Shown here one piece after another: positions 1 through 64,000 of a stretch of DNA of 64,000 bases (positions are counted from its first letter, which is position 1; each line of letters begins with the position of its first letter). Under the pieces are notes generated by a model. That model saw only the letters and a list, made by a program, of their open reading frames with translations. It searched no databases and was not told the DNA's origin. Source of the stretch: Diaphorobacter sp. HDW4B (GTDB lineage: Bacteria > Pseudomonadota > Gammaproteobacteria > Burkholderiales > Burkholderiaceae_C). The position numbers and the translations under genes are program-made. The DNA is taken from NCBI RefSeq assembly GCF_011305535.1, contig NZ_CP049905.1, positions 496,001 through 560,000 on the forward strand, in the 5' to 3' direction.

Positions 1-345
1 CGCCGACGAGCCATACGCCACGCCCATCTTGCCGCTCTTGACCAGCGGATCGCCGAGCAGGCCTGCATTCTCCAGCGCGATCTCGCTGGCGCGCGTGCCC
101 ATCAGCGCCACGCGGCCCATGCTGCGCATGGTCTTGCGGTTGTAGTGCGCGGGCAGTTCGAACTCGGGCACGGTGCAGCCCAGTTGCGTGTTCAGACCTT
201 CGATGTCCTTCCACTCGTGCATGGTGCGAATCACGTTCTTGCCGCTGTGCAGTTGCGCACGCACCGTGGGCCAGTCATGGCCCAGCGGGCTCAGGGCACC
301 GATGCCGGTCACCACGACGCGGCGTTTGTTCGACAAGGAACTCAT
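1..345 (-). CDS. apeR: Beta-ketoacyl-ACP synthase of APE cluster, N-terminal part (runs off window)
   Basis: Only the first 115 codons are in the window; the gene continues past position 1. The N-terminus carries the typical ketosynthase opening VVVTGIGALSPLG, followed by a FabF-like segment including ALENAGLL and the start of VAYGSSA. The catalytic Cys and His residues lie outside the window. ATG at 345 overlaps the stop of the ketoreductase by ATGA, so the two are translationally coupled. As the last gene seen of the APE operon, after ApeO-P-Q-like genes, it fits ApeR, a cytosolic ketosynthase that condenses malonyl-ACP during polyene growth. The family call is strong; the exact ApeR role is inferred from gene order. 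Confidence 0.85.
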   Translation of the reverse strand, partial: MSSLSNKRRVVVTGIGALSPLGHDWPTVRAQLHSGKNVIRTMHEWKDIEGLNTQLGCTVPEFELPAHYNRKTMRSMGRVALMGTRASEIALENAGLLGDPLVKSGKMGVAYGSSA

Positions 346-1088
346 CCCAGCATCCCTCCGTTGACTGAAATGACCTGGCGCGTCACATACGACGACTCCG
401 GCCCCACGAGAAACGACACCGCGGCGGCCACTTCGTCCACCGTGCCCATGCGCCGCATCGGAATCAACTCCATCGCGTGCTCCAGCACTTCCTCGCTCAC
501 CATCTCGGTGTCGATCAGGCCGGGAGCCACGCAGTTGACGGTGATGTCGCGCTTGGCCAACTCGATCGCCAGCGACTTGGTCGCCGCGATCACGCCTGCC
601 TTGGCCGCGCTGTAATTGGTCTGCCCGCGATTGCCCATCAGCGCGGACACCGACGCCAGCGTGACGATGCGCCCCGGCTTGCGCCTGCGCACCATCGGCA
701 TGACGACCGGGTGCAGCACGTTGTAGAACGCATCCAGATTGGTGTGCACCACGGCATCCCACTCCTCGCCGCTCATCGCGGGAAAAGCGTTGTCGCGCGC
801 AATGCCCGCATTGCAGACCACGCCGTAGTAAGCGCCGTGCGCCTCCATGTCGGCTTCCAGCGCGGCACTGCTGGCAGCGCGATCGGCCACGTCGAACTGC
901 AGCACGCGCGCGCTTCGTCCCATGGCCTCGATGGCGCGCGCCACTTCCTGCGCGTGCTCCACGCCGCTGCGGCAATGCACGACGATGTCATGGCCATCGC
1001 GCGCCAGTCGCAGCGCAATCGCCCGGCCTATGCCTCGGCTGGATCCGGTCACCAGAACGGTACCCTTGGTGGTCGATTCAGTCGTCAT
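342..1088 (-). CDS. apeQ: 3-oxoacyl-ACP reductase (FabG-like, APE ketoreductase)
   Basis: A 248-residue classical SDR. It has the NADP-binding motif TGSSRGIG near residue 14, the NAG motif in VVCNAGIA, and a Ser-Tyr-Lys site in SVSALMGNRGQTNYSAAKAG. The C-terminus VISVNGGMLG is typical of FabG. The protein should reduce the 3-oxo group after each condensation on the ACP-bound aryl polyene. ATG 1088 was preferred to an upstream in-frame start because the extra 39 residues are Arg-rich, match no SDR and lie in the preceding gene. It starts 8 nt after the dehydratase gene and overlaps the next ketosynthase by ATGA. Confidence 0.92.
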   Translation of the reverse strand: MTTESTTKGTVLVTGSSRGIGRAIALRLARDGHDIVVHCRSGVEHAQEVARAIEAMGRSARVLQFDVADRAASSAALEADMEAHGAYYGVVCNAGIARDNAFPAMSGEEWDAVVHTNLDAFYNVLHPVVMPMVRRRKPGRIVTLASVSALMGNRGQTNYSAAKAGVIAATKSLAIELAKRDITVNCVAPGLIDTEMVSEEVLEHAMELIPMRRMGTVDEVAAAVSFLVGPESSYVTRQVISVNGGMLG

Positions 1089-1096
1089 TCCTGTCT

Positions 1097-1561
1097 TCAG
1101 TTCTCTGTGTTCTGCAGCGACTGCACGTAGGCGCCGCCGTCCTCGGGTTCGTAGACCGAGATGCGCGCCGTGGCGCAGACCTCGTCCCTGGATCGAATTG
1201 TGCAATCAAACATGCCAAGCCCATTGTCACCCATGAGTTCGCATTGCACATGCACCGTCAGGAGCGCATCGGGTGAAAAAAAGTCAGCGCTTGCATCGAA
1301 CTTGCGCGTGCCCAGCAAAAAGCCCAGCTTGACCTGCTGCCCCGCCTGCAAGGCCCGCCAGCCGGCCCACGCCGCCACGGTCTGGGCCATGTATTCCAGC
1401 CCGACCCATGCGGGCATTCCTTCGTCCTGCAGATACAGGCCATCGCGCGGCACGGTCACCTCGGCCACGGCGCTTTCCTCGTCCGCCGCCAGCAGCCGGT
1501 CGATCAGCAGCATCGCCCCGCGATGCGGCACGTAGTTCTCGATGGGCAAAAATTCCTGCAT
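1097..1561 (-). CDS. apeP: Hotdog-fold 3-hydroxyacyl-ACP dehydratase (ApeP-like)
   Basis: A 154-residue FabZ/ApeP-like hotdog protein. The segment YVPHRGAMLLIDRL is the N-terminal dehydratase motif with its His, and GLEYMAQTVAAWAG is the central helix that carries the acidic active residue. The expected reaction is removal of water from 3-hydroxyacyl-ACP to give the conjugated double bonds. ATG 1561 (MQEFLPIENY) was chosen because the upstream in-frame residues overlap a different reading of the ketosynthase gene and look unlike the family. It sits between ApeO-like and ApeQ-like genes in the same operon, as known APE clusters do. Confidence 0.9.
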   Translation of the reverse strand: MQEFLPIENYVPHRGAMLLIDRLLAADEESAVAEVTVPRDGLYLQDEGMPAWVGLEYMAQTVAAWAGWRALQAGQQVKLGFLLGTRKFDASADFFSPDALLTVHVQCELMGDNGLGMFDCTIRSRDEVCATARISVYEPEDGGAYVQSLQNTEN

Positions 1562-1592
1562 CACCAATTCGTCTGTCTTTTCTGTTCGTTGA

Positions 1593-2795
1593 TCAGCCCG
1601 CCGCCAACAGCAAGGCACAGTTGCTTCCGCCAAAGGCAAAAGAGTTGCTGAGCACCGCCCGCGCATTGCAGCCCAGAGCCGATTGAGGCCCTGCGATGTT
1701 CAGCGCAGGCAAGGCCGCATCCGCCACCCCGTCCCACCAATGCGCGGGCAAGCGGCCTTGCGGATTGTCGTGCAGCACATGCCAGCAGATCGCGGCTTCG
1801 AGCGCACCGGCAGCGGCCAGCGCGTGGCCGGTCAGCGGCTTGGTGGAACTCACCGCAGCCGATGTGCCGAACAAGGCATGCACCGCCACGCTTTCCATCG
1901 CATCGTTGTGCGGCGTGGCCGTGCCGTGCAGATTCACATAATCGACCTGCGCAGCCTGCATGCCCGCACGATCCAGCGCCTGCTGCATGGCCGAGATCGC
2001 ACCGCGACCGCTCGGATCGGGCGCGGACATATGGTGCGCGTCCTGGCTCTCGCCCCAGCCCGCAAGACGCACCGGCGCCTCATCGCGCGTCATCACGAAG
2101 AACGCTGCCGCTTCGCCCAGATTGATGCCATGGCGATGGGCAGACAGCGGATTGCAGCGCTCGGCGGACACCGCCTCCAGCGCGCTGAAACCCGCCACGG
2201 TGAACGGGCTCAGCGCGTCCACACCGCCCGCGATCACCGCATCCACCATGCCGCTGCGCAGCAGACGCGCACCGCTGGCCAAGGCTTTTGCGCCGGACGA
2301 ACAAGCGGTGGACGTCGAATGCACCGGCCCCTTGATGCCCAGACTGCGGGCGAGAAACGAGGCCACATCGCCAAGCTCCTGCACCGTGTAATCAAAGCCC
2401 TGCGGAAACGCGCCCGTCTGGCGATGCATGGCAGCGGCGTGCGCGCCTTCATCCAGACCACCCGTGCTCGTGCCCACGATCAGCGCCACGCGCTCTGCAC
2501 CAAAGCGCGAGAGCAATGCCTCGACCTGCGCACGCAGCGGCAGCATCGCCGCCCAAGCCAGCGCGTTGTTGCGCGAGCGTTGCGCAGGCAAAGCAAAGTC
2601 CAGTGCAGGCAAGTTCACCTCATCGGGCAGACAGCCCAACGCAAGCGCGCGACCCGGCGAATATTGCTCGGTCACACGCAGCGCCTTCGGGTCCACATCG
2701 GCAAACAACGCAGCGCGCATGTTCTCGGCGCTCGCACCCAAGGCGCTGATCGCAGATACCGCATTCAGATAGACCTGTTGCCCCGTTTCCATCAT
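1593..2795 (-). CDS. apeO: Beta-ketoacyl-ACP synthase (ApeO-like, KS with full Cys-His-His site)
   Basis: A 400-residue KASII-like ketosynthase. The nucleophile is in STACSSGAK (Cys about residue 165), with the two His in NLHGTATPHND and KPLTGHALAAAGA. The C-terminus NSFAFGGSNCALL is the usual KS ending. The first of two consecutive ATGs at 2795 overlaps the stop of the lipoprotein gene (ATGA). In characterised APE systems ApeO pairs with the chain-length-factor-like ApeC to make the main elongating heterodimer; an ApeC-like gene is present at the head of this operon. Longer upstream in-frame sequence is a shadow of the lipoprotein gene. Confidence 0.92.
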   Translation of the reverse strand: MMETGQQVYLNAVSAISALGASAENMRAALFADVDPKALRVTEQYSPGRALALGCLPDEVNLPALDFALPAQRSRNNALAWAAMLPLRAQVEALLSRFGAERVALIVGTSTGGLDEGAHAAAMHRQTGAFPQGFDYTVQELGDVASFLARSLGIKGPVHSTSTACSSGAKALASGARLLRSGMVDAVIAGGVDALSPFTVAGFSALEAVSAERCNPLSAHRHGINLGEAAAFFVMTRDEAPVRLAGWGESQDAHHMSAPDPSGRGAISAMQQALDRAGMQAAQVDYVNLHGTATPHNDAMESVAVHALFGTSAAVSSTKPLTGHALAAAGALEAAICWHVLHDNPQGRLPAHWWDGVADAALPALNIAGPQSALGCNARAVLSNSFAFGGSNCALLLAAG

Positions 2796-3418
2796 TGCCC
2801 TGCCTTGTTGCTGCACAGATCCGCGCCGCCGGGCGTGTCGATGCGCAGCGACCAATTGCCCTGCGGATAGACGATCTCCAGCGAATCCGCGTCGAGACGA
2901 CGCACCTTCACACGCTCTGCGCCTGCATATTTCAGCACACGTTGCTGGGCAGATGCTTCGAGCGACCACTGCGCGGGCAGCGCCTTCATGATCGCAGCCT
3001 CGGGCCAGAACGCGAGTTGCACGTCGCTCAGCACCTGCTCGGGCTTGAGCACCGCAGGCCACCAGCGCGAAAGCTGCGGTTTGATCTCCGCGCCATCCCA
3101 CTCCAGCGTGCCCACCATCTGGCCCAGATTCAGAATCGCCAGTTGCATGCTGCCGGAATCGATCTCCAACAAAGCATCCAGCTCCTTGGAAGACTGCCCC
3201 GGCGGCTGCACCGTCAAGCGCTGCTGCACCGATGCGGCACAGCCCAACGCGGCGGGCGGCAATGCCAACCAGGGCGAGCCGACCTGATCATCCGACGCGG
3301 TCTGAACCTTGGGGCTTGGCAGCGACGAGCAGCCCGCGAGCAGCAGGGCCGCGCCGACGCCTGCGACCGCAAGCGCAATTGCAATAGCACGTTGGGCGAC
3401 AGTCTTCCCGCAGGTCAC
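2792..3418 (-). CDS. DUF3261 lipoprotein of APE cluster
   Basis: A 208-residue predicted outer-membrane lipoprotein. The N-terminus has a hydrophobic signal segment (AIAIALAVAGVGAALLLAGC) with lipobox LLAGC, so Cys would be lipidated about residue 30. The rest is the DUF3261 type found in APE clusters, next to LolA-like and MMPL genes. GTG 3418 was chosen because it overlaps the preceding stop as GTGA, the pattern used elsewhere in this operon; a start at 3448 would run 34 nt into the upstream gene. It probably helps bring the finished aryl polyene lipid to the outer membrane. That role is inferred from context; the position matches ApeN in the standard lettering. Confidence 0.8.
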   Translation of the reverse strand: MTCGKTVAQRAIAIALAVAGVGAALLLAGCSSLPSPKVQTASDDQVGSPWLALPPAALGCAASVQQRLTVQPPGQSSKELDALLEIDSGSMQLAILNLGQMVGTLEWDGAEIKPQLSRWWPAVLKPEQVLSDVQLAFWPEAAIMKALPAQWSLEASAQQRVLKYAGAERVKVRRLDADSLEIVYPQGNWSLRIDTPGGADLCSNKAGQ

Positions 3419-4683
3419 GCAACCGCCTCTTTGGCTTGCTGCTGGCACAGCTCACGCAGCACGTTCAGGCGGCGCTGCGGTTCGGCCACGTAGGGGTTGG
3501 CCTTGTCCCACGCATAGCCCGCGAGGATCGACGAGATCATGCGGCGGATTTCCGGGCTGTGGCGCTCGTGGAAGATCACGTCCTGGAAGCCGCCTTCATA
3601 CCAGCCCGACACGAATGCGCGGAAGGTGTTGACACCCGCCTGCAGCGGCAGCGCGTAGTCGGCCTGCCAATCCACGGCCTCGCCCTTCCATGTACGCGCG
3701 ATGCACTGCGCGGCCAGGCTGGCAGACTTCACGGCAATCGTCACGCCGCTGGAGAACACCGGATCGAGGAACTCACCCGCATTGCCGAGCAGCGCAAAAT
3801 TCTTGCCCCACAGCGAAGTCACGTTGGCCGAATAGCCCGTCAGCGTGCGGCCCGGCGTGTCCCACACGGCGTTGCGCAGCACGTGCGAAAGCGAGGGCGT
3901 CTCGGCGATGATGGCGCGCAGGCGCTCGACTTCCGTGCCCTTGTATTGCGACAGATATTCGGGCGTGCCCACCACGCCTTGCGAACAGCGGCCGTTGGAG
4001 AACGGAATCGTCCAGAACCACACATCATGGTGCTCGGGATGCACGCTGATCAGAATCTTCTGACGGTCCATCTCATCCAGCGCAATGCGGTCCTCGATGT
4101 GCGTGAACAGCGCGCCGCGCACCGGGAAATCCGAAGGTCGCTCCAGATCCAGCATGCGCGGCAGAATGCGCGCAAAGCCGCTCGCATCCAGCAGATAGCG
4201 CGCGGTCACGGTGTACTCCTCGCCCTCTTCCGAGCGCACCTTCACCACCGGCTGCTCGCCCGACACATCGACGGCCGTCACCACATGGCGATAACGAATC
4301 TCCGCACCGGCCTTTTCGGCCGCGTCGGCCAACACCTTGTCGAAGTTGGCGCGCTGCACTTGATAAGTCGTGCCCCAGCCTTCAGAGAACTTGTCGCGAA
4401 AATCAAAGGCGGTCGTCACCTCGCCCTTGGCGAATGCCGCACCGTTCTTGTACTGAAAGCCCGCTTCCACCACATCCTGCAGCATGCCGGCTTCTTCGAT
4501 GTACTGCATGCTCTGCGGCAGCAGGCTCTCACCGATCGAAAAACGCGGGAACGTTTCCTTCTCGATGATCAGCACCTTGCGACCCTGCTTGCGCAGCAGC
4601 CCGGCGGCCACGGCACCCGATGGGCCCGCACCGATGATCAAAATTTCCGTCTGTTCGACTTTCTGGTTGCTCTGGTTGCTCAT
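3415..4683 (-). CDS. FAD-dependent oxidoreductase, halogenase/geranylgeranyl-reductase-like
   Basis: A 422-residue flavoprotein. The dinucleotide fold ILIIGAGPSGAVAAGLL starts about residue 14; a conserved GESLLPQS lies near residue 50, and LLGNAGEFLDPVFSSGV is the second FAD motif. This arrangement is shared by flavin-dependent halogenases and geranylgeranyl-reductase-like oxidoreductases. The halogenase WxWxIP motif appears in modified form as VWFWTIPFSNG. Members occur in APE and xanthomonadin clusters, where they may hydroxylate or halogenate the aryl head; the reaction here is not known. ATG 4683 has GAGGG upstream; a GTG at 4695 overlapping the exporter stop is the alternative. Confidence 0.8.
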   Translation of the reverse strand: MSNQSNQKVEQTEILIIGAGPSGAVAAGLLRKQGRKVLIIEKETFPRFSIGESLLPQSMQYIEEAGMLQDVVEAGFQYKNGAAFAKGEVTTAFDFRDKFSEGWGTTYQVQRANFDKVLADAAEKAGAEIRYRHVVTAVDVSGEQPVVKVRSEEGEEYTVTARYLLDASGFARILPRMLDLERPSDFPVRGALFTHIEDRIALDEMDRQKILISVHPEHHDVWFWTIPFSNGRCSQGVVGTPEYLSQYKGTEVERLRAIIAETPSLSHVLRNAVWDTPGRTLTGYSANVTSLWGKNFALLGNAGEFLDPVFSSGVTIAVKSASLAAQCIARTWKGEAVDWQADYALPLQAGVNTFRAFVSGWYEGGFQDVIFHERHSPEIRRMISSILAGYAWDKANPYVAEPQRRLNVLRELCQQQAKEAVA

Positions 4684-4691
4684 GTCTACCC

Positions 4692-7178
4692 TCACTCTTT
4701 CTCTCTGACTTTGTTGGAATTGGGCGATGCATCGCCCTCTGTTGAATCGGAAGAATCCGTTGCCGGCATGCCCGACATGGTCGAGCCTCGCACCACCGGC
4801 TGACCCGAGGCTTGCAGATCATCAGGTCGAGCCGCGCGAAACAGCGGTGCCAGCAGCAGCACGATGGGCAGACCGAACATCAGCGTGACGCCGAACGCCC
4901 GCAGCGCAGGCGTCTGCGACAGGCCCAGCAAACCGAACGACAGCCACGTGCTGCCCGCGCCGATGACCACGGCCAGCCATGCCTGCGGATCGTCCTCGTG
5001 CTCCTGCAGATAGATGCCGTAGTCGATACCGACGCCCAGCAGCAGCATCAACGCCAGCACGTTGAACAACTGCCACGGCTCGCCCATCAGCGCCATGATG
5101 ATGACCACCGCAAGACTGGCCAGCACCGTCGGCAACCACGCACGCCACGCGCTGCGACCAAAGCGAATGCACAGCGCCGCGAGCACCAGCACATGGCCCA
5201 GCGCAAGCAGTTCGGTCATCGAGATGCGATAACGCTTGAGCAGCCCGGAAATCTCCGCAGGCTTGTCCACCCAGGTCACGCCATTCAAACCTTCGGCAGC
5301 TGCAGACAGCGCAGGCAAAGCCGCCTGCCCGCGCACGCCGCGCAGCATCACCATGCTGCGGAATGCGCCGTCGCGCTCGCCCAACCACAGCGGACGCGCT
5401 GCGGCAGAAATGGGTTGCGCAAGCCATGCTTGCACGGTGAGTGAGCCCGCCATTTCATCGGCAGCAGCAGGCGCAAACGATTCGCCCAATTGCGCGTTCA
5501 CGCCCTCCAGCACCACCTTGTTGGCGTGCTGCACCAGCGCCGCATTGCGCGCCTGCGTTTGCGCGGACGGAACCCAGTCCGACACCGCGCTGTAGCCCGT
5601 CAATTCCTTGTTCACGACCAGCGCATCCAGCCGTGCTTTCAGCGTTTCCTCGCGCTGCAGCACCTCTTCGGCATTCGCGCCCTTGACGAGATAGAACTGC
5701 GCGGGACTCGGCAAGCCCAGCATCTGCCCGACCTGCATTTGCTGCGCCACCAGACTGGGCGAGCTGTTCTGCAACTGCCGCACGTCGTCCATATTGTTCA
5801 GCACATGCCCCTTGGCTATCCACAGCAGCGCCACCGCGCACAAGCCCAGCGACCACGGCAACGCGGTGCGCCAACGCGGCCACCACGACAGCGTCTTGCC
5901 GATGCGCAGCGCCGCGCGGCTTTGCGGCATGCGGCCACGATCAAGCCATGGGAACCAGCAGATCACGGTCAGCATCGCGGCGGCCAGACCGACCACCGAA
6001 AACAGCGCCATCTGCCGCAACCCCGGAAACGCCGCCATGCCAAGCGCAACATACGCAATCGCGCTGGTGCCCAATGCCAGCCACAAGGCAGGCAAGAGGC
6101 CGCGCATCAACGCATGCGGCTTGCGATCCGGCGCGCCCTGACGCGACGCGAAATAGTGAATGCCATAGTCCTCCGCCACGCCCACCAGGCTCGCGCCGAA
6201 CACCAACGTGAGCAGATGCACCTTGCCGAAAACAATGTCCGTCACGCTGAGCGCAACAGCGCAGCCGACCAGCAGCGACAAGCCCACCAGCAACACCGGG
6301 CGCAGTGAGCGAAATGCGATCCACGCCAGCACCAGCACGCCCGCGAGCGAGCCCCAGCCGATCACATTGATCTCGCCGCTCGCCTGCACCGCAGCGGCCT
6401 CGGCATGCAGCGGCACACCGGCCATGATGAGCTGCGCGTCGGGCGATTGCTTGCGCACTTCGGCCAGCGCGTGTGCCATTGCCGAGCCGATCACCGGGTT
6501 GCCCGACAGGCTGAACGCGGAACCATCGAGCACATACTGCAGCACGACCCACTGCTTGTCCTGCGCAGCCACCCACAGTTCGGAATCGCGCGGCCGCGCC
6601 TGACTTTGCGCCGCGCGCGCCGACCACCACTGCGTCCACAACCCGAGCGGATCGTTCACCCAATCCGTGAGCCGCGCCTGCGTGGCCGGTTGATAAAGAT
6701 CCTGCAGCGCACGTTGCACCAGATTGGCATCGCTAGCCTTGACCAACTCGTCGCGCTGCTGCGTGGTGAGCAGATTCGCGCGCCACGGTTGGTAGAACGA
6801 CAGTGCCGACTGCATCGACGATTCGCGCGCAATCGCCTCTTCTTTCAGATGCGCCGCAGTCTGCGTCTTGAGTGCCGCGCGGAAGGTCTGCGCTGCCGCT
6901 TTCGTCTCGTCCCATTGCGACGTGCCGAGCAGCACCACGATCTGGCGCTGCATCTGTTCGGAAAGCTGCTGCGTGGCAAGCGACACATCAGGTGCCTGCT
7001 CGTTCAGCGGCAACAGCGCGAGCACGTCGGTGTCGATGCGCCCCTGCTTCCAGAACTGGAACTGGTGCACGCACACCGCCAGCACCACCAGCACCCACGC
7101 CAACGCAGCGGTGCGCCAGAACGCGCCTGCGGGGCGATCTGCTTTGCTGGAATGTTCTGCTGCTGCGTGCGTCGTCAT
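4692..7178 (-). CDS. MMPL/RND-type exporter of APE cluster
   Basis: A 828-residue integral membrane protein. One transmembrane helix is near residue 25, then a large periplasmic domain (about 50-250), a group of helices (about 275-430), a second periplasmic loop and a final helix group (about 660-800) ending in LMFGLPIVLLLAPLFR. This doubled layout is that of MMPL transporters. SLVGVAEDYGIHYF and LLLGVGIDYGIYLQ are the paired acidic motifs expected in the two membrane halves for proton coupling. It likely moves the aryl polyene lipid across the inner membrane toward the LolA-like carrier encoded just upstream. ATG 7178 starts 26 nt after that gene ends. Confidence 0.88.
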   Translation of the reverse strand: MTTHAAAEHSSKADRPAGAFWRTAALAWVLVVLAVCVHQFQFWKQGRIDTDVLALLPLNEQAPDVSLATQQLSEQMQRQIVVLLGTSQWDETKAAAQTFRAALKTQTAAHLKEEAIARESSMQSALSFYQPWRANLLTTQQRDELVKASDANLVQRALQDLYQPATQARLTDWVNDPLGLWTQWWSARAAQSQARPRDSELWVAAQDKQWVVLQYVLDGSAFSLSGNPVIGSAMAHALAEVRKQSPDAQLIMAGVPLHAEAAAVQASGEINVIGWGSLAGVLVLAWIAFRSLRPVLLVGLSLLVGCAVALSVTDIVFGKVHLLTLVFGASLVGVAEDYGIHYFASRQGAPDRKPHALMRGLLPALWLALGTSAIAYVALGMAAFPGLRQMALFSVVGLAAAMLTVICWFPWLDRGRMPQSRAALRIGKTLSWWPRWRTALPWSLGLCAVALLWIAKGHVLNNMDDVRQLQNSSPSLVAQQMQVGQMLGLPSPAQFYLVKGANAEEVLQREETLKARLDALVVNKELTGYSAVSDWVPSAQTQARNAALVQHANKVVLEGVNAQLGESFAPAAADEMAGSLTVQAWLAQPISAAARPLWLGERDGAFRSMVMLRGVRGQAALPALSAAAEGLNGVTWVDKPAEISGLLKRYRISMTELLALGHVLVLAALCIRFGRSAWRAWLPTVLASLAVVIIMALMGEPWQLFNVLALMLLLGVGIDYGIYLQEHEDDPQAWLAVVIGAGSTWLSFGLLGLSQTPALRAFGVTLMFGLPIVLLLAPLFRAARPDDLQASGQPVVRGSTMSGMPATDSSDSTEGDASPNSNKVREKE

Positions 7179-7204
7179 CGCGTGTTCTTCAACCCATCAA
7201 TCCA

Positions 7205-7846
7205 TCAACGAAACAGCGCCACATCGGCATCGCGCAAAGTCTGCTCCGCCGCTGCATCCTGAATGCGGATGATGCTGCTGTCACCGCGCGCTTCTTGCAA
7301 CTTGACCTCGCGAACAAACGGCCCGCCTTGCAGATCGACCGAAGCCAACCACTGCGCCAGCATCGGGTCGCGGGGCACCAAGTGCATCTGCCAGCCACTC
7401 GCCTGCGCCTTGCCGGAGACCTCGAAGAACTGGCGCAATTGCACCAGATCAGCCGACATCACGGCAAACAGCATCGCGTTCACCGTGCGCAGCACCGGCT
7501 CGTCTTCCGCACGCATCTGCATGCTCACCTCGCCATCACCTCGGCGCGACTGCAGGCTGTCGGGCTTGACGATCAGCGTCGATTCAAACGGCTTGAGCAC
7601 ATGCCAGACGATGCCCTTCGACTTCACCACGACGAACTCGCCGGACGAGCGCAGCGGCTGCTTGAAGCCCTTGATGCTCTTTTCCTGCTCGAACTTGCCG
7701 CGCACCACCGGCGCATCCTTCAACTGCTGCTTGACCTTGTCGAGCAGGTCCTGTGTTGTCTGCTGAGATGCAGTTGCCACGGGCTTTTCGGCAAACGCCG
7801 CAGGCATGAAACCCAGCAGCGCGGCGCACAGAACGACAGTCTTCAT
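7205..7846 (-). CDS. LolA-like periplasmic lipoprotein/lipid carrier
   Basis: A 213-residue exported protein. It begins with a signal peptide (MKTVVLCAALLGFMPAAFAE) cut after AFA. The body has the LolA-type start (VRGKFEQEKSIKGFKQPLRS), then SGEFVVVKSKGIVWHV and a run of beta strands, as in LolA-related proteins of APE clusters. It may shuttle the product between the MMPL exporter and the outer membrane. ATG 7846 overlaps the thioesterase stop (ATGA). The larger in-frame opening upstream is antisense-like sequence inside the thioesterase gene and was discarded. Confidence 0.83.
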   Translation of the reverse strand: MKTVVLCAALLGFMPAAFAEKPVATASQQTTQDLLDKVKQQLKDAPVVRGKFEQEKSIKGFKQPLRSSGEFVVVKSKGIVWHVLKPFESTLIVKPDSLQSRRGDGEVSMQMRAEDEPVLRTVNAMLFAVMSADLVQLRQFFEVSGKAQASGWQMHLVPRDPMLAQWLASVDLQGGPFVREVKLQEARGDSSIIRIQDAAAEQTLRDADVALFR

Positions 7847-8283
7847 GGCTCGACTCCCAGACGTTCCCACAGCACGGGCGGGCAGACAAAACGCATCTCG
7901 CGCGTTGCCATGTCCACCGCCACCTGAATCGTGTAGGCGGTGTTGATCTTCTGACCGGTCTCGGCATCGCTGATCACGTAGTCGATGCGCAAACGGTTTT
8001 CCCATTCGGTGATGGTCGAGCGGATCTTGAGCTTCTGACCGAAAGTCGCAGGACGCACATACTTCAAGCGCATGTCGACCACCGGCCAGCCAAAGCCCGA
8101 CTCGCGCATGCGCGGGTAGTCGTAATCGAATTGGGCGAGCAGCGCGCTGCGGGCCACTTCGAGAAAGCGCACGTAGTTGCCGTGGTAGACGATCTCCATC
8201 ACGTCGATGTCGTAGAACGCGGGCGTGACTTCGATCTCACAACTCAGGCGTTCGCGCGAGGCGAGTTCCTTTTCAGTCGACAT
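7843..8283 (-). CDS. Hotdog acyl-CoA/ACP thioesterase (4-hydroxybenzoyl-CoA thioesterase-like)
   Basis: A 146-residue single hotdog domain. The motif YDIDVMEIVYHGNYVRFLE is the usual active-site helix of the 4-hydroxybenzoyl-CoA thioesterase family, with an Asp in the expected position. It is cytosolic and would release or edit acyl groups on the APE carrier proteins. The gene overlaps the ammonia-lyase gene by 11 nt upstream and the LolA-like gene by ATGA downstream, so it is an integral operon member. Substrate cannot be told from sequence. Confidence 0.88.
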   Translation of the reverse strand: MSTEKELASRERLSCEIEVTPAFYDIDVMEIVYHGNYVRFLEVARSALLAQFDYDYPRMRESGFGWPVVDMRLKYVRPATFGQKLKIRSTITEWENRLRIDYVISDAETGQKINTAYTIQVAVDMATREMRFVCPPVLWERLGVEP

Positions 8284-9823
8284 ACAGACTCCAGGCTTGC
8301 GCGCGAATGTCGATCAGCAGCTTCTGCAGATCCTTGTCGAGCGCACGGTCCACTTCGACCAATGCAACGCGATCCGAGAGATCTGCAATCCAGCCGCGCA
8401 TCTCGTCGCCAATCGGCACATCGGGCTGAATGCGTTCACGCAGCGGAACGGCCTGCCGCGCGGCGATCAGCATGGCGGCGATGACCTGCTCGGTCAGTTC
8501 CAGCACGCGCAGCGCATCACGCGCAGCAATCGTGCCCATGCTCACCTTGTCCTGGTTGTGGCACTCGGTCGAACGCGAGAAGACCGACGCGGGCATGGTC
8601 TGCTTGAGCGCCTCCGCCGTCCACGCCGACGCGCTGATCTGCAGCGCCTTCAAGCCGTGGTTGATGGCCTGCGTCTTGCCTTGCGCGGCCGACAGATTCG
8701 ATGGCAGGCCCTGGCTGTAGCGCGTGTCGACCAACAAAGCGAGCTGGCGATCCAGCAGATCGGCCACGTTGGCAATCGTGTTCTTGAGCGTGTCCATCGC
8801 CAGCGCGATGTGACCGCCGTAGAAATGCCCGCCATGCAGCACGCGCTCCTGATCGGGTTCGATCAGCGGGTTGTCGTTGGCCGAGTTCAACTCGCCTTCG
8901 ATCAACTGGCGCAGAAACGGCAAGGCATCTTCCAGCACACCGATGACATGCGGCGCGCAACGCAGCGAGTAACGATCCTGCAGCCGGTGCGAATTGCGCA
9001 GCGGCGCCTCGGCCACCAGGTCGCTGCGAATGCGACCCGCTGCGCGTTGCTGGCCGACATGCGGCTTGGCGGCAAACAGCGTCTCATCAAAGTGATGCGC
9101 ATTGCCCGCAATGCCCACCACATTGGCCGCCGTGATGCGGCAGGCCAGACGCGACACGTAGTCAGCGCGCTGCCAAGCGAGGCAGCCGAGCGCCGTCATC
9201 ACCGCCGTGCCATTCATCAGCGCCAGGCCTTCCTTGGGGCGCAGACGCAGCGGCTCCACGCCGGTTTCCTTCAACGCCTGGACCGCAGAAACGATCTGCC
9301 CCTTCCACATCACATCGCGCTCGCCGCACAGCACGGCCGCGACGTAGGAAAGCGGTGTGAGATCACCGCTCGCACCCACCGAACCTTCGGCGGGAATGCA
9401 AGGCAGGATGTCGTTGACGATCAGATGTTCCAGTTGCTTGAGCAGCGCCCAGCTCACGCCCGAAAGCCCCCGGCTCAGCGATGCCAGACGGCATGCAAGC
9501 ACGGCGCGCGTTTCCACTTCGGTGAGAAAACGCCCTGCGCCGCAGCCGTGATAAGCATAGAGATGGTGCGGCAGATCGGGGATCAGCTCGGGCGGAATTT
9601 CCACCGTGCACGAATCGCCATAACCCGTGGTCACGCCATACACCACGCCGTCTTCGCTGAGCAGCCGATCAAGAAAATCCGCACCGCGCTGAATGCGGCT
9701 GCGAAACGCCGGATCGGGCGAGAGCTGCACCTGGGCGCGCTGATGTGCAATCGCCGTGATCTGCTCGATCTGCAGCGTGCTGCCATCAAAAATGATGAGC
9801 GCCGGATTCGCGTTCTGTGTCAT
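8273..9823 (-). CDS. MIO-type aromatic amino acid ammonia-lyase (HAL/TAL family)
   Basis: A 516-residue protein with the MIO-forming Ala-Ser-Gly at about 151-153 in GSVGASGDLTPLSY. The catalytic Tyr lies in VVYGVTTGYGDS (about residue 62). NGTAVMTALG, YSLRCAPHV and SANDNPLI are further family active-site blocks. The length fits histidine or tyrosine ammonia-lyases. In APE clusters such an enzyme can supply the 4-hydroxycinnamate starter from tyrosine for the ligase ApeH. The selectivity loop reads LYAYHGCGAG, which matches neither the classical HAL (Ser-His) nor the TAL (His-Leu) pair, so substrate is inferred from context. ATG 9823 was preferred because the ATG at 9832 abuts the only AGAAG-like site. 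Confidence 0.88.
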   Translation of the reverse strand: MTQNANPALIIFDGSTLQIEQITAIAHQRAQVQLSPDPAFRSRIQRGADFLDRLLSEDGVVYGVTTGYGDSCTVEIPPELIPDLPHHLYAYHGCGAGRFLTEVETRAVLACRLASLSRGLSGVSWALLKQLEHLIVNDILPCIPAEGSVGASGDLTPLSYVAAVLCGERDVMWKGQIVSAVQALKETGVEPLRLRPKEGLALMNGTAVMTALGCLAWQRADYVSRLACRITAANVVGIAGNAHHFDETLFAAKPHVGQQRAAGRIRSDLVAEAPLRNSHRLQDRYSLRCAPHVIGVLEDALPFLRQLIEGELNSANDNPLIEPDQERVLHGGHFYGGHIALAMDTLKNTIANVADLLDRQLALLVDTRYSQGLPSNLSAAQGKTQAINHGLKALQISASAWTAEALKQTMPASVFSRSTECHNQDKVSMGTIAARDALRVLELTEQVIAAMLIAARQAVPLRERIQPDVPIGDEMRGWIADLSDRVALVEVDRALDKDLQKLLIDIRAQAWSLYVD

Positions 9824-9835
9824 GCCTGTCATCTT

Positions 9836-10878
<1,043 letters not shown>

Positions 10879-10882
<4 letters not shown>

Positions 10883-11667
10883 GTGAGCGCCCCGCTGCGC
10901 TTGCAACCCGTGAGCTTGCGCGCCAGCAGAACCGGGCTGCGCAGCAACATGCCTGCAAACAGACGCGCGTGCATCTTCGAGATCAGCACGTTGTCGCGCA
11001 GCACGCGGAAATGCGAAAGTCCATCCTGCGGATAAGTGACGCGCGTGAACTGGTTGACGAAGGGCACGCCATGCCAGTGCATGCGCACGAGGATTTCGGG
11101 ATCGAACTCCATGCGCTTGCCGATGTGGGCGCTGTCCACGGCACGCAGCGCATCGGCCAATGGGTAGACACGAAAGCCGCACATCGAATCGCGAATGTCG
11201 AGCGACAGCGTGTTGATCCACACCCACACATGCGTGGCATAGCGCCCATAGAAACGCGCCTTGGGCACGCTTTCGTCGTAGACCGGTGTGCCGCAGATCA
11301 TCGCGTTTGGATGCTTGCGCGACGATTCCGCAAACGCGGGAATGTCGGCGGTCGCGTGCTGACCATCGGCATCGATCTGCACCGCATGCGTGAAACCGCG
11401 CTTTTGCGCGTGGCGCATGCCGGCGATCATCGCGCCGCCCTTGCCTTCGTTGACCAGCAGACGCAGCAGCTCGGCACGCGGTGCGTACTTCACCGCCAGT
11501 TCGTCGAGCACGCGCGCGCAATTCGCGTCGGAGCCGTCATCGACCATGATGCAGTCCATGCCCGAGGCAAGCACGCCGCGCAGCATGTCGTCCATGGTGT
11601 CGGGGTGGTTGTAGACCGGAATGATCGTGACGATGGAATGTGTGGTCGGATGGGATTGCTGCGCCAT
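10879..11667 (-). CDS. Family 2 glycosyltransferase of APE cluster
   Basis: A 262-residue GT2 protein. It starts with the nucleotide-sugar fold VTIIPVYNHPDTM, has the first Asp motif IMVDDGSD and the DXD-type metal motif QIDADGQH about residue 95. It lacks extended transmembrane regions, so it resembles dolichyl-phosphate-mannose-synthase-like GT2 enzymes acting at the inner face of the membrane. It follows the ApeHI gene by 3 nt and overlaps the acyltransferase by ATGA. In APE systems the head group is attached to a sugar or lipid; the sugar here is unknown. Confidence 0.85.
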
Positions 11668-11670
11668 GTC

Positions 11671-13386
11671 TCATGCACCTTTGAGCAGACGACCGCTGGC
11701 ATGCGCGCCGCGGCGAGAGGTGAATGCAAACTGGATCGCATCCTTTTCAATGATTCGCTTGAGCTGCACCTCGACGGTGTCGCCCGGCAGAATCGGCTGC
11801 TGGAACTTCACGACTTCGGCGCGCGCATACACGCCCGGAATGTCGAACGCCTGCCGCGCCAGCATCACAGCCCAATGCAATTGCGCCACGCCGGGAATCA
11901 GCTTGGCCTGCGGAAAATGGCCTTCGAGCACACGCAACGCAGGCACCACCTGCAACTGCACATGCGCCTCCAGTTCCGTGCGGCTCACCCATTGCAGCGC
12001 GGGCATCAGCGGATCGAACAAGGCCAGCAGACTCTGCTGCGTGATCTTGCTTTGCTCGTTCATCGGCATGCACACCACGTAGCGCCAACTGCGCGGCAAG
12101 GCCACACGCTCGACCACATCGGCCAGCCAGTCGCGCAACACCTGCCCCATGGTCTGACGCCCTTGGGCAAAGAGAGCTTGCCAACCGGCTTCGCTCAATT
12201 CCAGCACCATGCCAACCCGGGTCGGCAGATTCGCGCGCTCGATCAAAACAGCGCGTGCGAGCTTCACAAATTCGTGCGCCTGCAGACGCTGCTCCATGGC
12301 GGTGAGCGACACGCGCTTTTCCGCAATCTTCACGATGCGATCTGCACGGCCTTGCAGCACAAAGCTCGCACCGCCATTCAACGGTTCGGCGCGGTCCGCC
12401 GTTTCCCACCAATTCGCAGGATCGACCAGATGACCGGAGCGCACCGCCAGCAGACCACTGTCGTTCAGACGCACCTCGATGCCCGGCAGCGTCTGCCAGA
12501 CATCGCCATGTTCGGCGCGGCGACGCCATGCAATGCCGCCGGTTTCGGAGCTTCCGAAGACTTCAGTCGGCGAATGGCCGAGCGTGGAAAGTGCCAGCTC
12601 AGAGCCTTGCGCAGCCAGCGGTCCGCCCGATGAGAACACCGCTTTCAGACGCGTGCGGGCATCGCCCCAAAGCAAGTGATCCGGCAAGCGGCTGAGCATC
12701 GCGGGACTTGAAATCAGCACGTTGTGCTCGGCCTGCGAAAGCTGCTGCAACACCTCTTCGGGATAGCGCGCAAACCGCGTGCCGATCTCGCGCCCAGCCG
12801 ACAGTGGCCACAGCACGCGGAACAGCAGGCCGTAGATATGTTGATGCGACACCGTCGCCAACACCTGCAGCGAATCCGCAGCGACCACGCCGCCAAACGC
12901 ACTGCCGAACGCGGCCTGCAAGGCATGTACTTCGGCATCAAGCTGCCGGACTTTCTTGACGATGCGCTCGGGCTTGCCGGTCGATCCGGAAGTGAACAGC
13001 ACGAGCTGTGCCGAATGCATGTCGAATGGCGGCAGTGGCTGTTCTTCAAGCACGTCCAAAGCCGTCAAAGCACGTGGCAGCAAGCCCGCCGTCGCACTCA
13101 CCGTAGGCAACAGTTGCTCCAGCGTCGAAGGCTGCACATCACTGAGCAGCACCGGCGTCTTGCCCGCATGCCAGGCGCCCCAGAGCGCAGCAGAAAAATC
13201 GAGCGCGTCTTCAAAATAGAACGCTACCTCGTCGCCCGACACACGCGCAAAAGCGGCATGCCAACCGCGCACCATGCGCACCCAGTCCGCATGCTGCAAC
13301 GCGCGGCCATCCACGCTCGCCACCAGATGCTTGCCCGCACCTGCCGAGACCAATGCCACGTCAGCCAATGCAACGCCCTGCTTCAA
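11671..13386 (-). CDS. apeHI: Fused acyl-ACP ligase and hotdog dehydratase (ApeH-ApeI type)
   Basis: A 571-residue two-domain protein. Residues about 1-450 are an AMP-forming ligase: the P-loop LFTSGSTGKPERI lies near residue 130 and FGSSETGGIAWR is the A5 motif. Residues about 465-571 are a hotdog dehydratase with EGHFPQAKLIPGVAQLHWA, the FabA/ApeI-type active-site region. In separate form these are ApeH, which loads the aryl acid onto the carrier protein, and ApeI, a dehydratase; a fusion couples the two. The gene stands between the COG4648 gene (34 nt upstream) and the glycosyltransferase. Confidence 0.88.
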   Translation of the reverse strand: MKQGVALADVALVSAGAGKHLVASVDGRALQHADWVRMVRGWHAAFARVSGDEVAFYFEDALDFSAALWGAWHAGKTPVLLSDVQPSTLEQLLPTVSATAGLLPRALTALDVLEEQPLPPFDMHSAQLVLFTSGSTGKPERIVKKVRQLDAEVHALQAAFGSAFGGVVAADSLQVLATVSHQHIYGLLFRVLWPLSAGREIGTRFARYPEEVLQQLSQAEHNVLISSPAMLSRLPDHLLWGDARTRLKAVFSSGGPLAAQGSELALSTLGHSPTEVFGSSETGGIAWRRRAEHGDVWQTLPGIEVRLNDSGLLAVRSGHLVDPANWWETADRAEPLNGGASFVLQGRADRIVKIAEKRVSLTAMEQRLQAHEFVKLARAVLIERANLPTRVGMVLELSEAGWQALFAQGRQTMGQVLRDWLADVVERVALPRSWRYVVCMPMNEQSKITQQSLLALFDPLMPALQWVSRTELEAHVQLQVVPALRVLEGHFPQAKLIPGVAQLHWAVMLARQAFDIPGVYARAEVVKFQQPILPGDTVEVQLKRIIEKDAIQFAFTSRRGAHASGRLLKGA

Positions 13387-13420
13387 CTTGTCATTCCTTC
13401 ATCTTGAGATTTCATTCGCT

Positions 13421-13972
13421 TCAATGCGCGGAAGTGCGGCGACGCACCTGCTGGCGCACGCACCACTCGATGCCCATCAGGCAGCCCATGAGCACGTAGG
13501 CGATCAGCCCGTTGTACAAGGCCCAGACAGCGTCGCTGCAGTACAGCGCGGTGAACGCGGCGGCGGCTCCGTTGAGCACGAAGAACACGCACCACACCTT
13601 GGTCACCTGCCGCGTGTAGGCCACGCCGGATGCGGGCAGATCGGGCTCCTGCAGACGCGCCAGCCGCTCGACCACCGAGGGCGGATGGAACAGGCTGTAG
13701 CCGAACACCGCCAGCATCACCACATTCACCCACACCGGGTAGAGCTTGACCATCAGCGCGTCCTGACTGAGCCACGCGGCCACGCCCAGAATGGCCGCGC
13801 CGCCCGCGACCAGCCACCAGAATCGCTGGCGCACAGCCAAGGCACGCGCCACGGCGAGACCCGTCAAAAGCAGCGCCAACCACTGCGGCGGCACCCGTCC
13901 GATCGCGGCATACACCACGAGCGGATAGAGCACCGTCAGCACGATCAAGGCCCATTTCACCCAATTGCGCAT
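13421..13972 (-). CDS. COG4648-type small membrane protein of APE cluster
   Basis: A 183-residue membrane protein with about five hydrophobic helices (for example WALIVLTVLYPLVVYAAIG, FWWLVAGGAAILGVAAWL, VWVNVVMLAVFGYSLF and a C-terminal pair). Such COG4648 proteins are constant but uncharacterised members of APE clusters, located after the ACP genes, matching ApeG in the standard lettering. The HPPSVVERLARLQEP loop is a recognisable conserved piece. The reaction is unknown; it may anchor the biosynthetic complex to the inner membrane (inference). Confidence 0.8.
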   Translation of the reverse strand: MRNWVKWALIVLTVLYPLVVYAAIGRVPPQWLALLLTGLAVARALAVRQRFWWLVAGGAAILGVAAWLSQDALMVKLYPVWVNVVMLAVFGYSLFHPPSVVERLARLQEPDLPASGVAYTRQVTKVWCVFFVLNGAAAAFTALYCSDAVWALYNGLIAYVLMGCLMGIEWCVRQQVRRRTSAH

Positions 13973-14027
13973 GGCCGAATTACCGACGTTCCTGATGGCG
14001 TTCGCGATCGATGATCAGCACTGCCGA

Positions 14028-14288
14028 TCAGGCCGCTTGCGGGTCTTCGTTCACCAGCTTGTGGAGCGCATCCACCACGTCCTGCACGGTGCGCACTGAC
14101 TTGAATGCCTCGGCATTCAGGCGCTTGCCGACCAGCGGCTTGAGCTGCACGATCAGGTCCACCGCATCGATGCTGTCGATGTCCAGATCGTCGTAGAGCT
14201 TTGCCTCGGGCGTGACGCGCGCGGCCTCGATGCTGAAGTTCTCGTCCAGGATGCGGACGATGTGCTCAAAGATTTCCTGCTTGTTCAT
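14028..14288 (-). CDS. apeF: Acyl carrier protein
   Basis: An 86-residue acidic ACP with the phosphopantetheine site DIDSIDAVDL (Ser about residue 40). ATG 14288 (MNKQEIFEHI) is used; a longer in-frame opening would need a TTG at 14300. It is one of two ACPs in tandem, as in other APE clusters, where one carries the starter or growing chain. Assignment as ApeF rather than ApeE follows gene order only. Confidence 0.88.
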   Translation of the reverse strand: MNKQEIFEHIVRILDENFSIEAARVTPEAKLYDDLDIDSIDAVDLIVQLKPLVGKRLNAEAFKSVRTVQDVVDALHKLVNEDPQAA

Positions 14289-14339
14289 GGCCGTATCCAA
14301 TGAGAAAGAGTGAATGGTGTGGGGTGCAACGAGCCAACC

Positions 14340-14600
14340 TCACTGCGCGCGATGACCGGCGACGAAGGCCACCAGCGCGTTGACGCTGCTGAAGTGCTGG
14401 CGCGTCTGCTCGGAATCGGCGGACATGCTCACACCGTATTTCTTCTGCAGCGCAAGGCCCAGTTCCAGCGCGTCGATGGAGTCCAGCCCCAGACCATCCA
14501 CAAACAGTGGCTGGGTGGAGTCGATGTCCTGCGGAGCGATGTCTTCGAGCGCGAGCGAAGAGATAATGAGCTCCTTGATTTCCTGTTCAAGCTGAAGCAC
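14340..14600 (-). CDS. apeE: Acyl carrier protein, GTG start
   Basis: An 86-residue ACP with the attachment site GLGLDSIDALEL. The likely start is GTG 14600, which has AGAGGA upstream and gives the compact ACP sequence VLQLEQEIKE; the longer in-frame form adds 22 residues read from inside the acyltransferase gene. It overlaps that gene by 14 nt. It is the first of the tandem ACP pair. Confidence 0.86.
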   Translation of the reverse strand: MLQLEQEIKELIISSLALEDIAPQDIDSTQPLFVDGLGLDSIDALELGLALQKKYGVSMSADSEQTRQHFSSVNALVAFVAGHRAQ

Positions 14601-15363
14601 GTGAAGGTCCTCTGAAAAGATGGTCGGACAGATAGTCCGTGACTTGGCGCGCGGCCAGCGACTCATTGCCGGCAGCCACGCAGAATTCTTCGATGTCGAT
14701 GTCCTCGCGGACCTCGAAAATGAAATGGGGTTTGCGCGCAGGCACCTTCCACCATGGACGGCCCTTGGGCAGCATCGGCAAGCTGGTATGGATGTGCACC
14801 GGCGTGATGTTCACCCGCCCCTTCACGGCAACATGCGCCGCACCGCGCTGCAGCTTCACTTCGCCCACCAGCGGCGTGCGTGTGCCTTCGGGGAAGATGA
14901 TCAGATTGTTGCCCTCGGCCAGCGAGCGGTTGCAGTCCTCGACCAGTTGCGCGCCACCGCTGTTGCAGATGAACCCCGCCGCATGGATCGGCCCGCGCGT
15001 GAATGGGTTACGCAACAGCGACGCCTTCACGATGCAGTCGGCGCGCGGAATCAGCGAGATCAGAAACACCACGTCGATGAGCGACGGATGGTTGGCCAGA
15101 ATCAGCAGGCCCTTGCGATCGAGTCGCTCCAGATGGCGCACCTCATATGAGATCACGCCCACAAAATTCATCAGCCCCACAAAGAAACGAAAGCTGTGAT
15201 GGATCACCGCCTGCGCCGCGCTCTTGCGCCGCTCCGCATCGCGCGTGAACAACAGCAGCAAGGGATAGACGACCAGTCGAATGAACAACCCGCCCAGGCC
15301 AAACATGGCAAAGCAGAACCCGGTGGCGACCACGCGCCAGCAGCGATTCAGACGCTCAAGCAT
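14587..15363 (-). CDS. 1-acylglycerol-3-phosphate O-acyltransferase-like protein (LPLAT family)
   Basis: A 258-residue PlsC-like acyltransferase. An N-terminal hydrophobic segment (FCFAMFGLGGLFIRLVVYPL) is followed by the catalytic NHPSLID (HX4D) and the glycerophosphate-binding FPEGTR. It differs from the LpxL-like acyltransferase further down, so the cluster has two acyl transfer steps. ATG 15363 overlaps the ApeC-like gene by 8 nt. Its place matches ApeD in the standard lettering. Confidence 0.88.
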   Translation of the reverse strand: MLERLNRCWRVVATGFCFAMFGLGGLFIRLVVYPLLLLFTRDAERRKSAAQAVIHHSFRFFVGLMNFVGVISYEVRHLERLDRKGLLILANHPSLIDVVFLISLIPRADCIVKASLLRNPFTRGPIHAAGFICNSGGAQLVEDCNRSLAEGNNLIIFPEGTRTPLVGEVKLQRGAAHVAVKGRVNITPVHIHTSLPMLPKGRPWWKVPARKPHFIFEVREDIDIEEFCVAAGNESLAARQVTDYLSDHLFRGPSRASA

Positions 15364-16120
15364 GAAGTCGCTCCCAAACCCAAGCACCGCCCTCACCACC
15401 ATCACTGCGCTGTTGCGTCAAGCGGGACTGATCCGCATTGAGCAGAAACTGCAGCACTTGCAGACCATGCGGCAATGCGGCTGATTCGTTGGGTTGCGCA
15501 CTGTCCGCCAATGCAGACAGGGCAAAGCTCGGCAAGCCCTCCGTCTTCTGCGTGAGCAGCGCAGCCCACGCGAATTCGGCGGCAGGCGATTCGGTGAAGC
15601 TTGCATATTCGCCTTGCAAAGGCTCGTCGTAGCAGACCAGCATCACATCGGAAGCGCCATCGCCGAGCAGGCCCATGGCCTCGACCACGCCCGCCTCGGG
15701 CACACTGCTGGAAGATGCCACGCAGATCGCGTTGGCCACCATGCCGCGCAGAATCGAATGCTGCGCACCCACACCGTTGTGCACCGAAAGACCAAAGGCC
15801 GTAGGAGAAAGCAGCTCGCCAGCGACTTGCGAGCGCAGCAGTGCGAGCGATTTTTCAGCATCGCCATAGCGCGACGCCCAGACCACGGGCAGATCCATCA
15901 ACTGCTCCTGCTGCAACACGTCATCGGCCACCAGCACCGCCATCTTGGCCAGACGCCCCAGACGGCGGCGTGCCATCGCCGGCACATGGGAAAGATCAAG
16001 CGCCAACTCGCCCGCAGGAACAGATGGCGAAGGCGACGCAGCCCAACGCTGCCATTCGGCGTGCTCGCGCAATCCGCAGGCCACAGCAGAGCTGGCCCGA
16101 ATGGAAAACTCGACTCTCAC
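15356..16120 (-). CDS. apeC: Beta-ketoacyl-synthase-like protein, chain-length-factor type
   Basis: A 254-residue protein related to the N-terminal half of ketosynthases (Ketoacyl-synt_2 type). The region where a ketosynthase has its Cys reads VANAICVASSSSVPEA, with no nucleophilic Cys in the usual TACSS context, so it is probably a non-catalytic partner. In APE biosynthesis ApeC forms a KS/chain-length-factor pair with ApeO. GTG 16120 with GGAG upstream was chosen; it gives VRVEFSIRAS, as in relatives, while longer in-frame starts add residues unlike the family. It is the first gene of the operon. Confidence 0.82.
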   Translation of the reverse strand: MRVEFSIRASSAVACGLREHAEWQRWAASPSPSVPAGELALDLSHVPAMARRRLGRLAKMAVLVADDVLQQEQLMDLPVVWASRYGDAEKSLALLRSQVAGELLSPTAFGLSVHNGVGAQHSILRGMVANAICVASSSSVPEAGVVEAMGLLGDGASDVMLVCYDEPLQGEYASFTESPAAEFAWAALLTQKTEGLPSFALSALADSAQPNESAALPHGLQVLQFLLNADQSRLTQQRSDGGEGGAWVWERLHA

Positions 16121-16656
16121 CCCAGCTCCACCATCATCTGTTAGATCATTGTTGTATGCCCCGGGCGCAGCTTGATCTGCACCCGAGCACTCCACACCTT
16201 CCGGCCCGCTCCGTTTCATCTCGTCAGCCAGCACGCACTCTGTACGCAAACCGCTGCAATGCAGCATTTGCGCACTGCAACCAACCGACTATTCAGGAGC
16301 AACCGCGATTATGCACGGCTATACAAACGGAAAACTCCGGACGGGAAGGCCCTCTCATTGCTTCAAATTGTACTTTACGAAACAAGAACGAAAAATCTCC
16401 ACCTTTGCGGCATCAAAAATGCCATTCCGTGGTGAAAAATCCATTCATGTCAATGACTTACGGATTATCAAAAATCCCAAGCATTTTGCTTTCATCACAC
16501 TGACGACCGAACCTGGATTGTGAACTCGGGTAAATAACTGGGTAAGCACTTATCTGCATCCCATACTGGAACAAACCAGCCCCGAAAACAAATCAGCCCA
16601 AAGCAACGCGCGAACGTCGCTTCGGGCCTGCAGCCGTTGAGGGATCGCCAGATCGA
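16121..16656. other. AT-richer intergenic region upstream of the APE operon
   Basis: No convincing gene is seen. The sequence is clearly richer in A and T than its neighbours, notably 16300-16520. It should contain the promoter for the leftward APE operon, but no -35/-10 pair of good quality was found; a TTGACA on the minus strand (16448-16453) lacks a matching -10. Confidence 0.5.
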
Positions 16657-17070
16657 TCAGTGCTCGTACACCTGCTCCCAGCTCAGGAAGCCCTTGACCT
16701 CGATGGGATTGCCGCACGGATCGCGGAAGAACATCGTCCACTGCTCGCCCGGCTCGCCCTCGAAACGCACCTGCGGCTCCAGCACGAACTGGGTGTTCGC
16801 CGCCTTCAGGCGCTCGGCCAACTTGAGCCAATCAGGCTTGAGCAGCACCAGTCCCAGATGCGGCATGGGCACCATGTGAACGCCCACGCGCCCGGTGTTC
16901 GTCACCGGAAACGGCTCGCCCAGATGCAGCGAAAGCTGGTGGCCAAAGAAGTTGAAATCCACCCACGTGTCCGTGCTGCGCCCTTCCGCGCAACCCAGCA
17001 CATCGCGATAGAACTTGCGAGCCTCTTCGAGGTCGGTGACGTGATAAGCGAGGTGAAAAAGACTTTGCAT
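16657..17070 (-). CDS. VOC (glyoxalase/bleomycin resistance fold) protein
   Basis: A 137-residue vicinal oxygen chelate protein. The start LFHLAYHVTDLEEARKFYRD is the typical first beta-alpha-beta unit with a metal-binding His, and FFRDPCGNPIEVKGF near the C-terminus holds the second-module Glu. It may be a dioxygenase or lyase of unknown substrate. ATG 17070 was chosen because it begins directly before the conserved fold; 12 further in-frame residues upstream do not fit. It stands alone, apart from the APE operon. Confidence 0.85.
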   Translation of the reverse strand: MQSLFHLAYHVTDLEEARKFYRDVLGCAEGRSTDTWVDFNFFGHQLSLHLGEPFPVTNTGRVGVHMVPMPHLGLVLLKPDWLKLAERLKAANTQFVLEPQVRFEGEPGEQWTMFFRDPCGNPIEVKGFLSWEQVYEH

Positions 17071-17305
17071 AGTGGTGCGAAGATAACACCGAAAATGGTA
17101 TACCAAATCCCTTAATGCGGAATACCGGCTTATCGCCTAAACGATGATGCACAACGTGAGGCAATGCACTCGAAGCACCAATCCCAGCGCAGCCTCAAGC
17201 ACTCGATATGTGATTCCGGACACGACGCAAGCCTGAGTGAAGCCAAGTCCTCCTCCAAGCTGCTGGACACTTGAACAATCACAAGCTCGAACGAACCCAC
17301 AAAAG

Positions 17306-17340
17306 AAAACGGACCTCATCTTTTGGATGAAGTCCGTTTT
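17306..17340. terminator. Bidirectional rho-independent terminator next to tRNA-Pro fragment
   Basis: Nine-base arms AAAACGGAC and GTCCGTTTT flank a second CATC/GATG stem and a TTTTG loop. A T-run follows in both directions. On the minus strand it lies just downstream of the tRNA-Pro 3' fragment, so it is probably the original terminator of that tRNA. Confidence 0.8.
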
Positions 17341-17353
17341 GCTTCGAATAAAA

Positions 17354-17398
17354 TGGTCGGCGTGGCGGGATTCGAACTCGCTACCCCTTGCACCCCAT
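17354..17398 (-). pseudogene. tRNA-Pro 3' part (island attachment-site remnant)
   Basis: Read on the minus strand, this is the 3' portion of a tRNA: part of the anticodon arm with GGGGTGC, a T arm with GAGTTCGAATC, and an acceptor end ...CGCCGACCA. It fits tRNA-Pro (GGG) 3' sequence. Upstream of the anticodon the match stops and no 5' half is present. This is the pattern left when an integrase uses a tRNA 3' end as target. The type is assigned by memory of proteobacterial tRNA-Pro, so the isoacceptor is less sure than the tRNA nature. Confidence 0.75.
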
Positions 17399-17525
17399 TT
17401 AATTTACCATTGAATTCCACAAAACCTCATTGGACTTCATTGGAATTAAAAACCAATTTAAATCAACAGCTTAAAGAAATTCACTCGTCCAAGCAAGTCC
17501 TGTAGAATCCAACCAAAGCCAGCCG

Positions 17526-17549
17526 TTGGTTTACCCCTTGGTTTACCCC
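17526..17549. repeat. Tandem 12-bp repeat before integrase start
   Basis: Two perfect head-to-tail copies of TTGGTTTACCCC lie 12 bp before the integrase start codon. Their place between the tRNA fragment and the integrase gene is where arm-type integrase binding sites or excisionase sites are often found; that function is inferred. Confidence 0.75.
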
Positions 17550-17561
17550 TCAGGACAAAAG

Positions 17562-17678
17562 ATGACACGCTATCCCAAAGCAGGCAAGGGTCGCAAATGG
17601 ACGATCAAAGAGCTCGAAGCGATCCCTCCAGAATGGAAAGGAGACAGCCTGAGCGACGGTGATGGGTTGACTGGATGA
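17562..17678 (+). pseudogene. Integrase N-terminal fragment cut by IS3 element
   Basis: The reading begins at ATG 17562 after AGGACA and codes for 38 residues including KWTIKELEAIPPEWKGDSL and SDGDGL. The final part (LSDGDGL) is the start of the DUF4102 arm-binding domain of P4-type tyrosine recombinases. At 17675 the IS3-family inverted repeat begins and supplies a TGA. No continuation of the integrase is seen to the right of the IS, so more than a simple insertion has happened. The link to the tRNA-Pro fragment marks an old genomic-island end. Confidence 0.75.
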
Positions 17679-17693
17679 ATCGCCCCGGATTTC

Positions 17694-18569
17694 CTAGACA
17701 CTGTTGAGCCGTTGGGAATGCCGTCTTTCGAACTCTACCGGAGAGATATCTCCGGCGGTGCCATGACGCCTTTTCGGGTTGTAAAACATCTCGATGTAGT
17801 TGAAGACATCAGCCCTGGCCTCATCGCGCGTCGGGTAAATCTGGCGGCGAATACGCTCGCGCTTGAGCAACTGGAAGAAGCTCTCGGCCACGGCGTTGTC
17901 GTGACAGTTGCCGCGACGACTCATGCTGGAGACCAGATTGTGATCTCGCAGAAAGCCCTGCCAGTCATGGCCTGTAAACTGACTACCCTGATCCGAATGC
18001 ACCATGACAGGCAGCTTAGGCCTGCGACGCCACAAGGCCATCAACAGTGCATCGAGCACCAAGCCAGTATCGATGCGGCTGCCCATAGACCAGCCAACAA
18101 CCTGACGTGAGAACAGGTCAACCACCACCGCCAGATACAGCCAACCTTCATGGGTGCGGATGTATGTGATGTCAGTCACCCAAGCTTGGTTGGGCTCGGC
18201 CGCTGCGAAGCGGCGCTGCAAGTGATTGGGCGCGACGATGGCAGGTTTGCCGCCACGCATGCCTGCACGGCGTTTGTAGCCCGTCTGTGAGCGCAGCCCC
18301 TCGATTTTGAGCAGTCGTGCCACGCGATGCTTGCCGCAGCTCTCGCCCAAATCACGCATGTCCATGGTCAGCTTGCGATAGCCATAGACGCCACCACTCT
18401 CGAGCCACGCATGCTTGAGAAGACCCAACAGACGTTGATCGTCCTTTGCACGCAGGCTCATCGGTTGCGCCTTCCAGGCGTAGTAGCCGCTAGGGTGTAC
18501 AGCCATGACCTTGCACAGTCGGCGAATGCTGTACTCACCTTCATGGCGCTTGATGAATGCGTACTTCAC
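17694..18569 (-). CDS. IS3-family transposase OrfB (integrase core), copy 1
   Basis: A 291-residue DDE transposase part. The N-terminal HTH_21-like region (YSIRRLCKVMAVHPSGYYAW) is followed by the rve core with WVTDITYIRTHEGWLYL (first Asp), MVHSDQGSQFTG (second Asp) and NAVAESFFQLLKRE (Glu). The ATG overlaps the end of OrfA by 4 nt; functional transposase is normally an OrfAB frameshift product. It looks intact. Confidence 0.93.
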   Translation of the reverse strand: MKYAFIKRHEGEYSIRRLCKVMAVHPSGYYAWKAQPMSLRAKDDQRLLGLLKHAWLESGGVYGYRKLTMDMRDLGESCGKHRVARLLKIEGLRSQTGYKRRAGMRGGKPAIVAPNHLQRRFAAAEPNQAWVTDITYIRTHEGWLYLAVVVDLFSRQVVGWSMGSRIDTGLVLDALLMALWRRRPKLPVMVHSDQGSQFTGHDWQGFLRDHNLVSSMSRRGNCHDNAVAESFFQLLKRERIRRQIYPTRDEARADVFNYIEMFYNPKRRHGTAGDISPVEFERRHSQRLNSV

Positions 18570-18844
18570 CCGGACTGCTTGGCAAAGTACGCTGCGGCCT
18601 TTTTTAGGATGTCGCGCTCCTCTGTGACTCGCTTGAGTTCAGCCTTCAGTCGTCGCAACTCCTCGGTTTGTGACACCTGTGCCGGCCGATCATGGGCAGG
18701 CGTTCCTTGAGCCTTGATCCATTGATAAAGGCTGTGCTGACTTACGCCTAGTCGGGCTGAAACATCGGCCACCTTATGGCCGCGCTCAGTGATCTGCTTG
18801 ACTGCTTCGGTCTTGAATTCTTGGGGATATCTTTGGTTACTCAT
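18566..18844 (-). CDS. IS3-family OrfA (HTH protein), copy 1
   Basis: A 92-residue DNA-binding protein: HTH in RYPQEFKTEAVKQITERGHK and VADVSARLGVSQHSLYQWIK, then a leucine-zipper-like helix ELRRLKAELKRVTEERDILKKA. On the minus strand the coding sequence contains A AAA AAG (plus 18599-18605), a classical -1 frameshift heptamer, about 35 nt before its stop. Slippage there would fuse OrfA to OrfB. Confidence 0.92.
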   Translation of the reverse strand: MSNQRYPQEFKTEAVKQITERGHKVADVSARLGVSQHSLYQWIKAQGTPAHDRPAQVSQTEELRRLKAELKRVTEERDILKKAAAYFAKQSG

Positions 18845-19094
18845 AGCACCTCCTATTGGGCCTTAGATTTAAGGCTCAGAGGTGTCTAGAAAACCCGGGG
18901 CGATTCATACGCAGTAGAAAAATCCTGCTGAAACGGTGCCTCAACCGAAAACGAAGTCCGTCGCGTCGCCCACATCGTCTTCCACCACGGACATTGGTGA
19001 CGTTCACCTACAACTACCGGCAGTGCATCGGCCTATGGTGGGCTCATGAGCTGTCGCCACGTTTGGTTGGCAGATGGAGAAAGGTGAATCGACC

Positions 19095-19403
19095 ATGAGA
19101 TTTTCCAAACACAGCGCATCCAGCGGTTTGAACGGCATCGAGCAGTTGCTCGGAGATCTTGGCAACCTGCTGTCCAGCAAGGAGCTGGATGCCATTCCCC
19201 ACATTCGCGACATGCGTCAGCGCCTGAGCGATGGTGTGAGCCAAGTGCGCGACACGGTGACCCATGTGGCCGAAGAAACGGCCACTCGCACCCAAGAAGC
19301 CGCCAAATTGAGCAACGAATACGCCCATGATGAACCGTGGCGGGTCGCAGGTGTCGCGCTGGCTGTGGGTGCCGTCATCGGATTCTGTCTGGCCAAGCGC
19401 TGA
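19095..19403 (+). CDS. DUF883 (ElaB/YqjD-like) membrane-anchored protein
   Basis: A 102-residue protein with a long amphipathic helical region (residues about 15-75) and a C-terminal hydrophobic anchor VAGVALAVGAVIGFCLAKR. The PWRVAGVALAVGAVIGFCLA ending is the hallmark of DUF883 proteins, which in E. coli tie ribosomes to the inner membrane in stationary phase. ATG 19095 follows AAGGTG; another ATG at 19074 is possible. It heads a small stress-like gene group with the next gene and the catalase. Confidence 0.85.
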   Translation: MRFSKHSASSGLNGIEQLLGDLGNLLSSKELDAIPHIRDMRQRLSDGVSQVRDTVTHVAEETATRTQEAAKLSNEYAHDEPWRVAGVALAVGAVIGFCLAKR

Positions 19404-19444
19404 CGCGCTTTACAGATCGCGCGTTCACGCGCAAGGAGGCACGC

Positions 19445-19762
19445 ATGCCAAGAGGTGACAAATCTTCCTATACCGACAAGCAAAAACGTCAGGCCGCCCA
19501 TATCGAAGCAAGCTACGAAAGCCGCGGCGTGAGCGAGAAAGAGGCCGAGAGCCGTGCTTGGGCTACGGTCAACAAGGAGACCGGCGGTGGCAAGAAATCA
19601 GGTTCGGGCCGTGGCCATCCCGTGGATCGTTCCTCATCACGCAAGGGCGGAAAGTTGGGCGGCGCCGCATCCGCAAGCCGCTCGGCTGCCGAACGATCCG
19701 CTTCCGCAAAGAAAGCGGCTGCGACACGCAAACGCAATGCAGCAGCGCGCGCAAGCAAGTAA
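19445..19762 (+). CDS. Basic, low-complexity small protein (plasmid-stabilisation-protein-like annotation family)
   Basis: A 105-residue protein, strongly basic, with a polar N-terminal half (SSYTDKQKRQAAHIEASYES and RGVSEKEAESRAWATVNKET) and a C-terminal Ser/Ala/Lys/Arg-rich tail (AAERSASAKKAAATRKRN). It has a strong AAGGAGG ribosome site before ATG 19445. Proteins of this type are often annotated as plasmid stabilisation proteins, but no function is established; the histone-like tail suggests nucleic-acid binding (inference). Confidence 0.75.
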   Translation: MPRGDKSSYTDKQKRQAAHIEASYESRGVSEKEAESRAWATVNKETGGGKKSGSGRGHPVDRSSSRKGGKLGGAASASRSAAERSASAKKAAATRKRNAAARASK

Positions 19763-19810
19763 GTAAGACCAAGGTTGAAACGCTGTGAGACGAGTATTCC
19801 CCACATGGTC

Positions 19811-20035
19811 TCAAGGCGCGTCTGTCTTTTGCAAGCCGCGCAGGTTCAACAACACCAATCCCACTTGAAGCGCGACCAGCGCGTAGCTGCGCGAATGCAT
19901 TCCCCAGACGATCCACAGCAGGTTGCTGGCAAGAAAAACCCAGAAACCGTGATTTCTGGCGTTCTTGCGGTTGGAGGCAACCAGCCATGCTGCCCATAGC
20001 GATGCTGCAAAGGCTGGCCATTGCAGCGCATCAAT
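19811..20035 (-). CDS. Small membrane protein without a standard start codon
   Basis: A 74-codon reading frame between stop codons, with good membrane-protein character: LQWPAFAASLWAAWLVASNR, a basic loop NRKNARNHG, then FWVFLASNLLWIVWG and YALVALQVGLVLLNLRG. The pattern (two or three helices with NLLWIVWG) resembles small conserved Burkholderiales membrane proteins. The only initiation choices after the in-frame TAG are ATT (20035) or CTG; no ATG, GTG or TTG is in frame before the first helix. Either it uses a rare start or the start has been lost. It converges on the gene at 19445. Confidence 0.5.
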   Translation of the reverse strand: MDALQWPAFAASLWAAWLVASNRKNARNHGFWVFLASNLLWIVWGMHSRSYALVALQVGLVLLNLRGLQKTDAP

Positions 20036-20074
20036 CTAGTCGTATGGCATGGGTTCCGTCTCTTGCATGCAAGG

Positions 20075-22150
20075 TCAGGCCAACGTGCGAACCTTGGATT
20101 CACGACTCCAGAGCCGCGTCGCTGCGGCCTTCAAAAATGCCTGGATGTCCTCTGGGGCGAACACCCCCTCGTCGGGCTCCACTCCCGCAGATTGAAGAAT
20201 CAGCCGGGTGGCCTTGCAGGCAGCAATCGCCTTGAGATGTCCGAATGCATCGCGAAACCAATCCTGAGCGGCTGCGTCATGGCTCAGCCGCTCGCCAACA
20301 GCCATTGTGAGCACCGATGCGACCGCATCGAATTGCGCCGAGGGCGCACCCGCCAGTTGCGCATCTGCCTTGCAAAATGTCCCATCACTGAGCTTTGCAC
20401 CACCCACTTTAGGCGCCACGATTGTGAAGCTCGCGTTCTGTGATTCAATCGCTTTGACCAGTGCGACCACACTTTGAACATTCGATCCGTCATCCACCAA
20501 GATGGCAATGCAGCGCCCCTCTAGGGTCGGCAACATGCGGTCAATGATGCGCAAGGCCGGGCTGGGAGCGAGGTCATTGACGCGCTGCTCATCTGCTGCG
20601 GGCTTAGGCATCGGTTCCAGGCCCAAGCCAGCAGCCACACGTTTGCCAAGGTCAGGATCGATCACGAGCAGATGACTCACCATGGCACTGCGCACATTCT
20701 CGGTCTGCACCTTGGAGAGTTCAAACACCAGCGCTGATGCCATATGCGCCTGTTCCACTTCGCTTTGGCTGCGATAGAACATACGAGCCTGGCTGTAGTG
20801 ATCTGCAAAGCTTTCCGGTCGCACGCGACCCTTGGCATCGTCTCCAGCACCCTCGGCAAAGCTTCTGAACCCATGCTCCATCGAGGCGCGTGGTGATGCA
20901 GGATCAAGACTTGACGGTTCATAAGCCACGCGGCCCTTGGGCTGCTGCATCTGCATATGTCCATCGCGCTGGAAATTGGCAAACGGACACTTGGGTGCGT
21001 TGATGGGAATCTGCGAAAAATTCGGGCCACCCAGACGCGAGAGCTGGGTGTCGAGATACGAGAACAATCGCCCTTGCAGCAACGGGTCGTTGCTGAAGTC
21101 AATGCCCGGCGGCACATTGGCAGGACAGAACGCCACTTGCTCGGTCTCCGCGAAGAAATTGTCAGGCCACCGATCCAGTATGAAGGAGCCGATCTTGTCC
21201 AGCGGTATGACCTCTTCCGGGATGAGTTTGGTAGGGTCCAGATGATCGTAGGGCAACTGGTCGGCCTGCTCCTGCGTGAAGAGTTGAACATACAGATCCC
21301 ACACGGGAAACCGCCCCGATTGCACCGCATCGAACATGTCTCGACGATGAAAATCGTTGTCGGCGGATTGAAGCTTGGCGGCTTCGTCCCACACGGTGGA
21401 TTGAATGCCCAGTTGGGGCCGCCAATGGAATTTCACGAACGTGCTCTCGCTGCGTTCATTGATCAGTCGAAACGAGTGAACTCCAAAGCCTTCGATCATT
21501 CGAAGACTTCGCGGAATCGTGCGATCGCTCATGGTCCACATCACCATATGCAGTGACTCGGGCATCAGCGAGACGAAATCCCAGAACGTGTCGTGTGCAG
21601 TAGCGGCCTGAGGAAAGCCGCGATCGGGCTCCATCTTCACCGCATGCACCAGGTCCGGAAACTTCATCGCATCCTGAATGAAGAACACCGGAATGTTGTT
21701 GCCCACCAGATCCCAATTGCCTTCCTTTGTATAGAACTTGATGGCAAACCCGCGCACATCGCGCGGCGTATCCACGGAGCCTGCTCCACCCGCCACGGTC
21801 GAGAAGCGCACGAAGATAGGGACATCGACACCTTTCTCCGTCAGTACCTTGGCCGTGGTGAATTTCTTGAGTGACTTGCTGAGCACAAAGCGCCCATGAA
21901 CGCCCGTGCCCCGCGCATGCACGATGCGTTCCGGAATGCGCTCATGGTCGAAGTGCGTGATTTTTTCGCGCAGTATGAAGTCCTCCAGCAAGGTCGGTCC
22001 GCGACCATAGGCGTGCAAGGAGTTCTGGTTGTCGGACACCGCAATGCCTTGCTGAGTGGTCAGTTGCGGATGTGTGGTCGATGCCTGTTGCTGAAGCTCA
22101 CCGCCTTTGCCGGTGATCGATGGGCCATTCGATGGCGTGGTGCGGCTCAT
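20075..22150 (-). CDS. katE: Large-subunit monofunctional catalase (HPII type)
   Basis: A 691-residue clade II catalase that breaks down hydrogen peroxide. The N-terminal extension leads into [12 protein letters not shown] with the distal His; [26 protein letters not shown] is the catalase core; [14 protein letters not shown] carries the haem-ligand Tyr. The last 150 residues form the DJ-1/PfpI-like flavodoxin domain found only in large catalases ([17 protein letters not shown]). ATG 22150 has AGGAG eight bases upstream; another in-frame ATG at 22207 was rejected. It would protect against peroxide in stationary phase. Confidence 0.96.
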
Positions 22151-22363
22151 GGCGTTCTCTCCTGAAGCGATGAAAGACTCCATGTTCGACCTGTACGCAA
22201 CCTTCATCTGTCAGAGAGCATGCCCATGAACCATGGGCTTGTAACAAAGCTGAAGACGCTGCGCGCTCACTTGTACAAATGACAGAATCTTTGACCGATC
22301 AACGGAAATTTCGAAACATGAGCGCGCAGTGACAAATGTGATGCAAGTGCACAGCACCAAGAC

Positions 22364-22564
22364 TCAGTCACGCTTTGCAGGGTGCCGTTCCTGCTCTGCA
22401 ATGATGGTGGGCTCTGCAGCCTTGTCGTGGCTCGTGGAGTCCGTTGATGGCACTGGCTCCTTGGTTGGCCTGGCGTTGGTGGACGTTTTGGTCTTGCGAT
22501 GCTGCTCGGCAATGATGGTCGGCTCCAGAGCCTTGCCTTCGTCGGGTCTGGCTTTTTGCGGCAT
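22364..22564 (-). CDS. Short disordered protein with repeated EPTIIAEQ motif
   Basis: A 66-residue hydrophilic protein. The motif EPTIIAEQ occurs twice (about residues 14 and 51), separated by a Thr/Ser/Lys/Pro-rich linker; the ending is HPAKRD. ATG 22564 follows an AGGGGA stretch. It lies upstream of, and in the same direction as, katE, 214 bp away. It has no recognisable fold and its function is unknown. Confidence 0.6.
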   Translation of the reverse strand: MPQKARPDEGKALEPTIIAEQHRKTKTSTNARPTKEPVPSTDSTSHDKAAEPTIIAEQERHPAKRD

Positions 22565-22905
22565 GGTGGATCCCCTTTCCTGAGAATGAAAGAATGCCTC
22601 TCCATCTCCGTGGCTATCTGTCATCCAATGTGCGCCCGCATCCCAACAGGCTGTGTAGTCATTGATCCTGCTTACGGCATATTGCGGATTGCTTAGGAGT
22701 TCTACGCAACTAAGTGAGGGCTGCAGCTATCCTTGACTTTGGGTTTGAAGGTCAGCTTTGCGGAGATTGGGTGACTGACTGGTAAAGGCTGAGAACTGCC
22801 TTTCATGCATTCCGCGTCGAACGACCGCATCGGTCGCGAAGCAGACCCACGACCCTCCAGCGCTGCAAGCTGGCTAATGACGCACCATCACGGCTCGGAG
22901 TAGGG
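22565..22905. other. Intergenic region with no clear gene
   Basis: Nothing confident was found between the short protein and the IS110 remnant. The part from 22740 to 22905 looks like a border of the old mobile element. Confidence 0.4.
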
Positions 22906-22909
22906 GTGG

Positions 22910-23406
22910 CGATTGATCGCCGACTCTGCCTTATTCAAGGCACTGAGCATCTACTTGGCTCCATCACTACGCACCGGCGAGTACCGCCGCGTGCGTGCGC
23001 TACTCGTCAGCCGCAAGACCATCGTGGCGAAATGCGTCGACTTGGAGAACGAACGGAGGGACCTGCTGCGCGTCTTCGGCACCCGCCTGGCGAGCGCCGG
23101 GTCGGTCATGGTTCCTTTGACGCCAAAGTGCGCGAGACCTTCGCTCACGACGAGATGCTCTCATGCGCGCTGACACCCCTGCTGGACGCGCGCACCATAC
23201 TCTGCAAAATCTATCTCAACCTCGACAACGCCATCAAGGCGCTGGTCAAAATTGATCCGCTGTGCAAACCTCTGATGACGAATCCCGGCGTTGGGCCGGT
23301 CACGGCATTGACCTTCAAGGCGGGTGTTGAAGATCCTTCGCGCTTCAAATCCTCGCGCGACGTCTCGGCACAGAACTGTCGCACCACATTCTTCGCATTC
23401 ATCTAG
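22910..23406 (+). pseudogene. IS110-family transposase remnant, frameshifted and truncated
   Basis: Two frames together give IS110-like sequence. The first frame has YRRVRALLVSRKTIVAKCVD and LENERRDLLRVFGTRL. After a shift near 23100 the second frame has HDEMLSCALTPLLDARTI and LMTNPGVGPVTALTFKAGVED, the transposase_20 helix-hairpin-helix with GVGP, and ends DPSRFKSSRDVSAQ. The catalytic DEDD N-terminal domain is missing and the C-terminus is cut. It is not functional. Confidence 0.8.
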
Positions 23407-23466
23407 CTCGTCAACAAAATACGCCTTGTCGTCAAGCTATGTCTACAACAAGAAGTTTGCATTTAT

Positions 23467-24456
23467 CTAGTCAGACACCAAGATTATTTTCTTCCACCCT
23501 ACTCCGAGCGCTGTCAGTTCTGACAACTGCGAAATACGTGATTCTGGAATGAGACTGAAATTCCGCGGTATGAACAACCCATCAATCCAAAGAGCGAAGA
23601 GACTTTCCTGAATTGCCCTACGTTTTGCTGGAGCTAGCCCAACACAGATGGGCATGATCAAGATTCCTTCTCCTCGAAGCCAAGCTACCTGCTCATCAAT
23701 ACGCCGCGAAACGAAGATCGAAGAATCCCTGACGCAAAGCCCCCGCACCACTAAGGAAGCAGCATTCAGCGCTGCCAAGTAGTGCTCACAAACCGTCGTT
23801 CCAACTGCAATATCCAAGCTGCTGCCGTTGGTGACGCTAGACACAAAATCGCTCAGCCGCCGGAAATCATCTCCTTTTGAAAAATCGAGAACGTGGTCGC
23901 AGCCTAAAGCAACGGCATCTTCCACCTGAGTTGTGTGCGATACCGTTCCGATGATGATCGACGCGCCTGCAGATTTGGCAAGTTGCACGATGGAGGACCC
24001 CAACTCGCTTGTCACACCAAAAACAAGAATCGAACATCCATTCTGGAACTCAGAGTACTCACTCAGAGCGATATAAGCCATCTGAAAACTCTCACCCAAC
24101 GCTGCACCGATTGCGAATGACATGCCATCCGGCAATCGGTAGCAGCCATGCGCTGGCGCCATGATGACACTCGTTAGGCCCCCTGGTTCTACCCGTGCTG
24201 CGATGGAATCTCCGATCGCAAAGCTGGCCACGCCCGTCCCCACCGCACGGACTCTCCCGGCCACCATCTGCCCTCTAGCAATCATCTGGCTGCGTTGAAT
24301 CTCATCGTCCGTGCACATGGCACAGTCTTTGCCTAAGACAACCTCGCAAGCCTTCACGTCTATCAGCACTTTTCCAGGTCCCGGAAACTCAACATCAAGG
24401 CCGTCACTCAGCATTAATTCGAACCCACCCGCATCTCCCGCCAACTCGGATTTCAA
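23467..24456 (-). CDS. MDR-type quinone oxidoreductase-like protein, divergent
   Basis: A 329-residue member of the medium-chain dehydrogenase/reductase superfamily. GroES-like N-terminal part with FPGPGKVLIDVKACEV; nucleotide fold ILVFGVTSELGSSIVQLAKS about residue 145, a variant of the usual AxxGxVG. It has no zinc-binding Cys cluster. The start is uncertain: TTG 24456 has AGGGAG upstream and begins just before the conserved domain; a longer form from a TTG at 24546 exists. It lies in an AT-richer stretch than its neighbours, which suggests separate origin. The related enzyme at 46347 is far more typical. Confidence 0.7.
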   Translation of the reverse strand: MKSELAGDAGGFELMLSDGLDVEFPGPGKVLIDVKACEVVLGKDCAMCTDDEIQRSQMIARGQMVAGRVRAVGTGVASFAIGDSIAARVEPGGLTSVIMAPAHGCYRLPDGMSFAIGAALGESFQMAYIALSEYSEFQNGCSILVFGVTSELGSSIVQLAKSAGASIIIGTVSHTTQVEDAVALGCDHVLDFSKGDDFRRLSDFVSSVTNGSSLDIAVGTTVCEHYLAALNAASLVVRGLCVRDSSIFVSRRIDEQVAWLRGEGILIMPICVGLAPAKRRAIQESLFALWIDGLFIPRNFSLIPESRISQLSELTALGVGWKKIILVSD

Positions 24457-24873
24457 TATGCATTTCTCCCTGTTCTTCAATGACTCAACACTCTTGCTGG
24501 AACATGGAAGAGCGATGAACTTAATGCAGTATGTGCAGCCACCCAAAGCTCAGCAATCAAGATATTTCAAAGCACCATTTCAAACGACACAAACATAAAG
24601 TTAGACAAGCCTGCCCCCAACTAGCCACGCGTACAACGAATTACTGACCCCAAACGTTTTTCTTAAGCAAAACACTGCTTAGCCAATCGCAAATTGCCAT
24701 CATTTCGAAGCATCGTCACACTCGCCACAAGCACTCAATCGAACTTGTGGCACATAGTCATGTCGCCACAAGCACGCTCCGTGCATGAAAGCCCTAACCC
24801 GCCGCGTAACGCCTCTGCCAAGCAGATGCACTCAATGCGGCTGACTTGAGTTAAAGAAGCGACATTGAACGGA
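24457..24873. other. Regulatory intergenic region between divergent genes
   Basis: No gene. It lies between the leftward MDR gene and the rightward flavoprotein and contains a cluster of GCCACAAG half-sites (24724-24772). No confident promoter hexamers were assigned. Confidence 0.5.
24724..24772. promoter_or_regulatory. Three GCCACAAG half-sites (candidate operator)
   Basis: GCCACAAG occurs at 24724-24731 and 24765-24772, with its exact inverse CTTGTGGC at 24744-24751. Sites one and three are 41 bp apart, about four helical turns. An arrangement of direct and inverted copies about 100 bp before a start codon is typical of a transcription factor operator; no cognate regulator is assigned. Confidence 0.5.
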
Positions 24874-26364
24874 ATGATCAAAACCCATACATCCGAGGTT
24901 CTCATCATCGGTGCCGGAGGTGCAGGATTGGCCGCCGCCTACGAAGCCGCGAAGGCGGGCAGCCAAGTCACTGTACTGGAGAAGAATCCTGAACCCGGTG
25001 GCTCCACGTCATGGTCAGTTGGGTCGGTCACCGCATCCGACACGCCGCATCAACGTGCCGCAGGCATTGAGGACTCCGCTGACGCGCACTTTGAAGACTT
25101 GGCACTTCACGCTGGCAATCTCGTTTCCAGGGACAACCTCAAGCTGCGCAGAATACTGGCAGACAACAGCAGCGAAATGCTTCAGTGGTTGATGGATCTG
25201 GGCGTCGTGTTCGTCGGGCCACAAGAAGAGCCGCCTCATCGCGTCGCGCGAATGCACAACGTCGTTCCCAACTCAAAGTCCTTTGCATATCACCTCACCC
25301 GGCACTGCAAATCACTGGGCGTGGTCATCCACACCAACACCAACACAACCGATCTGATCATCGAGAAGAATCGCGTCGTAGGAGTTCACGCAACAGATGC
25401 CCAAGGACAGAAGTGGCGCTATCTCGCCAACCGCGCCGTCGTGCTTGCATCAGGTGACTACAGCGGCTCAGAAGATTTGAAGCGACGCTTCGCATCGGAA
25501 AGTGTCGTCCCCGTCGAGCCCGTCAACAGAACCGCCACTGGCGACGGCCATCGCATGGCGATATCCGTCGGCGCGAGCGTCATCAATGGCGACATCGTCC
25601 GCGGTCCGATCATGCGCTTCGTTCCTCCGACAGGCAAAAATTTCATTCAGCGCCTGCCACCCGGAACCGCCATCGCACGCTGCATTGCATGGTCGATGAA
25701 GCATCTTCCGCAGCGCTTGCTGCGTCCATTCCTGATGAGTTTTCTGACAACCGCATTGGGCCCCTCACCTGATCTACTACGAGAAGGTGGACTGCTCATC
25801 AACAAGGCTGGCAAGCGGTTCACAGATGAGTTGAATGCGCCCGCCAAAGACGTAGCACGCCAACCCGAGAAGATCGCGTGGATCATGATGGACGAAAGCA
25901 CGGCAGCCAAATTTGAACGTTGGCCCTACTTCGTCTCGACCGCGCCAGGCGTCGCATATGCCTACATGAAGGACTACAAGCGCAACCGGCCAGACATCTT
26001 TCATCGTGCGAATACGCTGGATGAGTTGGCTGAAAAATTGGGTGTACCAACATCCGCTCTGCAATCCACTGTCAAGGACTACAACGATTCGGCCGAACGA
26101 GGAGCACGACCAACCATCGGCGGCGGTCCTTACTACGCGCTTGGCCCCGTCAAAAGCTACGTGGTTTTCACAGACGGTGGTTTGCGCGTCAATGAAAACC
26201 TCGAAGTGCTCGACCACGCTGATCTGCCCATTCCTGGGCTCTTCGCCGCCGGGTCCGCGGGACAAGGTGGATTACTACTGGAAGGCCACGGTCATCACTT
26301 GGGCTGGGCATTCGTTTCTGGACGAATCGCAGGAAAAAATGCCGCCTTGAACGCTCACGCTTGA
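24874..26364 (+). CDS. FAD-dependent dehydrogenase (fumarate reductase/3-ketosteroid dehydrogenase-like flavoprotein)
   Basis: A 496-residue flavoprotein. It opens with EVLIIGAGGAGLAAAYEAAK (FAD-binding GxGxxG) and VTVLEKNPEPGGSTSW, and closes with LFAAGSAGQGGLLLEGHGHHLGWAFVSGRIAG, the second FAD-binding block of the FrdA/KstD family. It may dehydrogenate or reduce an alpha,beta-bond of a carboxylate or ketone. It is first of three co-directional genes with an arylmalonate-decarboxylase-like protein (35 bp gap) and a Bug protein. ATG 24874 was preferred to a TTG at 24865. Substrate unknown. Confidence 0.8.
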   Translation: MIKTHTSEVLIIGAGGAGLAAAYEAAKAGSQVTVLEKNPEPGGSTSWSVGSVTASDTPHQRAAGIEDSADAHFEDLALHAGNLVSRDNLKLRRILADNSSEMLQWLMDLGVVFVGPQEEPPHRVARMHNVVPNSKSFAYHLTRHCKSLGVVIHTNTNTTDLIIEKNRVVGVHATDAQGQKWRYLANRAVVLASGDYSGSEDLKRRFASESVVPVEPVNRTATGDGHRMAISVGASVINGDIVRGPIMRFVPPTGKNFIQRLPPGTAIARCIAWSMKHLPQRLLRPFLMSFLTTALGPSPDLLREGGLLINKAGKRFTDELNAPAKDVARQPEKIAWIMMDESTAAKFERWPYFVSTAPGVAYAYMKDYKRNRPDIFHRANTLDELAEKLGVPTSALQSTVKDYNDSAERGARPTIGGGPYYALGPVKSYVVFTDGGLRVNENLEVLDHADLPIPGLFAAGSAGQGGLLLEGHGHHLGWAFVSGRIAGKNAALNAHA

Positions 26365-26399
26365 GCACACCCAACATACCAACTAAGAAAGTCACGAAC

Positions 26400-27119
26400 A
26401 TGAGTCGAATCGGCCTGCTGATCCCCTCTTCCAACACCACCATCGAACCCGAGTTCTACCGCGCACTGCCCTCGCACATCACGCTGCATTCTGCACGTCT
26501 GTACCTTACGCAGATTGCTACGGATTCCATCGAAAACGTCGTGCTCGACATGGAAAAGCAAGCCCGCAATCTGGCAAGCGCCGATGTGGACGTGGTGATA
26601 CTTGGTGCCACCGCACCCAGCTTTCTCAAAGGCTTGGGATATGACCGCGAAGTCACAGAACGCATCGAGAAAGCTTCTGGGAAGAAGTCATCCACAGCAT
26701 CCACCGCATTGCTGGAAGCATTACGCCATCTTGGAATCGAGCGACTGGCTTTGGGCGCTGCGTATGACGAAAAGGTCAACGGCATTGCCAAAAGTTTTCT
26801 GGAAGCCAATGGATTTCAGGTCGTCAACGCCAAGGGACTTGGACTGGTGGACAATCTGACCGTCGGCAGATTGGATGCCTCGACAGCCTTGGACTTGGCA
26901 CGCGCAATTGACACCCCCGACGCGCAAGCCATTGTGCTGGCATGTACCAACTGGAAATCAATGCAGGTGCTTGAACAGATTGAACGGGAACTTGGAAAGC
27001 CCGTGCTTTCCACCACACAGGTCTGCATCTGGGCTGCGCTGCGGATGATGAACGAGACACGCGCGATTGCAGGATATGGGCAGTTGCTTCGTTCGCTCGC
27101 CCCCGCACTGCAAGACTGA
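26400..27119 (+). CDS. Arylmalonate decarboxylase-like protein (Asp/Glu racemase superfamily, single active Cys)
   Basis: A 239-residue protein of the Asp/Glu racemase/maleate isomerase superfamily. The first active-site loop reads VVILGATAPSFLKG, with no Cys where racemases have one; the second reads IVLACTNWKSM and keeps Cys. This one-Cys pattern, the loop shape (compare MGTSLSFYRG of Bordetella arylmalonate decarboxylase), STALLEALRHLGIERLALGA and the late GYGQLL all point to the arylmalonate decarboxylase branch. Such enzymes remove a carboxyl group without cofactor. Comparison is from memory. Maleate-isomerase activity is the alternative. Confidence 0.72.
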   Translation: MSRIGLLIPSSNTTIEPEFYRALPSHITLHSARLYLTQIATDSIENVVLDMEKQARNLASADVDVVILGATAPSFLKGLGYDREVTERIEKASGKKSSTASTALLEALRHLGIERLALGAAYDEKVNGIAKSFLEANGFQVVNAKGLGLVDNLTVGRLDASTALDLARAIDTPDAQAIVLACTNWKSMQVLEQIERELGKPVLSTTQVCIWAALRMMNETRAIAGYGQLLRSLAPALQD

Positions 27120-27230
27120 CTCGGGACAAACAACGAGCGGAGCGCACCATCAAAAACTGGAAGCATCACTCAACAAAAGAACACCGCCCATCCAATTACC
27201 GCACAATGCCTTCTTGAAAGTGGAATCCGC

Positions 27231-28202
27231 ATGTTGACCCGCCGAAACTTCTCAACCGCCACAACGTTGGGACTTGCGCTTTCCCCACTGTCGTTGCGCG
27301 CGCAGAACTATCCAACTCGTCCGATTTCCGTATGGGTTGGATACCCGCCTGGCGGAGGCACTGATGTCACGGCGCGCATCATCACCGCACAGATGTCCAT
27401 CCAACTTGGACAGCCTATCGTGGTTGAAAACAAGCCCGGCGTGGCTGGCGCGCTGGCTGCGACGCAGATCGCGCGCGCACCTGCTGACGGGTACTCGATA
27501 CTGCTGAATGCAAGCGGCGCATTCATCAACATGGTTTTGCGCTCCGGCTTCAAATACAACCCATCCAACGAGTGCACGCCGATCGCATCGGTTGCGCAGG
27601 CTCCCGTGGTGCTAGTGGTCAACAACGACCTTCCAGCCAACGATGTGAATGACTTCATCAGACTCGCCAAAGACAAGCCCGACAGCATCAGCTACGGCTC
27701 GGATGGACTTGCAGGAACCACACAACTCAGCGCAGAGTTCTTCAGCAAGATCGCTGGAATCCGAATGCTGCATGTCCCGTTCAAAGGCGCAGGCCCCAGC
27801 GTCATGGCGACAGTTGCAGGGCAAGTCAACGCCAACTTTCCGACACTTCCATCGGCCATGGCGATGATCCGCGCAAAGCGAGTGAAACCACTGGCCGTCA
27901 GCGGTCTCACGCGTACCAAGATACTTCCGGATGTACCCACCTTTGAGGAACTGGGACATCGTGGTTTTGATTTCCTGTGCTGGTTCGGATTCGTGGGCCC
28001 CAAAGGCATCGCGCCATCCATAGTCGAACGGCTCAATGCCGCGACGCAGCAATCGCTTCAACAGCCCGAGGTGATCAAGTCCATCCAGAATCAGGGCATG
28101 GAAGTCAAGTTGAGTACGCCAACGGAATGGTTGCACTTCATGATGAAGGATGCGAAGAACATCGAGCGCATGGCCAAGGTATCGAACCTTCAGATTTCAT
28201 GA
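27231..28202 (+). CDS. Bug/TctC-family periplasmic solute-binding protein
   Basis: A 323-residue exported protein of the tripartite tricarboxylate receptor type, greatly expanded in Burkholderiales. A twin-arginine-like MLTRRNFSTATTLGLALSPL opens the signal peptide, with likely cleavage after LRAQ. WVGYPPGGGTDVTARIIT, VVENKPGVAGALAA and ADGYSILL are the standard Bug carboxylate-binding blocks. No TctA/TctB membrane genes are nearby, which is common for Bug proteins. It probably binds a carboxylate handled by the two upstream enzymes. Confidence 0.92.
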   Translation: MLTRRNFSTATTLGLALSPLSLRAQNYPTRPISVWVGYPPGGGTDVTARIITAQMSIQLGQPIVVENKPGVAGALAATQIARAPADGYSILLNASGAFINMVLRSGFKYNPSNECTPIASVAQAPVVLVVNNDLPANDVNDFIRLAKDKPDSISYGSDGLAGTTQLSAEFFSKIAGIRMLHVPFKGAGPSVMATVAGQVNANFPTLPSAMAMIRAKRVKPLAVSGLTRTKILPDVPTFEELGHRGFDFLCWFGFVGPKGIAPSIVERLNAATQQSLQQPEVIKSIQNQGMEVKLSTPTEWLHFMMKDAKNIERMAKVSNLQIS

Positions 28203-28210
28203 CCCGTCTA

Positions 28211-28228
28211 GCCAGCATCACTGCTGGC
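28211..28228. terminator. Short hairpin between convergent genes
   Basis: GCCAGC and GCTGGC pair around ATCACT between the convergent Bug and SDR genes. No T-run follows, so it is a weak terminator candidate only. Confidence 0.3.
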
Positions 28229-28269
28229 AGGTGGGCGACAAGAACAGCATCGCAACGATGCCGCCTCAT

Positions 28270-29160
28270 TCAAGTCGAACTGTACTCAGACTCCAGCAAT
28301 GAACGCATGCGGGGCATACCAATTGACACGGCACCACCATCCACCATCAGGTCCGTCGCATTGATGTAGCTGGATTCCCCACTCGCAAGAAACAGGACTG
28401 CGGAAGCGACCTCCTCAGCGTTTACAGCGCGCCCTGCGGGCATCACGCGATCGCTCGCTTGCCGATAACCTTCGTTCGCGCCTTTGGTGATACCCGTGCC
28501 CGCCACTTGCGACGGATGCACCGCATTCACCCTTATCCCCCACTCCAGCAGATCGAGCGCAGCGCTTCGCGTGAGTGCACGCAAGCCCCATTTGCTGGCC
28601 GAGTACGCCACGCCTGGATGCCCAACCACGCCTGAAGTGGAACCCACGTTCACCACGCTTCCACCGCCCGAGTCGCGGATTAGCTTGGCTACGGACTGAA
28701 TTCCCAGCATGGAGCCCATCAGGTTCACATTCAACACGCGCTGCCATTCCTCGCTGGTCACATCACGAATGCCGGTTCTGCTGATGATGCCCGCGTTGTT
28801 CACCAATACATGCAGCGCGCCAAACTCACTTTGGATGCGCTCCATCGCCGCGGACCAGTCACCGGCGTTTGACACATCCAATGTCACGAACATGGCTTGA
28901 TGCCCCCTATCGCGCAGCGAGCGTTCCAACGCTTCACCTGCGTTTCGATTCACATCCGCAAGCACTGTGATCGCACCCTCGCACGCAAACGAATCCGCCA
29001 GAACAGCGCCCACACCGCCGCTTGCGCCGGTGATCAGGACAACTTTCCCGGTGAATCGCTCGCGCGCCCCTCCCCCGTTATGGAATGACGTTGAAGCGAG
29101 CATCTCGGGCTTGGATATATCGCCATCGAATCCATATGGTACAGACATGGAGCGCTGCAT
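28270..29160 (-). CDS. Short-chain dehydrogenase/reductase
   Basis: A 296-residue classical SDR with an N-terminal extension of about 35 residues. GKVVLITGASGGVGAVLADSF is the NAD(P) motif, LVNNAGI the structural motif, and GSTSGVVGHPGVAYSASKWG carries the catalytic Ser-Tyr-Lys. It begins directly after the GMC oxidoreductase stop, so the two form an operon. ATG 29148 is an alternative start. It may act on a secondary alcohol or ketone from the same pathway. Confidence 0.88.
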   Translation of the reverse strand: MQRSMSVPYGFDGDISKPEMLASTSFHNGGGARERFTGKVVLITGASGGVGAVLADSFACEGAITVLADVNRNAGEALERSLRDRGHQAMFVTLDVSNAGDWSAAMERIQSEFGALHVLVNNAGIISRTGIRDVTSEEWQRVLNVNLMGSMLGIQSVAKLIRDSGGGSVVNVGSTSGVVGHPGVAYSASKWGLRALTRSAALDLLEWGIRVNAVHPSQVAGTGITKGANEGYRQASDRVMPAGRAVNAEEVASAVLFLASGESSYINATDLMVDGGAVSIGMPRMRSLLESEYSST

Positions 29161-30774
29161 TCAGTGCGTACTCGCAGCGATCATGTCGGACGCCTTCTCC
29201 GCAATCATGATGGTGGGCGCATTCGTTCCGCCCCCAACGATGAGTGGCATGATGGAGGCATCCACGACCCGTAGATTGCGTGTACCAAACACGCGCAATT
29301 CTAGATCGACAACCGCATTCACATCGTTTGAATTACCCATCTTGCAGGTGCCCACAGGGTGATGAACACTGATCGCGGCTGCACCAATATGCGCATCGAT
29401 TTCCGCATCGCTGAAACCCATTGGTGTGAGTTCCCTGTCCACGATTTTGGCCAGAGATTTCTGGCGTCCCACATCGCGAACCATGCGAACACCCTTGCGC
29501 AACGCCTCGCGATCGCTGTAGTTCGCCAGAAAGTTCTGAGCAATGATCGGCGCGGCGTTGGGGTCATTGGAGGACAGTCGTACATGACCGCGACTTTCGG
29601 GTCGCAACACCGCCGCGCGCACCATGAAACCATCCGAATAACTTGGAACAAACGGCCAGAAATAGGGGTGAGCCGTGCTGGGCGCGGCAGCGGTCAGCAG
29701 CTCGATATCGGGCAGCTCCTGCTCGGGAGAACTCTTGATGTGCGCAAGTCCACCCGAAGGAAGGTCCGTGGCGATGCCATCGCCCTTGAAGTAGGCACGC
29801 CCCAATTCACGGACGATACGATCTGCGCGCATGGCCTTGTGCAACGGGCTGCGGTCCTTGCGCGCGTATGTCACGCCGACAGAGATATGGTCTTGCAGAT
29901 TCTTGCCGACACCCGGCAGATCGACGATGGTCTTCACGCCGATGTCCTTCAGCTCATTCGACGCGCCGATGCCCGACAGATTGAGCAACTGCGGCGAGTT
30001 GATAGCACCCGCCGCAAGAATCACTTCACGGCTTGCATACACCTGACGCAACTGGCCATCCTGCATGTACTCAATGCCGATCGCGGTAGTGCCATCCATC
30101 AGAACGCGTTGGGTCATCGCCCGCACTTCGAGCGTCACGTTCTCGCGCTCTAGCGCGGGCTTCATGTAGGCCACCGCCGTGCTGCAACGGAGGCCATCGC
30201 GGATGGTGGATTGCCACGCTGCAAATCCTTCGGGCTCTTCGCCGTTGAAATCCTTGGTGAAGGGATAACCCGCCTCAATCCCTGCAGCCACGAAGTTCTC
30301 AGATATAGGATCATTGAAACGCGAATAGCGTGTGGTCAATGGACCTGACCCACCACGGAATTCATCTTCGCCGCCCTCCCAGGACTCCGCACGCTTGAAT
30401 AGCGACAGGACATTCTTGAAGGCCCAACCCTCCAGACCCGGCGTACTTGCCCAACGGTCGTAGTCACCCGGATGCCCTCGCATGTAGGTCATTCCGTTGA
30501 TGGATGAACTTCCGCCAACGAGCTTGCCACGCGCGCAATCGAGGCGACGATTGGCGATGGTCGCATCTGGCTCGGAGAAGTAGTTCCAGTCGCTCATCCG
30601 GTTGTAGAAGATGTGCGGCCATGCCAGCGGAATATGAAGAAACGGATGCTTCCCCCATCCCCCAGCTTCCAGCACTAGGACTTTCACCTGAGGATTCTGC
30701 GAAAGACGATAAGCCAATGTGCAGCCCGCAGAGCCCGCACCGACGATCACATAATCAAACGTACTATTTTTCAA
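29161..30774 (-). CDS. GMC-family alcohol oxidoreductase (choline/alcohol dehydrogenase-like)
   Basis: A 537-residue FAD enzyme. FDYVIVGAGSAGCTLAYRLS binds the FAD ADP part; LDCARGKLVGGSSSINGMTY is GMC signature 1; GAINSPQLLNLSGIG is signature 2; SVHHPVGTCKMG carries the active-site His. Relatives (AlkJ, BetA, polyethylene-glycol dehydrogenases) oxidise primary alcohols to aldehydes and pass electrons to the respiratory chain. With the aldehyde dehydrogenase at 32179 it could turn an alcohol into the acid used by the acyl-CoA operon. A shared bipartite DNA motif lies 175 bp upstream. Confidence 0.9.
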   Translation of the reverse strand: MKNSTFDYVIVGAGSAGCTLAYRLSQNPQVKVLVLEAGGWGKHPFLHIPLAWPHIFYNRMSDWNYFSEPDATIANRRLDCARGKLVGGSSSINGMTYMRGHPGDYDRWASTPGLEGWAFKNVLSLFKRAESWEGGEDEFRGGSGPLTTRYSRFNDPISENFVAAGIEAGYPFTKDFNGEEPEGFAAWQSTIRDGLRCSTAVAYMKPALERENVTLEVRAMTQRVLMDGTTAIGIEYMQDGQLRQVYASREVILAAGAINSPQLLNLSGIGASNELKDIGVKTIVDLPGVGKNLQDHISVGVTYARKDRSPLHKAMRADRIVRELGRAYFKGDGIATDLPSGGLAHIKSSPEQELPDIELLTAAAPSTAHPYFWPFVPSYSDGFMVRAAVLRPESRGHVRLSSNDPNAAPIIAQNFLANYSDREALRKGVRMVRDVGRQKSLAKIVDRELTPMGFSDAEIDAHIGAAAISVHHPVGTCKMGNSNDVNAVVDLELRVFGTRNLRVVDASIMPLIVGGGTNAPTIMIAEKASDMIAASTH

Positions 30775-31131
30775 CTCAGTCTCCTGAACGCATCGTTATC
30801 GAGACTGTCGAATCTGCCCATCACACTTGGCTTCAACATGCCAACAGTCGAAGTCCATTCAACAGTCTCATTCTCAAAAATTGCTTCGCACTGCCATCAC
30901 ATCACTTCAAACAGGGAAAATGAAAGTGACCACGAATGGCGGCTGAGTTGAATCTAAGGGAACAGCCCGGATGTGAGCAATCAAGATTTGGCGAACCCAT
31001 GTTTTGATGAGCCCAAACCTGGTGTCGTGAATGAAGTCACAAGCGCGCATGCCACTACTGCCAGCTACATCAAAAAATCGGCGTAACTCTCCCACGGGAC
31101 ACTTGCGCAAAAGGGACAAGCCCCCAGGAAC
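30775..31131. other. Intergenic region upstream of the GMC-SDR operon
   Basis: No gene was found. It holds the bipartite motif at 30949-30985 shared with the region upstream of the MFS gene. Confidence 0.5.
30949..30985. promoter_or_regulatory. Bipartite motif TGAATCTAAGGGA-N16-CAATCAAG, copy 1
   Basis: The 13-base and 8-base blocks are identical to those at 35193-35229, with the same 16-base spacer. Both copies lie upstream of minus-strand operons in this catabolic region. On the minus strand they read CTTGATTG-N16-TCCCTTAGATTCA. It could be a regulator operator or overlapping promoter. Confidence 0.5.
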
Positions 31132-32031
31132 TCAGTCGTTTTCCAGAATGAACTCGATGAGCCGCTGCGCAAAAACCGGTTGATCATCCAGTTTGCGAAC
31201 GCAGATCTTCAGCTCCCTCATGGCCCATTCGTCCTGCAAAGCCACGATCTTGATGCGCATGGAGCGCGCATGGCGGCGCGCCACCATCTCGGGCAACACA
31301 CCAATGCCCACGCCGGCTTCGATCATGCGGCACATGGCATCGTAGCTGCCGACTTCCACGCGCTGCTGCATGGCGCGCTCGGTCTGCGCCACTTCCTGCT
31401 GCAGATAGGTATAGGTCGAGGTGCGGGAACTCAGACTGACGAATTCGTAGTCAAGCGCATCAGCAAAATGAAGGCTTTTCATGGAACCCAATGGATGCTG
31501 GTCTGGCACGGCCAATACCATCAAGTCCTTCTTGTACGGCAAAGTTTCCAGTCCTTCTGCCGAAGCGCGACCCGAGATGACTCCTATGTCGGCCACCGAG
31601 TCCTGCACCGAACGCACGATCTCCGCGCTCAGGCGCTCCTGCAGATCAACGGTGATGGATGAATGCGCGACAAAGAACTTGGCGAGCACAGCCGGTAGAA
31701 ACTCGCACACCGCTGTAGCGTTGGCAAACAAGCGTACATGTCCACGCACGCCGCTGGAAAACGCCTGAATGCCTTTTTGAAGCTCTTCCACCTCACCAAG
31801 CACCCGCAATGCGTGCTGAAGAAAAACCTCGCCAGCACGCGTGGGAGACATGCCTTTCTTGTTGCGATAGAGCAGTTGCGCCCCTACGCCTTCTTCAAGA
31901 CTTTTGATGCGCAAACTCGCTGCTGCAACGGAAAGAAATGCGCGTTCGGCTCCGCGCGTGAGACTGCTGCCCTCCACCACCAGCACGAAGAGCCTCAAGT
32001 CCACCAGATCGAAACGCGGAATGTTTGCCAT
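31132..32031 (-). CDS. LysR-family transcriptional regulator
   Basis: A 299-residue LysR protein. The N-terminal winged helix has FDLVDLRLFVLVVEGSSLTR and LSVAAASLRIKSLEEGVGAQL; the rest is the co-inducer domain (VRLFANATAVCEFLPAVLAKF onwards). ATG 32031 begins the usual short leader; a longer in-frame form starting at 32118 is unlikely. It lies between the GMC-SDR and MFS-ALDH units, so it is the first candidate to control them, perhaps through the bipartite motif. Confidence 0.9.
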   Translation of the reverse strand: MANIPRFDLVDLRLFVLVVEGSSLTRGAERAFLSVAAASLRIKSLEEGVGAQLLYRNKKGMSPTRAGEVFLQHALRVLGEVEELQKGIQAFSSGVRGHVRLFANATAVCEFLPAVLAKFFVAHSSITVDLQERLSAEIVRSVQDSVADIGVISGRASAEGLETLPYKKDLMVLAVPDQHPLGSMKSLHFADALDYEFVSLSSRTSTYTYLQQEVAQTERAMQQRVEVGSYDAMCRMIEAGVGIGVLPEMVARRHARSMRIKIVALQDEWAMRELKICVRKLDDQPVFAQRLIEFILEND

Positions 32032-32178
32032 CGCAGAAATTGTATGCCAATGCACTTGCAGGGAAGGCGCATTGGTTGCAGGGAAAAGGCGACATTTTCC
32101 CTGCTCCGCCAAGTCCATTGCAACGCACTGAGCGCGTCAGGCCCCAGATACCTAACGCGCTCGTTCAAGTCCAGTCGA

Positions 32179-33657
32179 TCAGATTTTCAGGATGAAAGGA
32201 TTGGCTGGCCCGCTAGTCGCTGTGGAGATCCACACGCTCTTGAGCTCAGTGAACTCACGCACCGATTCAATTCCGTTTTCGCGCCCCAGACCTGATTGCT
32301 TCATGCCACCGAACGGCAAATTGAAACTCATGCCGCGATACGTATTGACCCACACCGTGCCTGCACGCAAAGCCTTGGTCATGCGCAGCGCGCGTGAGAG
32401 ATCTTTTGTCCAGACACCAGCCGCCAATCCGTAGATCACGTCGTTGCCTATTCGCACGGCATCGGCTTCGGTATCGAACCCGATGATGGAGAGCACTGGA
32501 CCGAACACCTCTTCCTGCGCAATGCGCATATCGTTCGTCACGTCATCGAAGATGGTGGGATCAACGAATTGCCCACCTGGCAGATCGGTACGTGCGTTGC
32601 CGCCCAGAATGCAGCGGGCACCGCCTTCGCGTGCGATGTCAATGTAGCGAAGCACCTTCTGGAACTGGTCTGCAGTTGCGACTGGCCCAATGTTGGTCTG
32701 CGGATCCTGCGGATTGCCGACCTTGGCGGTTTTGACCGTTTCCACCAACCGCTCGACGAACTGTTTCTTGATCGAGTTCTGCACCAACAGGCGGGAACCC
32801 GCCACGCAGGTCTGCCCTGTTGCGGAAAAAATGCCTGAGATGGCACCCGAGATGGCCTGATCCATATCGCAGTCGTCGAAAACGATGTTGGGCGACTTGC
32901 CTCCCAGTTCAAGCGATACGCGCTTCATGGTTTTCGCTGCAGCTGCGTAGACCCGCGCACCTGTGGCGTCAGACCCTGTGAAGCTGATCTTCGCCACGTC
33001 TGGATGCTCCGCCAAAACAGCACCCGTATCTGCGCCAAAGCCGGTCACCACGTTGAACACGCCGGGCGGAAAGCCCGCCTTGCGTGTCAGCTCCATGAAC
33101 TCCAGCGTGCTGGCCGATGCGAACTCCGATGGTTTCAGAACCACAGTGCAACCCGCTGCCAGTGCGGGCGCACATTTCATGCCGACAAACAACAGCGGCG
33201 AATTCCATGCCGTCAACGCGGCCACCACACCGATCGGCTCATGTGTGGTGAAGGCAAACGTATCAGCACGATCCAATGGAACCACTGAACCCTCGAGCTT
33301 GTCTGCCAAACCGCCAAAGTACCACCACCACTCCGGCAGCGAACGCATCTGTGCGAGCATTTCGCTCATCAGCTTGCCGTTGTCGCGCACTTCCATCTCC
33401 GCAAGATGCTGCGCGTTCTCGAGGATCAAGTCCCCAAGACGTCGCAACAGCTTGCCACGCGCCGTGGGCGTAAGCGTCGGCCAGACGCCTTCCTTGAGCG
33501 CCGTCGAAGCAGCGGAGACAGCGCGATCCACGTCCTCCTTTGTTCCCTTAGGGATGCGAGCCCATGCACTGCCGGTGTACGGATCATGGGTTTCAAACCA
33601 CTCACGGCGAGCCGGGTTGACAAACTCACCGTTGATGAACAACTGATATTCCTTCAC
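32179..33657 (-). CDS. NAD(P)-dependent aldehyde dehydrogenase
   Basis: A 492-residue ALDH. ALTAWNSPLLFVGMKCAPAL is the cofactor region, SLELGGKSPNIVFDD carries the general-base Glu, and SATGQTCVAGSRLLVQ the catalytic Cys. QEEVFGPVLSII and PFGGMKQSGLGRENG are standard late motifs. It would oxidise an aldehyde, perhaps the GMC product, to a carboxylic acid. It lies 47 bp after the MFS gene, likely in the same transcript. Confidence 0.94.
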   Translation of the reverse strand: MKEYQLFINGEFVNPARREWFETHDPYTGSAWARIPKGTKEDVDRAVSAASTALKEGVWPTLTPTARGKLLRRLGDLILENAQHLAEMEVRDNGKLMSEMLAQMRSLPEWWWYFGGLADKLEGSVVPLDRADTFAFTTHEPIGVVAALTAWNSPLLFVGMKCAPALAAGCTVVLKPSEFASASTLEFMELTRKAGFPPGVFNVVTGFGADTGAVLAEHPDVAKISFTGSDATGARVYAAAAKTMKRVSLELGGKSPNIVFDDCDMDQAISGAISGIFSATGQTCVAGSRLLVQNSIKKQFVERLVETVKTAKVGNPQDPQTNIGPVATADQFQKVLRYIDIAREGGARCILGGNARTDLPGGQFVDPTIFDDVTNDMRIAQEEVFGPVLSIIGFDTEADAVRIGNDVIYGLAAGVWTKDLSRALRMTKALRAGTVWVNTYRGMSFNLPFGGMKQSGLGRENGIESVREFTELKSVWISTATSGPANPFILKI

Positions 33658-33704
33658 GCGCTATCTCCTGCTTTCTTACTGACAAACTCAAATCAAAATA
33701 TGGA

Positions 33705-35072
33705 CTACCTGACGACGGGTTTGATTCCACCTTCTTCCATTGAAGCGCTTCGGTCCGCATGTGCTGTCTGCTCACGCGATCGCGCTGCGTTCACTTCCTT
33801 GCGGAAGTAAAGCGCCACGCCTACCCCAACGATCTGGCACGCAGCCAACCCAAACAACCCACTCTGGAAGTCGCCTGTGAAGCCACGCAGGAAGCCCATG
33901 ATGTTGGGCCCCACAACGCCACCAAACGCACCAAATGTGTTGATGAGACCAAACGCCGCTGCAGCTTGCGCACCCGTTACCAACGCATTCGGCATGGCCC
34001 AGAAAGTGACCATTCCGGCAAGGGTACCCACAGAGGTCAAGGTAAGTCCCACCAACGACATCACTGGTGACGTCGCGGTAGCGGCAATCAGCAGACCGAT
34101 CATCGCAATCACAGCAGCGACGGCTGTATGCAGCGCGCGCTCTCCCGTTCGGTCTGAACTGCGCGACCACAGCACCATCGCAACAGCACTGAACAGTGAG
34201 GGAATTGCGCTGATGAAGCCAATCTGCAAGGTGGAAAAACCAAAGCCCTTGACGATCTGCGGCAGGAAGAAGCTCACGCCATACATGCCGATCATCAGCC
34301 CCAGATAGATGGAGCTGAGCAGCCAGATGCGCGGGTTGAAGATCACGCCCAACACTGACTCGCTCTTGATCCCCTTGCGGCTTGCACGCTCTTGCTCAAG
34401 CGTTCCTTCAAGCCATGCCTTTTCTTCACGCGACAGCCATTTCACATCGCCGGGTTTATTGGGCAGCAGCCAGAAGATGACAAAGCCAAACACAATGGTA
34501 GGCGTGCTTTCGAGGATGAAAAGCCACTGCCATCCCTTCAACCCCAGAATGCCATCCATCTGCAATAGCAGCGCCGACAGCGGGCTGCCGATCAACGACG
34601 AAAGAGGATTCGCCACCAGGAACATACCCAGCATGCGGTTGTGATAACGCTGAGGGAACCACGATCTGAAATAGAAGATGACGCCCGGCACAAAACCCGC
34701 TTCAGCCACGCCCAAGAGGAACCGGAGAACGTAGTAGCTCTCCTTGCTCCAGACCCACGCCATCGCAAGCGATGCCGCACCCCACATCACCATGATGCGG
34801 GCAATCCAGATGCGTGCGCCGAAGTGTGCAAGCGCCATGTTGCTGGGCACTTCAAACAGACAGTAGCCCCAGAAGAACAGGCTGACCGCCCAGCCGTACA
34901 TCTCTGGCGTGATGCCGAGATCAGCATTCATCGTCAAGGACGCAATGCCGACGTTCGAGCGATCCAGATAGCAGAGAAAGAAGCCGAAGAGCACCAACGG
35001 CATGATCTTTCGTGCACATTTGTTGATTACGCGATCTGGGTCTACGCCCGCATGTTGTTCATTGCGCGCCAT
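33705..35072 (-). CDS. MFS transporter, anion:cation symporter (phthalate permease) type
   Basis: A 455-residue transporter with twelve predicted helices. KIMPLVLFGFFLCYLDRSNV is the first helix with the DRxN signature of the ACS family; VAEAGFVPGVIFYFRSWFP is a second conserved block; a central loop at about 215-250 is charged. The ACS family imports carboxylates such as phthalate, tartrate or glucarate. It is probably cotranscribed with the aldehyde dehydrogenase. The substrate is not deducible. Confidence 0.9.
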   Translation of the reverse strand: MARNEQHAGVDPDRVINKCARKIMPLVLFGFFLCYLDRSNVGIASLTMNADLGITPEMYGWAVSLFFWGYCLFEVPSNMALAHFGARIWIARIMVMWGAASLAMAWVWSKESYYVLRFLLGVAEAGFVPGVIFYFRSWFPQRYHNRMLGMFLVANPLSSLIGSPLSALLLQMDGILGLKGWQWLFILESTPTIVFGFVIFWLLPNKPGDVKWLSREEKAWLEGTLEQERASRKGIKSESVLGVIFNPRIWLLSSIYLGLMIGMYGVSFFLPQIVKGFGFSTLQIGFISAIPSLFSAVAMVLWSRSSDRTGERALHTAVAAVIAMIGLLIAATATSPVMSLVGLTLTSVGTLAGMVTFWAMPNALVTGAQAAAAFGLINTFGAFGGVVGPNIMGFLRGFTGDFQSGLFGLAACQIVGVGVALYFRKEVNAARSREQTAHADRSASMEEGGIKPVVR

Positions 35073-35192
35073 GTTGTCCTCCCGTCATCGGGCAGGCCAC
35101 GGGCCGCACAGTGCAAGGTTGCAGAATCTCATTCATCTCGTTTGTCTCCGTCATGTTGTGCCAGCTCGAATGGAAGGTATTTCGAGTGGATC

Positions 35193-35229
35193 TGAATCTA
35201 AGGGAGACCTATGCGTAGAGACAATCAAG
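35193..35229. promoter_or_regulatory. Bipartite motif TGAATCTAAGGGA-N16-CAATCAAG, copy 2
   Basis: The second copy of the element at 30949-30985, 121 bp before the MFS start codon. Identity of both blocks with equal spacing is unlikely to be chance. Function inferred as control of the MFS-ALDH unit. Confidence 0.5.
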
Positions 35230-35316
35230 CATTCCTTAACAACGGGTTCGAAGCGAGCAAAATGCCTTGCGCAAACAGCGCTGGCAAGGTCTGAGTCAAA
35301 GGCTTGCAGGCAGACA

Positions 35317-36975
35317 TCATTCGTCGATGGCAAGCATCGCCAGGCGTTTGTAGAGATAAGACCGGGAAATCCCCAACTCTTCAGCAACGCGCTTCTTGTT
35401 GCCGCCAGTGCGTTTCATCGCGTCGAGAATCAGCTCCGATTCGACGCGATCCTTGGCGCCGCGAACATCGCTCGACCATTTCTCGCTGGATGTTCCGCTG
35501 ATCGGCTCAGCCACCTTGCTCGGCGCACGTTCCGTGACCTCGAGTCCTTCGAAATCCTCGACATTCAGCATGACTCCATCACAGAAGATCGCAGCGCGTT
35601 CGATCGCATGCTGAAGCTGACGGATATTGCCCGGCCACGCGCTCGACTGCAGGAAGCGGATGGCCGCCTCAGAGATGGATTTTCGCGCCGATCCGTGGCG
35701 CATTGCGAATGCTTCGAGGAAGGTATCTGCCAGTTCTGGAATGTCCTCCAGTCGCTCCCGCAAAGGCGGCAGGCGTAGCGTGACGGTACTGATGCGATAG
35801 AAGAGATCGAGCCGGAATGTGGAATCACCAATCATGGCCTTGAAATCACGATTGCTCGCAGAAATAAGACGGAAATCCGAGTACCGCGCCTTGTCTCCAC
35901 CAACGCGCTCAAAGTGCCCATCCTGCAGAACGCGCAGCATCTTCACCTGCATGTCCATCGGCATGTCGCCGATTTCATCGAGAAACAGCGTGCCCGTGTT
36001 GGCTGCTTCGAACTTGCCCTTGCGACCTTTTCTGTCGGCGCCAGTGAACGCACCGGGCTCGTAGCCGAACAGTTCGCTTTCTACCAGATTGGCGGGCATG
36101 GCAGCGGAATTCACCAGCACCAGCGGCTTGTCATTTCGCGGACTGAGCATGTGGATGGCGTGCGCCACCATCTCCTTGCCGGTGCCGCTTTCTCCAGTCA
36201 GCAGAACAGGCACGTCAAGGCGCGCCACACGCACAATGTCTTCCTTCAAGCGGCGCACCGCCTCGCTGCTGCCAACGATCTGATCGAGCCCGTAGCTGCG
36301 GTTACGGATGCCCGAAAGCTCGCGCTTGAAGAAGTCCAGCTCCTGCCGCACTTTCGCCAGTTCAACCGAAAGCTCTTGCATAGTTTCCGGACCTTTGAAC
36401 ATCACCTGTCCAATGGCCGCCACCAAGCGCTTGTTGCGGTCATAGATTGGCAGTCGCGACACCACGCGCGTAACGCCATTCATCTCCTGCAATTGAGCGA
36501 CCTGAGCTCTTCCGGTGGCAACGACCTCCTGCAGCTTGGTGTTCTCGATGACCTCAGTGACGTGCTTGCCGATCCCTTCGCCATGCTTCAATCCAAAGAA
36601 CTTTTCGTGCACAGCGCTCATGTACGAGATGCGCGCTTTCGTGTCCACCACCACAATGGCCTTGTAAGGGTCGGTCACAAAGTGCCGGAGGATATCTGGC
36701 GCTGCCTCAACGCTGGCCAGAAACTCGCTCAGTTCGTCGGATTCCTGCACCGCGAACACAAGAAAACACACAGAATCACGGGATGGAATGGCTGCCACCG
36801 TGAGCGGGCGTTCCAGGTCTGTTAATGCCGCCAATCGCTTGAGCGGCACACGATCCCGATTGCGCCAGAGGTTGCGCAGTGATGCGGCCACCGAGGAGTC
36901 GCACCCCATGCCACTGGCAAAGGTTGCATTGCCATCCAGGTCCAACACAAGGACCCCTTCTGATTCACGTGTCAT
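35317..36975 (-). CDS. Sigma-54-dependent activator with PAS, AAA+ and HTH_8 domains
   Basis: A 552-residue enhancer-binding protein. An N-terminal sensory region (about 1-90) leads to a PAS domain (AIVVVDTKARISYMSAVHEK, about 105-200). The AAA+ domain has Walker A GESGTGKE, the sigma-54 contact loop GAFTGADRKG, Walker B GTLFLDEIGDMP and a late R-finger region. The C-terminus GGNKKRVAEELGISRSYLYK is a Fis-type HTH. It is divergent from the acyl-CoA operon that has a -24/-12 promoter, so it is the obvious activator. A perfect palindrome lies 30 bp before its own start, implying autoregulation. ATG 36975 has GGAG close upstream. Confidence 0.93.
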   Translation of the reverse strand: MTRESEGVLVLDLDGNATFASGMGCDSSVAASLRNLWRNRDRVPLKRLAALTDLERPLTVAAIPSRDSVCFLVFAVQESDELSEFLASVEAAPDILRHFVTDPYKAIVVVDTKARISYMSAVHEKFFGLKHGEGIGKHVTEVIENTKLQEVVATGRAQVAQLQEMNGVTRVVSRLPIYDRNKRLVAAIGQVMFKGPETMQELSVELAKVRQELDFFKRELSGIRNRSYGLDQIVGSSEAVRRLKEDIVRVARLDVPVLLTGESGTGKEMVAHAIHMLSPRNDKPLVLVNSAAMPANLVESELFGYEPGAFTGADRKGRKGKFEAANTGTLFLDEIGDMPMDMQVKMLRVLQDGHFERVGGDKARYSDFRLISASNRDFKAMIGDSTFRLDLFYRISTVTLRLPPLRERLEDIPELADTFLEAFAMRHGSARKSISEAAIRFLQSSAWPGNIRQLQHAIERAAIFCDGVMLNVEDFEGLEVTERAPSKVAEPISGTSSEKWSSDVRGAKDRVESELILDAMKRTGGNKKRVAEELGISRSYLYKRLAMLAIDE

Positions 36976-37004
36976 GTCTCCACCATTTTGTATTTTTTCG
37001 CGCC

Positions 37005-37067
37005 TGTGTCTTCGTCGAAGACACATTTGCCTTTGCAGAAAATCCATCGAAGACACTACAAAGACAC
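37005..37067. promoter_or_regulatory. Candidate enhancer site: perfect palindrome plus half-sites
   Basis: Arms TGTGTCTTCG (37005-37014) and CGAAGACACA (37016-37025) are exact inverses around a single T. TCGAAGACAC recurs at 37047-37056 and AAGACAC at 37061-37067. The cluster lies 110-170 bp before the -24 element, a normal enhancer distance for a sigma-54 activator. Confidence 0.7.
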
Positions 37068-37176
37068 TTTCATTCTAGGAACAAATACAGCGCGCAGACA
37101 AATTCCTGTACATAAGACGTAGATTTCATTGAGATTTCCACTGGCAGGACTGCATCGCAAATAGTGCGCCAAGTGT

Positions 37177-37192
37177 TGGCACAGCCTTTGCA
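37177..37192 (+). promoter_or_regulatory. Sigma-54 (-24/-12) promoter of the acyl-CoA operon
   Basis: TGGCAC, five bases, then TTGCA: the -24 and -12 boxes at exact spacing (GG at 37178-37179, GC at 37190-37191). Transcription should start near 37203, 24 bases before the ATG of the CoA-transferase. It matches the consensus at all key positions. Confidence 0.88.
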
Positions 37193-37226
37193 TTCACGTG
37201 TTGGACAACATGAGAGACAACACGAT

Positions 37227-38456
37227 ATGGAATTGCTGAAGACACTCCCTCTCGCCGAGTCCGGCCCCGGACTGCAATGCCTGAACGGCGTTCGGGTTCT
37301 CGATTTCACGACCTCAGTGGCGGGCCCGTATGGCACCTTGCTGCTGGCAGATCTGGGCGCGGAAGTCATCAAAGTGGAGAAACGCAAGGGCGGCGATGAC
37401 GCGCGAAGCTGGGGTCCGCCGTTCCTTGATGGAGAGTCGCTTTGGTTTCTCAGCATGAACCGCAACAAGCAGAGCATGACGCTGGACCTCGCGCATCCCG
37501 ATGCCCGTCATCTCGTTCAGGAACTGGTGCGCGTGGCCGATGTGGTGGTGTTGAATTCCACTCAGCGTATTCAGACCAAGCTTGGCTTGGACTACGCCAC
37601 GCTCAAGCAGATCAACGACAAGCTGATCCATGTGTCCGTCACCGGCTTTGGCCTCAGCGGCACGCGTGCCGATCTGCCTTGCTATGACCTGATCGCGGAG
37701 GGGTATTCCGGCGTGATGGATCTGACTGGTGAGGCGGACGGCCCGCCGCAGAAGGTGGGCACGCCAGCAGCTGACTTGCTCGCAGGCCAAGACATCGCCA
37801 TGGCGACGATGGCTGCACTCATCGAACGCAACAAGACTGGCGCAGGCAAACAGATTGACGTCTCGATGGTGGCGACGATGTCGCGCTTCATGGCACCACG
37901 CATCGTGCCCTATCTCGGATCGCAAGAAGCGCCGCATCGCTCGGGTGGCACGGACTCTGTCATCGCCATCTATCAGGTCTTCGGCACTTCGGATGATCCA
38001 ATCACGCTGGGCTTGGGCAACGATGCCATCTGGCAGCGCTTCTGGACAGCCGTCGGCAACCCCGAATATGCCAAGCGTGTGGGCTTTGAAACCAATGCAC
38101 AGCGCCGCGTGGAGCGCGCTACCATCGTCAAGGACATCGCGACGCTGCTGCGCACGCAATCGCGCAGCCACTGGCTCGCCTTGTTTGAACAGCATCGTAT
38201 TCCCGCAGGGCCCATCAACAGCATTGACCAACTGGTGGGAGATGCTCTCTTGCTTGAAAGCGGGCTGTTCTTTTCCACGCTGGGCGAGAAGGGCCTTGTG
38301 CCTCAGGTAGGCCTCGGCGTGCGCTTTGACGGCAACTCTTCCGTATTGCGCAGCGCACCACCCGCCTTAGGGCAACACACCGAGCGCATTCTCAAAGAAA
38401 CACTTTCCATGTCGAGCACCTCCATCGCTCAACTCGCACAGACAGCCATCATCTAA
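37227..38456 (+). CDS. CaiB/BaiF-family CoA-transferase
   Basis: A 409-residue class III CoA-transferase. GVRVLDFTTSVAGPYGTLLL and ADLGAEVIKVEKRKGGDDAR form the CoA-binding start; CYDLIAEGYSGVMDLTG has the Asp expected to form the acyl anhydride. It would move CoA to a carboxylic acid, an energy-saving alternative to the ligase two genes on. It is the first gene after the sigma-54 promoter. ATG 37227 was chosen; longer readings overlap the promoter. Confidence 0.9.
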   Translation: MELLKTLPLAESGPGLQCLNGVRVLDFTTSVAGPYGTLLLADLGAEVIKVEKRKGGDDARSWGPPFLDGESLWFLSMNRNKQSMTLDLAHPDARHLVQELVRVADVVVLNSTQRIQTKLGLDYATLKQINDKLIHVSVTGFGLSGTRADLPCYDLIAEGYSGVMDLTGEADGPPQKVGTPAADLLAGQDIAMATMAALIERNKTGAGKQIDVSMVATMSRFMAPRIVPYLGSQEAPHRSGGTDSVIAIYQVFGTSDDPITLGLGNDAIWQRFWTAVGNPEYAKRVGFETNAQRRVERATIVKDIATLLRTQSRSHWLALFEQHRIPAGPINSIDQLVGDALLLESGLFFSTLGEKGLVPQVGLGVRFDGNSSVLRSAPPALGQHTERILKETLSMSSTSIAQLAQTAII

Positions 38457-38471
38457 CAAGGAGACAACAAC

Positions 38472-39251
38472 ATGTCCTTCACAGAAATCCTCTACGAAGA
38501 AAACGGCCCCATTGGCACCATCACACTTAACCGCCCGCACGACGGCAATATGTTCACGGAAACCATGTGTCACGAAGTTCGTGACTGCATCAACGCGATC
38601 CGTCGTGAAACGCGCACGCGCGTCATCGTCATCACCGGCGCGGGCGACAAGTTCTTCTGCACTGGCGGTCGCAAGGACGGCATGGAGGACTCCACGCTCT
38701 ACGCAGGCGTGCTGCCCACGTTGGAAATGTATGAAAGCATCGACCGTCTGCAAAAGCCCGTCATCGCATCGGTCAACGGCTTCGCGGTCGGTGGCGGCAA
38801 CGTGCTGCAAGTGGTGTGCGATCTCACGATCGCCAAGGAATCAGCGATCTTCCGTCAGGTCGGCCCAATGGTTGGCAGCTTTGATGCGGGCTACGGTACG
38901 TGGTATCTGGAAGACCTCGTCGGCAAGAAGCGCGCCAAGGACATCTGGTATCGCAACCCGAAGATCAGCGCGGCAGAAGCGCTGGACATGGGCCTGATAA
39001 ACATGGTCGTGCCTGACGACAAGCTCGCCGAAGCAACGCGTGAGTACGCACTTGAAATCGCCGACCGCGGTGCCTTCGCGCTGGCTTCGCTCAAGAGCGC
39101 CTTCAATGCGCGGCACGGTGGCGTCTCCGGACTCTCCCGCATGGCGCACGACTTGCTGCTGCGCGGCTATCTCAAAACCGAGGAGCACGATGAGCTCGCA
39201 GCCGCCTTTGCCGAACGCCGCAAGCCCGACGCGTCCAAGTTCGGACAGTGA
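38472..39251 (+). CDS. BadI/MenB-like crotonase: probable 2-ketocycloalkanecarboxyl-CoA hydrolase
   Basis: A 259-residue crotonase. It lacks the Glu pair of enoyl-CoA hydratases. Instead it has GGGNVLQVVCDLTIAKESAI, then VGPMVGSFDAGYGTWYLEDL and KKRAKDIWYRNPKISAAEAL, the features of 1,4-dihydroxynaphthoyl-CoA synthase (MenB) and BadI, the ring-opening hydrolase of cyclohexanecarboxylate breakdown in Rhodopseudomonas. No menaquinone genes are near, and the next genes are a ligase, a hydratase, an SDR and an acyl-CoA dehydrogenase, so a BadI-like ring cleavage (beta-keto ring to dicarboxyl-CoA) fits best. The comparison is from memory. Confidence 0.8.
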   Translation: MSFTEILYEENGPIGTITLNRPHDGNMFTETMCHEVRDCINAIRRETRTRVIVITGAGDKFFCTGGRKDGMEDSTLYAGVLPTLEMYESIDRLQKPVIASVNGFAVGGGNVLQVVCDLTIAKESAIFRQVGPMVGSFDAGYGTWYLEDLVGKKRAKDIWYRNPKISAAEALDMGLINMVVPDDKLAEATREYALEIADRGAFALASLKSAFNARHGGVSGLSRMAHDLLLRGYLKTEEHDELAAAFAERRKPDASKFGQ

Positions 39252-39269
39252 AGCGCCACGGAGAAGATC

Positions 39270-40952
39270 ATGCAGAATATTCTGACCCTCCACAATCCGC
39301 AGAACGCGCGGGACTACTACCTGTCCGGCATCTGGCAGCAGGAAACGCTCTACACCCTCGCCCGCCGGCATTCACGCGAACGGCCTACGTCGTGTGCGTT
39401 GCGCGATGCGGATGTGCGGCTGACATGGCGTGAAGTCATCGATTGGGTGGACAGCGTCGCCGAGTCGCTGCATCGTCAGGGCCTCAAGCCCGGCGACCGA
39501 GTCGGCATCTGGCTGCCCAACGTGGTTCAGGCCACCATCGTTTTTCTGGCTTGCTCGCGCAATGGCTACGTGTGCTGCCCATCGCTGCATCAGAACTACA
39601 CGGTCGAGGAAATCTGCACGCTGCTCAACCGCATTCAATGCCGTGCGCTGTTCGCCATGCCGGGCTATGGTGCGGATTCGGACGTGAACTCCATCTTCGA
39701 CAAGATGGGCCACATCCCCACGATGACCGCCATGTACGCGCTGCCCAACACACAAAGCGCAGTCGCACAGCCGCCAGGCAACACGCAGGCATTTCCTGAC
39801 AGGCAGCCGCCATCGGCACTGGCAACGCCGGACCTCAACCCAGACAAGATTGTCTATCTGGCTTTCACATCGGGAACGACTGGATTGCCCAAGGGCGTCA
39901 TGCACAGCGACAACACGCTGCTCGCAAATGGCCGCGCGCTCGTTGACGACTGGGGTCACACGACGGACACCACCGTGCTCACGCTCAGCCCCATGAGCCA
40001 CCACATCGGAACCGTGGGTCTGGAGCAGGCTCTTGTGGCTGGTGCCGAAATGGTGATGACCAATCTGCGCGCAGGCAAGAACGCCCTCGACTGGATCGTG
40101 GAAACCGGCGCAACCTACGTGATGGGCGTGCCGACACACGCGATGGACATTCTGCAGATCGCACGCGATCGCAACCTGACATCGCTGGGCGATGTGCGCA
40201 CGTTCTACATGGCTGGCTCCGCCATTCCGAAAGACGTGGCGCAGAAGTTCGTGCGCCTTGGTGTCACGCCGCAGAACGTCTACGGCATGACGGAAAACGG
40301 ATCGCACAACTACACCATTCCCACAGATACGTCAGAGACCATCGTCTCCACCTGCGGCCGCGCATGCCGTGGCTATGAAGTGCGTCTGTGGAAGCAGGAA
40401 GATTGCGACATCGAAGCCGAAGTGGGTGAGATCGGCGAGATCGGCGGACGCGGTGGTCTGCTCATGCTGGGCTACTTCAGCAATCAGGTCGCCACCGAAA
40501 CCTCATTCAACATCCACGGATGGTTCATGAGCGGCGATCTCGGCATCATCGATGAGAACGGCTGCATCCAGATCGTTGGTCGCAAGAAGGATCTGATCAT
40601 TCGCGGCGGCCACAACATCCACCCGGCTCGCGTCGAAGAGCTGGCCATGCGCCACCCGATGGTCGAGCGGGCAGCCGCCTACCCCGTGCAGGACGAGCGC
40701 CTGGGCGAGAAGGTGTGCCTCGCAATCGTCACGCGCATCGGCGATGTGGTCGATCCGCAGCAGATGCTCGAGCATCTGGCCGAAGCCGGTCTGTCCAAGT
40801 ACGACATGCCCGAGTTCTTCCTGAAGCTCGAACAGTTTCCGCTAACAGCCAGCGGCAAGATCCTCAAGCGCTCGCTGGTGGACATGACAGCGCGTGGCGA
40901 GCTCACGCCCACGCCCGTTCGCTTCAAGGCGAAAGCCAACGCGGAGGCCTGA
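39270..40952 (+). CDS. AMP-forming acyl-CoA ligase
   Basis: A 560-residue ANL-superfamily ligase. The P-loop LAFTSGTTGLPKGVMHSD lies about residue 195; NVYGMTENGSHNY is the A5 motif; GWFMSGDLGIIDENG and GRKKDLIIRGGHNIHP are the A7/A8 region; PLTASGKILKR carries the catalytic Lys. It would activate the pathway acid to its CoA thioester with ATP. Short gaps of 18 and 3 bp link it to its neighbours. The middle insertion (NTQSAVAQPPGNTQAFPDRQ) is a little longer than usual. Confidence 0.92.
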   Translation: MQNILTLHNPQNARDYYLSGIWQQETLYTLARRHSRERPTSCALRDADVRLTWREVIDWVDSVAESLHRQGLKPGDRVGIWLPNVVQATIVFLACSRNGYVCCPSLHQNYTVEEICTLLNRIQCRALFAMPGYGADSDVNSIFDKMGHIPTMTAMYALPNTQSAVAQPPGNTQAFPDRQPPSALATPDLNPDKIVYLAFTSGTTGLPKGVMHSDNTLLANGRALVDDWGHTTDTTVLTLSPMSHHIGTVGLEQALVAGAEMVMTNLRAGKNALDWIVETGATYVMGVPTHAMDILQIARDRNLTSLGDVRTFYMAGSAIPKDVAQKFVRLGVTPQNVYGMTENGSHNYTIPTDTSETIVSTCGRACRGYEVRLWKQEDCDIEAEVGEIGEIGGRGGLLMLGYFSNQVATETSFNIHGWFMSGDLGIIDENGCIQIVGRKKDLIIRGGHNIHPARVEELAMRHPMVERAAAYPVQDERLGEKVCLAIVTRIGDVVDPQQMLEHLAEAGLSKYDMPEFFLKLEQFPLTASGKILKRSLVDMTARGELTPTPVRFKAKANAEA

Positions 40953-40955
40953 CAA

Positions 40956-41726
40956 ATGGCGATGAAACTTTCCTACGACGGCGCATTCGCGATCATCACG
41001 CTGGACCGCCCCGATGCGCTCAACGCCCTGCAGTTCCAGATGCTGCAGGCCATCTCCGATGCCGTGGACGAAGTGGCTGCATCCAATGCGCGCGCACTCA
41101 TCATTGTCGGTGCCGGCCCAAAGGCCTTCTGTGCTGGCGCCGACATCAAGGAGCTCATGAACCGCAGCCTGATGGAACAACGCAAGGGCGCGCAGTTGGG
41201 CCAACAGGCATTCAACAAGATTGCGAAGCTGCACATTCCATCGGTCGCGGTCATCCACGGCTACGCGTTTGGCGGCGGACTGGAACTGGCCATGGGCTGC
41301 ACCTTCCGCATCGCCACTGCGCGCGCACGCATGGGGCTACCAGAAATCAAGCTGGGACTGATCCCCGGCTACGGAGGAACGCAGCGTCTGCCGCGTCTGA
41401 TTGGAGAGGCGCGCGCGCTCGAGATGGTGATGTCCGGGAAGACCGTTGACGCCACAGAAGCTGATCGCTGGGGCCTGGTGAATCGCATCGTTGAAGGTGA
41501 CGATCCACTTGCACTTGGCCAGCAATTCATGTCGGAGTTCATCGGCTACAGCTTGCCCGCATCGCAGTTCGCCCGCGAAGCCGTGGTTCGCGGCATGGAA
41601 ACGACGGTGGAAGAAGGGCTCGCAGTCGAGGCCGACCTCTCCACCCTCGCCTACCAGACACAAGACGCAGTGGAAGGCATGACCGCCTTCATGGAAAAAC
41701 GCAAGCCGGAGTTCAAGGATGCCTGA
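40956..41726 (+). CDS. Enoyl-CoA hydratase (crotonase with both catalytic Glu)
   Basis: A 256-residue hydratase. FCAGADIKELM forms the oxyanion region; YAFGGGLELAMGC and LPEIKLGLIPGYGGTQRLPR hold the two Glu. It adds water to the alpha,beta double bond of an acyl-CoA, as BadK does for cyclohex-1-enecarboxyl-CoA. ATG 40956 is 3 nt after the ligase; the end overlaps the SDR by 8 nt. Confidence 0.93.
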   Translation: MAMKLSYDGAFAIITLDRPDALNALQFQMLQAISDAVDEVAASNARALIIVGAGPKAFCAGADIKELMNRSLMEQRKGAQLGQQAFNKIAKLHIPSVAVIHGYAFGGGLELAMGCTFRIATARARMGLPEIKLGLIPGYGGTQRLPRLIGEARALEMVMSGKTVDATEADRWGLVNRIVEGDDPLALGQQFMSEFIGYSLPASQFAREAVVRGMETTVEEGLAVEADLSTLAYQTQDAVEGMTAFMEKRKPEFKDA

Positions 41727-42474
41727 ATCAAACAAGGGAACCGTAGTCGTCACGGGCGCAAGTCGCGGGATCGGCGCTGCCATCTCCACCGCGCTGGCGG
41801 TTGCAGGCTTTCACGTGGCCTGCCTCTCGCGCTCTGGTGAATTGCCGACGAATGCGGAACTGAGCGCCGACGCCAAAGCACGCATGCACGCACTGAAGTG
41901 CGATATCACCGACGCGATTGCAGTGAACGCGGCGTTGGATGCTGCACGCACGCATTTCGGCAAGCCGTTGGTGGGATTGATCAACAACGCAGGCATTCAC
42001 CTGCAGGGCCCGTCGGCAACGTTCTCGATGCAGGACTTCGAGCGCGTGATGCAGACAAACGCCAACGCGGTGATGCTCGCCAGCCAGGCTGCATATCCGC
42101 ACCTGCGCGATGCGGGTTCCGCATTGATCATCAACATCGGCTCGTTCTACGACAAGCTGGGCGTTCGCGGCAATGCGGCGTACTGCGCGTCGAAGGCGGC
42201 GGTGGCGGCCATCACGCGCTGCCTTGCGGTGGAATGGGCGCGTGATGGAATCCGCGTCGTCAACATCGCGCCTGGCTACATCGAGACAGATCTGAACCGC
42301 GAAGACCTCAACCACGGACCACTCAAGGACTTCTTGAAAAAGCGCATTCCAACCGGAGGCCCCGGCCAATCCGACGACATCGCGCAATTGGCTGCGCTGC
42401 TGTTCCAGCTCCCTGGCCGCTTCCTGACTGGCGAGACCATCTACATCGATGGTGGCCAGGGCATGGCTCTTTGA
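41719..42474 (+). CDS. SDR, probable hydroxyacyl-CoA dehydrogenase
   Basis: A 251-residue SDR: TVVVTGASRGIGAAISTALA, LINNAGIHLQGP, then INIGSFYDKLGVRGNAAYCASKAA with Ser-Tyr-Lys. Sandwiched between the hydratase and acyl-CoA dehydrogenase, it most likely oxidises the 2-hydroxy ring CoA to the 2-keto form for the BadI-like hydrolase, the role of BadH. The specific role is from context. Confidence 0.88.
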   Translation: MPESNKGTVVVTGASRGIGAAISTALAVAGFHVACLSRSGELPTNAELSADAKARMHALKCDITDAIAVNAALDAARTHFGKPLVGLINNAGIHLQGPSATFSMQDFERVMQTNANAVMLASQAAYPHLRDAGSALIINIGSFYDKLGVRGNAAYCASKAAVAAITRCLAVEWARDGIRVVNIAPGYIETDLNREDLNHGPLKDFLKKRIPTGGPGQSDDIAQLAALLFQLPGRFLTGETIYIDGGQGMAL

Positions 42475-42496
42475 CTCAACGACTTCGGACATCATC

Positions 42497-43663
42497 ATGA
42501 ACATACTTGAGCGGATGGATGCGCGCCTGCCATTGACCTCCGAGGAGAACATGCTCCTCGACAGCGTCAAGGAACTGTGCAGCGCGCAGATTGCACCTCG
42601 CGCCGCTGCATACGACCGATCGGGCGAGTTTCCGTGGGACAACGTTCGTGCCATCAACGAGCTGGGCTTGAACGCCATGTTCATTCCCGACGCCTATGGC
42701 GGCGCGCAACTGTCCTTCACCAGCTACATCGCCTGCGCGCGCGAGATATCCAAGGCCTGTGCATCAACCGGCATCATCTGGGCCACCAATTTCCATGCGA
42801 TCAAACCGTTGATCGAATACGGAAGCGAAGAGCAGAAATCACGCCTGCTGCCGCGCATCGCAGAAGGTGGAGTCGCCGCGCTCGCCATCACGGAGCCATC
42901 CGCAGGATCGGACGCCACCGGCATGCGCACCAACTTCACACCCGATGGTGACGACATCATCATCAACGGTGGCAAGACCTTCATCACCAACGGTGACGTG
43001 GCTGATCTCTACCTGGTCTTCGGCAAATGGTCGGAGATTGGTGATCCCAAACAGTCGATCTCCGTTCTCATTCTCGAGAAGGGAACCGAAGGCCTGCGCG
43101 TCATGGGCACCGAGCACAAGATGGGAACGCGCGCATCGAGCACCGCCACTCTCGCATTCGACGGCTGCCGGGTTCCCCGCGCCAACCTCATCGGCAACCC
43201 AGGGGACGGTCTGCGAATTCTGTTTGGCTCGCTGAACCGATCACGCCCCAGCGTTGCTGCACACGCGCTGGGCATTGCACGCGGAGCGTTTGAAGACGCC
43301 GTGGAATACATCAACGAGCGCCGCCAATCCGGCAAGCGGATTCTGGAGTTCCAAGGCATTCAATTCATGCTGGCCGATCTGGCAAGCGAACTGGCGCTGT
43401 GCGAATCGTGGCTCTGGCGCGTCGCGCACATGGTGGATTCCGGCGATTCGGATTTCGGCATTGAAGCATCGCTGCTCAAACAGCGAGCCACCGATGCAGC
43501 CATGCGCATCACCACCGACGCTGTGCAGCTTCTGGGCGGCTACGGTTACTGCAACGACTATCGCGTGGAACGACTGATGCGTGACGCCAAGATCACGCAG
43601 ATCTGGGAAGGCACGAATCAGGTGCACCGCCAGCTCATCGGTCGCAGCTTTCTCAAGAAATAA
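42497..43663 (+). CDS. Acyl-CoA dehydrogenase
   Basis: A 388-residue flavin ACAD. ALAITEPSAGSDATGMRTNF binds FAD; RASSTATLAFDGCRVPRANL is the mid-domain motif; GGYGYCNDYRVERLMRDAKI and TQIWEGTNQVHRQLIGRSF give the catalytic Glu of the short/medium-chain class. It would put in the alpha,beta double bond of the acyl or ring CoA ester. ATG 42497 gives the normal family start. Electrons would go to ETF, which is not encoded here. Confidence 0.94.
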   Translation: MNILERMDARLPLTSEENMLLDSVKELCSAQIAPRAAAYDRSGEFPWDNVRAINELGLNAMFIPDAYGGAQLSFTSYIACAREISKACASTGIIWATNFHAIKPLIEYGSEEQKSRLLPRIAEGGVAALAITEPSAGSDATGMRTNFTPDGDDIIINGGKTFITNGDVADLYLVFGKWSEIGDPKQSISVLILEKGTEGLRVMGTEHKMGTRASSTATLAFDGCRVPRANLIGNPGDGLRILFGSLNRSRPSVAAHALGIARGAFEDAVEYINERRQSGKRILEFQGIQFMLADLASELALCESWLWRVAHMVDSGDSDFGIEASLLKQRATDAAMRITTDAVQLLGGYGYCNDYRVERLMRDAKITQIWEGTNQVHRQLIGRSFLKK

Positions 43664-43674
43664 CGGAGACTCTC

Positions 43675-44550
43675 ATGACGACAATTCAAACAGTAGGTGT
43701 TGCTGGTGCAGGAACGATGGGCGCAGGCATTGCCATCGTCGCCGCGCGCGCAGGCTTTCGCACCATCGTGTTCGACACACGCCAAGAGGCACTGGACAAA
43801 GCCCGCGAGCAGACCAGCGCGTTTCTGAAGAAGTCTGAAGAGCGCGGCAAGCTGCCTCCAGGCGGCGCTGCAGCGGCAATGGAAAACTGGGCTGGAACGA
43901 CCAAGCTGGAAGACATGTCCCAATGCGATCTGGTGATCGAGGCCATCTTTGAAGACCTGAAGGTCAAGCACCAACTCTTCTCCGAACTGAACAAGCACTG
44001 CCCCGAGAAGACCATCTTCGCCTCCAACACCTCCACCATCTCTATCACCGAGATAGCCGGCGGCAGCGGACGCGCGGACCGCTTTGTCGGCATGCACTTC
44101 TGCCTGCCAGCGCAGCTCATGAAGCTGATCGAGATGTCTCCAGGCATGAACACATCGCCTGAGACTTTCGAGGCCGCATGGAAGTTTGCCGAAGCCATGG
44201 GCCAGAAGCCCGTCGCCACGCAGGACACGCCGGGCTTCATCCTCAACTACTTCCTTATCCCGTTCAACAACGACGCGATCCGCCTCGTCGAGCAAGGTGT
44301 TGCCGAACCACAGGACATCGACCTCGCGATCAAGACTGCTCTCGGCTATCCAATGGGCCCGCTTGAACTGCTCGACCTCGTGGGGATGGACACCCAGAAG
44401 CTGCTGTGCGAAGCGATGCACGGCCTCACGCATGAACCGCGTGCGGCATGCCCCCCCCTGGTGCGACGCATGATCGCCGCCAACCGCCTTGGCAAGAAGA
44501 CTGGTGTGGGCTTCCACACTTACAGCAACACCAAAATGTTTGGAGCATGA
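43675..44550 (+). CDS. 3-hydroxyacyl-CoA dehydrogenase (3-hydroxybutyryl-CoA dehydrogenase type)
   Basis: A 291-residue HBDH. TVGVAGAGTMGAGIAIVAAR is the NAD fold; FASNTSTISITEIAGGSGR carries conserved Ser/Thr; VGMHFCLPAQLMKLIEM has the His of the dyad, with Cys-Leu in place of the common Phe-Asn after Phe. It ends with the 3HCDH helical domain (GFILNYFLIPFNNDAIRLVE). It starts 11 nt after the ACAD and overlaps a second dehydrogenase-like gene by ATGA. Confidence 0.92.
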   Translation: MTTIQTVGVAGAGTMGAGIAIVAARAGFRTIVFDTRQEALDKAREQTSAFLKKSEERGKLPPGGAAAAMENWAGTTKLEDMSQCDLVIEAIFEDLKVKHQLFSELNKHCPEKTIFASNTSTISITEIAGGSGRADRFVGMHFCLPAQLMKLIEMSPGMNTSPETFEAAWKFAEAMGQKPVATQDTPGFILNYFLIPFNNDAIRLVEQGVAEPQDIDLAIKTALGYPMGPLELLDLVGMDTQKLLCEAMHGLTHEPRAACPPLVRRMIAANRLGKKTGVGFHTYSNTKMFGA

Positions 44551-45209
44551 GCATGAGCATGAGCTACGAGATCGCAAAGGCTGGCGAAAGCCGTTCATTC
44601 CCCGAGAATCACGCATTCTTGGACTCCGCAACGCAGGGCGCAAAGGGCGTTGTCTACATCGGATCAGATGCAGGCAAGGCATTCGCTGCAGGCAAGAATC
44701 ATGAGCAACGCAGCTTTGTCGCCATCGAGCTGGGCACCGAATGCCTTGGCGTACACACGGGTGAAAGCCGCGCCAAGGAAGGCTCCAACGTCATCGGCTT
44801 CGCACGCTTTCGACTGGGCAATGCTGCGCCCAGCCAACTGGTTGAACTTGTCCGCCAACCTGCCACTTCCGAATCCGCTTTGCAGGCAGCAAAAGAAGCG
44901 TTTCAGGCAGCAGGTCTGATCGTGGTGGTGTGCAACGACTTTCCCGGTCGCATCGTCGATCGCCTGATTCGCCCGTATTTCAACGCAGCCCTGAGACGCC
45001 TCGACGAAAAGCTCGCAAGCGCCGACGATCTGGACAAGACGCTGTGCCTCGGCTTGGGGTATCCCGAAGGCCCCATCTCCTTGCTCGAGCGCACAGGTCT
45101 CGCACATCACTTCAGCGTGACCCGTGATCTGCACGAAGCGCTGGGACAGGAGCCTTACGCACCCGCGCGACGCGCACGCGTCGCCGCAGCGCGCGAGCAA
45201 GTGATCTGA
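44547..45209 (+). CDS. 3HCDH C-terminal-type protein without the NAD-binding fold
   Basis: About 220 residues. The second half (VVCNDFPGRIVDRLIRPYFN and LDKTLCLGLGYPEGPISLLE) is a 3HCDH C-terminal domain. The first half resembles the degenerate Rossmann-like region of the second module in fused hydroxyacyl-CoA dehydrogenases (see 47364), with no GxGxxG. It overlaps the previous complete dehydrogenase by ATGA, so the pair mimics a split version of the fused enzyme. Its start is repeated: three ATGAGC hexamers give possible ATGs at 44547, 44553 and 44559; the second has the better spacing to GGAG. Confidence 0.75.
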   Translation: MSMSMSYEIAKAGESRSFPENHAFLDSATQGAKGVVYIGSDAGKAFAAGKNHEQRSFVAIELGTECLGVHTGESRAKEGSNVIGFARFRLGNAAPSQLVELVRQPATSESALQAAKEAFQAAGLIVVVCNDFPGRIVDRLIRPYFNAALRRLDEKLASADDLDKTLCLGLGYPEGPISLLERTGLAHHFSVTRDLHEALGQEPYAPARRARVAAAREQVI

Positions 45210-46333
45210 TGGATTTGACGATGACTCAACCTCTTTCTGGATTGAAGGTGCTGGATTTCAGCACCCTGCTGCCTGGCCCTTTGTGCTCATTGCTGCTGGC
45301 AGAAGCTGGCGCGGAAGTGATCAAGCTTGAGCGCCCGGAACGCGGCGACGAGATGCGCTCTTATGAACCCAAGGCCGGAGTGGACAGCGCCAACTTCGTT
45401 CTACTGAATCGAGGAAAGCACTCGGTCAGCATCGATCTGAAATCGTCCGATGCGCTCGCGCAGCTCATGCCTTCGCTGAAGGAGGCGGATGTATTGATCG
45501 AGCAGTTCAGACCCGGCGTGATGGATCGTCTCGGCTTGGGCTATGAAGCGCTTTCCAGAATCAACCCACGTCTGATCTACTGCTCCATCACAGGATTCGG
45601 CCAGCACGGTCCGCGCGCCAAAGAAGCTGCACATGATCTGAACTACGTTGCTGCGTCGGGCACGCTTTCGCTCACAGCCGGAAGCGATGGCGCGCCGGTG
45701 CTGCCGCCAGCACTCATCGCCGATATCGCTGGTGGCACCTATCCCGCGATGATCAACATCCTGCTCGCACTGCGTCAACGCGATGTCACCGGCAAAGGCA
45801 TGCACTTGGATGTGGCGATGGCCGACAACCTGTTCACCTTCCAGTATTGGGGACTAGGCAATGGCGCGCTCGGCCAGTGGCCCGCAACCGCGAGCGATCT
45901 CGTCACCGGCGGCACTCCGCGCTACCAGATCTACCGCACGGCGGACAACGCCTATCTGGCTGCAGCACCGCTGGAAGACAAGTTCTGGGGCAACTTCACC
46001 GCGCTTGTCGGTTTTGATGAACAAGCACTGTCCAAGCTCTCTCCTGGCAGTGCCATAGCGGCTGTGGCGGATGCGATCGCCAAGCAACCCGTAGCCCACT
46101 GGGAGGAAGTCTTCAAAAATCAGGACGTGTGCACAAGCCGCGTTCTGAGTTTGGAGGAAGCGCGACACGACGCCCACTTCAATGCACGCGGGTTGTTCTC
46201 GCACACGGTGACCACCGCGGACGGCGTGCAGATGCCCGCGCTGCCTGTACCAGTGGATGCAGCATTCCGCAGCTCCGATCGTTCACGTCCCACGCCAGCG
46301 CTGGGGGCGGACAACCAAATCTTGAACAAGTGA
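45209..46333 (+). CDS. CaiB/BaiF-family protein, alpha-methylacyl-CoA racemase-like
   Basis: A 374-residue class III CoA-transferase-fold protein. [20 protein letters not shown] and [16 protein letters not shown] are the fold's start. [20 protein letters not shown] has the His-Asp pair (AHDLNY) seen in alpha-methylacyl-CoA racemases, whereas the enzyme at 37227 has the transferase-type site. It may epimerise a branched acyl-CoA so that beta-oxidation can go on. The TGATG overlap with the preceding gene couples it. Confidence 0.85.
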
Positions 46334-46346
46334 AAGTGGGACCAAC

Positions 46347-47336
46347 ATGAAAGCCATCGTTATTGACGAGTTCGTCGCGCCTGACGCTGTCGCTATCGGA
46401 GAGATGCCAACACCAGTGGTTGGCGACAACGACGTGCTGATCGCAGTGCATGCCGCAGCCGTGAACTACCCCGACGTACTGGTGGTGCAAGGCAAGTACC
46501 AGATCCTTCCAGACCGCCCTTTCGTTCCCGGCAAGGATGCCGCTGGCGTGGTGCGCGCCACAGGCGCCAATGTCAAACATGTGAAGCCCGGCGACCGTGT
46601 CGTCGCTCAGTTGGAGTTCGGAGGCTATGCCGAGTTGGTGAGCACGCAGGGTTCATCGTGCTTTCGCATTCCAGACTCTATGTCGTTTGAAGACGCCGCA
46701 GCGATGGGCCTCGTCTACCAGACAGCCTACTTCGCACTGGTGGAACGTGGTGGCTTCGTTCCTGGAGAAAAGGTGCTCATCACCGGCGCCGCAGGCGGCG
46801 TGGGCTCGGCAGCCATTCAGATTGTCAAAGGTTTGGGTGGCGTCGCACTGGCAGCGGTGAGCGGTGAAGAACACACGCGCATTGCCAAGGAGCTGGGGGC
46901 GGACGCGGTCATTGGCCTTGCCGCGCCCGATCTGCGTGATTCGCTCAGGCAGCAGGTGCATGCCGCTACCGATGGACATGGCGCAGATGTTCTGCTCGAC
47001 ACCTTGGGTGGCGATGTTTTTGACGCGGCCATGCGCGCAGTGGCATGGTGCGGACGTGCTGTGGTGATCGGCTTTGCATCGGGGCGCATTCCCGCCGTCA
47101 AGGTCAATTACCTGCTCGTCAAGAACATCGCAGTCAGTGGCTTGCAGTGGAGCGACTACCGCGATCGTCAACCCGAAAAGGTGCTCGACGTACAGGAGAA
47201 GATTTTCCAGCTCTACGAACAAGGCGCATTGAAGCCGAAGATTGCGGAAACCCTGGCGCTGAAGGACGCACGCATCGCCTTGAGCAAACTTTCTTCCGGC
47301 GTCACTTCAGGAAAGTACGTGCTGAGCGTCGCTTGA
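46347..47336 (+). CDS. NADPH:quinone oxidoreductase/enoyl reductase (MDR family)
   Basis: A 329-residue MDR without zinc. [37 protein letters not shown] and [20 protein letters not shown] are standard, with an intact GxxGxxG. It may reduce an enone or enoyl-CoA intermediate. It is linked by short gaps to the racemase-like gene (13 bp) and the last dehydrogenase (27 bp). Confidence 0.9.
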
Positions 47337-47363
47337 CGACTTCACGGGACAGCGCATCAGCAC

Positions 47364-48902
47364 ATGACATCACCAGCATTTTCATCCAACACCATCCAGC
47401 GCATCGGCATCGTTGGCGCCGGAGCCATGGGGCGCGGCATCGCGCAGATCGCTGCACAGGCGGGCCTCACGGTTCATCTACATGACGTGAAGCAGCCAGC
47501 GGTGGAGGCCGCCCTTCAGCATCTTCGCTCCACTTTGGAGAGACTTTCAGAGAAGGGAAAGATCACCGCATCTGACGTTGCCAACACGCTTGCTCGCGTT
47601 CATCCGTCCATCGAACTGAGCGTGCTGGCCGACTGCGATCTGGTCGTTGAAGCCATCGTCGAGAATCTGGACATCAAGCGATCGCTGCTTGCTCAGCTTG
47701 AAGCGATCTTGCGAGACGATGCGATCATCGCGTCCAACACATCATCCCTGTCCATCACGGCCATCGCAGCGGGCGCGCGCGTCCCCGGTCGCGTTGCGGG
47801 ATATCACTTCTTCAACCCGGTTGCGCTGATGAAGGTGGTCGAGGTGGTGGATGGACTGTCCACAGCGCCCGAGACCGGTGACCGACTCATGGCGCTTTCG
47901 GCAGCGATGGGGCACACACCTGTGCGCTGCAAGGACATGCCGGGTTTCATCGTCAATCACGCAGGTCGCGGCATGAACATCGAGGGTCTCAAAGTCGCGC
48001 AGGAAGGTGTCGCAGACTTTGCCGACATCGACGCCATCATGCGTGAACAGGCGGGCTTCCGCATGGGCCCTTTCGAGCTGATGGATCTGACGGGACTGGA
48101 CGTATCGCACCCCGTGATGGAGTCGATCTACAACCAGTTCTACCAGGAAGCCCGCTACCGCCCTTCTCCCATTACCGCAGTGCGTGCGGTGGGTGGAATG
48201 CTGGGACGCAAGACGGCTCAAGGCTTCTATGCCTATCCCGATGGCATCAAGCTGGTTGCGCCTGAACGCAGCGCGCCAACGGCGCGCCCGCAAAGCGTGT
48301 GGGTGAGCCGTGCCGACGCACGCGGTCATGCCATGACGGTGGAGCTGCTTTCACGGCTCGGCATTCAGGCAGAACCGTCAGAGCGACCCTCGCCGAATGC
48401 GCTCATTCTTGTGACGCCTTTGGGCCTGGATGCAAGCACCGCCGCAATCAACGAAGAGCTTGACGCTACGCGCGTGGTTGCCATCGACACGCTGCTCCCG
48501 TTTGCGAACACCAAGCGCCGAACGTTGATGACAACGCCACTCACAAGCGATGCATTCAAGGGGGCGGCGCACGGTCTGCTGTCCAGCGACGGCACATCCG
48601 TCACCGTGATCCACGACTCAGCAGGCTTTGTCGCGCAGCGCATTCTCTGCAGCATCATCAACATCGCGTGCGACATTGCCCAACAGCGCATTGCATCCCC
48701 CAAGGACATTGATCTGGCAGTGAATCTGGGACTGGGCTACCCCAAGGGACCTTTGGCATTGGGCGACGCCATCGGTGCGCCGCTGGTTCTGCAGACCCTG
48801 CGCGCATTGCATGAGTTGACCGGTGACATGCGCTACCGCCCCAGCCCCTGGCTATGGCGCCGTGCGGGATTGGGAGCGTCGCTGCTGCATGCGCAGACCT
48901 GA
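47364..48902 (+). CDS. Fused two-module 3-hydroxyacyl-CoA dehydrogenase (PaaH/PaaC type)
   Basis: A 512-residue dehydrogenase. The first module (about 1-290) is complete: RIGIVGAGAMGRGIAQIAAQ, SNTSSLSITAIA, GYHFFNPVALMKVVEVV, PGFIVNHAGRGMNIEGLKVA. The second module (about 305-512) has a degenerate nucleotide fold and a full 3HCDH C-terminal domain (DSAGFVAQRILCSIINIACD and NLGLGYPKGPLALGDAIG). This is the layout of phenylacetate-type 3-hydroxyadipyl-CoA dehydrogenases, which fits dicarboxylyl-CoA intermediates after ring opening. A strong terminator follows, so it ends the operon. Confidence 0.93.
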   Translation: MTSPAFSSNTIQRIGIVGAGAMGRGIAQIAAQAGLTVHLHDVKQPAVEAALQHLRSTLERLSEKGKITASDVANTLARVHPSIELSVLADCDLVVEAIVENLDIKRSLLAQLEAILRDDAIIASNTSSLSITAIAAGARVPGRVAGYHFFNPVALMKVVEVVDGLSTAPETGDRLMALSAAMGHTPVRCKDMPGFIVNHAGRGMNIEGLKVAQEGVADFADIDAIMREQAGFRMGPFELMDLTGLDVSHPVMESIYNQFYQEARYRPSPITAVRAVGGMLGRKTAQGFYAYPDGIKLVAPERSAPTARPQSVWVSRADARGHAMTVELLSRLGIQAEPSERPSPNALILVTPLGLDASTAAINEELDATRVVAIDTLLPFANTKRRTLMTTPLTSDAFKGAAHGLLSSDGTSVTVIHDSAGFVAQRILCSIINIACDIAQQRIASPKDIDLAVNLGLGYPKGPLALGDAIGAPLVLQTLRALHELTGDMRYRPSPWLWRRAGLGASLLHAQT

Positions 48903-48923
48903 TTCCACGCATCAATGCACTGC

Positions 48924-48954
48924 AAGGCCGTGAACCTTCTTCACGGCCTTTTTT
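48924..48954 (+). terminator. Rho-independent terminator of the acyl-CoA operon
   Basis: AAGGCCGTGAA pairs with TTCACGGCCTT around CCTTC, followed by a run of Ts. It separates the acyl-CoA operon from the ABC transporter unit, which has its own promoter. Confidence 0.92.
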
Positions 48955-49019
48955 CTTGGGCAGCAACACGAACACGTTCAAAAACAAAAATGCTCGTTGA
49001 ATTCAAACCATCCCTCAAC

Positions 49020-49038
49020 GTGTCCTCAACGACTACAT
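49020..49038. promoter_or_regulatory. Possible second binding site of the sigma-54 activator
   Basis: GTGTCCTCAACGACTACAT matches the 37006-37024 palindrome at 13 of 19 positions and lies about 85 bp before a -24/-12 promoter. A nearby GACTACA/TGTAGTC inverted pair (49031 onward) is also present. Site assignment is inferred. Confidence 0.4.
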
Positions 49039-49120
49039 GTTTGCACGCAAGTGTGTAGTCAAACTGTGTTTCAAGTACACCAAAACACATCGTTTGTGCC
49101 TGTTTCAGCTGCTTTCCGAC

Positions 49121-49136
49121 TGGCACGCTAGTTGCA
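49121..49136 (+). promoter_or_regulatory. Sigma-54 (-24/-12) promoter of the ABC transporter operon
   Basis: TGGCAC (49121-49126), five bases, TTGCA (49132-49136), followed by AAT. It lies 70 bp before the binding-protein ATG. It is as good a match as the promoter at 37177, so both operons are probably under the same activator. Confidence 0.88.
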
Positions 49137-49205
49137 AATAGAAAGGTGCGAGTGAGAACACCAGCTCACTGCCTCATCACGATAACTAACGCAAGGAGAT
49201 AGACA

Positions 49206-50414
49206 ATGAAAGCAACCGCAATGCGACTCGCCACCGTAGCCGCAGCAGCCGCCACGGCAGTCGTGGCACAGACCAGCTTCGCGGCAGAGCCATTCCGCGT
49301 GGGCGCCATCGTTGACATGACGGGTGTGTATGCAGGCATCGGCGGGCCCGGCGGTGTCGCCGCAGTCAAGATGGCAGTGCAGGATTTTGGTGGAAGCGTA
49401 CTGGGTCGCCCCATCGAGGTGGTCAGCGCCGACTACCAGAACAAGGTAGACATCACGTCCACCAAGGCGCGCGAATGGCTGGATCGCGGCAATGTGGAAA
49501 TGATCATCGAATCGACCGACTCCGCTTCCGCTCTGGCACTGCAGAAGCTGGGTCTCGACAAGAAGAAGATCACCATCGCAGCAGGTTCGGCCACCACGGA
49601 GCTGACAGGCAAGCAGTGCACTCCTTACGGCATCCACTACGTGTACAACACCTACTCGCTGGCCAACGGCACAGCGCGCGCCATCGTGGAGGAAGGCAAG
49701 AAGGACTGGTTCTTCATCACTGCCGATTACGCATTCGGTCATTCGCTCGAAGCCAACGCTTCCGCAGTCGTAGAGCAGATGGGCGGTAAGGTGCTGGGCA
49801 AGGTGCGCCATCCACTTTCGGCGTCCGATTTCGGCTCGTTCCTGCTGCAGGCGCAATCGTCCAAGGCACAGGTCATCGGCCTTGCGAATGCTGGGCGCGA
49901 CACGCAGAACTCCATTCGTCAGGCTGCAGAATTTGGCCTGAGCGCAGGCAAGCAACTTGTCGCGCCGCTGCTGATCGTCGATACCGATCTGAAGGGCATT
50001 GGCTTGAAAGCCGCGCAAGGTCTGCAGTTCACCACAGCCTTCTACTGGGACTACAACGACGAGACACGCGCGTTCAGCAAGAAGTTCCATGCACAGACCA
50101 AGCTGATGCCGACGATGGTGCAAGCGGGCATGTACTCCGCCACCATGCACTACCTCAACGCCGTGAAGGCCGCAGGCACGGCCGATGCCGACAAGGTCAT
50201 GGCCAAGATGCGCGAGACGCCCATCAACGACTTCTTCGCCAAGGACGGAAAAATTCTGGCGAACGGCCTGATGTCGCACGACATGTACCTGGCCGAAGCC
50301 AAGAAGCCTGCCGAATCCAAGGGCGAATGGGATCTGCTGACCATCCGCAAGGTGATCCCCAAGGCGCAGGCATTCGAGCCACTCGAAAAGAGCGCCTGCC
50401 CACTGAAGGGCTGA
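49206..50414 (+). CDS. Liv-type ABC transporter substrate-binding protein
   Basis: A 402-residue periplasmic protein of the branched-chain-amino-acid/aromatic-acid binding family (Peripla_BP_6). The signal peptide MKATAMRLATVAAAAATAVV... ends near SFAAEP. FRVGAIVDMTGVYAGIGGPG opens the first lobe; KDWFFITADYAFGHSLEANA is in the second. Related proteins bind aromatic or alicyclic acids as well as amino acids. A GGAG site lies shortly before the ATG. It would capture the substrate of the sigma-54-controlled pathway. Confidence 0.92.
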   Translation: MKATAMRLATVAAAAATAVVAQTSFAAEPFRVGAIVDMTGVYAGIGGPGGVAAVKMAVQDFGGSVLGRPIEVVSADYQNKVDITSTKAREWLDRGNVEMIIESTDSASALALQKLGLDKKKITIAAGSATTELTGKQCTPYGIHYVYNTYSLANGTARAIVEEGKKDWFFITADYAFGHSLEANASAVVEQMGGKVLGKVRHPLSASDFGSFLLQAQSSKAQVIGLANAGRDTQNSIRQAAEFGLSAGKQLVAPLLIVDTDLKGIGLKAAQGLQFTTAFYWDYNDETRAFSKKFHAQTKLMPTMVQAGMYSATMHYLNAVKAAGTADADKVMAKMRETPINDFFAKDGKILANGLMSHDMYLAEAKKPAESKGEWDLLTIRKVIPKAQAFEPLEKSACPLKG

Positions 50415-50565
50415 GCGCCAACCTCGCGTTCATGGCGATTGCGGCAGACGCATAGCCGACAGCCCGCAACCATCCTCTTTCCCCTTCTCTTCCACAGCCA
50501 CGGCACTGCCTTTCAGCAGCGCTGCGGCTTCACTCGCCCTTTGCGGCCAGATTCTTCATTTGCCT

Positions 50566-51336
50566 ATGTCGGATTTCATTCTGCAAACTCAACGCTTGTC
50601 CAAAGCGTTCAAAGGGTTCACTGCGGTCAGCGATGTCAACCTGCAGGTTCGCCGGGGATCCATACACGCGCTCATCGGCCCCAACGGTGCCGGCAAGACG
50701 ACATGCTTCAATCTGCTGACCAAGTTTCTTGAACCCACTGCTGGCACCATCCTGTTCAACGGCATCGACATCACCCGCGAAAAGCCTGCGCAGATCGCGC
50801 GTCGAGGTGTCATCCGTTCATTCCAGATTTCCGCAGTCTTCCCGCACCTGACGGTGCTCGACAACGTGCGCGTGGGACTGCAGCGCAAACTGGGAATGAC
50901 CTACCAGTTCTGGCGCAGCGGCACATCGCTGAACACATTGAACGCGCAGGCAATGGAGTTGCTGGATCACGTCGGCCTGAGCGAGTTCGCAAGGACCGTC
51001 ACAGTCAACCTGCCCTACGGACGCAAGCGCGCGCTCGAAATCGCCACCACATTGGCGATGGAGCCCGAGCTGATGCTGCTCGACGAACCGTCTCAAGGCA
51101 TGGGCCATGAAGATGTGGATCGTGTCACGCAGCTCATCAAGAAGGTCTCCGCCGGTCGCACCATTCTCATGGTCGAGCACAACATGGGCATCGTCTCCTC
51201 CATCGCCGATCGCATCACCGTACTGCAACGCGGCGCGATTCTGGCAGAGGGTGCGTACGAACAGGTATCCACCGATCCACGCGTTATGGAAGCCTACATG
51301 GGCACGACCGACACAGAACTGCAGGGAGCGCATTGA
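50566..51336 (+). CDS. livG: ABC transporter ATP-binding protein, LivG type
   Basis: A 256-residue ATPase. Walker A GPNGAGKTTCFN, the signature region NLPYGRKRALEIATTLAM (the usual LSYG reads LPYG), Walker B LMLLDEPSQGMGHED, and the switch His in MVEHNMGIV. It has the extra helices typical of LivG. ATG 50566 follows a weak ribosome site. Its stop overlaps the next ATG (TGATG). Confidence 0.93.
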   Translation: MSDFILQTQRLSKAFKGFTAVSDVNLQVRRGSIHALIGPNGAGKTTCFNLLTKFLEPTAGTILFNGIDITREKPAQIARRGVIRSFQISAVFPHLTVLDNVRVGLQRKLGMTYQFWRSGTSLNTLNAQAMELLDHVGLSEFARTVTVNLPYGRKRALEIATTLAMEPELMLLDEPSQGMGHEDVDRVTQLIKKVSAGRTILMVEHNMGIVSSIADRITVLQRGAILAEGAYEQVSTDPRVMEAYMGTTDTELQGAH

Positions 51337-52064
51337 TGAACATGAACACCAACGCCCCCGCACTGGAAATCAAAGGCCTGCACGCCTGGTACGGCGAATC
51401 GCACATCCTGCACGGAGTGGATCTGACGGTGCATCGCGGCGAAGTCCTGACACTGCTTGGCCGCAACGGCGCAGGCCGCACCAGCACGCTGCGCGCCATC
51501 ATGGGTCTGACGGGCGCCCGCAAAGGCTCCATCAAGATCAACGGCAGCGAAACCATTGGCCTTCCAACCTACAAGATTGCGCATCTCGGCGTGGGCTACT
51601 GCCCTGAAGAGCGCGGAATCTTCTCCAGCCTCAACTGCGAAGAGAACCTGCTGCTCCCACCCTTGCTCAAGGGCGGCACTGCCGAGCAGGCCATGTCCGA
51701 AGCGCAGATCTACGAGATCTTCCCCAACCTTGCGGAGCGCAGGATGAGCCAGGGCACCCGGCTCTCAGGCGGTGAGCAGCAGATGCTTGCCGTGGCGCGC
51801 ATTCTTCGCACCGGCGCAAATCTTCTGCTGCTCGACGAAATCTCCGAAGGCCTTGCGCCCGTCATCGTGCAGGCACTGGCCCACATGATTCTGATGCTCA
51901 AGCACAAAGGCTACACGGTGGTGATGGTGGAACAGAACTTCCGCTTTGCCGCGCCACTTGCCGATCGCTTCTACGTGATGGAGCACGGCACCATCGTCGA
52001 AGGCTTCACCGCCGACCAACTTCCTTCCAAGACTCCGGTGCTCAACGAGCTGCTCGGTGTTTGA
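51336..52064 (+). CDS. livF: ABC transporter ATP-binding protein, LivF type
   Basis: A 242-residue ATPase. GRNGAGRTSTLRAIMG is Walker A, with Arg in place of the invariant Lys (GAGRTS instead of GAGKTS), an unusual but known change in some LivF proteins. LSGGEQQMLAVARILR is the signature, NLLLLDEISEGLAP Walker B. YCPEERGIFSSLNCEENLL is a LivF hallmark. It pairs with LivG to drive import. Confidence 0.92.
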   Translation: MNMNTNAPALEIKGLHAWYGESHILHGVDLTVHRGEVLTLLGRNGAGRTSTLRAIMGLTGARKGSIKINGSETIGLPTYKIAHLGVGYCPEERGIFSSLNCEENLLLPPLLKGGTAEQAMSEAQIYEIFPNLAERRMSQGTRLSGGEQQMLAVARILRTGANLLLLDEISEGLAPVIVQALAHMILMLKHKGYTVVMVEQNFRFAAPLADRFYVMEHGTIVEGFTADQLPSKTPVLNELLGV

Positions 52065-52080
52065 CGACAAAGGAAACGCA

Positions 52081-52968
52081 ATGTCCTTCAATATCGGAAT
52101 TCCCTTGCCCGCGCTGCTTTCGCAACTGCTGCTGGGCTTGGTCAACGGCGCGTTCTACGCGATGCTGAGTCTCGGCCTGGCCGTGATCTTCGGGTTGCTC
52201 AACGTGATCAACTTCGCGCACGGCGCGCTGTTCATGCTTGGCGCACTGCTGGCATGGGTCGCCATGGATCAGTTGGGGATCAACTACTGGGTGATGCTGC
52301 TGTTGTCACCGTTGATCGTCGGCTTGATCGGCGTGGTGATCGAAAAGACCATGCTGCGCCGCGTATACAAGCTCGATCACATCTACGGGCTGCTTCTCAC
52401 ACTGGGCATCACGCTGGTGATCGAGGGCGTATGCCGCTCCATCTACGGCGTGTCGGGTCTGCCCTATTCGTCGCCTGAAGCGCTGCAAGGCGCCACCGAC
52501 ATCGGCTTCATGCAGTTGCCCAACTACCGTGCTTGGGTCGTTGTGGCATCACTCATCGTCTGCATTGGCACCTGGTACGTCATCGAACGAACCAAACTCG
52601 GATCGTACCTGCGCGCTGGCACCGAGAACCCGAAGATCGTCGAAGCTTTCGGCATCAATGTGCCGCGCATGGTCACGCTGACCTACGGCTTCGGCGTGGC
52701 GCTTGCTGCATTCGCTGGCGTGCTGGCCGCGCCCGTCATGCAGGTATCGCCACTCATGGGGCAGAACCTGATCATCGTCGTCTTCGCCGTCGTGGTGATC
52801 GGCGGCATGGGATCGATTCTGGGCGCGGTGATCACCGGGCTGGGTCTGGGCGTGATCGAAGGTCTCACCAAGGTGTTCTACCCGGAGGCCTCATCCACCG
52901 TGGTGTTCGTTGTGATGGCGTTGGTTCTACTGGTGCGTCCCGCAGGCCTGTTCGGCAAGGAAAAATGA
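52081..52968 (+). CDS. livH: ABC transporter permease, LivH type
   Basis: A 295-residue inner-membrane permease with about eight helices. LLLGLVNGAFYAMLSLGLAV and GLLNVINFAHGALFMLGALL are the family start; IERTKLGSYLRAGTENPKIV is the cytoplasmic EAA-type loop that meets the ATPases; VVFAVVVIGGMGSILGAVI is the late conserved helix. ATG 52081 has AAGGAAA upstream. Confidence 0.94.
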   Translation: MSFNIGIPLPALLSQLLLGLVNGAFYAMLSLGLAVIFGLLNVINFAHGALFMLGALLAWVAMDQLGINYWVMLLLSPLIVGLIGVVIEKTMLRRVYKLDHIYGLLLTLGITLVIEGVCRSIYGVSGLPYSSPEALQGATDIGFMQLPNYRAWVVVASLIVCIGTWYVIERTKLGSYLRAGTENPKIVEAFGINVPRMVTLTYGFGVALAAFAGVLAAPVMQVSPLMGQNLIIVVFAVVVIGGMGSILGAVITGLGLGVIEGLTKVFYPEASSTVVFVVMALVLLVRPAGLFGKEK

Positions 52969-54008
52969 TGACTGAAATCTCGATTCAAACCCCAATCAAA
53001 CAGTCCAGCGGTACACCCTCCACTCCGTTCAACAAGACACCCCTCGTGTGGCTGTTGCTGCTGATCGTACTGTCACTCGCACCTTCACTGGGCGCCTACC
53101 CGGTGTTCGTGATGAAAGTGCTTTGCCTTGCGCTGTTCGCTTCAGCCTTCAACCTGCTGCTGGGATACACGGGATTGCTGTCTTTCGGCCACGCCGCGCT
53201 GTTCGGCGGCGCGGGCTACGCGGCAGGCTATGCCATCAAGCAATGGCATGTATCCACGGAGCTGAGTCTGCTGCTGGGCATGACAACCGCCGCTCTGCTC
53301 GGTCTGGTGATGGGACTGCTGGCCATCCGCAGGCAAGGCATCTACTTTGCGATGATCACATTGGCATTGGCGCAGATGGTGTTCTTTCTCTGCCTACAGG
53401 TGCCACAGACCGGCGGAGAAGATGGCCTGCAAGGCATCCCGCGAGGCGCACTTTTCGGTGTGTTCGATCTATCGAGCGACGGCCGATTTTACTACTTCGT
53501 GGTAGTCATCTTCATAGCGGCGATGGCGCTCATCGCACGCATCGTCAATTCACCGTTCGGTCAGATCCTTCGCGCCATCAAGGAGAACGAATCCCGCGCA
53601 ATCTCGCTCGGCTACAGCACGGAAAACGTCAAGCTGCTGGCTTTCATCCTCTCCGCCACACTCGCAGGTTTGGCAGGATCGCTCAAGGCACTGTCACTCG
53701 GTTTCGAAACACTGACGGACGTGCACTGGAGCATGTCCGGCGCAGTGATCCTCATGACGCTACTTGGCGGAATGGGCACGCTCAGCGGCCCCGTCGTCGG
53801 TGCACTGGTGATCGTGATTCTGGAAAACAAACTCGGAGAAATCGGCGCAGCGCTCGCCCGGTGGACAGGCATCGAATGGTTCGTATCGCTGGGCGAATCC
53901 GTGACCATCGTGACCGGGCTGATCTTCATTCTGTGCGTGCTGACATTCAGAAATGGGATTGTGGGAGTTACCGCGCAGTTGACTCGAAAGTCAATGCGAG
54001 CAAGATAG
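52965..54008 (+). CDS. livM: ABC transporter permease, LivM type
   Basis: A 347-residue permease. NLLLGYTGLLSFGHAALFGG and LLAIRRQGIYFAMITLALAQ are LivM blocks; ILRAIKENESRAISLGYSTE is the coupling loop; MSGAVILMTLLGGMGTLSGP the last conserved region. ATG 52965 overlaps LivH by ATGA (a second ATG is at 52968). It ends the transporter unit; 22 bp later the IS481 remnant starts, so any 3' genes of the operon may be lost. Confidence 0.94.
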   Translation: MMTEISIQTPIKQSSGTPSTPFNKTPLVWLLLLIVLSLAPSLGAYPVFVMKVLCLALFASAFNLLLGYTGLLSFGHAALFGGAGYAAGYAIKQWHVSTELSLLLGMTTAALLGLVMGLLAIRRQGIYFAMITLALAQMVFFLCLQVPQTGGEDGLQGIPRGALFGVFDLSSDGRFYYFVVVIFIAAMALIARIVNSPFGQILRAIKENESRAISLGYSTENVKLLAFILSATLAGLAGSLKALSLGFETLTDVHWSMSGAVILMTLLGGMGTLSGPVVGALVIVILENKLGEIGAALARWTGIEWFVSLGESVTIVTGLIFILCVLTFRNGIVGVTAQLTRKSMRAR

Positions 54009-54029
54009 CTTCACCGCACCGTGCTTAGC

Positions 54030-54356
54030 CTTCGGTTCTCGGATGATTGGATCGTAAAAGCCAAACGTCCGTCATTGCTCAGCTATGAGGTGCTCAAGAA
54101 GGTTGTGACAACATGGGCACCCGATTCAGGTGAGATGCTATTCTGATCTCAATTCAGAAGAGCGCAACGACCACACCAGTGATTCGTCTAGCGCTGCAGC
54201 AATCCACTGTAGCCGACCTCGAACTGCCGTAGCAATATGGCATCGGTCTTGGTACGGTGAGAAGGTGGCACCATCGAACGAGCGTGCAGGATGCAAGCCC
54301 TACGCTAAGTGTGGCTCAAGAAGAACTGGTGATTTGTCTACACAATCAACTGTAGC
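54030..54356 (+). mobile_element. Decayed IS481-family copy, left part
   Basis: This stretch aligns base by base with the start of the intact IS481-type element that follows (for example GGATGATTGGATCGTAAAA and the region before its ATG), but has many substitutions, stops and small gaps. It breaks at TGTAGC where the intact element has inserted. It is an older relative, not a recent duplicate. Confidence 0.85.
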
Positions 54357-55427
54357 TGTCAGGTCCCGGATGATTGGATCGTAAAAACCAAGCGTCCGCT
54401 ACTGTTCAGCCGAGAGGTACTCAAAGCGGTTGTGGCAACATGGCGCATCGAGACAGGAGAGACGCCATGCTGATCTCATTGCACAAGAACGCAACCACCA
54501 CGCCAGCGATTCGCCTGGCGCTGCAGCAATCGAGTGCGTCCGACCACGAGCTTGCGCAGCAATATGGCATTGGACTTGGTACGGTGCGCAAGTGGCGCCA
54601 TCGCACAAGCGTGCAGGATGAAAGCCATACCGCTCATCACCTGCAGACAACGCTCAACGCAGCGCAGGAAGAGCTGGTGATCTATCTGCGATCTCAACTG
54701 CTGCTGCCTCTGGATGATTTGCTGGCAGTCGTTCACGAATTCATTGAACCTGCGATGAGCCGCTCGGCGCTGGATCGATTGCTGCGTCGCCGAGGACATT
54801 CGCGCTTACCCACGGCCGTTCGAGCCGAGCACGAAAGCAAACCGTTCAAAGCCTATGAGCCGGGCTATGTGCACATTGATGTGAAGTACCTGCCCCAGAT
54901 GCAGGATGAGAACAAGCGCCGATATGTCTTTGTTGCCATTGACCGAGCTACGCGTTGGGTGTTCATCCAGATCAAGCAATACAAGACGGCAGCGGCTGCG
55001 CACGCGTTTTTGGCGACCCTGAAGAAAGCTGCTTGCTTCAAGATTCGCACGATCCTCACAGATAACGGCAAAGAGTTCTCGGATCGTCTGTTTGGCAAGC
55101 ACGAGAAGCAACCAAGCGGTGATCACGAGTTTGATTTACTGTGCAAGGAACTCGGTATAGAGCACCGACTCACACGGCCCAGAACGCCACGTACCAACGG
55201 AATGGTGGAGCGCTTCAACGGAAGGCTCAGCCAAGTGCTGCGCACGCATCACTTCAACAGTGCAGAGGATCTAGAGAAGACGCTTCATCGCTTTGTGTGG
55301 CTGTACAACCAGCAGATTCCACAGAAAGCTCTGCGGCATGAAACGCCCGTTCAGGCCCTCAAGCGATGGCAGGCGTCACATCCAAAATTGTTTGAAAAGA
55401 ACGTGCGCAATCATCCGGGACCTGACA
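54357..55427 (+). mobile_element. Intact IS481-family insertion sequence nested in an older copy
   Basis: 1071 bp with perfect 20-bp terminal inverted repeats (TGTCAGGTCCCGGATGATTG at both ends) and a perfect 6-bp target duplication TGTAGC (54351-54356 and 55428-55433). One transposase gene fills it. The target is inside the older decayed copy. Confidence 0.95.
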
Positions 55428-55432
55428 TGTAG
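54467..55432 (+). CDS. IS481-family transposase, stop codon supplied by the target site
   Basis: A 321-residue DDE transposase. An N-terminal HTH (SDHELAQQYGIGLGTVRKWR) is followed by the rve core: GYVHIDVKYLPQMQ (Asp), TILTDNGKEFSDRLFG (Asp) and RTNGMVERFNGRLSQVLR (Glu). ATG 54467 was chosen over a longer reading that starts at 54374 within the inverted-repeat region. The final codons run through the right inverted repeat, and the TAG stop (55430-55432) lies outside the element in the target duplication. It looks active. Confidence 0.92.
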   Translation: MLISLHKNATTTPAIRLALQQSSASDHELAQQYGIGLGTVRKWRHRTSVQDESHTAHHLQTTLNAAQEELVIYLRSQLLLPLDDLLAVVHEFIEPAMSRSALDRLLRRRGHSRLPTAVRAEHESKPFKAYEPGYVHIDVKYLPQMQDENKRRYVFVAIDRATRWVFIQIKQYKTAAAAHAFLATLKKAACFKIRTILTDNGKEFSDRLFGKHEKQPSGDHEFDLLCKELGIEHRLTRPRTPRTNGMVERFNGRLSQVLRTHHFNSAEDLEKTLHRFVWLYNQQIPQKALRHETPVQALKRWQASHPKLFEKNVRNHPGPDM

Positions 55433-55625
55433 CTACCGCTCGATGATTTGGTGACCATCATCCACGAGTATATTTAACCGGCAATAAGCCGCTCGGTGCT
55501 GTGCCGACTGCGCCTCTGCAGGGGGCATCACGCTTGCCGGCGCCCGTCAAGTCCGAGAATGAAAACAAGTCATTCAAGGCCTACGAGTCAGGCTTTATGC
55601 ACAGCGGCGTTATCTGACACCAAGC
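55428..55625 (+). mobile_element. Decayed IS481-family copy, right part (cut by IS3)
   Basis: After the target duplication the older copy resumes (CCGCTCGATGATTTGGTGAC corresponds to a part of the intact transposase gene) up to about 55610 and is then cut by the second IS3 element. It contains stops in all likely frames. Confidence 0.8.
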
Positions 55626-55643
55626 TGAATCGCCCCGGATTCT

Positions 55644-56519
55644 CTAGACACTTTCGAGCCGTTGGGAATGCCGTCTTTCGAACTCTACCGGAGAGATATC
55701 TCCGGCGGTGCCATGACGCCTTTTCGGGTTGTAAAACATCTCGATGTAGTTGAAGACATCAGCCCTGGCCTCATCGCGCGTCGGGTAAATCTGGCGGCGA
55801 ATACGCTCGCGCTTGAGCAACTGGAAGAAGCTCTCGGCCACGGCGTTGTCGTGACAGTTGCCGCGACGACTCATGCTGGAGACCAGATTGTGATCTCGCA
55901 GAAAGCCCTGCCAGTCATGGCCTGTAAACTGACTACCCTGATCCGAATGCACCATGACAGGCAGCTTAGGCCTGCGACGCCACAAGGCCATCAACAGTGC
56001 ATCGAGCACCAAGCCAGTATCGATGCGGCTGCCCATAGACCAGCCAACAACCTGACGTGAGAACAGGTCAACCACCACCGCCAGATACAGCCAACCTTCA
56101 TGGGTGCGGATGTATGTGATGTCAGTCACCCAAGCTTGGTTGGGCTCGGCCGCTGCGAAGCGGCGCTGCAAGTGATTGGGCGCGACGATGGCAGGTTTGC
56201 CGCCACGCATGCCTGCACGGCGTTTGTAGCCCGTCTGTGAGCGCAGCCCCTCGATTTTGAGCAGTCGTGCCACGCGATGCTTGCCGCAGCTCTCGCCCAA
56301 ATCACGCATGTCCATGGTCAGCTTGCGATAGCCATAGACGCCACCACTCTCGAGCCACGCATGCTTGAGAAGACCCAACAGACGTTGATCGTCCTTTGCA
56401 CGAAGGCTCATCGGTTGCGCCTTCCAGGCGTAGTAGCCGCTAGGGTGTACAGCCATGACCTTGCACAGTCGGCGAATGCTGTACTCACCTTCATGGCGCT
56501 TGATGAATGCGTACTTCAC
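55644..56519 (-). CDS. IS3-family transposase OrfB, copy 2
   Basis: A 291-residue product that differs from the copy 1 OrfB only near the C-terminus (RLESV instead of RLNSV). All catalytic blocks (WVTDITYI, HSDQGSQFTG, NAVAESFF) are intact. Confidence 0.93.
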   Translation of the reverse strand: MKYAFIKRHEGEYSIRRLCKVMAVHPSGYYAWKAQPMSLRAKDDQRLLGLLKHAWLESGGVYGYRKLTMDMRDLGESCGKHRVARLLKIEGLRSQTGYKRRAGMRGGKPAIVAPNHLQRRFAAAEPNQAWVTDITYIRTHEGWLYLAVVVDLFSRQVVGWSMGSRIDTGLVLDALLMALWRRRPKLPVMVHSDQGSQFTGHDWQGFLRDHNLVSSMSRRGNCHDNAVAESFFQLLKRERIRRQIYPTRDEARADVFNYIEMFYNPKRRHGTAGDISPVEFERRHSQRLESV

Positions 56520-56794
56520 CCGGACTGCTTGGCAAAGTACGCTGCGGCCTTTTTTAGGATGTCGCGCTCCTCTGTGACTCGCTTGAGTTCAGCCTTCAGT
56601 CGTCGCAACTCCTCGGTTTGTGACACCTGTGCCGGCCGATCATGGGCAGGCGTTCCTTGAGCCTTGATCCATTGATAAAGGCTGTGCTGACTTACGCCTA
56701 GTCGGGCTGAAACATCGGCCACCTTATGGCCGCGCTCAGTGATCTGCTTGACCGCTTCGGTCTTGAATTCTTGGGGATATCTTTGCTTACTCAT
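56516..56794 (-). CDS. IS3-family OrfA, copy 2
   Basis: A 92-residue HTH/leucine-zipper protein like copy 1 with Lys for Asn at residue 3. The A6G frameshift run is kept. Confidence 0.92.
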   Translation of the reverse strand: MSKQRYPQEFKTEAVKQITERGHKVADVSARLGVSQHSLYQWIKAQGTPAHDRPAQVSQTEELRRLKAELKRVTEERDILKKAAAYFAKQSG

Positions 56795-56857
56795 GGCACC
56801 TCCTATTGGGCCTTAGATTTGAGGCTCAGAGGTGTCTAGAAAACCCGGGGCGATTCA

Positions 56858-56924
56858 GGCCATGGCATAACTGCGTCTGGGGTTTGGCGTAGCGCGGACT
56901 CAGGACGCTTTATGCAACAAAGCC
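56858..56924 (-). mobile_element. IS5-family end fragment, inverted relative to the one at 62.86 kb
   Basis: The reverse complement reads GGCTTTGTTGCATAAAGC, then a leader with CCAAACCCCAGACGCAGTTA; the element at 62862 has GGGCTTTGTTGCATAAATC and AACAAACCCCAGACGCAGTT at the same distance. Only the end remains; the IS3 copy 2 has replaced the rest. Confidence 0.7.
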
Positions 56925-56981
56925 GTATTGGGATATATCTCAATATGGCCAAATCGTCTCCATTTCATGAAGGCAATCATC

Positions 56982-57125
56982 ATGGCCCTGACCCATCGCC
57001 AAGTGGATTGCAAGCCCGACACGCATTTCGGTTTCACAGCCCAAAACAGCGTGGAAGGTGTGTCGGCACGTCCGTTCTACGAGACGCCGTTCGCCGACCT
57101 GTTCGAAGGCGAGGTTCAAAAATGA
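56982..57125 (+). CDS. Small hypothetical protein, coupled to the next gene
   Basis: A 47-residue protein (MALTHRQVDCKPDTHF...) ending FADLFEGEVQK. GAAGG lies nine bases before ATG 56982; another ATG at 56967 is in frame. Its TGA overlaps the following ATG as ATGA, which supports real translation. No family is recognised. Confidence 0.5.
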   Translation: MALTHRQVDCKPDTHFGFTAQNSVEGVSARPFYETPFADLFEGEVQK

Positions 57126-57448
57126 GGCTGCCTGTCGCCTTGGCCATCGCGATTATTGCGCCCCGACAGTCCAGCGCTGAACAAACTAGCGCACCGGCCA
57201 CTATCCATGTCGCCGCTTGCAGCCTCGAATTCGACCTGCGCGCAGACTACAAGATCACTCGCCACAAGCACACGCAAGACGAACCCAGCGGGGATCAGGG
57301 CCGGCAATGCAGCTTCGACATCTTCAAAGCGAAGCTCGACCCAGCCCAGCGCGGCGAATGCAAGGACAAGGACGAAGGCGGCGAGCGGCCCAACGACGTG
57401 TGCGACTGGATGCTCTCCACCGGCGGCCCCACAACCCGTAACCGGTGA
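57122..57448 (+). CDS. Hypothetical exported protein with four cysteines
   Basis: A 108-residue protein. MRLPVALAIAIIAPRQSSAE is a short signal-like start with cleavage likely after SSA. The mature part has four Cys (AACSLEF, RQCSFD, GECKD, DVCDWM), enough for two disulfides, and many charged residues. It overlaps the small upstream gene by ATGA and converges on the surface-protein gene. No function is recognised. Confidence 0.6.
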   Translation: MRLPVALAIAIIAPRQSSAEQTSAPATIHVAACSLEFDLRADYKITRHKHTQDEPSGDQGRQCSFDIFKAKLDPAQRGECKDKDEGGERPNDVCDWMLSTGGPTTRNR

Positions 57449-57484
57449 GTCCCCCACACTGTCGCAGCGGCTTTCCTTGGCAAA

Positions 57485-58912
57485 TTAGTTGTTGCCACCA
57501 CCACCACCGCAAACTCCCTCATATCTAACGTGCACAGGGGTGTTCTCATCCGTCAGAGCCGGTGGCGATCCAGCCGATCCCGGCACCCAGGACAGGCCAG
57601 CAGCGGTGGAGGAGGATGTCACTCCGTCGAAGAGGGTGAAAGATGCGGGCCCGTAAGTAAATCCACTGGCAAACGGCGTCCCATTATCGATAGTGAGCTC
57701 GATCGTGTTCAAAACCAACGCATCTGTAGGCAGCCCAACCACATGGGTAGCTCCATCAGTACCGAAATAATACCAAGATAAATCAAAGTCATACTGACAC
57801 TTCGTGTTCACGGTCAGCACCGCAGTGCTGCACACGGCGGCATTGGGTGAGGGGGCGCAAACCTGATAATTCACTGTGCAATTGCCGCTCCCCGGCACAT
57901 CGTAGGTCGCCATACCGGTGCTGCTCACGCTGGAGTTGGTGCAGGTGCCGCCGGGTTCCAAAGTGAACAGACTTCCTGGCGGATAGGTGTCGTTTGGCGT
58001 TATGTCTGATGTGGCGCCAACAGTATTCGCAAGCTGAAGGGCCTCATCATCCACAGGAGTAACGACGGGAACCACAGGAACGACGGGAATGACGGTCAGC
58101 ACCGCTGTGCTGCACACGGCGGTATTGGGTGTCGGGGCGCAAACCTGATAATTCACTGTGCAATTGCCGCTCCCCGGTACATCGTAGGTCGCCGTGCCGG
58201 TGCTGCTCACGCTGGAGTTGGTGCAGGTGCCGCCGGGTTGCAACGTGAACAGACTTCCTGGTGGATAAGAGTCGTTTGGCGTTATGTCTGAGGTGGCGCC
58301 AACGGCACCGGCAGGCCAGCTGGCCGTATCGTTCACAGCGGTAACGACAGGGTCGGCGCAGGAGCCAGCAAGTTGCACGGTACAACTCTGATTTGGCGAC
58401 AGTTGAGTGCCCACGGCACAGTCTGTAGGGGGACTCAACAAACTGGTACCTGCGCCCGGAGTCAGTTCCGTAATTTTGAGCAAGACGTTGGTATTATTTT
58501 TGACGGTATTGGCGTTGGTACCAGTGATGCTGAGCGTGCCGCCAGAACTGCTGTCCAGCGACAATGCGGTCAACACCTGACTCATCAGGTCTGTGGGTGT
58601 CATCGCGCTCAAGGCCAGCACACAGGCCATCATCAACGAGGCCACCCTGCCAGTGATTGCCAGTTGGCGCCAGGCTAAGGCAAGCACCCCCAGAAGCAGC
58701 AACGCCAAGCCAAAGATCGAGAGTGACGGCACAGCGGCTGGGGGGACCATCGGTTCTGCCGTGTAAACCAAATTCGCGGAGCATGATGCAGCTGCCTGCG
58801 CAAACGCCATTTTACCGGGTACAAGTCCTAGAAAACCCGTGACCAAGGCGCCCGTCGGCAAACGCGCTCTCCGTGGATCCACCATAAATGCATCAAGTGT
58901 AATTTTTTTCAT
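57485..58912 (-). CDS. Probable exosortase-H (XrtH)-processed surface protein with duplicated domain
   Basis: A 475-residue exported protein. After an N-terminal signal region (about 1-40, ending KMAFAQA) comes VPSLSIFGLALLLLGVLALA, followed by WRQ, about residues 61-83. This resembles the IPTL-CTERM sorting signal (Pro-x-Leu-Ser, hydrophobic helix, basic end) but lies near the N-terminus, as in proteins named midcut-by-XrtH. A second hydrophobic stretch follows. The rest is Ser/Thr/Cys-rich with two nearly identical domains containing GATSDITPND and PPGSLFTLQPGGTCTNSSVS. It ends VCGGGGGNN. The assignment is from motif likeness; XrtH itself is not in the window. Confidence 0.7.
   Translation of the reverse strand: MKKITLDAFMVDPRRARLPTGALVTGFLGLVPGKMAFAQAAASCSANLVYTAEPMVPPAAVPSLSIFGLALLLLGVLALAWRQLAITGRVASLMMACVLALSAMTPTDLMSQVLTALSLDSSSGGTLSITGTNANTVKNNTNVLLKITELTPGAGTSLLSPPTDCAVGTQLSPNQSCTVQLAGSCADPVVTAVNDTASWPAGAVGATSDITPNDSYPPGSLFTLQPGGTCTNSSVSSTGTATYDVPGSGNCTVNYQVCAPTPNTAVCSTAVLTVIPVVPVVPVVTPVDDEALQLANTVGATSDITPNDTYPPGSLFTLEPGGTCTNSSVSSTGMATYDVPGSGNCTVNYQVCAPSPNAAVCSTAVLTVNTKCQYDFDLSWYYFGTDGATHVVGLPTDALVLNTIELTIDNGTPFASGFTYGPASFTLFDGVTSSSTAAGLSWVPGSAGSPPALTDENTPVHVRYEGVCGGGGGNN
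57811..58020. repeat. Intragenic repeat unit, copy 1
   Basis: A 210-bp unit that is nearly identical to 58093-58302 (start to start 282 bp). It encodes the second copy of the GATSDITPND domain of the surface protein. Confidence 0.9.
58093..58302. repeat. Intragenic repeat unit, copy 2
   Basis: The partner of 57811-58020, with about a dozen base differences. It codes for the first domain copy of the surface protein. Confidence 0.9.
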
Positions 58913-59279
58913 AAAACAACTACCAATCTTGGGTTACGATAGATTTGCGCAAATCATCACAATCCTCCCCCAGTAGAAATTGGAAGATTGTTCAAGATCC
59001 TGCAGCACAGAATTGGAAGTTCCCAAGCCTATCGGTAACCATTCAATAGGATCCATGAAAAATCCCCATCCGAGTAGAACGTTCTACACGCGTTTTGTCG
59101 AGATAGGCAAGGGATAAGGTACTCCTGTTTGGTCAAATTTTCAACTCGAAATCGATCAGTATTTCAACCGTCTGCTAGACGTGTCTCCCAAAGAATTGCT
59201 TGGCTAGTACCTAGACAGGCGCGATAGCCAATCCCTTTGCAATCAGCAAAAAAACTCGAACCCCAACTTGACGCAAAAC
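58913..59279. other. AT-rich intergenic region
   Basis: No gene seen. It holds the promoter region of the leftward surface-protein gene and the leader of the XRE pseudogene. Confidence 0.45.
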
Positions 59280-59579
59280 ATGCTCTTGAACCGCCGCTTG
59301 AGATCACGACGTGAGAAGCTGGGCTGGTCTCAGGAGAAAGTGGGGTGCTGATCGGCATCGAAGAATCGTCAAACCGTGCTCGGATCAGCCGATATGAGTT
59401 GGGGACGCATGAGCCCCCCGGTGAAGACAGCACGATTGATTGCAGAGACACTGGGTGTGTCCCTCGCCTACCTGTACTGTGAAGACGATCAATGCGCGCG
59501 ACTATTGCTGGCACTTGAAGGCGTGAGCAAGCCGCAGAGAGACAAAAAGCTGACGCAGTGGCTGAGTGAATTTATGTGA
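59280..59579 (+). pseudogene. XRE-family repressor with two compensating frameshifts
   Basis: Three frames join to one HTH_3 protein: NRRLRSRREKLGWSQEKVG, then VLIGIEESSNRARISRYELG and THEPP, then VKTARLIAETLGVSLAYLYC. A base is missing near 59350 (GTGGGGTGCTG) and one extra lies in the C-run near 59415. Read straight, it stops after 24 codons. The last 120 bp recur at 61226-61351. Confidence 0.7.
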
Positions 59580-60063
59580 CAGTTCATCGGTGGGGCAGGT
59601 CTTGGCCTAGGCACACAGGAAATCTGATACTTCGTATACATCGTACAGACTGAGGCGCGTATGGGGGAAAAACAGTGAGCGCATTTCGACCTTGCTGTGG
59701 GACAGAACACCCTATGTCCTTGAGGGCGCACGTTTACTTCTACTTGCTCCAGCACCTGGCTCACCTCTATATGAGCGATTGCGCATGATTGATCGTGTAG
59801 TTGGCCAGCTAAATGTGACCACAGACACTTCACATGGACCTGACACGGTCTGCCCTTCAATTTCAAATCACATAGCGCCATCACCCCTGCTCTCTAACGA
59901 TCAGAAATAACTGACTGCGCGCAACTTTCACGAATCAACCACCAGCTACTGCCCCGCCAAAAAGATAAATTTACTATTGAGTAAATAGGGTCTATTAAAA
60001 AGACTATCAGGGAAAGTCGAATTTTGTTATCTTGTGATACACAAGACGCATTAGGAGACGAAG
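59580..60063. other. Region without a recognised gene
   Basis: A 72-codon frame (59692-59910) exists with no known family and no good ribosome site. AT content rises toward 60060. Confidence 0.4.
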
Positions 60064-60342
60064 ATGTCAGTTTTCCTTGTTACTTATGAGTTGACATCAG
60101 AAATGAATCGCAGTGCTCTCGTGCAGCTGCTTCACACGTTTCCGAGTTGGGTTCGCCTGTCTCACAACGTATACGCCATCTCAGGCGCAGATGATCCGAC
60201 ACAAATCTATAACTTCCTGTCGCAAGTCTTAGATTTCTATGACCGGGTGTACATCATCGCTGTGCAAAAGCCATTTTCAGGAATCGGCATTAACCGAGTT
60301 GAGCGCTGGCTTGACTCACATTTGCCAGAAAATGACCACTGA
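60064..60342 (+). CDS. Stand-alone Cas2-like small protein (SinR family annotation)
   Basis: A 92-residue protein with a strong AGGAGA site before ATG 60064. The start MSVFLVTYELTSEMNRSALVQ (Val-Thr-Tyr-Glu in place of the Cas2 Tyr-Asp), the two-residue W-x-R-L-S-x-N-V-Y strand, and DRVYIIAVQKPFSG give the beta-alpha-beta-beta-alpha-beta ferredoxin fold of Cas2 and VapD-like proteins. Stand-alone relatives are often annotated as SinR or Cas2-like. No Cas1, other cas gene or repeat array is in the window, so a CRISPR role is not supported. Confidence 0.7.
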   Translation: MSVFLVTYELTSEMNRSALVQLLHTFPSWVRLSHNVYAISGADDPTQIYNFLSQVLDFYDRVYIIAVQKPFSGIGINRVERWLDSHLPENDH

Positions 60343-60354
60343 GCAATCAAGCAA

Positions 60355-60630
60355 TTACTTACATTGTGAGAGTGAAAGTGATCGCTCTATCTGTACAGCC
60401 AAGTCCGCACAGGTATGAAGGAGCACCTGTCGCTGATCCAGTTTCAAGTCGGCCGCGATCTGCAGAAGATCCTTGGCATCAGCGTCCCAATCACTCTCAC
60501 ACTGAGTTTTTGGAGCACCACGCGCAACGGATAACGCGCACTTCAGGTGCGAATAAATTGTGAGCGCTCCTGCGATTCCAACACTAGGTTGAGACACTAC
60601 AGATGCATGATTTCGAAAATTCCTTGACAT
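60355..60630 (-). CDS. Hypothetical protein convergent with the Cas2-like gene
   Basis: A 91-residue protein (start MSRNFRNHASVV) with GGGAG eight bases before ATG 60630. The C-terminal part is helical (KDLLQIAADLKLDQRQVLLH, then DLAVQIERSL). It ends 12 bp from the end of the Cas2-like gene. No family is recognised. Confidence 0.5.
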   Translation of the reverse strand: MSRNFRNHASVVSQPSVGIAGALTIYSHLKCALSVARGAPKTQCESDWDADAKDLLQIAADLKLDQRQVLLHTCADLAVQIERSLSLSQCK

Positions 60631-61218
60631 AGTCTTCTCCCATCAAATGAAGAACGCTTGCTAGGCTCGCTGGGAGTGTCAATGTATGCACATCAATTCA
60701 CAAATGCAACAATCACCTACCTAGTTGTCAGAATCTCAGAAATCTTTACATGGCGGCGTGGAAACTACAGTTTTTACATCTTAAATAACGTGAACTATAT
60801 CCCTAGAGCAAGGGATGGATTTTTTACAAAAAGACGCAACATTGCATCAAATCCTTTGGCTTCGTTTCAGGGGAAGGAGGAATCGATGCTTGGAAAGACA
60901 CAGTCAATTGGCCACGCAGCTTGCACGACACCTCAAACGGCGGCTTTTCACTGGGCCTGCTGCGGCAACTCTGGCAAACCTACAGGGTACTCAAAGGTAG
61001 ACTGGCACAGAGCCCCTCTTCACGCTCATTGGTGGGCCATAGACGCAAACGGCAACGCTCATTAGTTTGCCAACCCTCGCCTTCCTGTGTTCGATACATC
61101 TTGGCACTTTGAAGTGACTTTGGCACCAGATTTTGGTTTCCACGGGGACTATCGCGAATCACTTACTGAACGGCCATTGACGTAGTCTGGAGTCCTACTT
61201 GTCAGCATGAGGCATTGC
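60631..61218. other. AT-rich region without a recognised gene
   Basis: Only short frames with no known family occur; a 135-codon frame from 60658 changes character midway and is not convincing. It may be decayed mobile DNA. Confidence 0.4.
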
Positions 61219-61351
61219 GACACTGGATGTGTCCCTCGCCTACCTGTACTGTGAAGACGATCAATGCGCGCGACTATTGCTGGCACTTGAAGGCGTGACA
61301 AGCCGCAGAGAGACAAAAAGCTGATCCAGTGGCTGAGTGAGTTCGTCTGAA
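61219..61351 (+). repeat. Second copy of the XRE repressor 3' end
   Basis: About 125 bp are nearly identical to 59454-59579 (GTGTCCCTCGCCTACCTGTA onward), with one base lost in GGCGTGACAAGC. Direct orientation, 1.77 kb from the first copy. Confidence 0.85.
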
Positions 61352-61390
61352 GCTCGGACAAGCTACTTTGTTGGAAGCCAGAACGACAAA

Positions 61391-61418
61391 AGCCCGTCCA
61401 ATTTCTTGAACGGGCTTC
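61391..61418. terminator. Terminator beside the tRNA-Phe fragment
   Basis: AAGCCCGT and ACGGGCTT pair around a 12-base loop, with Ts following on the minus strand. It lies just past the 3' end of the tRNA-Phe fragment, as a tRNA terminator would. Confidence 0.7.
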
Positions 61419-61429
61419 TGAAGGATTCT

Positions 61430-61475
61430 GGTGGCCTGGCGCGGAATCGAACCACGGACACACGGATTTTCAATA
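61430..61475 (-). pseudogene. tRNA-Phe 3' part (attachment-site remnant)
   Basis: On the minus strand the sequence TTGAAAATCCGTGTGTC, GTGGTTCGATTCCGC and GCCAGGCCACCA is the anticodon-to-CCA part of tRNA-Phe (GAA). Beyond the anticodon loop the match is lost and no D arm or 5' acceptor strand is present. It looks like the 3' duplicate made by tRNA-targeted integration. Confidence 0.8.
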
Positions 61476-61493
61476 CAACGGAATAATTCGCAT

Positions 61494-61733
61494 TTATGCC
61501 GCAAGTTGAAGATTTACAAGGAATTTTTTCAGTTTTCCGCGTCTGTCCTGCACCCTTTCCGAACTTGACGCCGAACGGTCGCTACTGTTTTCGACTCGAT
61601 CTCCGCTTTCGTCATGCAAATCAATGCAGTGGCGCTCGGTTGTGACGAACTCTACCGAACGGCTCGGTTCCATGGTCAGTTTCGCTTTCCTGACGCTGGC
61701 GATGAAAGTCGTACTTCGACTCACAAGTGACAT
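61494..61733 (-). CDS. Doubtful small hypothetical protein
   Basis: A 79-codon frame starting directly upstream of the tRNA-Phe fragment. It is charged (RRGKLKKFLVNLQL at the end), has no evident ribosome site and no known family. It may be chance. Confidence 0.2.
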   Translation of the reverse strand: MSLVSRSTTFIASVRKAKLTMEPSRSVEFVTTERHCIDLHDESGDRVENSSDRSASSSERVQDRRGKLKKFLVNLQLAA

Positions 61734-61882
61734 TCACAGAATCTACAGGAAGCAGCCCCCCTTGCATCCTTGCTTGTAGACCGTGGCACGCCGCCTACAC
61801 GAACTATGCAAGCGCATAGAAGTGCATTGAGCTGAAGTAGCTAGAAGCTATAGTGATAGAAAACTCACTGACCTGACTCAAT

Positions 61883-62233
61883 ATGGGTTCTTACCTTTCA
61901 CGCGAGGAAATATTCCTCGCTTGGCTTACTGCCGCAATGCTGCTGTTCGCTGCAGCGTGGGGCTCCATATCTGAAATAGACGTGAACCCAATTCCGGGAC
62001 TACGGAACTTTTCATCGAATTTATGGTTCGCTTGGCCAGCGGCGCTGTTTGCTTGGCTGATTGCAGCAGTGACCTCTAAGGATCGCAACTACACTGCTAC
62101 CCAGCTACGAACATTCGCTGCACTATCAGCATGTGCTTGGTTGGTTCTTGCATTCCTAGTCTCTCCCGGCGCTTGCATGGGCCTGGCTTTTATTTCAGTT
62201 TCTTTATTTCGGGAAGCAAAAAAACGTAGGTGA
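61883..62233 (+). CDS. Small membrane protein, hypothetical
   Basis: A 116-residue protein with three or four hydrophobic helices (IFLAWLTAAMLLFAAAWGSI, NLWFAWPAALFAWLIAAVTS, AALSACAWLVLAFLVSPGAC) and a basic end REAKKRR. No clear ribosome site. Function unknown. Confidence 0.5.
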   Translation: MGSYLSREEIFLAWLTAAMLLFAAAWGSISEIDVNPIPGLRNFSSNLWFAWPAALFAWLIAAVTSKDRNYTATQLRTFAALSACAWLVLAFLVSPGACMGLAFISVSLFREAKKRR

Positions 62234-62310
62234 CTCGGCGGTCAAGCCGACCCGCCTTCGGCGGGCCGCTTACCTTTATCATTTCTGCAAGCCACTTTAC
62301 TGAGGATCCC

Positions 62311-62733
62311 ATGCCCAGAACATCAGCATCATCTAGCTTGTTCCGCTGGTTTTGCAGGATGCATTACGTTAGCTTTCATATCCCGCGCAAATCTTTGCGA
62401 ATGCTTTGGATCGCCGCCGTTGCGGTTGTCTTGGTCGGTCAGGCTCGTGCCGAAGAAGTGGATTTGCCGCCAGAGCGCTGGCCATTGACGGTTACGGATG
62501 CAGTGAAGGATATCGTCGGCCGCATGACGCCGGAGAACAAAGCAATAGTCAAGAATACTTCAAAGTCGGACTTGATCATGTTCCACCACGGTTGGGGGAC
62601 TAGCATTCGAAACTACTATGGGCTGCGGAGAGGGAACCGGAAGCTAGTTGATTCTGCCTGTCATAAGCCCTGCCACCCAGATGACGCTTCCATGGTCATC
62701 ATCGAAGCGGTCTGGACGGAGTTACAGAAATGA
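62311..62733 (+). CDS. Exported DUF6794-like protein
   Basis: A 140-residue protein. A hydrophobic stretch MLWIAAVAVVLVGQARAEEV acts as signal peptide. The mature part has DAVKDIVGRMTPENKAIVKN, DLIMFHHGWGTSIRNYYGL and DDASMVIIEAVWTELQ, the block pattern of DUF6794 proteins (from memory). GAGGA lies five bases before ATG 62311, giving a long n-region; ATG 62359 or 62401 are alternatives. Proteins of this group sit in variable regions and have no known role. Confidence 0.65.
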   Translation: MPRTSASSSLFRWFCRMHYVSFHIPRKSLRMLWIAAVAVVLVGQARAEEVDLPPERWPLTVTDAVKDIVGRMTPENKAIVKNTSKSDLIMFHHGWGTSIRNYYGLRRGNRKLVDSACHKPCHPDDASMVIIEAVWTELQK

Positions 62734-62836
62734 TGACTATCCTAGCGTTCCAGTGGATCGCCTTCGATTCCCGCTGAACTCACCCGTTGATCGTCCACAT
62801 TGACGTTTTGATGGTGACCGCTCTTGGCGGCGGGAG

Positions 62837-62858
62837 TGAATCACCCCGGGGCAATTCA
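62837..62858. repeat. Near-palindrome resembling both IS3 ends joined
   Basis: TGAATCACCCCGG runs straight into GGCAATTCA. The first matches the left end of the IS3 copies (TGAATCGCCCCGG) and the second their right end (GGCGATTCA). It could be a scar or a target-like sequence. Confidence 0.5.
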
Positions 62859-62861
62859 GGA

Positions 62862-63221
62862 GGGCTTTGTTGCATAAATCAGCCTGAGGCCGAGCTACCC
62901 CAACAAACCCCAGACGCAGTTACCAGCCAGATGGCCAAGTCACCTCGGGCCTTCAATGCTGCGTTGTACGCTTTCCAGTTTGTGGTGCGGAAGCGCTTGC
63001 GTCCCCAGCTCGATTCACTCATCTGGCGAGGCTACCGCACTGCAGGACTGAATTTGTGCAACAACGCCCTCCTACCCCGACGCTGGGTTGTGGAGCGCCG
63101 TTTCGGATGGTTTGCTTGCTATCCACGCTTGAGCCGAGATTACGAACAGCTACCGCAAGTGTTGGCTGGTTTGCATTTCCTCGTTTTTGTTCTGCTCATG
63201 TTGCACAATGCTTTGCCGTAG
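62862..63221 (+). pseudogene. IS5-family element remnant with transposase C-terminus
   Basis: The left part is an IS5-type end (GGGCTTTGTTGCATAAATC). The last 60 codons code for RRWVVERRFGWFACYPRLSR and a tail with LHFLVFVLLMLHNALP, the IS5 DDE C-terminus with the Glu. The middle, with both Asp residues, is missing, and the frame in between (from about 62930) is a deletion join. Confidence 0.75.
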
Positions 63222-63259
63222 CTCTCGATTAGGGCCTGTTCACCTAAATAGTTGAGTGC

Positions 63260-63631
63260 ATGTCAGAGCAGCGAGAATCGCTCGCCTGCATGCACATCAC
63301 CCGCTCTCAGTTCAAACGTATCCGTCACCTGCTGCCCAAGCCTCGCGGCAGCAAGTTGATCAGCCACTACAGGTTCCTCAACGCGTTGGCCTACATGGCC
63401 AGCAACGGGTGCAAATGGCGAGCCTTGCCACGCAGATTCGGGCCCTGGCACACCGTGTACATGCGGCTGTATCGCTGGGCCCATAGCGGCGTACTTGCCG
63501 AAGTTCTTAACCATCTGCAGCAACAAGCACTTAGCCAGTGGGCTGTTCAAGCGTTGAGCCTGGACTCCACCATCGTCAAAGTTCACCCTGATGGCTGCGG
63601 GGCTCAGAAAAAAACGGACCACAAGCCATAG
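63260..63631 (+). CDS. IS5-family transposase, first frame (OrfA)
   Basis: A 123-residue product with the DUF4096-type N-terminus (ITRSQFKRIRHLLPKPRG, YMASNGCKWRALPRRFGPWH) and the first catalytic Asp in SLDSTIVKVHPDG. At 63608-63614 seven A residues allow a -1 slip; the fused frame reads KNGPQAIGKSRGGWSCKIHV, the hallmark of the IS427 group. Without slipping it stops at 63631. Confidence 0.85.
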   Translation: MSEQRESLACMHITRSQFKRIRHLLPKPRGSKLISHYRFLNALAYMASNGCKWRALPRRFGPWHTVYMRLYRWAHSGVLAEVLNHLQQQALSQWAVQALSLDSTIVKVHPDGCGAQKKTDHKP

Positions 63632-64000
63632 GCAAGAGTCGAGGTGGATGGAGCTGCAAGATTCACGTGGTCGCAGCCAGTTGCAAGGATGCATTGATCT
63701 GGAGTTTGACGCCCGGACAAGCCGGAGACAGCCCGGAAGGCCGCAAACTCGTCGAGGCGATTGACGCGCAAGATTTAGCTGTGTATTTGCTCATGGATAG
63801 CGCCTATGACAGCGATGACTTGCGTGCAGCAGCTGAGGATCGAAACCTTATCCCGGTTGTCCCTGCGCATCCACGACGCAAGAATCCCAGGCCACTAGAT
63901 AAGCAAAAATATCGCCAACGCAATGAAGTTGAACGGTTATTTCGGCGGATCAAGGCCTATCGGCGAGTTTTTACCCGCTACGACAAGTTGGATGCCATGT
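63614..64000 (+). CDS. IS5-family transposase, second frame (OrfB), partial
   Basis: Continues after the slip site with GPQAIGKSRGGWSCKIHVVA, the second Asp in LLMDSAYDSDDLR and the Glu in RQRNEVERLFRRIKAYRR. It has no start of its own near the join, which supports programmed frameshifting. The C-terminus lies beyond 64000. Confidence 0.8.

Follow-up and report, generated by a model that had tools for sequence, protein, structure and literature searches.

A one-cysteine Amdase subfamily associated with candidate alicyclic-acid catabolism genes in Diaphorobacter sp. HDW4B and relatives

The window analysed here, 64,000 nucleotides of the Diaphorobacter sp. HDW4B genome, carries a gene for an Amdase-family protein (AMD_A) between a flavoprotein gene (FADa), which ends 36 nt upstream, and a Bug/TctC gene, which starts about 110 nt downstream (Table 1). 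Both neighbours had been recognised in the earlier sequence-only reading of this DNA, and their PF00890 and PF03401 matches bear this out. AMD_A also lies within a 37 kb catabolic block of lower GC, bracketed by two IS3-type copies in the same orientation, that includes a BadI-type ring-cleavage module about 10 kb away in a separate transcription unit. We do not claim a composite transposon, since the HDW4B genome holds 14 copies of this IS3-type element.

Table 1. Features of the window around AMD_A.
Feature	Position	Strand	Evidence or relatives
IS3-type insertion sequence, left of catabolic block	17676..18907	-	sequence comparison
MDR-type (quinone oxidoreductase-like) dehydrogenase, divergent from flavoprotein	23467..24546	-	profile matches
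FADa, KstD/FrdA/TcuA-like FAD_binding_2 flavoprotein	24865..26364	+	PF00890, 181 bits
AMD_A, one-cysteine (A70/C182) Amdase-family protein, 239 aa	26400..27119	+	ORF, profile and PDB matches, tree
Bug/TctC-type periplasmic carboxylate-binding protein	27231..28202	+	PF03401, 211 bits
SDR dehydrogenase	28270..29160	-	58-60% relatives in AMD_A neighbourhoods L078, L079, L081
GMC-family alcohol dehydrogenase/oxidase	29161..30774	-	profile matches
LysR regulator	31132..32118	-	orthologue (70-72%) adjoining FADa-AMD_A in L001, L002
Aldehyde dehydrogenase	32179..33657	-	profile matches
MFS transporter (HpaX/galactonate-type)	33705..35072	-	profile matches
Regulator-like ORF	35317..37056	-	homologue (58%) transcribed divergently from CaiB-BadI in G416 (L103)
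CaiB/BaiF CoA-transferase	37164..38456	+	homology
BadI/MenB-like crotonase, candidate 2-oxocycloalkanecarboxyl-CoA ring hydrolase	38472..39251	+	homology
Acyl-CoA ligase (cyclohexanecarboxylate-CoA ligase/FadD3-like)	39270..40952	+	homology
Enoyl-CoA hydratase	40956..41726	+	homology
SDR, candidate cyclic hydroxyacyl-CoA dehydrogenase	41719..42474	+	homology
Acyl-CoA dehydrogenase (cyclohexane-1-carbonyl-CoA dehydrogenase-like)	42449..43663	+	homology
3-Hydroxyacyl-CoA dehydrogenase	43675..44550	+	homology
Second CaiB-type CoA-transferase	45209..46333	+	homology
Quinone/acryloyl-CoA reductase-like MDR	46347..47336	+	homologue directly precedes AMD_A in L080, L083, L084, L085
Two-domain 3-hydroxyacyl-CoA dehydrogenase	47364..48902	+	homology
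Branched-chain-type ABC transporter genes	49206..54028	+	read by eye
IS3-type element, right of catabolic block	55626..56857	-	99.3% identical to left copy

Judged by its sequence, the AMD_A ORF is a genuine, intact gene of the Amdase/Asp-Glu-racemase superfamily. It scores 138.4 bits over the full PF17645 (Amdase) profile, exceeding the Pfam gathering cut-off of 25.9 bits, and 33.5 bits against PF01177; its PDB matches are arylmalonate decarboxylase (AMDase) at 1e-26 and maleate isomerases at 1e-24 to 1e-20, and orthologues at 66-77% identity occur in other genera. The gene starts with ATG; an in-frame TTG is present at 26361, but orthologues use the equivalent of the ATG. These matches uphold the sequence-only reading of the ORF as an AMDase-like member of the Amdase family. 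The NCBIfam cut-offs are not reached, neither for the AMDase equivalog NF052327 (133.5 bits versus 225) nor for EutA, TIGR02990 (106.3 versus 318), and identity to AMDase is about 28%.

Comparison with AMDase followed the 12 published criteria of PMC4996985 Table 4, which comprise P14-P15, T75-S76, Y126, G189, L40, V43, Y48, V156, M159, G74/C188 and two motifs. AMD_A keeps P14, T75, Y126, L40 and C188, while V43 and M159 are replaced by near equivalents. In the dioxyanion hole (T75/S76/Y126/G189), T71 and Y122 are retained and Ala72 and Thr183 replace S76 and G189; the loss of dioxyanion-hole residues that the sequence-only reading had named as refuting it is thus half observed. The hydrophobic-pocket positions L40, V43, Y48, V156 and M159, together with P14-P15, read Leu, Ile, Ile, Asn, Val and Pro-Ser, placing Asn152 in the pocket that corresponds to the CO2-expelling hydrophobic pocket of AMDase. 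The motif LMGTSLSF becomes LGATAPSF and ILLSCGGL becomes IVLACTNW. That the first catalytic cysteine is missing (Ala70) and the second kept (Cys182, within LACTNW) had been seen correctly; of the G74/C188 pair proposed for checking, the C188 equivalent is present but position 74 is Ala rather than the Gly of AMDase. The claim that this amounts to the pattern of arylmalonate decarboxylase is not supported, AMD_A differing at P15, S76, G189, Y48, V156, G74 and both motifs. By these residues AMD_A is a variant within a known family that has not earned the arylmalonate decarboxylase label. The motif test can be passed, because a gene from the same bacterial family (L030) carries LMGTSLSF/ISCGGL; it falls inside the AMDase clade.

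The remaining active-site shell resembles that of maleate isomerase. In these enzymes the carboxylates are bound by N17 and N169 and the double bond is attacked by C82/C76. Titles of maleate-isomerase PDB entries name a succinylcysteine intermediate and C194S/C200A mutants. Numbering was checked against NicE, whose N17, C82, Y139, N169 and C200 correspond to AMD_A N12, A70, Y122, N152 and C182. All NicE anchors examined (N17, H42, R45, Y139, N169, C200) are kept in AMD_A, including the carboxylate anchors N12, Y122 and N152, and C82 alone is lost, leaving Ala70/Cys182 where maleate isomerases have two catalytic cysteines. An AF2 model of AMD_A (pLDDT 92.4, pTM 0.91), from a structure run that left out two plasmid-derived rows, matches maleate isomerase (Z 35.6, the top match) and AMDase (Z 34.7) equally. 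Literature searches for work on the residues of maleate isomerase, or for alicyclic pathways that include a gene of the racemase family, turned up nothing relevant.

Searches of genomes and plasmids gathered 24 clade members including AMD_A, the others being 44-77% identical to it. Their hosts are Alcaligenaceae (Bordetella BOR01, Pollutimonas), uncultured Burkholderiales families and an Ancylobacter plasmid. In the tree this clade (support 98/91) stands apart from the AMDases (100/100) and from the maleate isomerases (100/100), the latter as the sequence-only reading had anticipated; a forced union with either is not rejected. The clade is a previously undescribed subfamily within the branch of the Asp/Glu racemase superfamily that holds AMDase and maleate isomerase. 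Position 74 is Ala in 23/24 members and the Cys188 equivalent is present in 22/24; equivalents of N17, H42, R45 and N169 occur in all 24 and that of Y139 in 20. An N-W pair follows Cys-Thr/Gly throughout (24/24). The clade offers natural sequences with Ala at the stereochemistry-deciding position 74 in a pocket otherwise like that of maleate isomerase. Two members (L086 9607-10317 and L089 9728-10480) lack both catalytic cysteines, having Ala/Gly and Ile/Gly at these positions; since Cys188 is absent from both, cysteine chemistry is not universal in the clade.

Neighbourhoods are conserved among clade members, in keeping with the earlier suggestion that the operon context would be informative. 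Clade genes are found next to a flavoprotein gene, genes for PRISE-type reductases and for Bug proteins, and a module of CoA ligase, acyl-CoA dehydrogenase, hydratase, dehydrogenase and BadI-type ring hydrolase. L001 and L002 resemble the window in having a FADa orthologue (64-75%, also found 2 kb downstream in L003) directly upstream of AMD_A and the window's LysR and Bug genes (the latter at 61-63%) in the cluster; the ABC binding protein encoded at 49206-50414 is 63% identical to one adjoining AMD_A in L002. L080, L083 and L084 share the order BadI-ligase-hydratase-SDR-ACAD-Bug-HCDH-CaiB-QOR-AMD_A-(FADa in L084)-EthD-PRISE-Bug-FADb, and L085 has the same type of order on a contig beginning at HCDH. 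Window positions 35317-47336 carry the regulator/CaiB/BadI-to-QOR module in the order of L080, L083, L084 and G416, the window's regulator-like gene and first CaiB preceding BadI in G416. Blocks homologous to 38472-43663 also occur in L080, L083, L084, L042 and several of L094-L102. On the conjugative Ancylobacter plasmid NZ_CP083240.1 (about 175-217 kb; L042, L090), two copies of one IS3 transposase enclose a catabolic block of about 41 kb that carries the same modules, with AMD_A, FADa, BadI-like, ETF, MaoC and CoA-ester-lyase genes.

These associations can be counted. A FADa/FADb-type flavoprotein gene lies within 1.5 kb of 9/24 clade loci versus 0/32 other Amdase-family loci (Fisher p 2e-4, indicative only, as the rows are related), and a BadI-like gene at 69% identity or above is found in 15/20 clade genomes versus 1/20 controls of the order, counts that are not independent because the genomes are related. 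The five clade genomes without a BadI-like gene are Bordetella BOR01, Pollutimonas and three others; in the first two no BadI homologue was found at E <= 1e-60, though both have AMD_A and the flavoprotein. In L001-L004 and L086 (at 11302-12033 in L086) a paralogue with both catalytic cysteines is adjacent to AMD_A or not far from it, and in L098 such a paralogue stands in place of AMD_A after QOR; these positions point to related isomerase- or racemase-type substrates. Like EutA (TIGR02990), the paralogue of L001-L004 shares superfamily, similar length and the PS(S/I)NTT motif with AMD_A, but keeps both cysteines.

The gene content also bears on the pathway. Within 38472-43663 the window encodes together the ligase, acyl-CoA dehydrogenase, hydratase, dehydrogenase and BadI-type hydrolase that characterise bad/mrc operons, each gene falling individually below its NCBIfam equivalog cut-off. 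The ligase, hydratase, SDR dehydrogenase and BadI-type hydrolase are shared with BadKHI and with the mrc operon of Castellaniella defragrans (PMC4109377), whereas AMD_A-type clusters add AMD_A, PRISE, EthD-like and flavoprotein genes. The passages of PMC4109377 consulted report no AMDase-family gene for the mrc operon, and the words 'racemase' and 'decarboxylase' are absent from its text. Because the enzymes around AMD_A resemble this ring-cleavage route, an alicyclic carboxylic acid, or a ketone that is its precursor, is the most likely substrate of the pathway. A steroid or monoterpene pathway, suggested by the likeness of the flavoprotein to KstD and of the module to mrc, was considered and set aside, no gene specific to either having been found. 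The best named relatives of FADa are flavocytochrome c, TcuA and KstD, every one below cut-off. A fumarate/succinate-type role for FADa was rejected by eye, and a ketone or enone substrate seems more likely, because flavocytochrome c fumarate reductases have HTMGG and GGN/R motifs and the C-terminal segment of FADa (FTDGG...LLLEGHGHHLGWA) does not show them.

Taken with the residues, this context suggests that AMD_A is most likely a one-cysteine proton-transfer enzyme, either a one-way isomerase or epimerase or else a decarboxylase, in alicyclic-acid catabolism. The chemistry, substrate and direction that we infer are as follows. AMD_A would work as an acid-base enzyme without a cofactor. Its Asn12, Asn152 and Tyr122, together with backbone amides, would hold the substrate carboxylate or carboxylates while Cys182 moves a proton at the alpha carbon via an enediolate. 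The reaction should be one-sided, since the cysteine opposite Cys182 is replaced by Ala, and we prefer a one-way reaction that isomerises or epimerises a carboxylate intermediate over decarboxylation. The flavoprotein, the PRISE-type and MDR reductases and the CoA-dependent enzymes would break down an alicyclic acid of the cyclohexane type, whose ring the BadI-type hydrolase would open. Maleate-isomerase-type carboxylate anchoring combined with AMDase-type single-cysteine chemistry fits one-sided proton transfer, for which the E. coli L-Asp/Glu-specific racemase EcL-DER (Thr83/Cys197), as quoted in PMC12661438, is a precedent with one cysteine missing; that enzyme is distant from AMD_A (Z 13.7, 15-16% identity) and acts on amino acids. 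The full reading, an undescribed subfamily of one-cysteine, one-sided isomerases or epimerases in alicyclic-acid catabolism, is one we favour tentatively.

Isomerase-type chemistry is ranked first because the CO2-expelling pocket is polar in all members and the two-cysteine paralogue occurs at the same operon position. A cofactor-free decarboxylase with a non-aryl substrate is a serious if rather doubtful competitor; it would take CO2 off a diacid of malonate or beta-oxo type in the alicyclic pathway, with Cys182 protonating the enediolate like Cys188 of AMDase and Ala70 in place of Gly74. The first cysteine is absent as in AMDase, the residue at 74 is small, T75 and Y126 are kept in AMD_A, and the nearby CoA ligase and Bug genes fit a carboxylate substrate; the clade also groups, with weak support (92/71), with AMDase and another G74 clade, and a forced union with AMDase is not rejected (p-AU 0.12). 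In AMDase, however, the dioxyanion hole takes up the pro-S carboxylate, the carboxylate that leaves occupies a hydrophobic pocket driving CO2 loss, and C188 protonates the enediolate (PMC12576825), whereas here V156 is replaced by Asn in 24/24 members, S76 is lost in 23/24 (present in one) and G189 in 20/24 (present in four). The authors of PMC4996985 thought it highly unlikely that relatives without this pocket act on arylmalonates, and report that a test of one such protein confirmed it. A true arylmalonate decarboxylase of the Bordetella prototype is very improbable and mostly refuted. AMDase (EC 4.1.1.76, Bordetella bronchiseptica, PDB 3dg9/3ixl) is the best PDB and Pfam match, sharing fold, the single Cys188 equivalent, T75, Y126 and, we assume, cofactor independence, and AMD_A has a Bug gene nearby as in the TTT clusters of PMC4996985. 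AMD_A nevertheless departs from it at most of the 12 criteria, scores below the NCBIfam cut-off and, unlike L030, lies in another clade; it has PSSNTT for PPAAG and Arg33/His30, and no mandelate-racemase-family gene was recognised beside it in the window.

A maleate cis-trans isomerase or EutA-like isomerase working without its first cysteine would account for the retained anchors, the top structural match and the forced union with maleate isomerases that is likewise not rejected (p-AU 0.17). It is nonetheless quite unlikely, with Ala at the NicE C82 position in 23/24 members and the maleate isomerases (NicE/Iso 4fq7; Nocardia 2xed) in their own clade and in other gene neighbourhoods; no nicotinate or maleate genes were recognised near AMD_A in the window, and the canonical forms of both enzymes are ruled out by the missing cysteine and the cut-offs. 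We also regard as unlikely that AMD_A is a degenerate partner subunit or regulator of the often-neighbouring two-cysteine paralogue. Proximity in L001-L004 and L086 and the two members lacking both cysteines speak for it, but the paralogue is not nearby in the window or in most other clade loci (some on short contigs), and the active-site shell is strongly conserved.

The natural substrate of AMDase, an enzyme engineered for drug synthesis, is unknown (PMC4996985). The AMD_A subfamily has a recurring, near-complete pathway around the gene, on a conjugative plasmid and in cultured Alcaligenaceae, and substrate candidates and growth phenotypes are therefore directly testable. The clade may represent a new activity, that of a cofactor-free one-cysteine enzyme decarboxylating or isomerising an intermediate of an undescribed alicyclic-acid route on IS-flanked islands; we put this forward with less than even confidence, and if true it would be a first clue to the natural role of AMDase-like enzymes.

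Several further features were noted. Window positions 1-16300 hold a dense reverse-strand cluster that by eye resembles one of aryl-polyene type, with FabG, hotdog dehydratase, MMPL-like exporter, AMP ligase, glycosyltransferase and acyltransferase genes, and a 278-nt tandem partial duplication (54026-54303 and 54353-54630, 79% identical) marks the end of the ABC-transporter genes. The HDW4B genome has three further Amdase-family genes (L009, L010, L011); two have both cysteines, and L010 has Gly74/Cys188 without the AMDase motifs. A second one-cysteine Amdase clade from Burkholderiales (L014, L015, L016, L017 and L018, at about 1500-2200; support 100/99) shows GGTSASF and ISCTNF, has I-A-S at positions 14, 15 and 17, and combines G74/C188 with absence of the AMDase pocket residues. 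On the Variovorax PBL-E5 plasmid (L093 6186-8398), an Asp/Glu-racemase-family gene is directly followed by one for an FAD-dependent oxidoreductase, the pair adjoining an isochorismatase-family hydrolase gene near TcuA, and the pairing of racemase and flavoprotein may be wider than the AMD_A clade.
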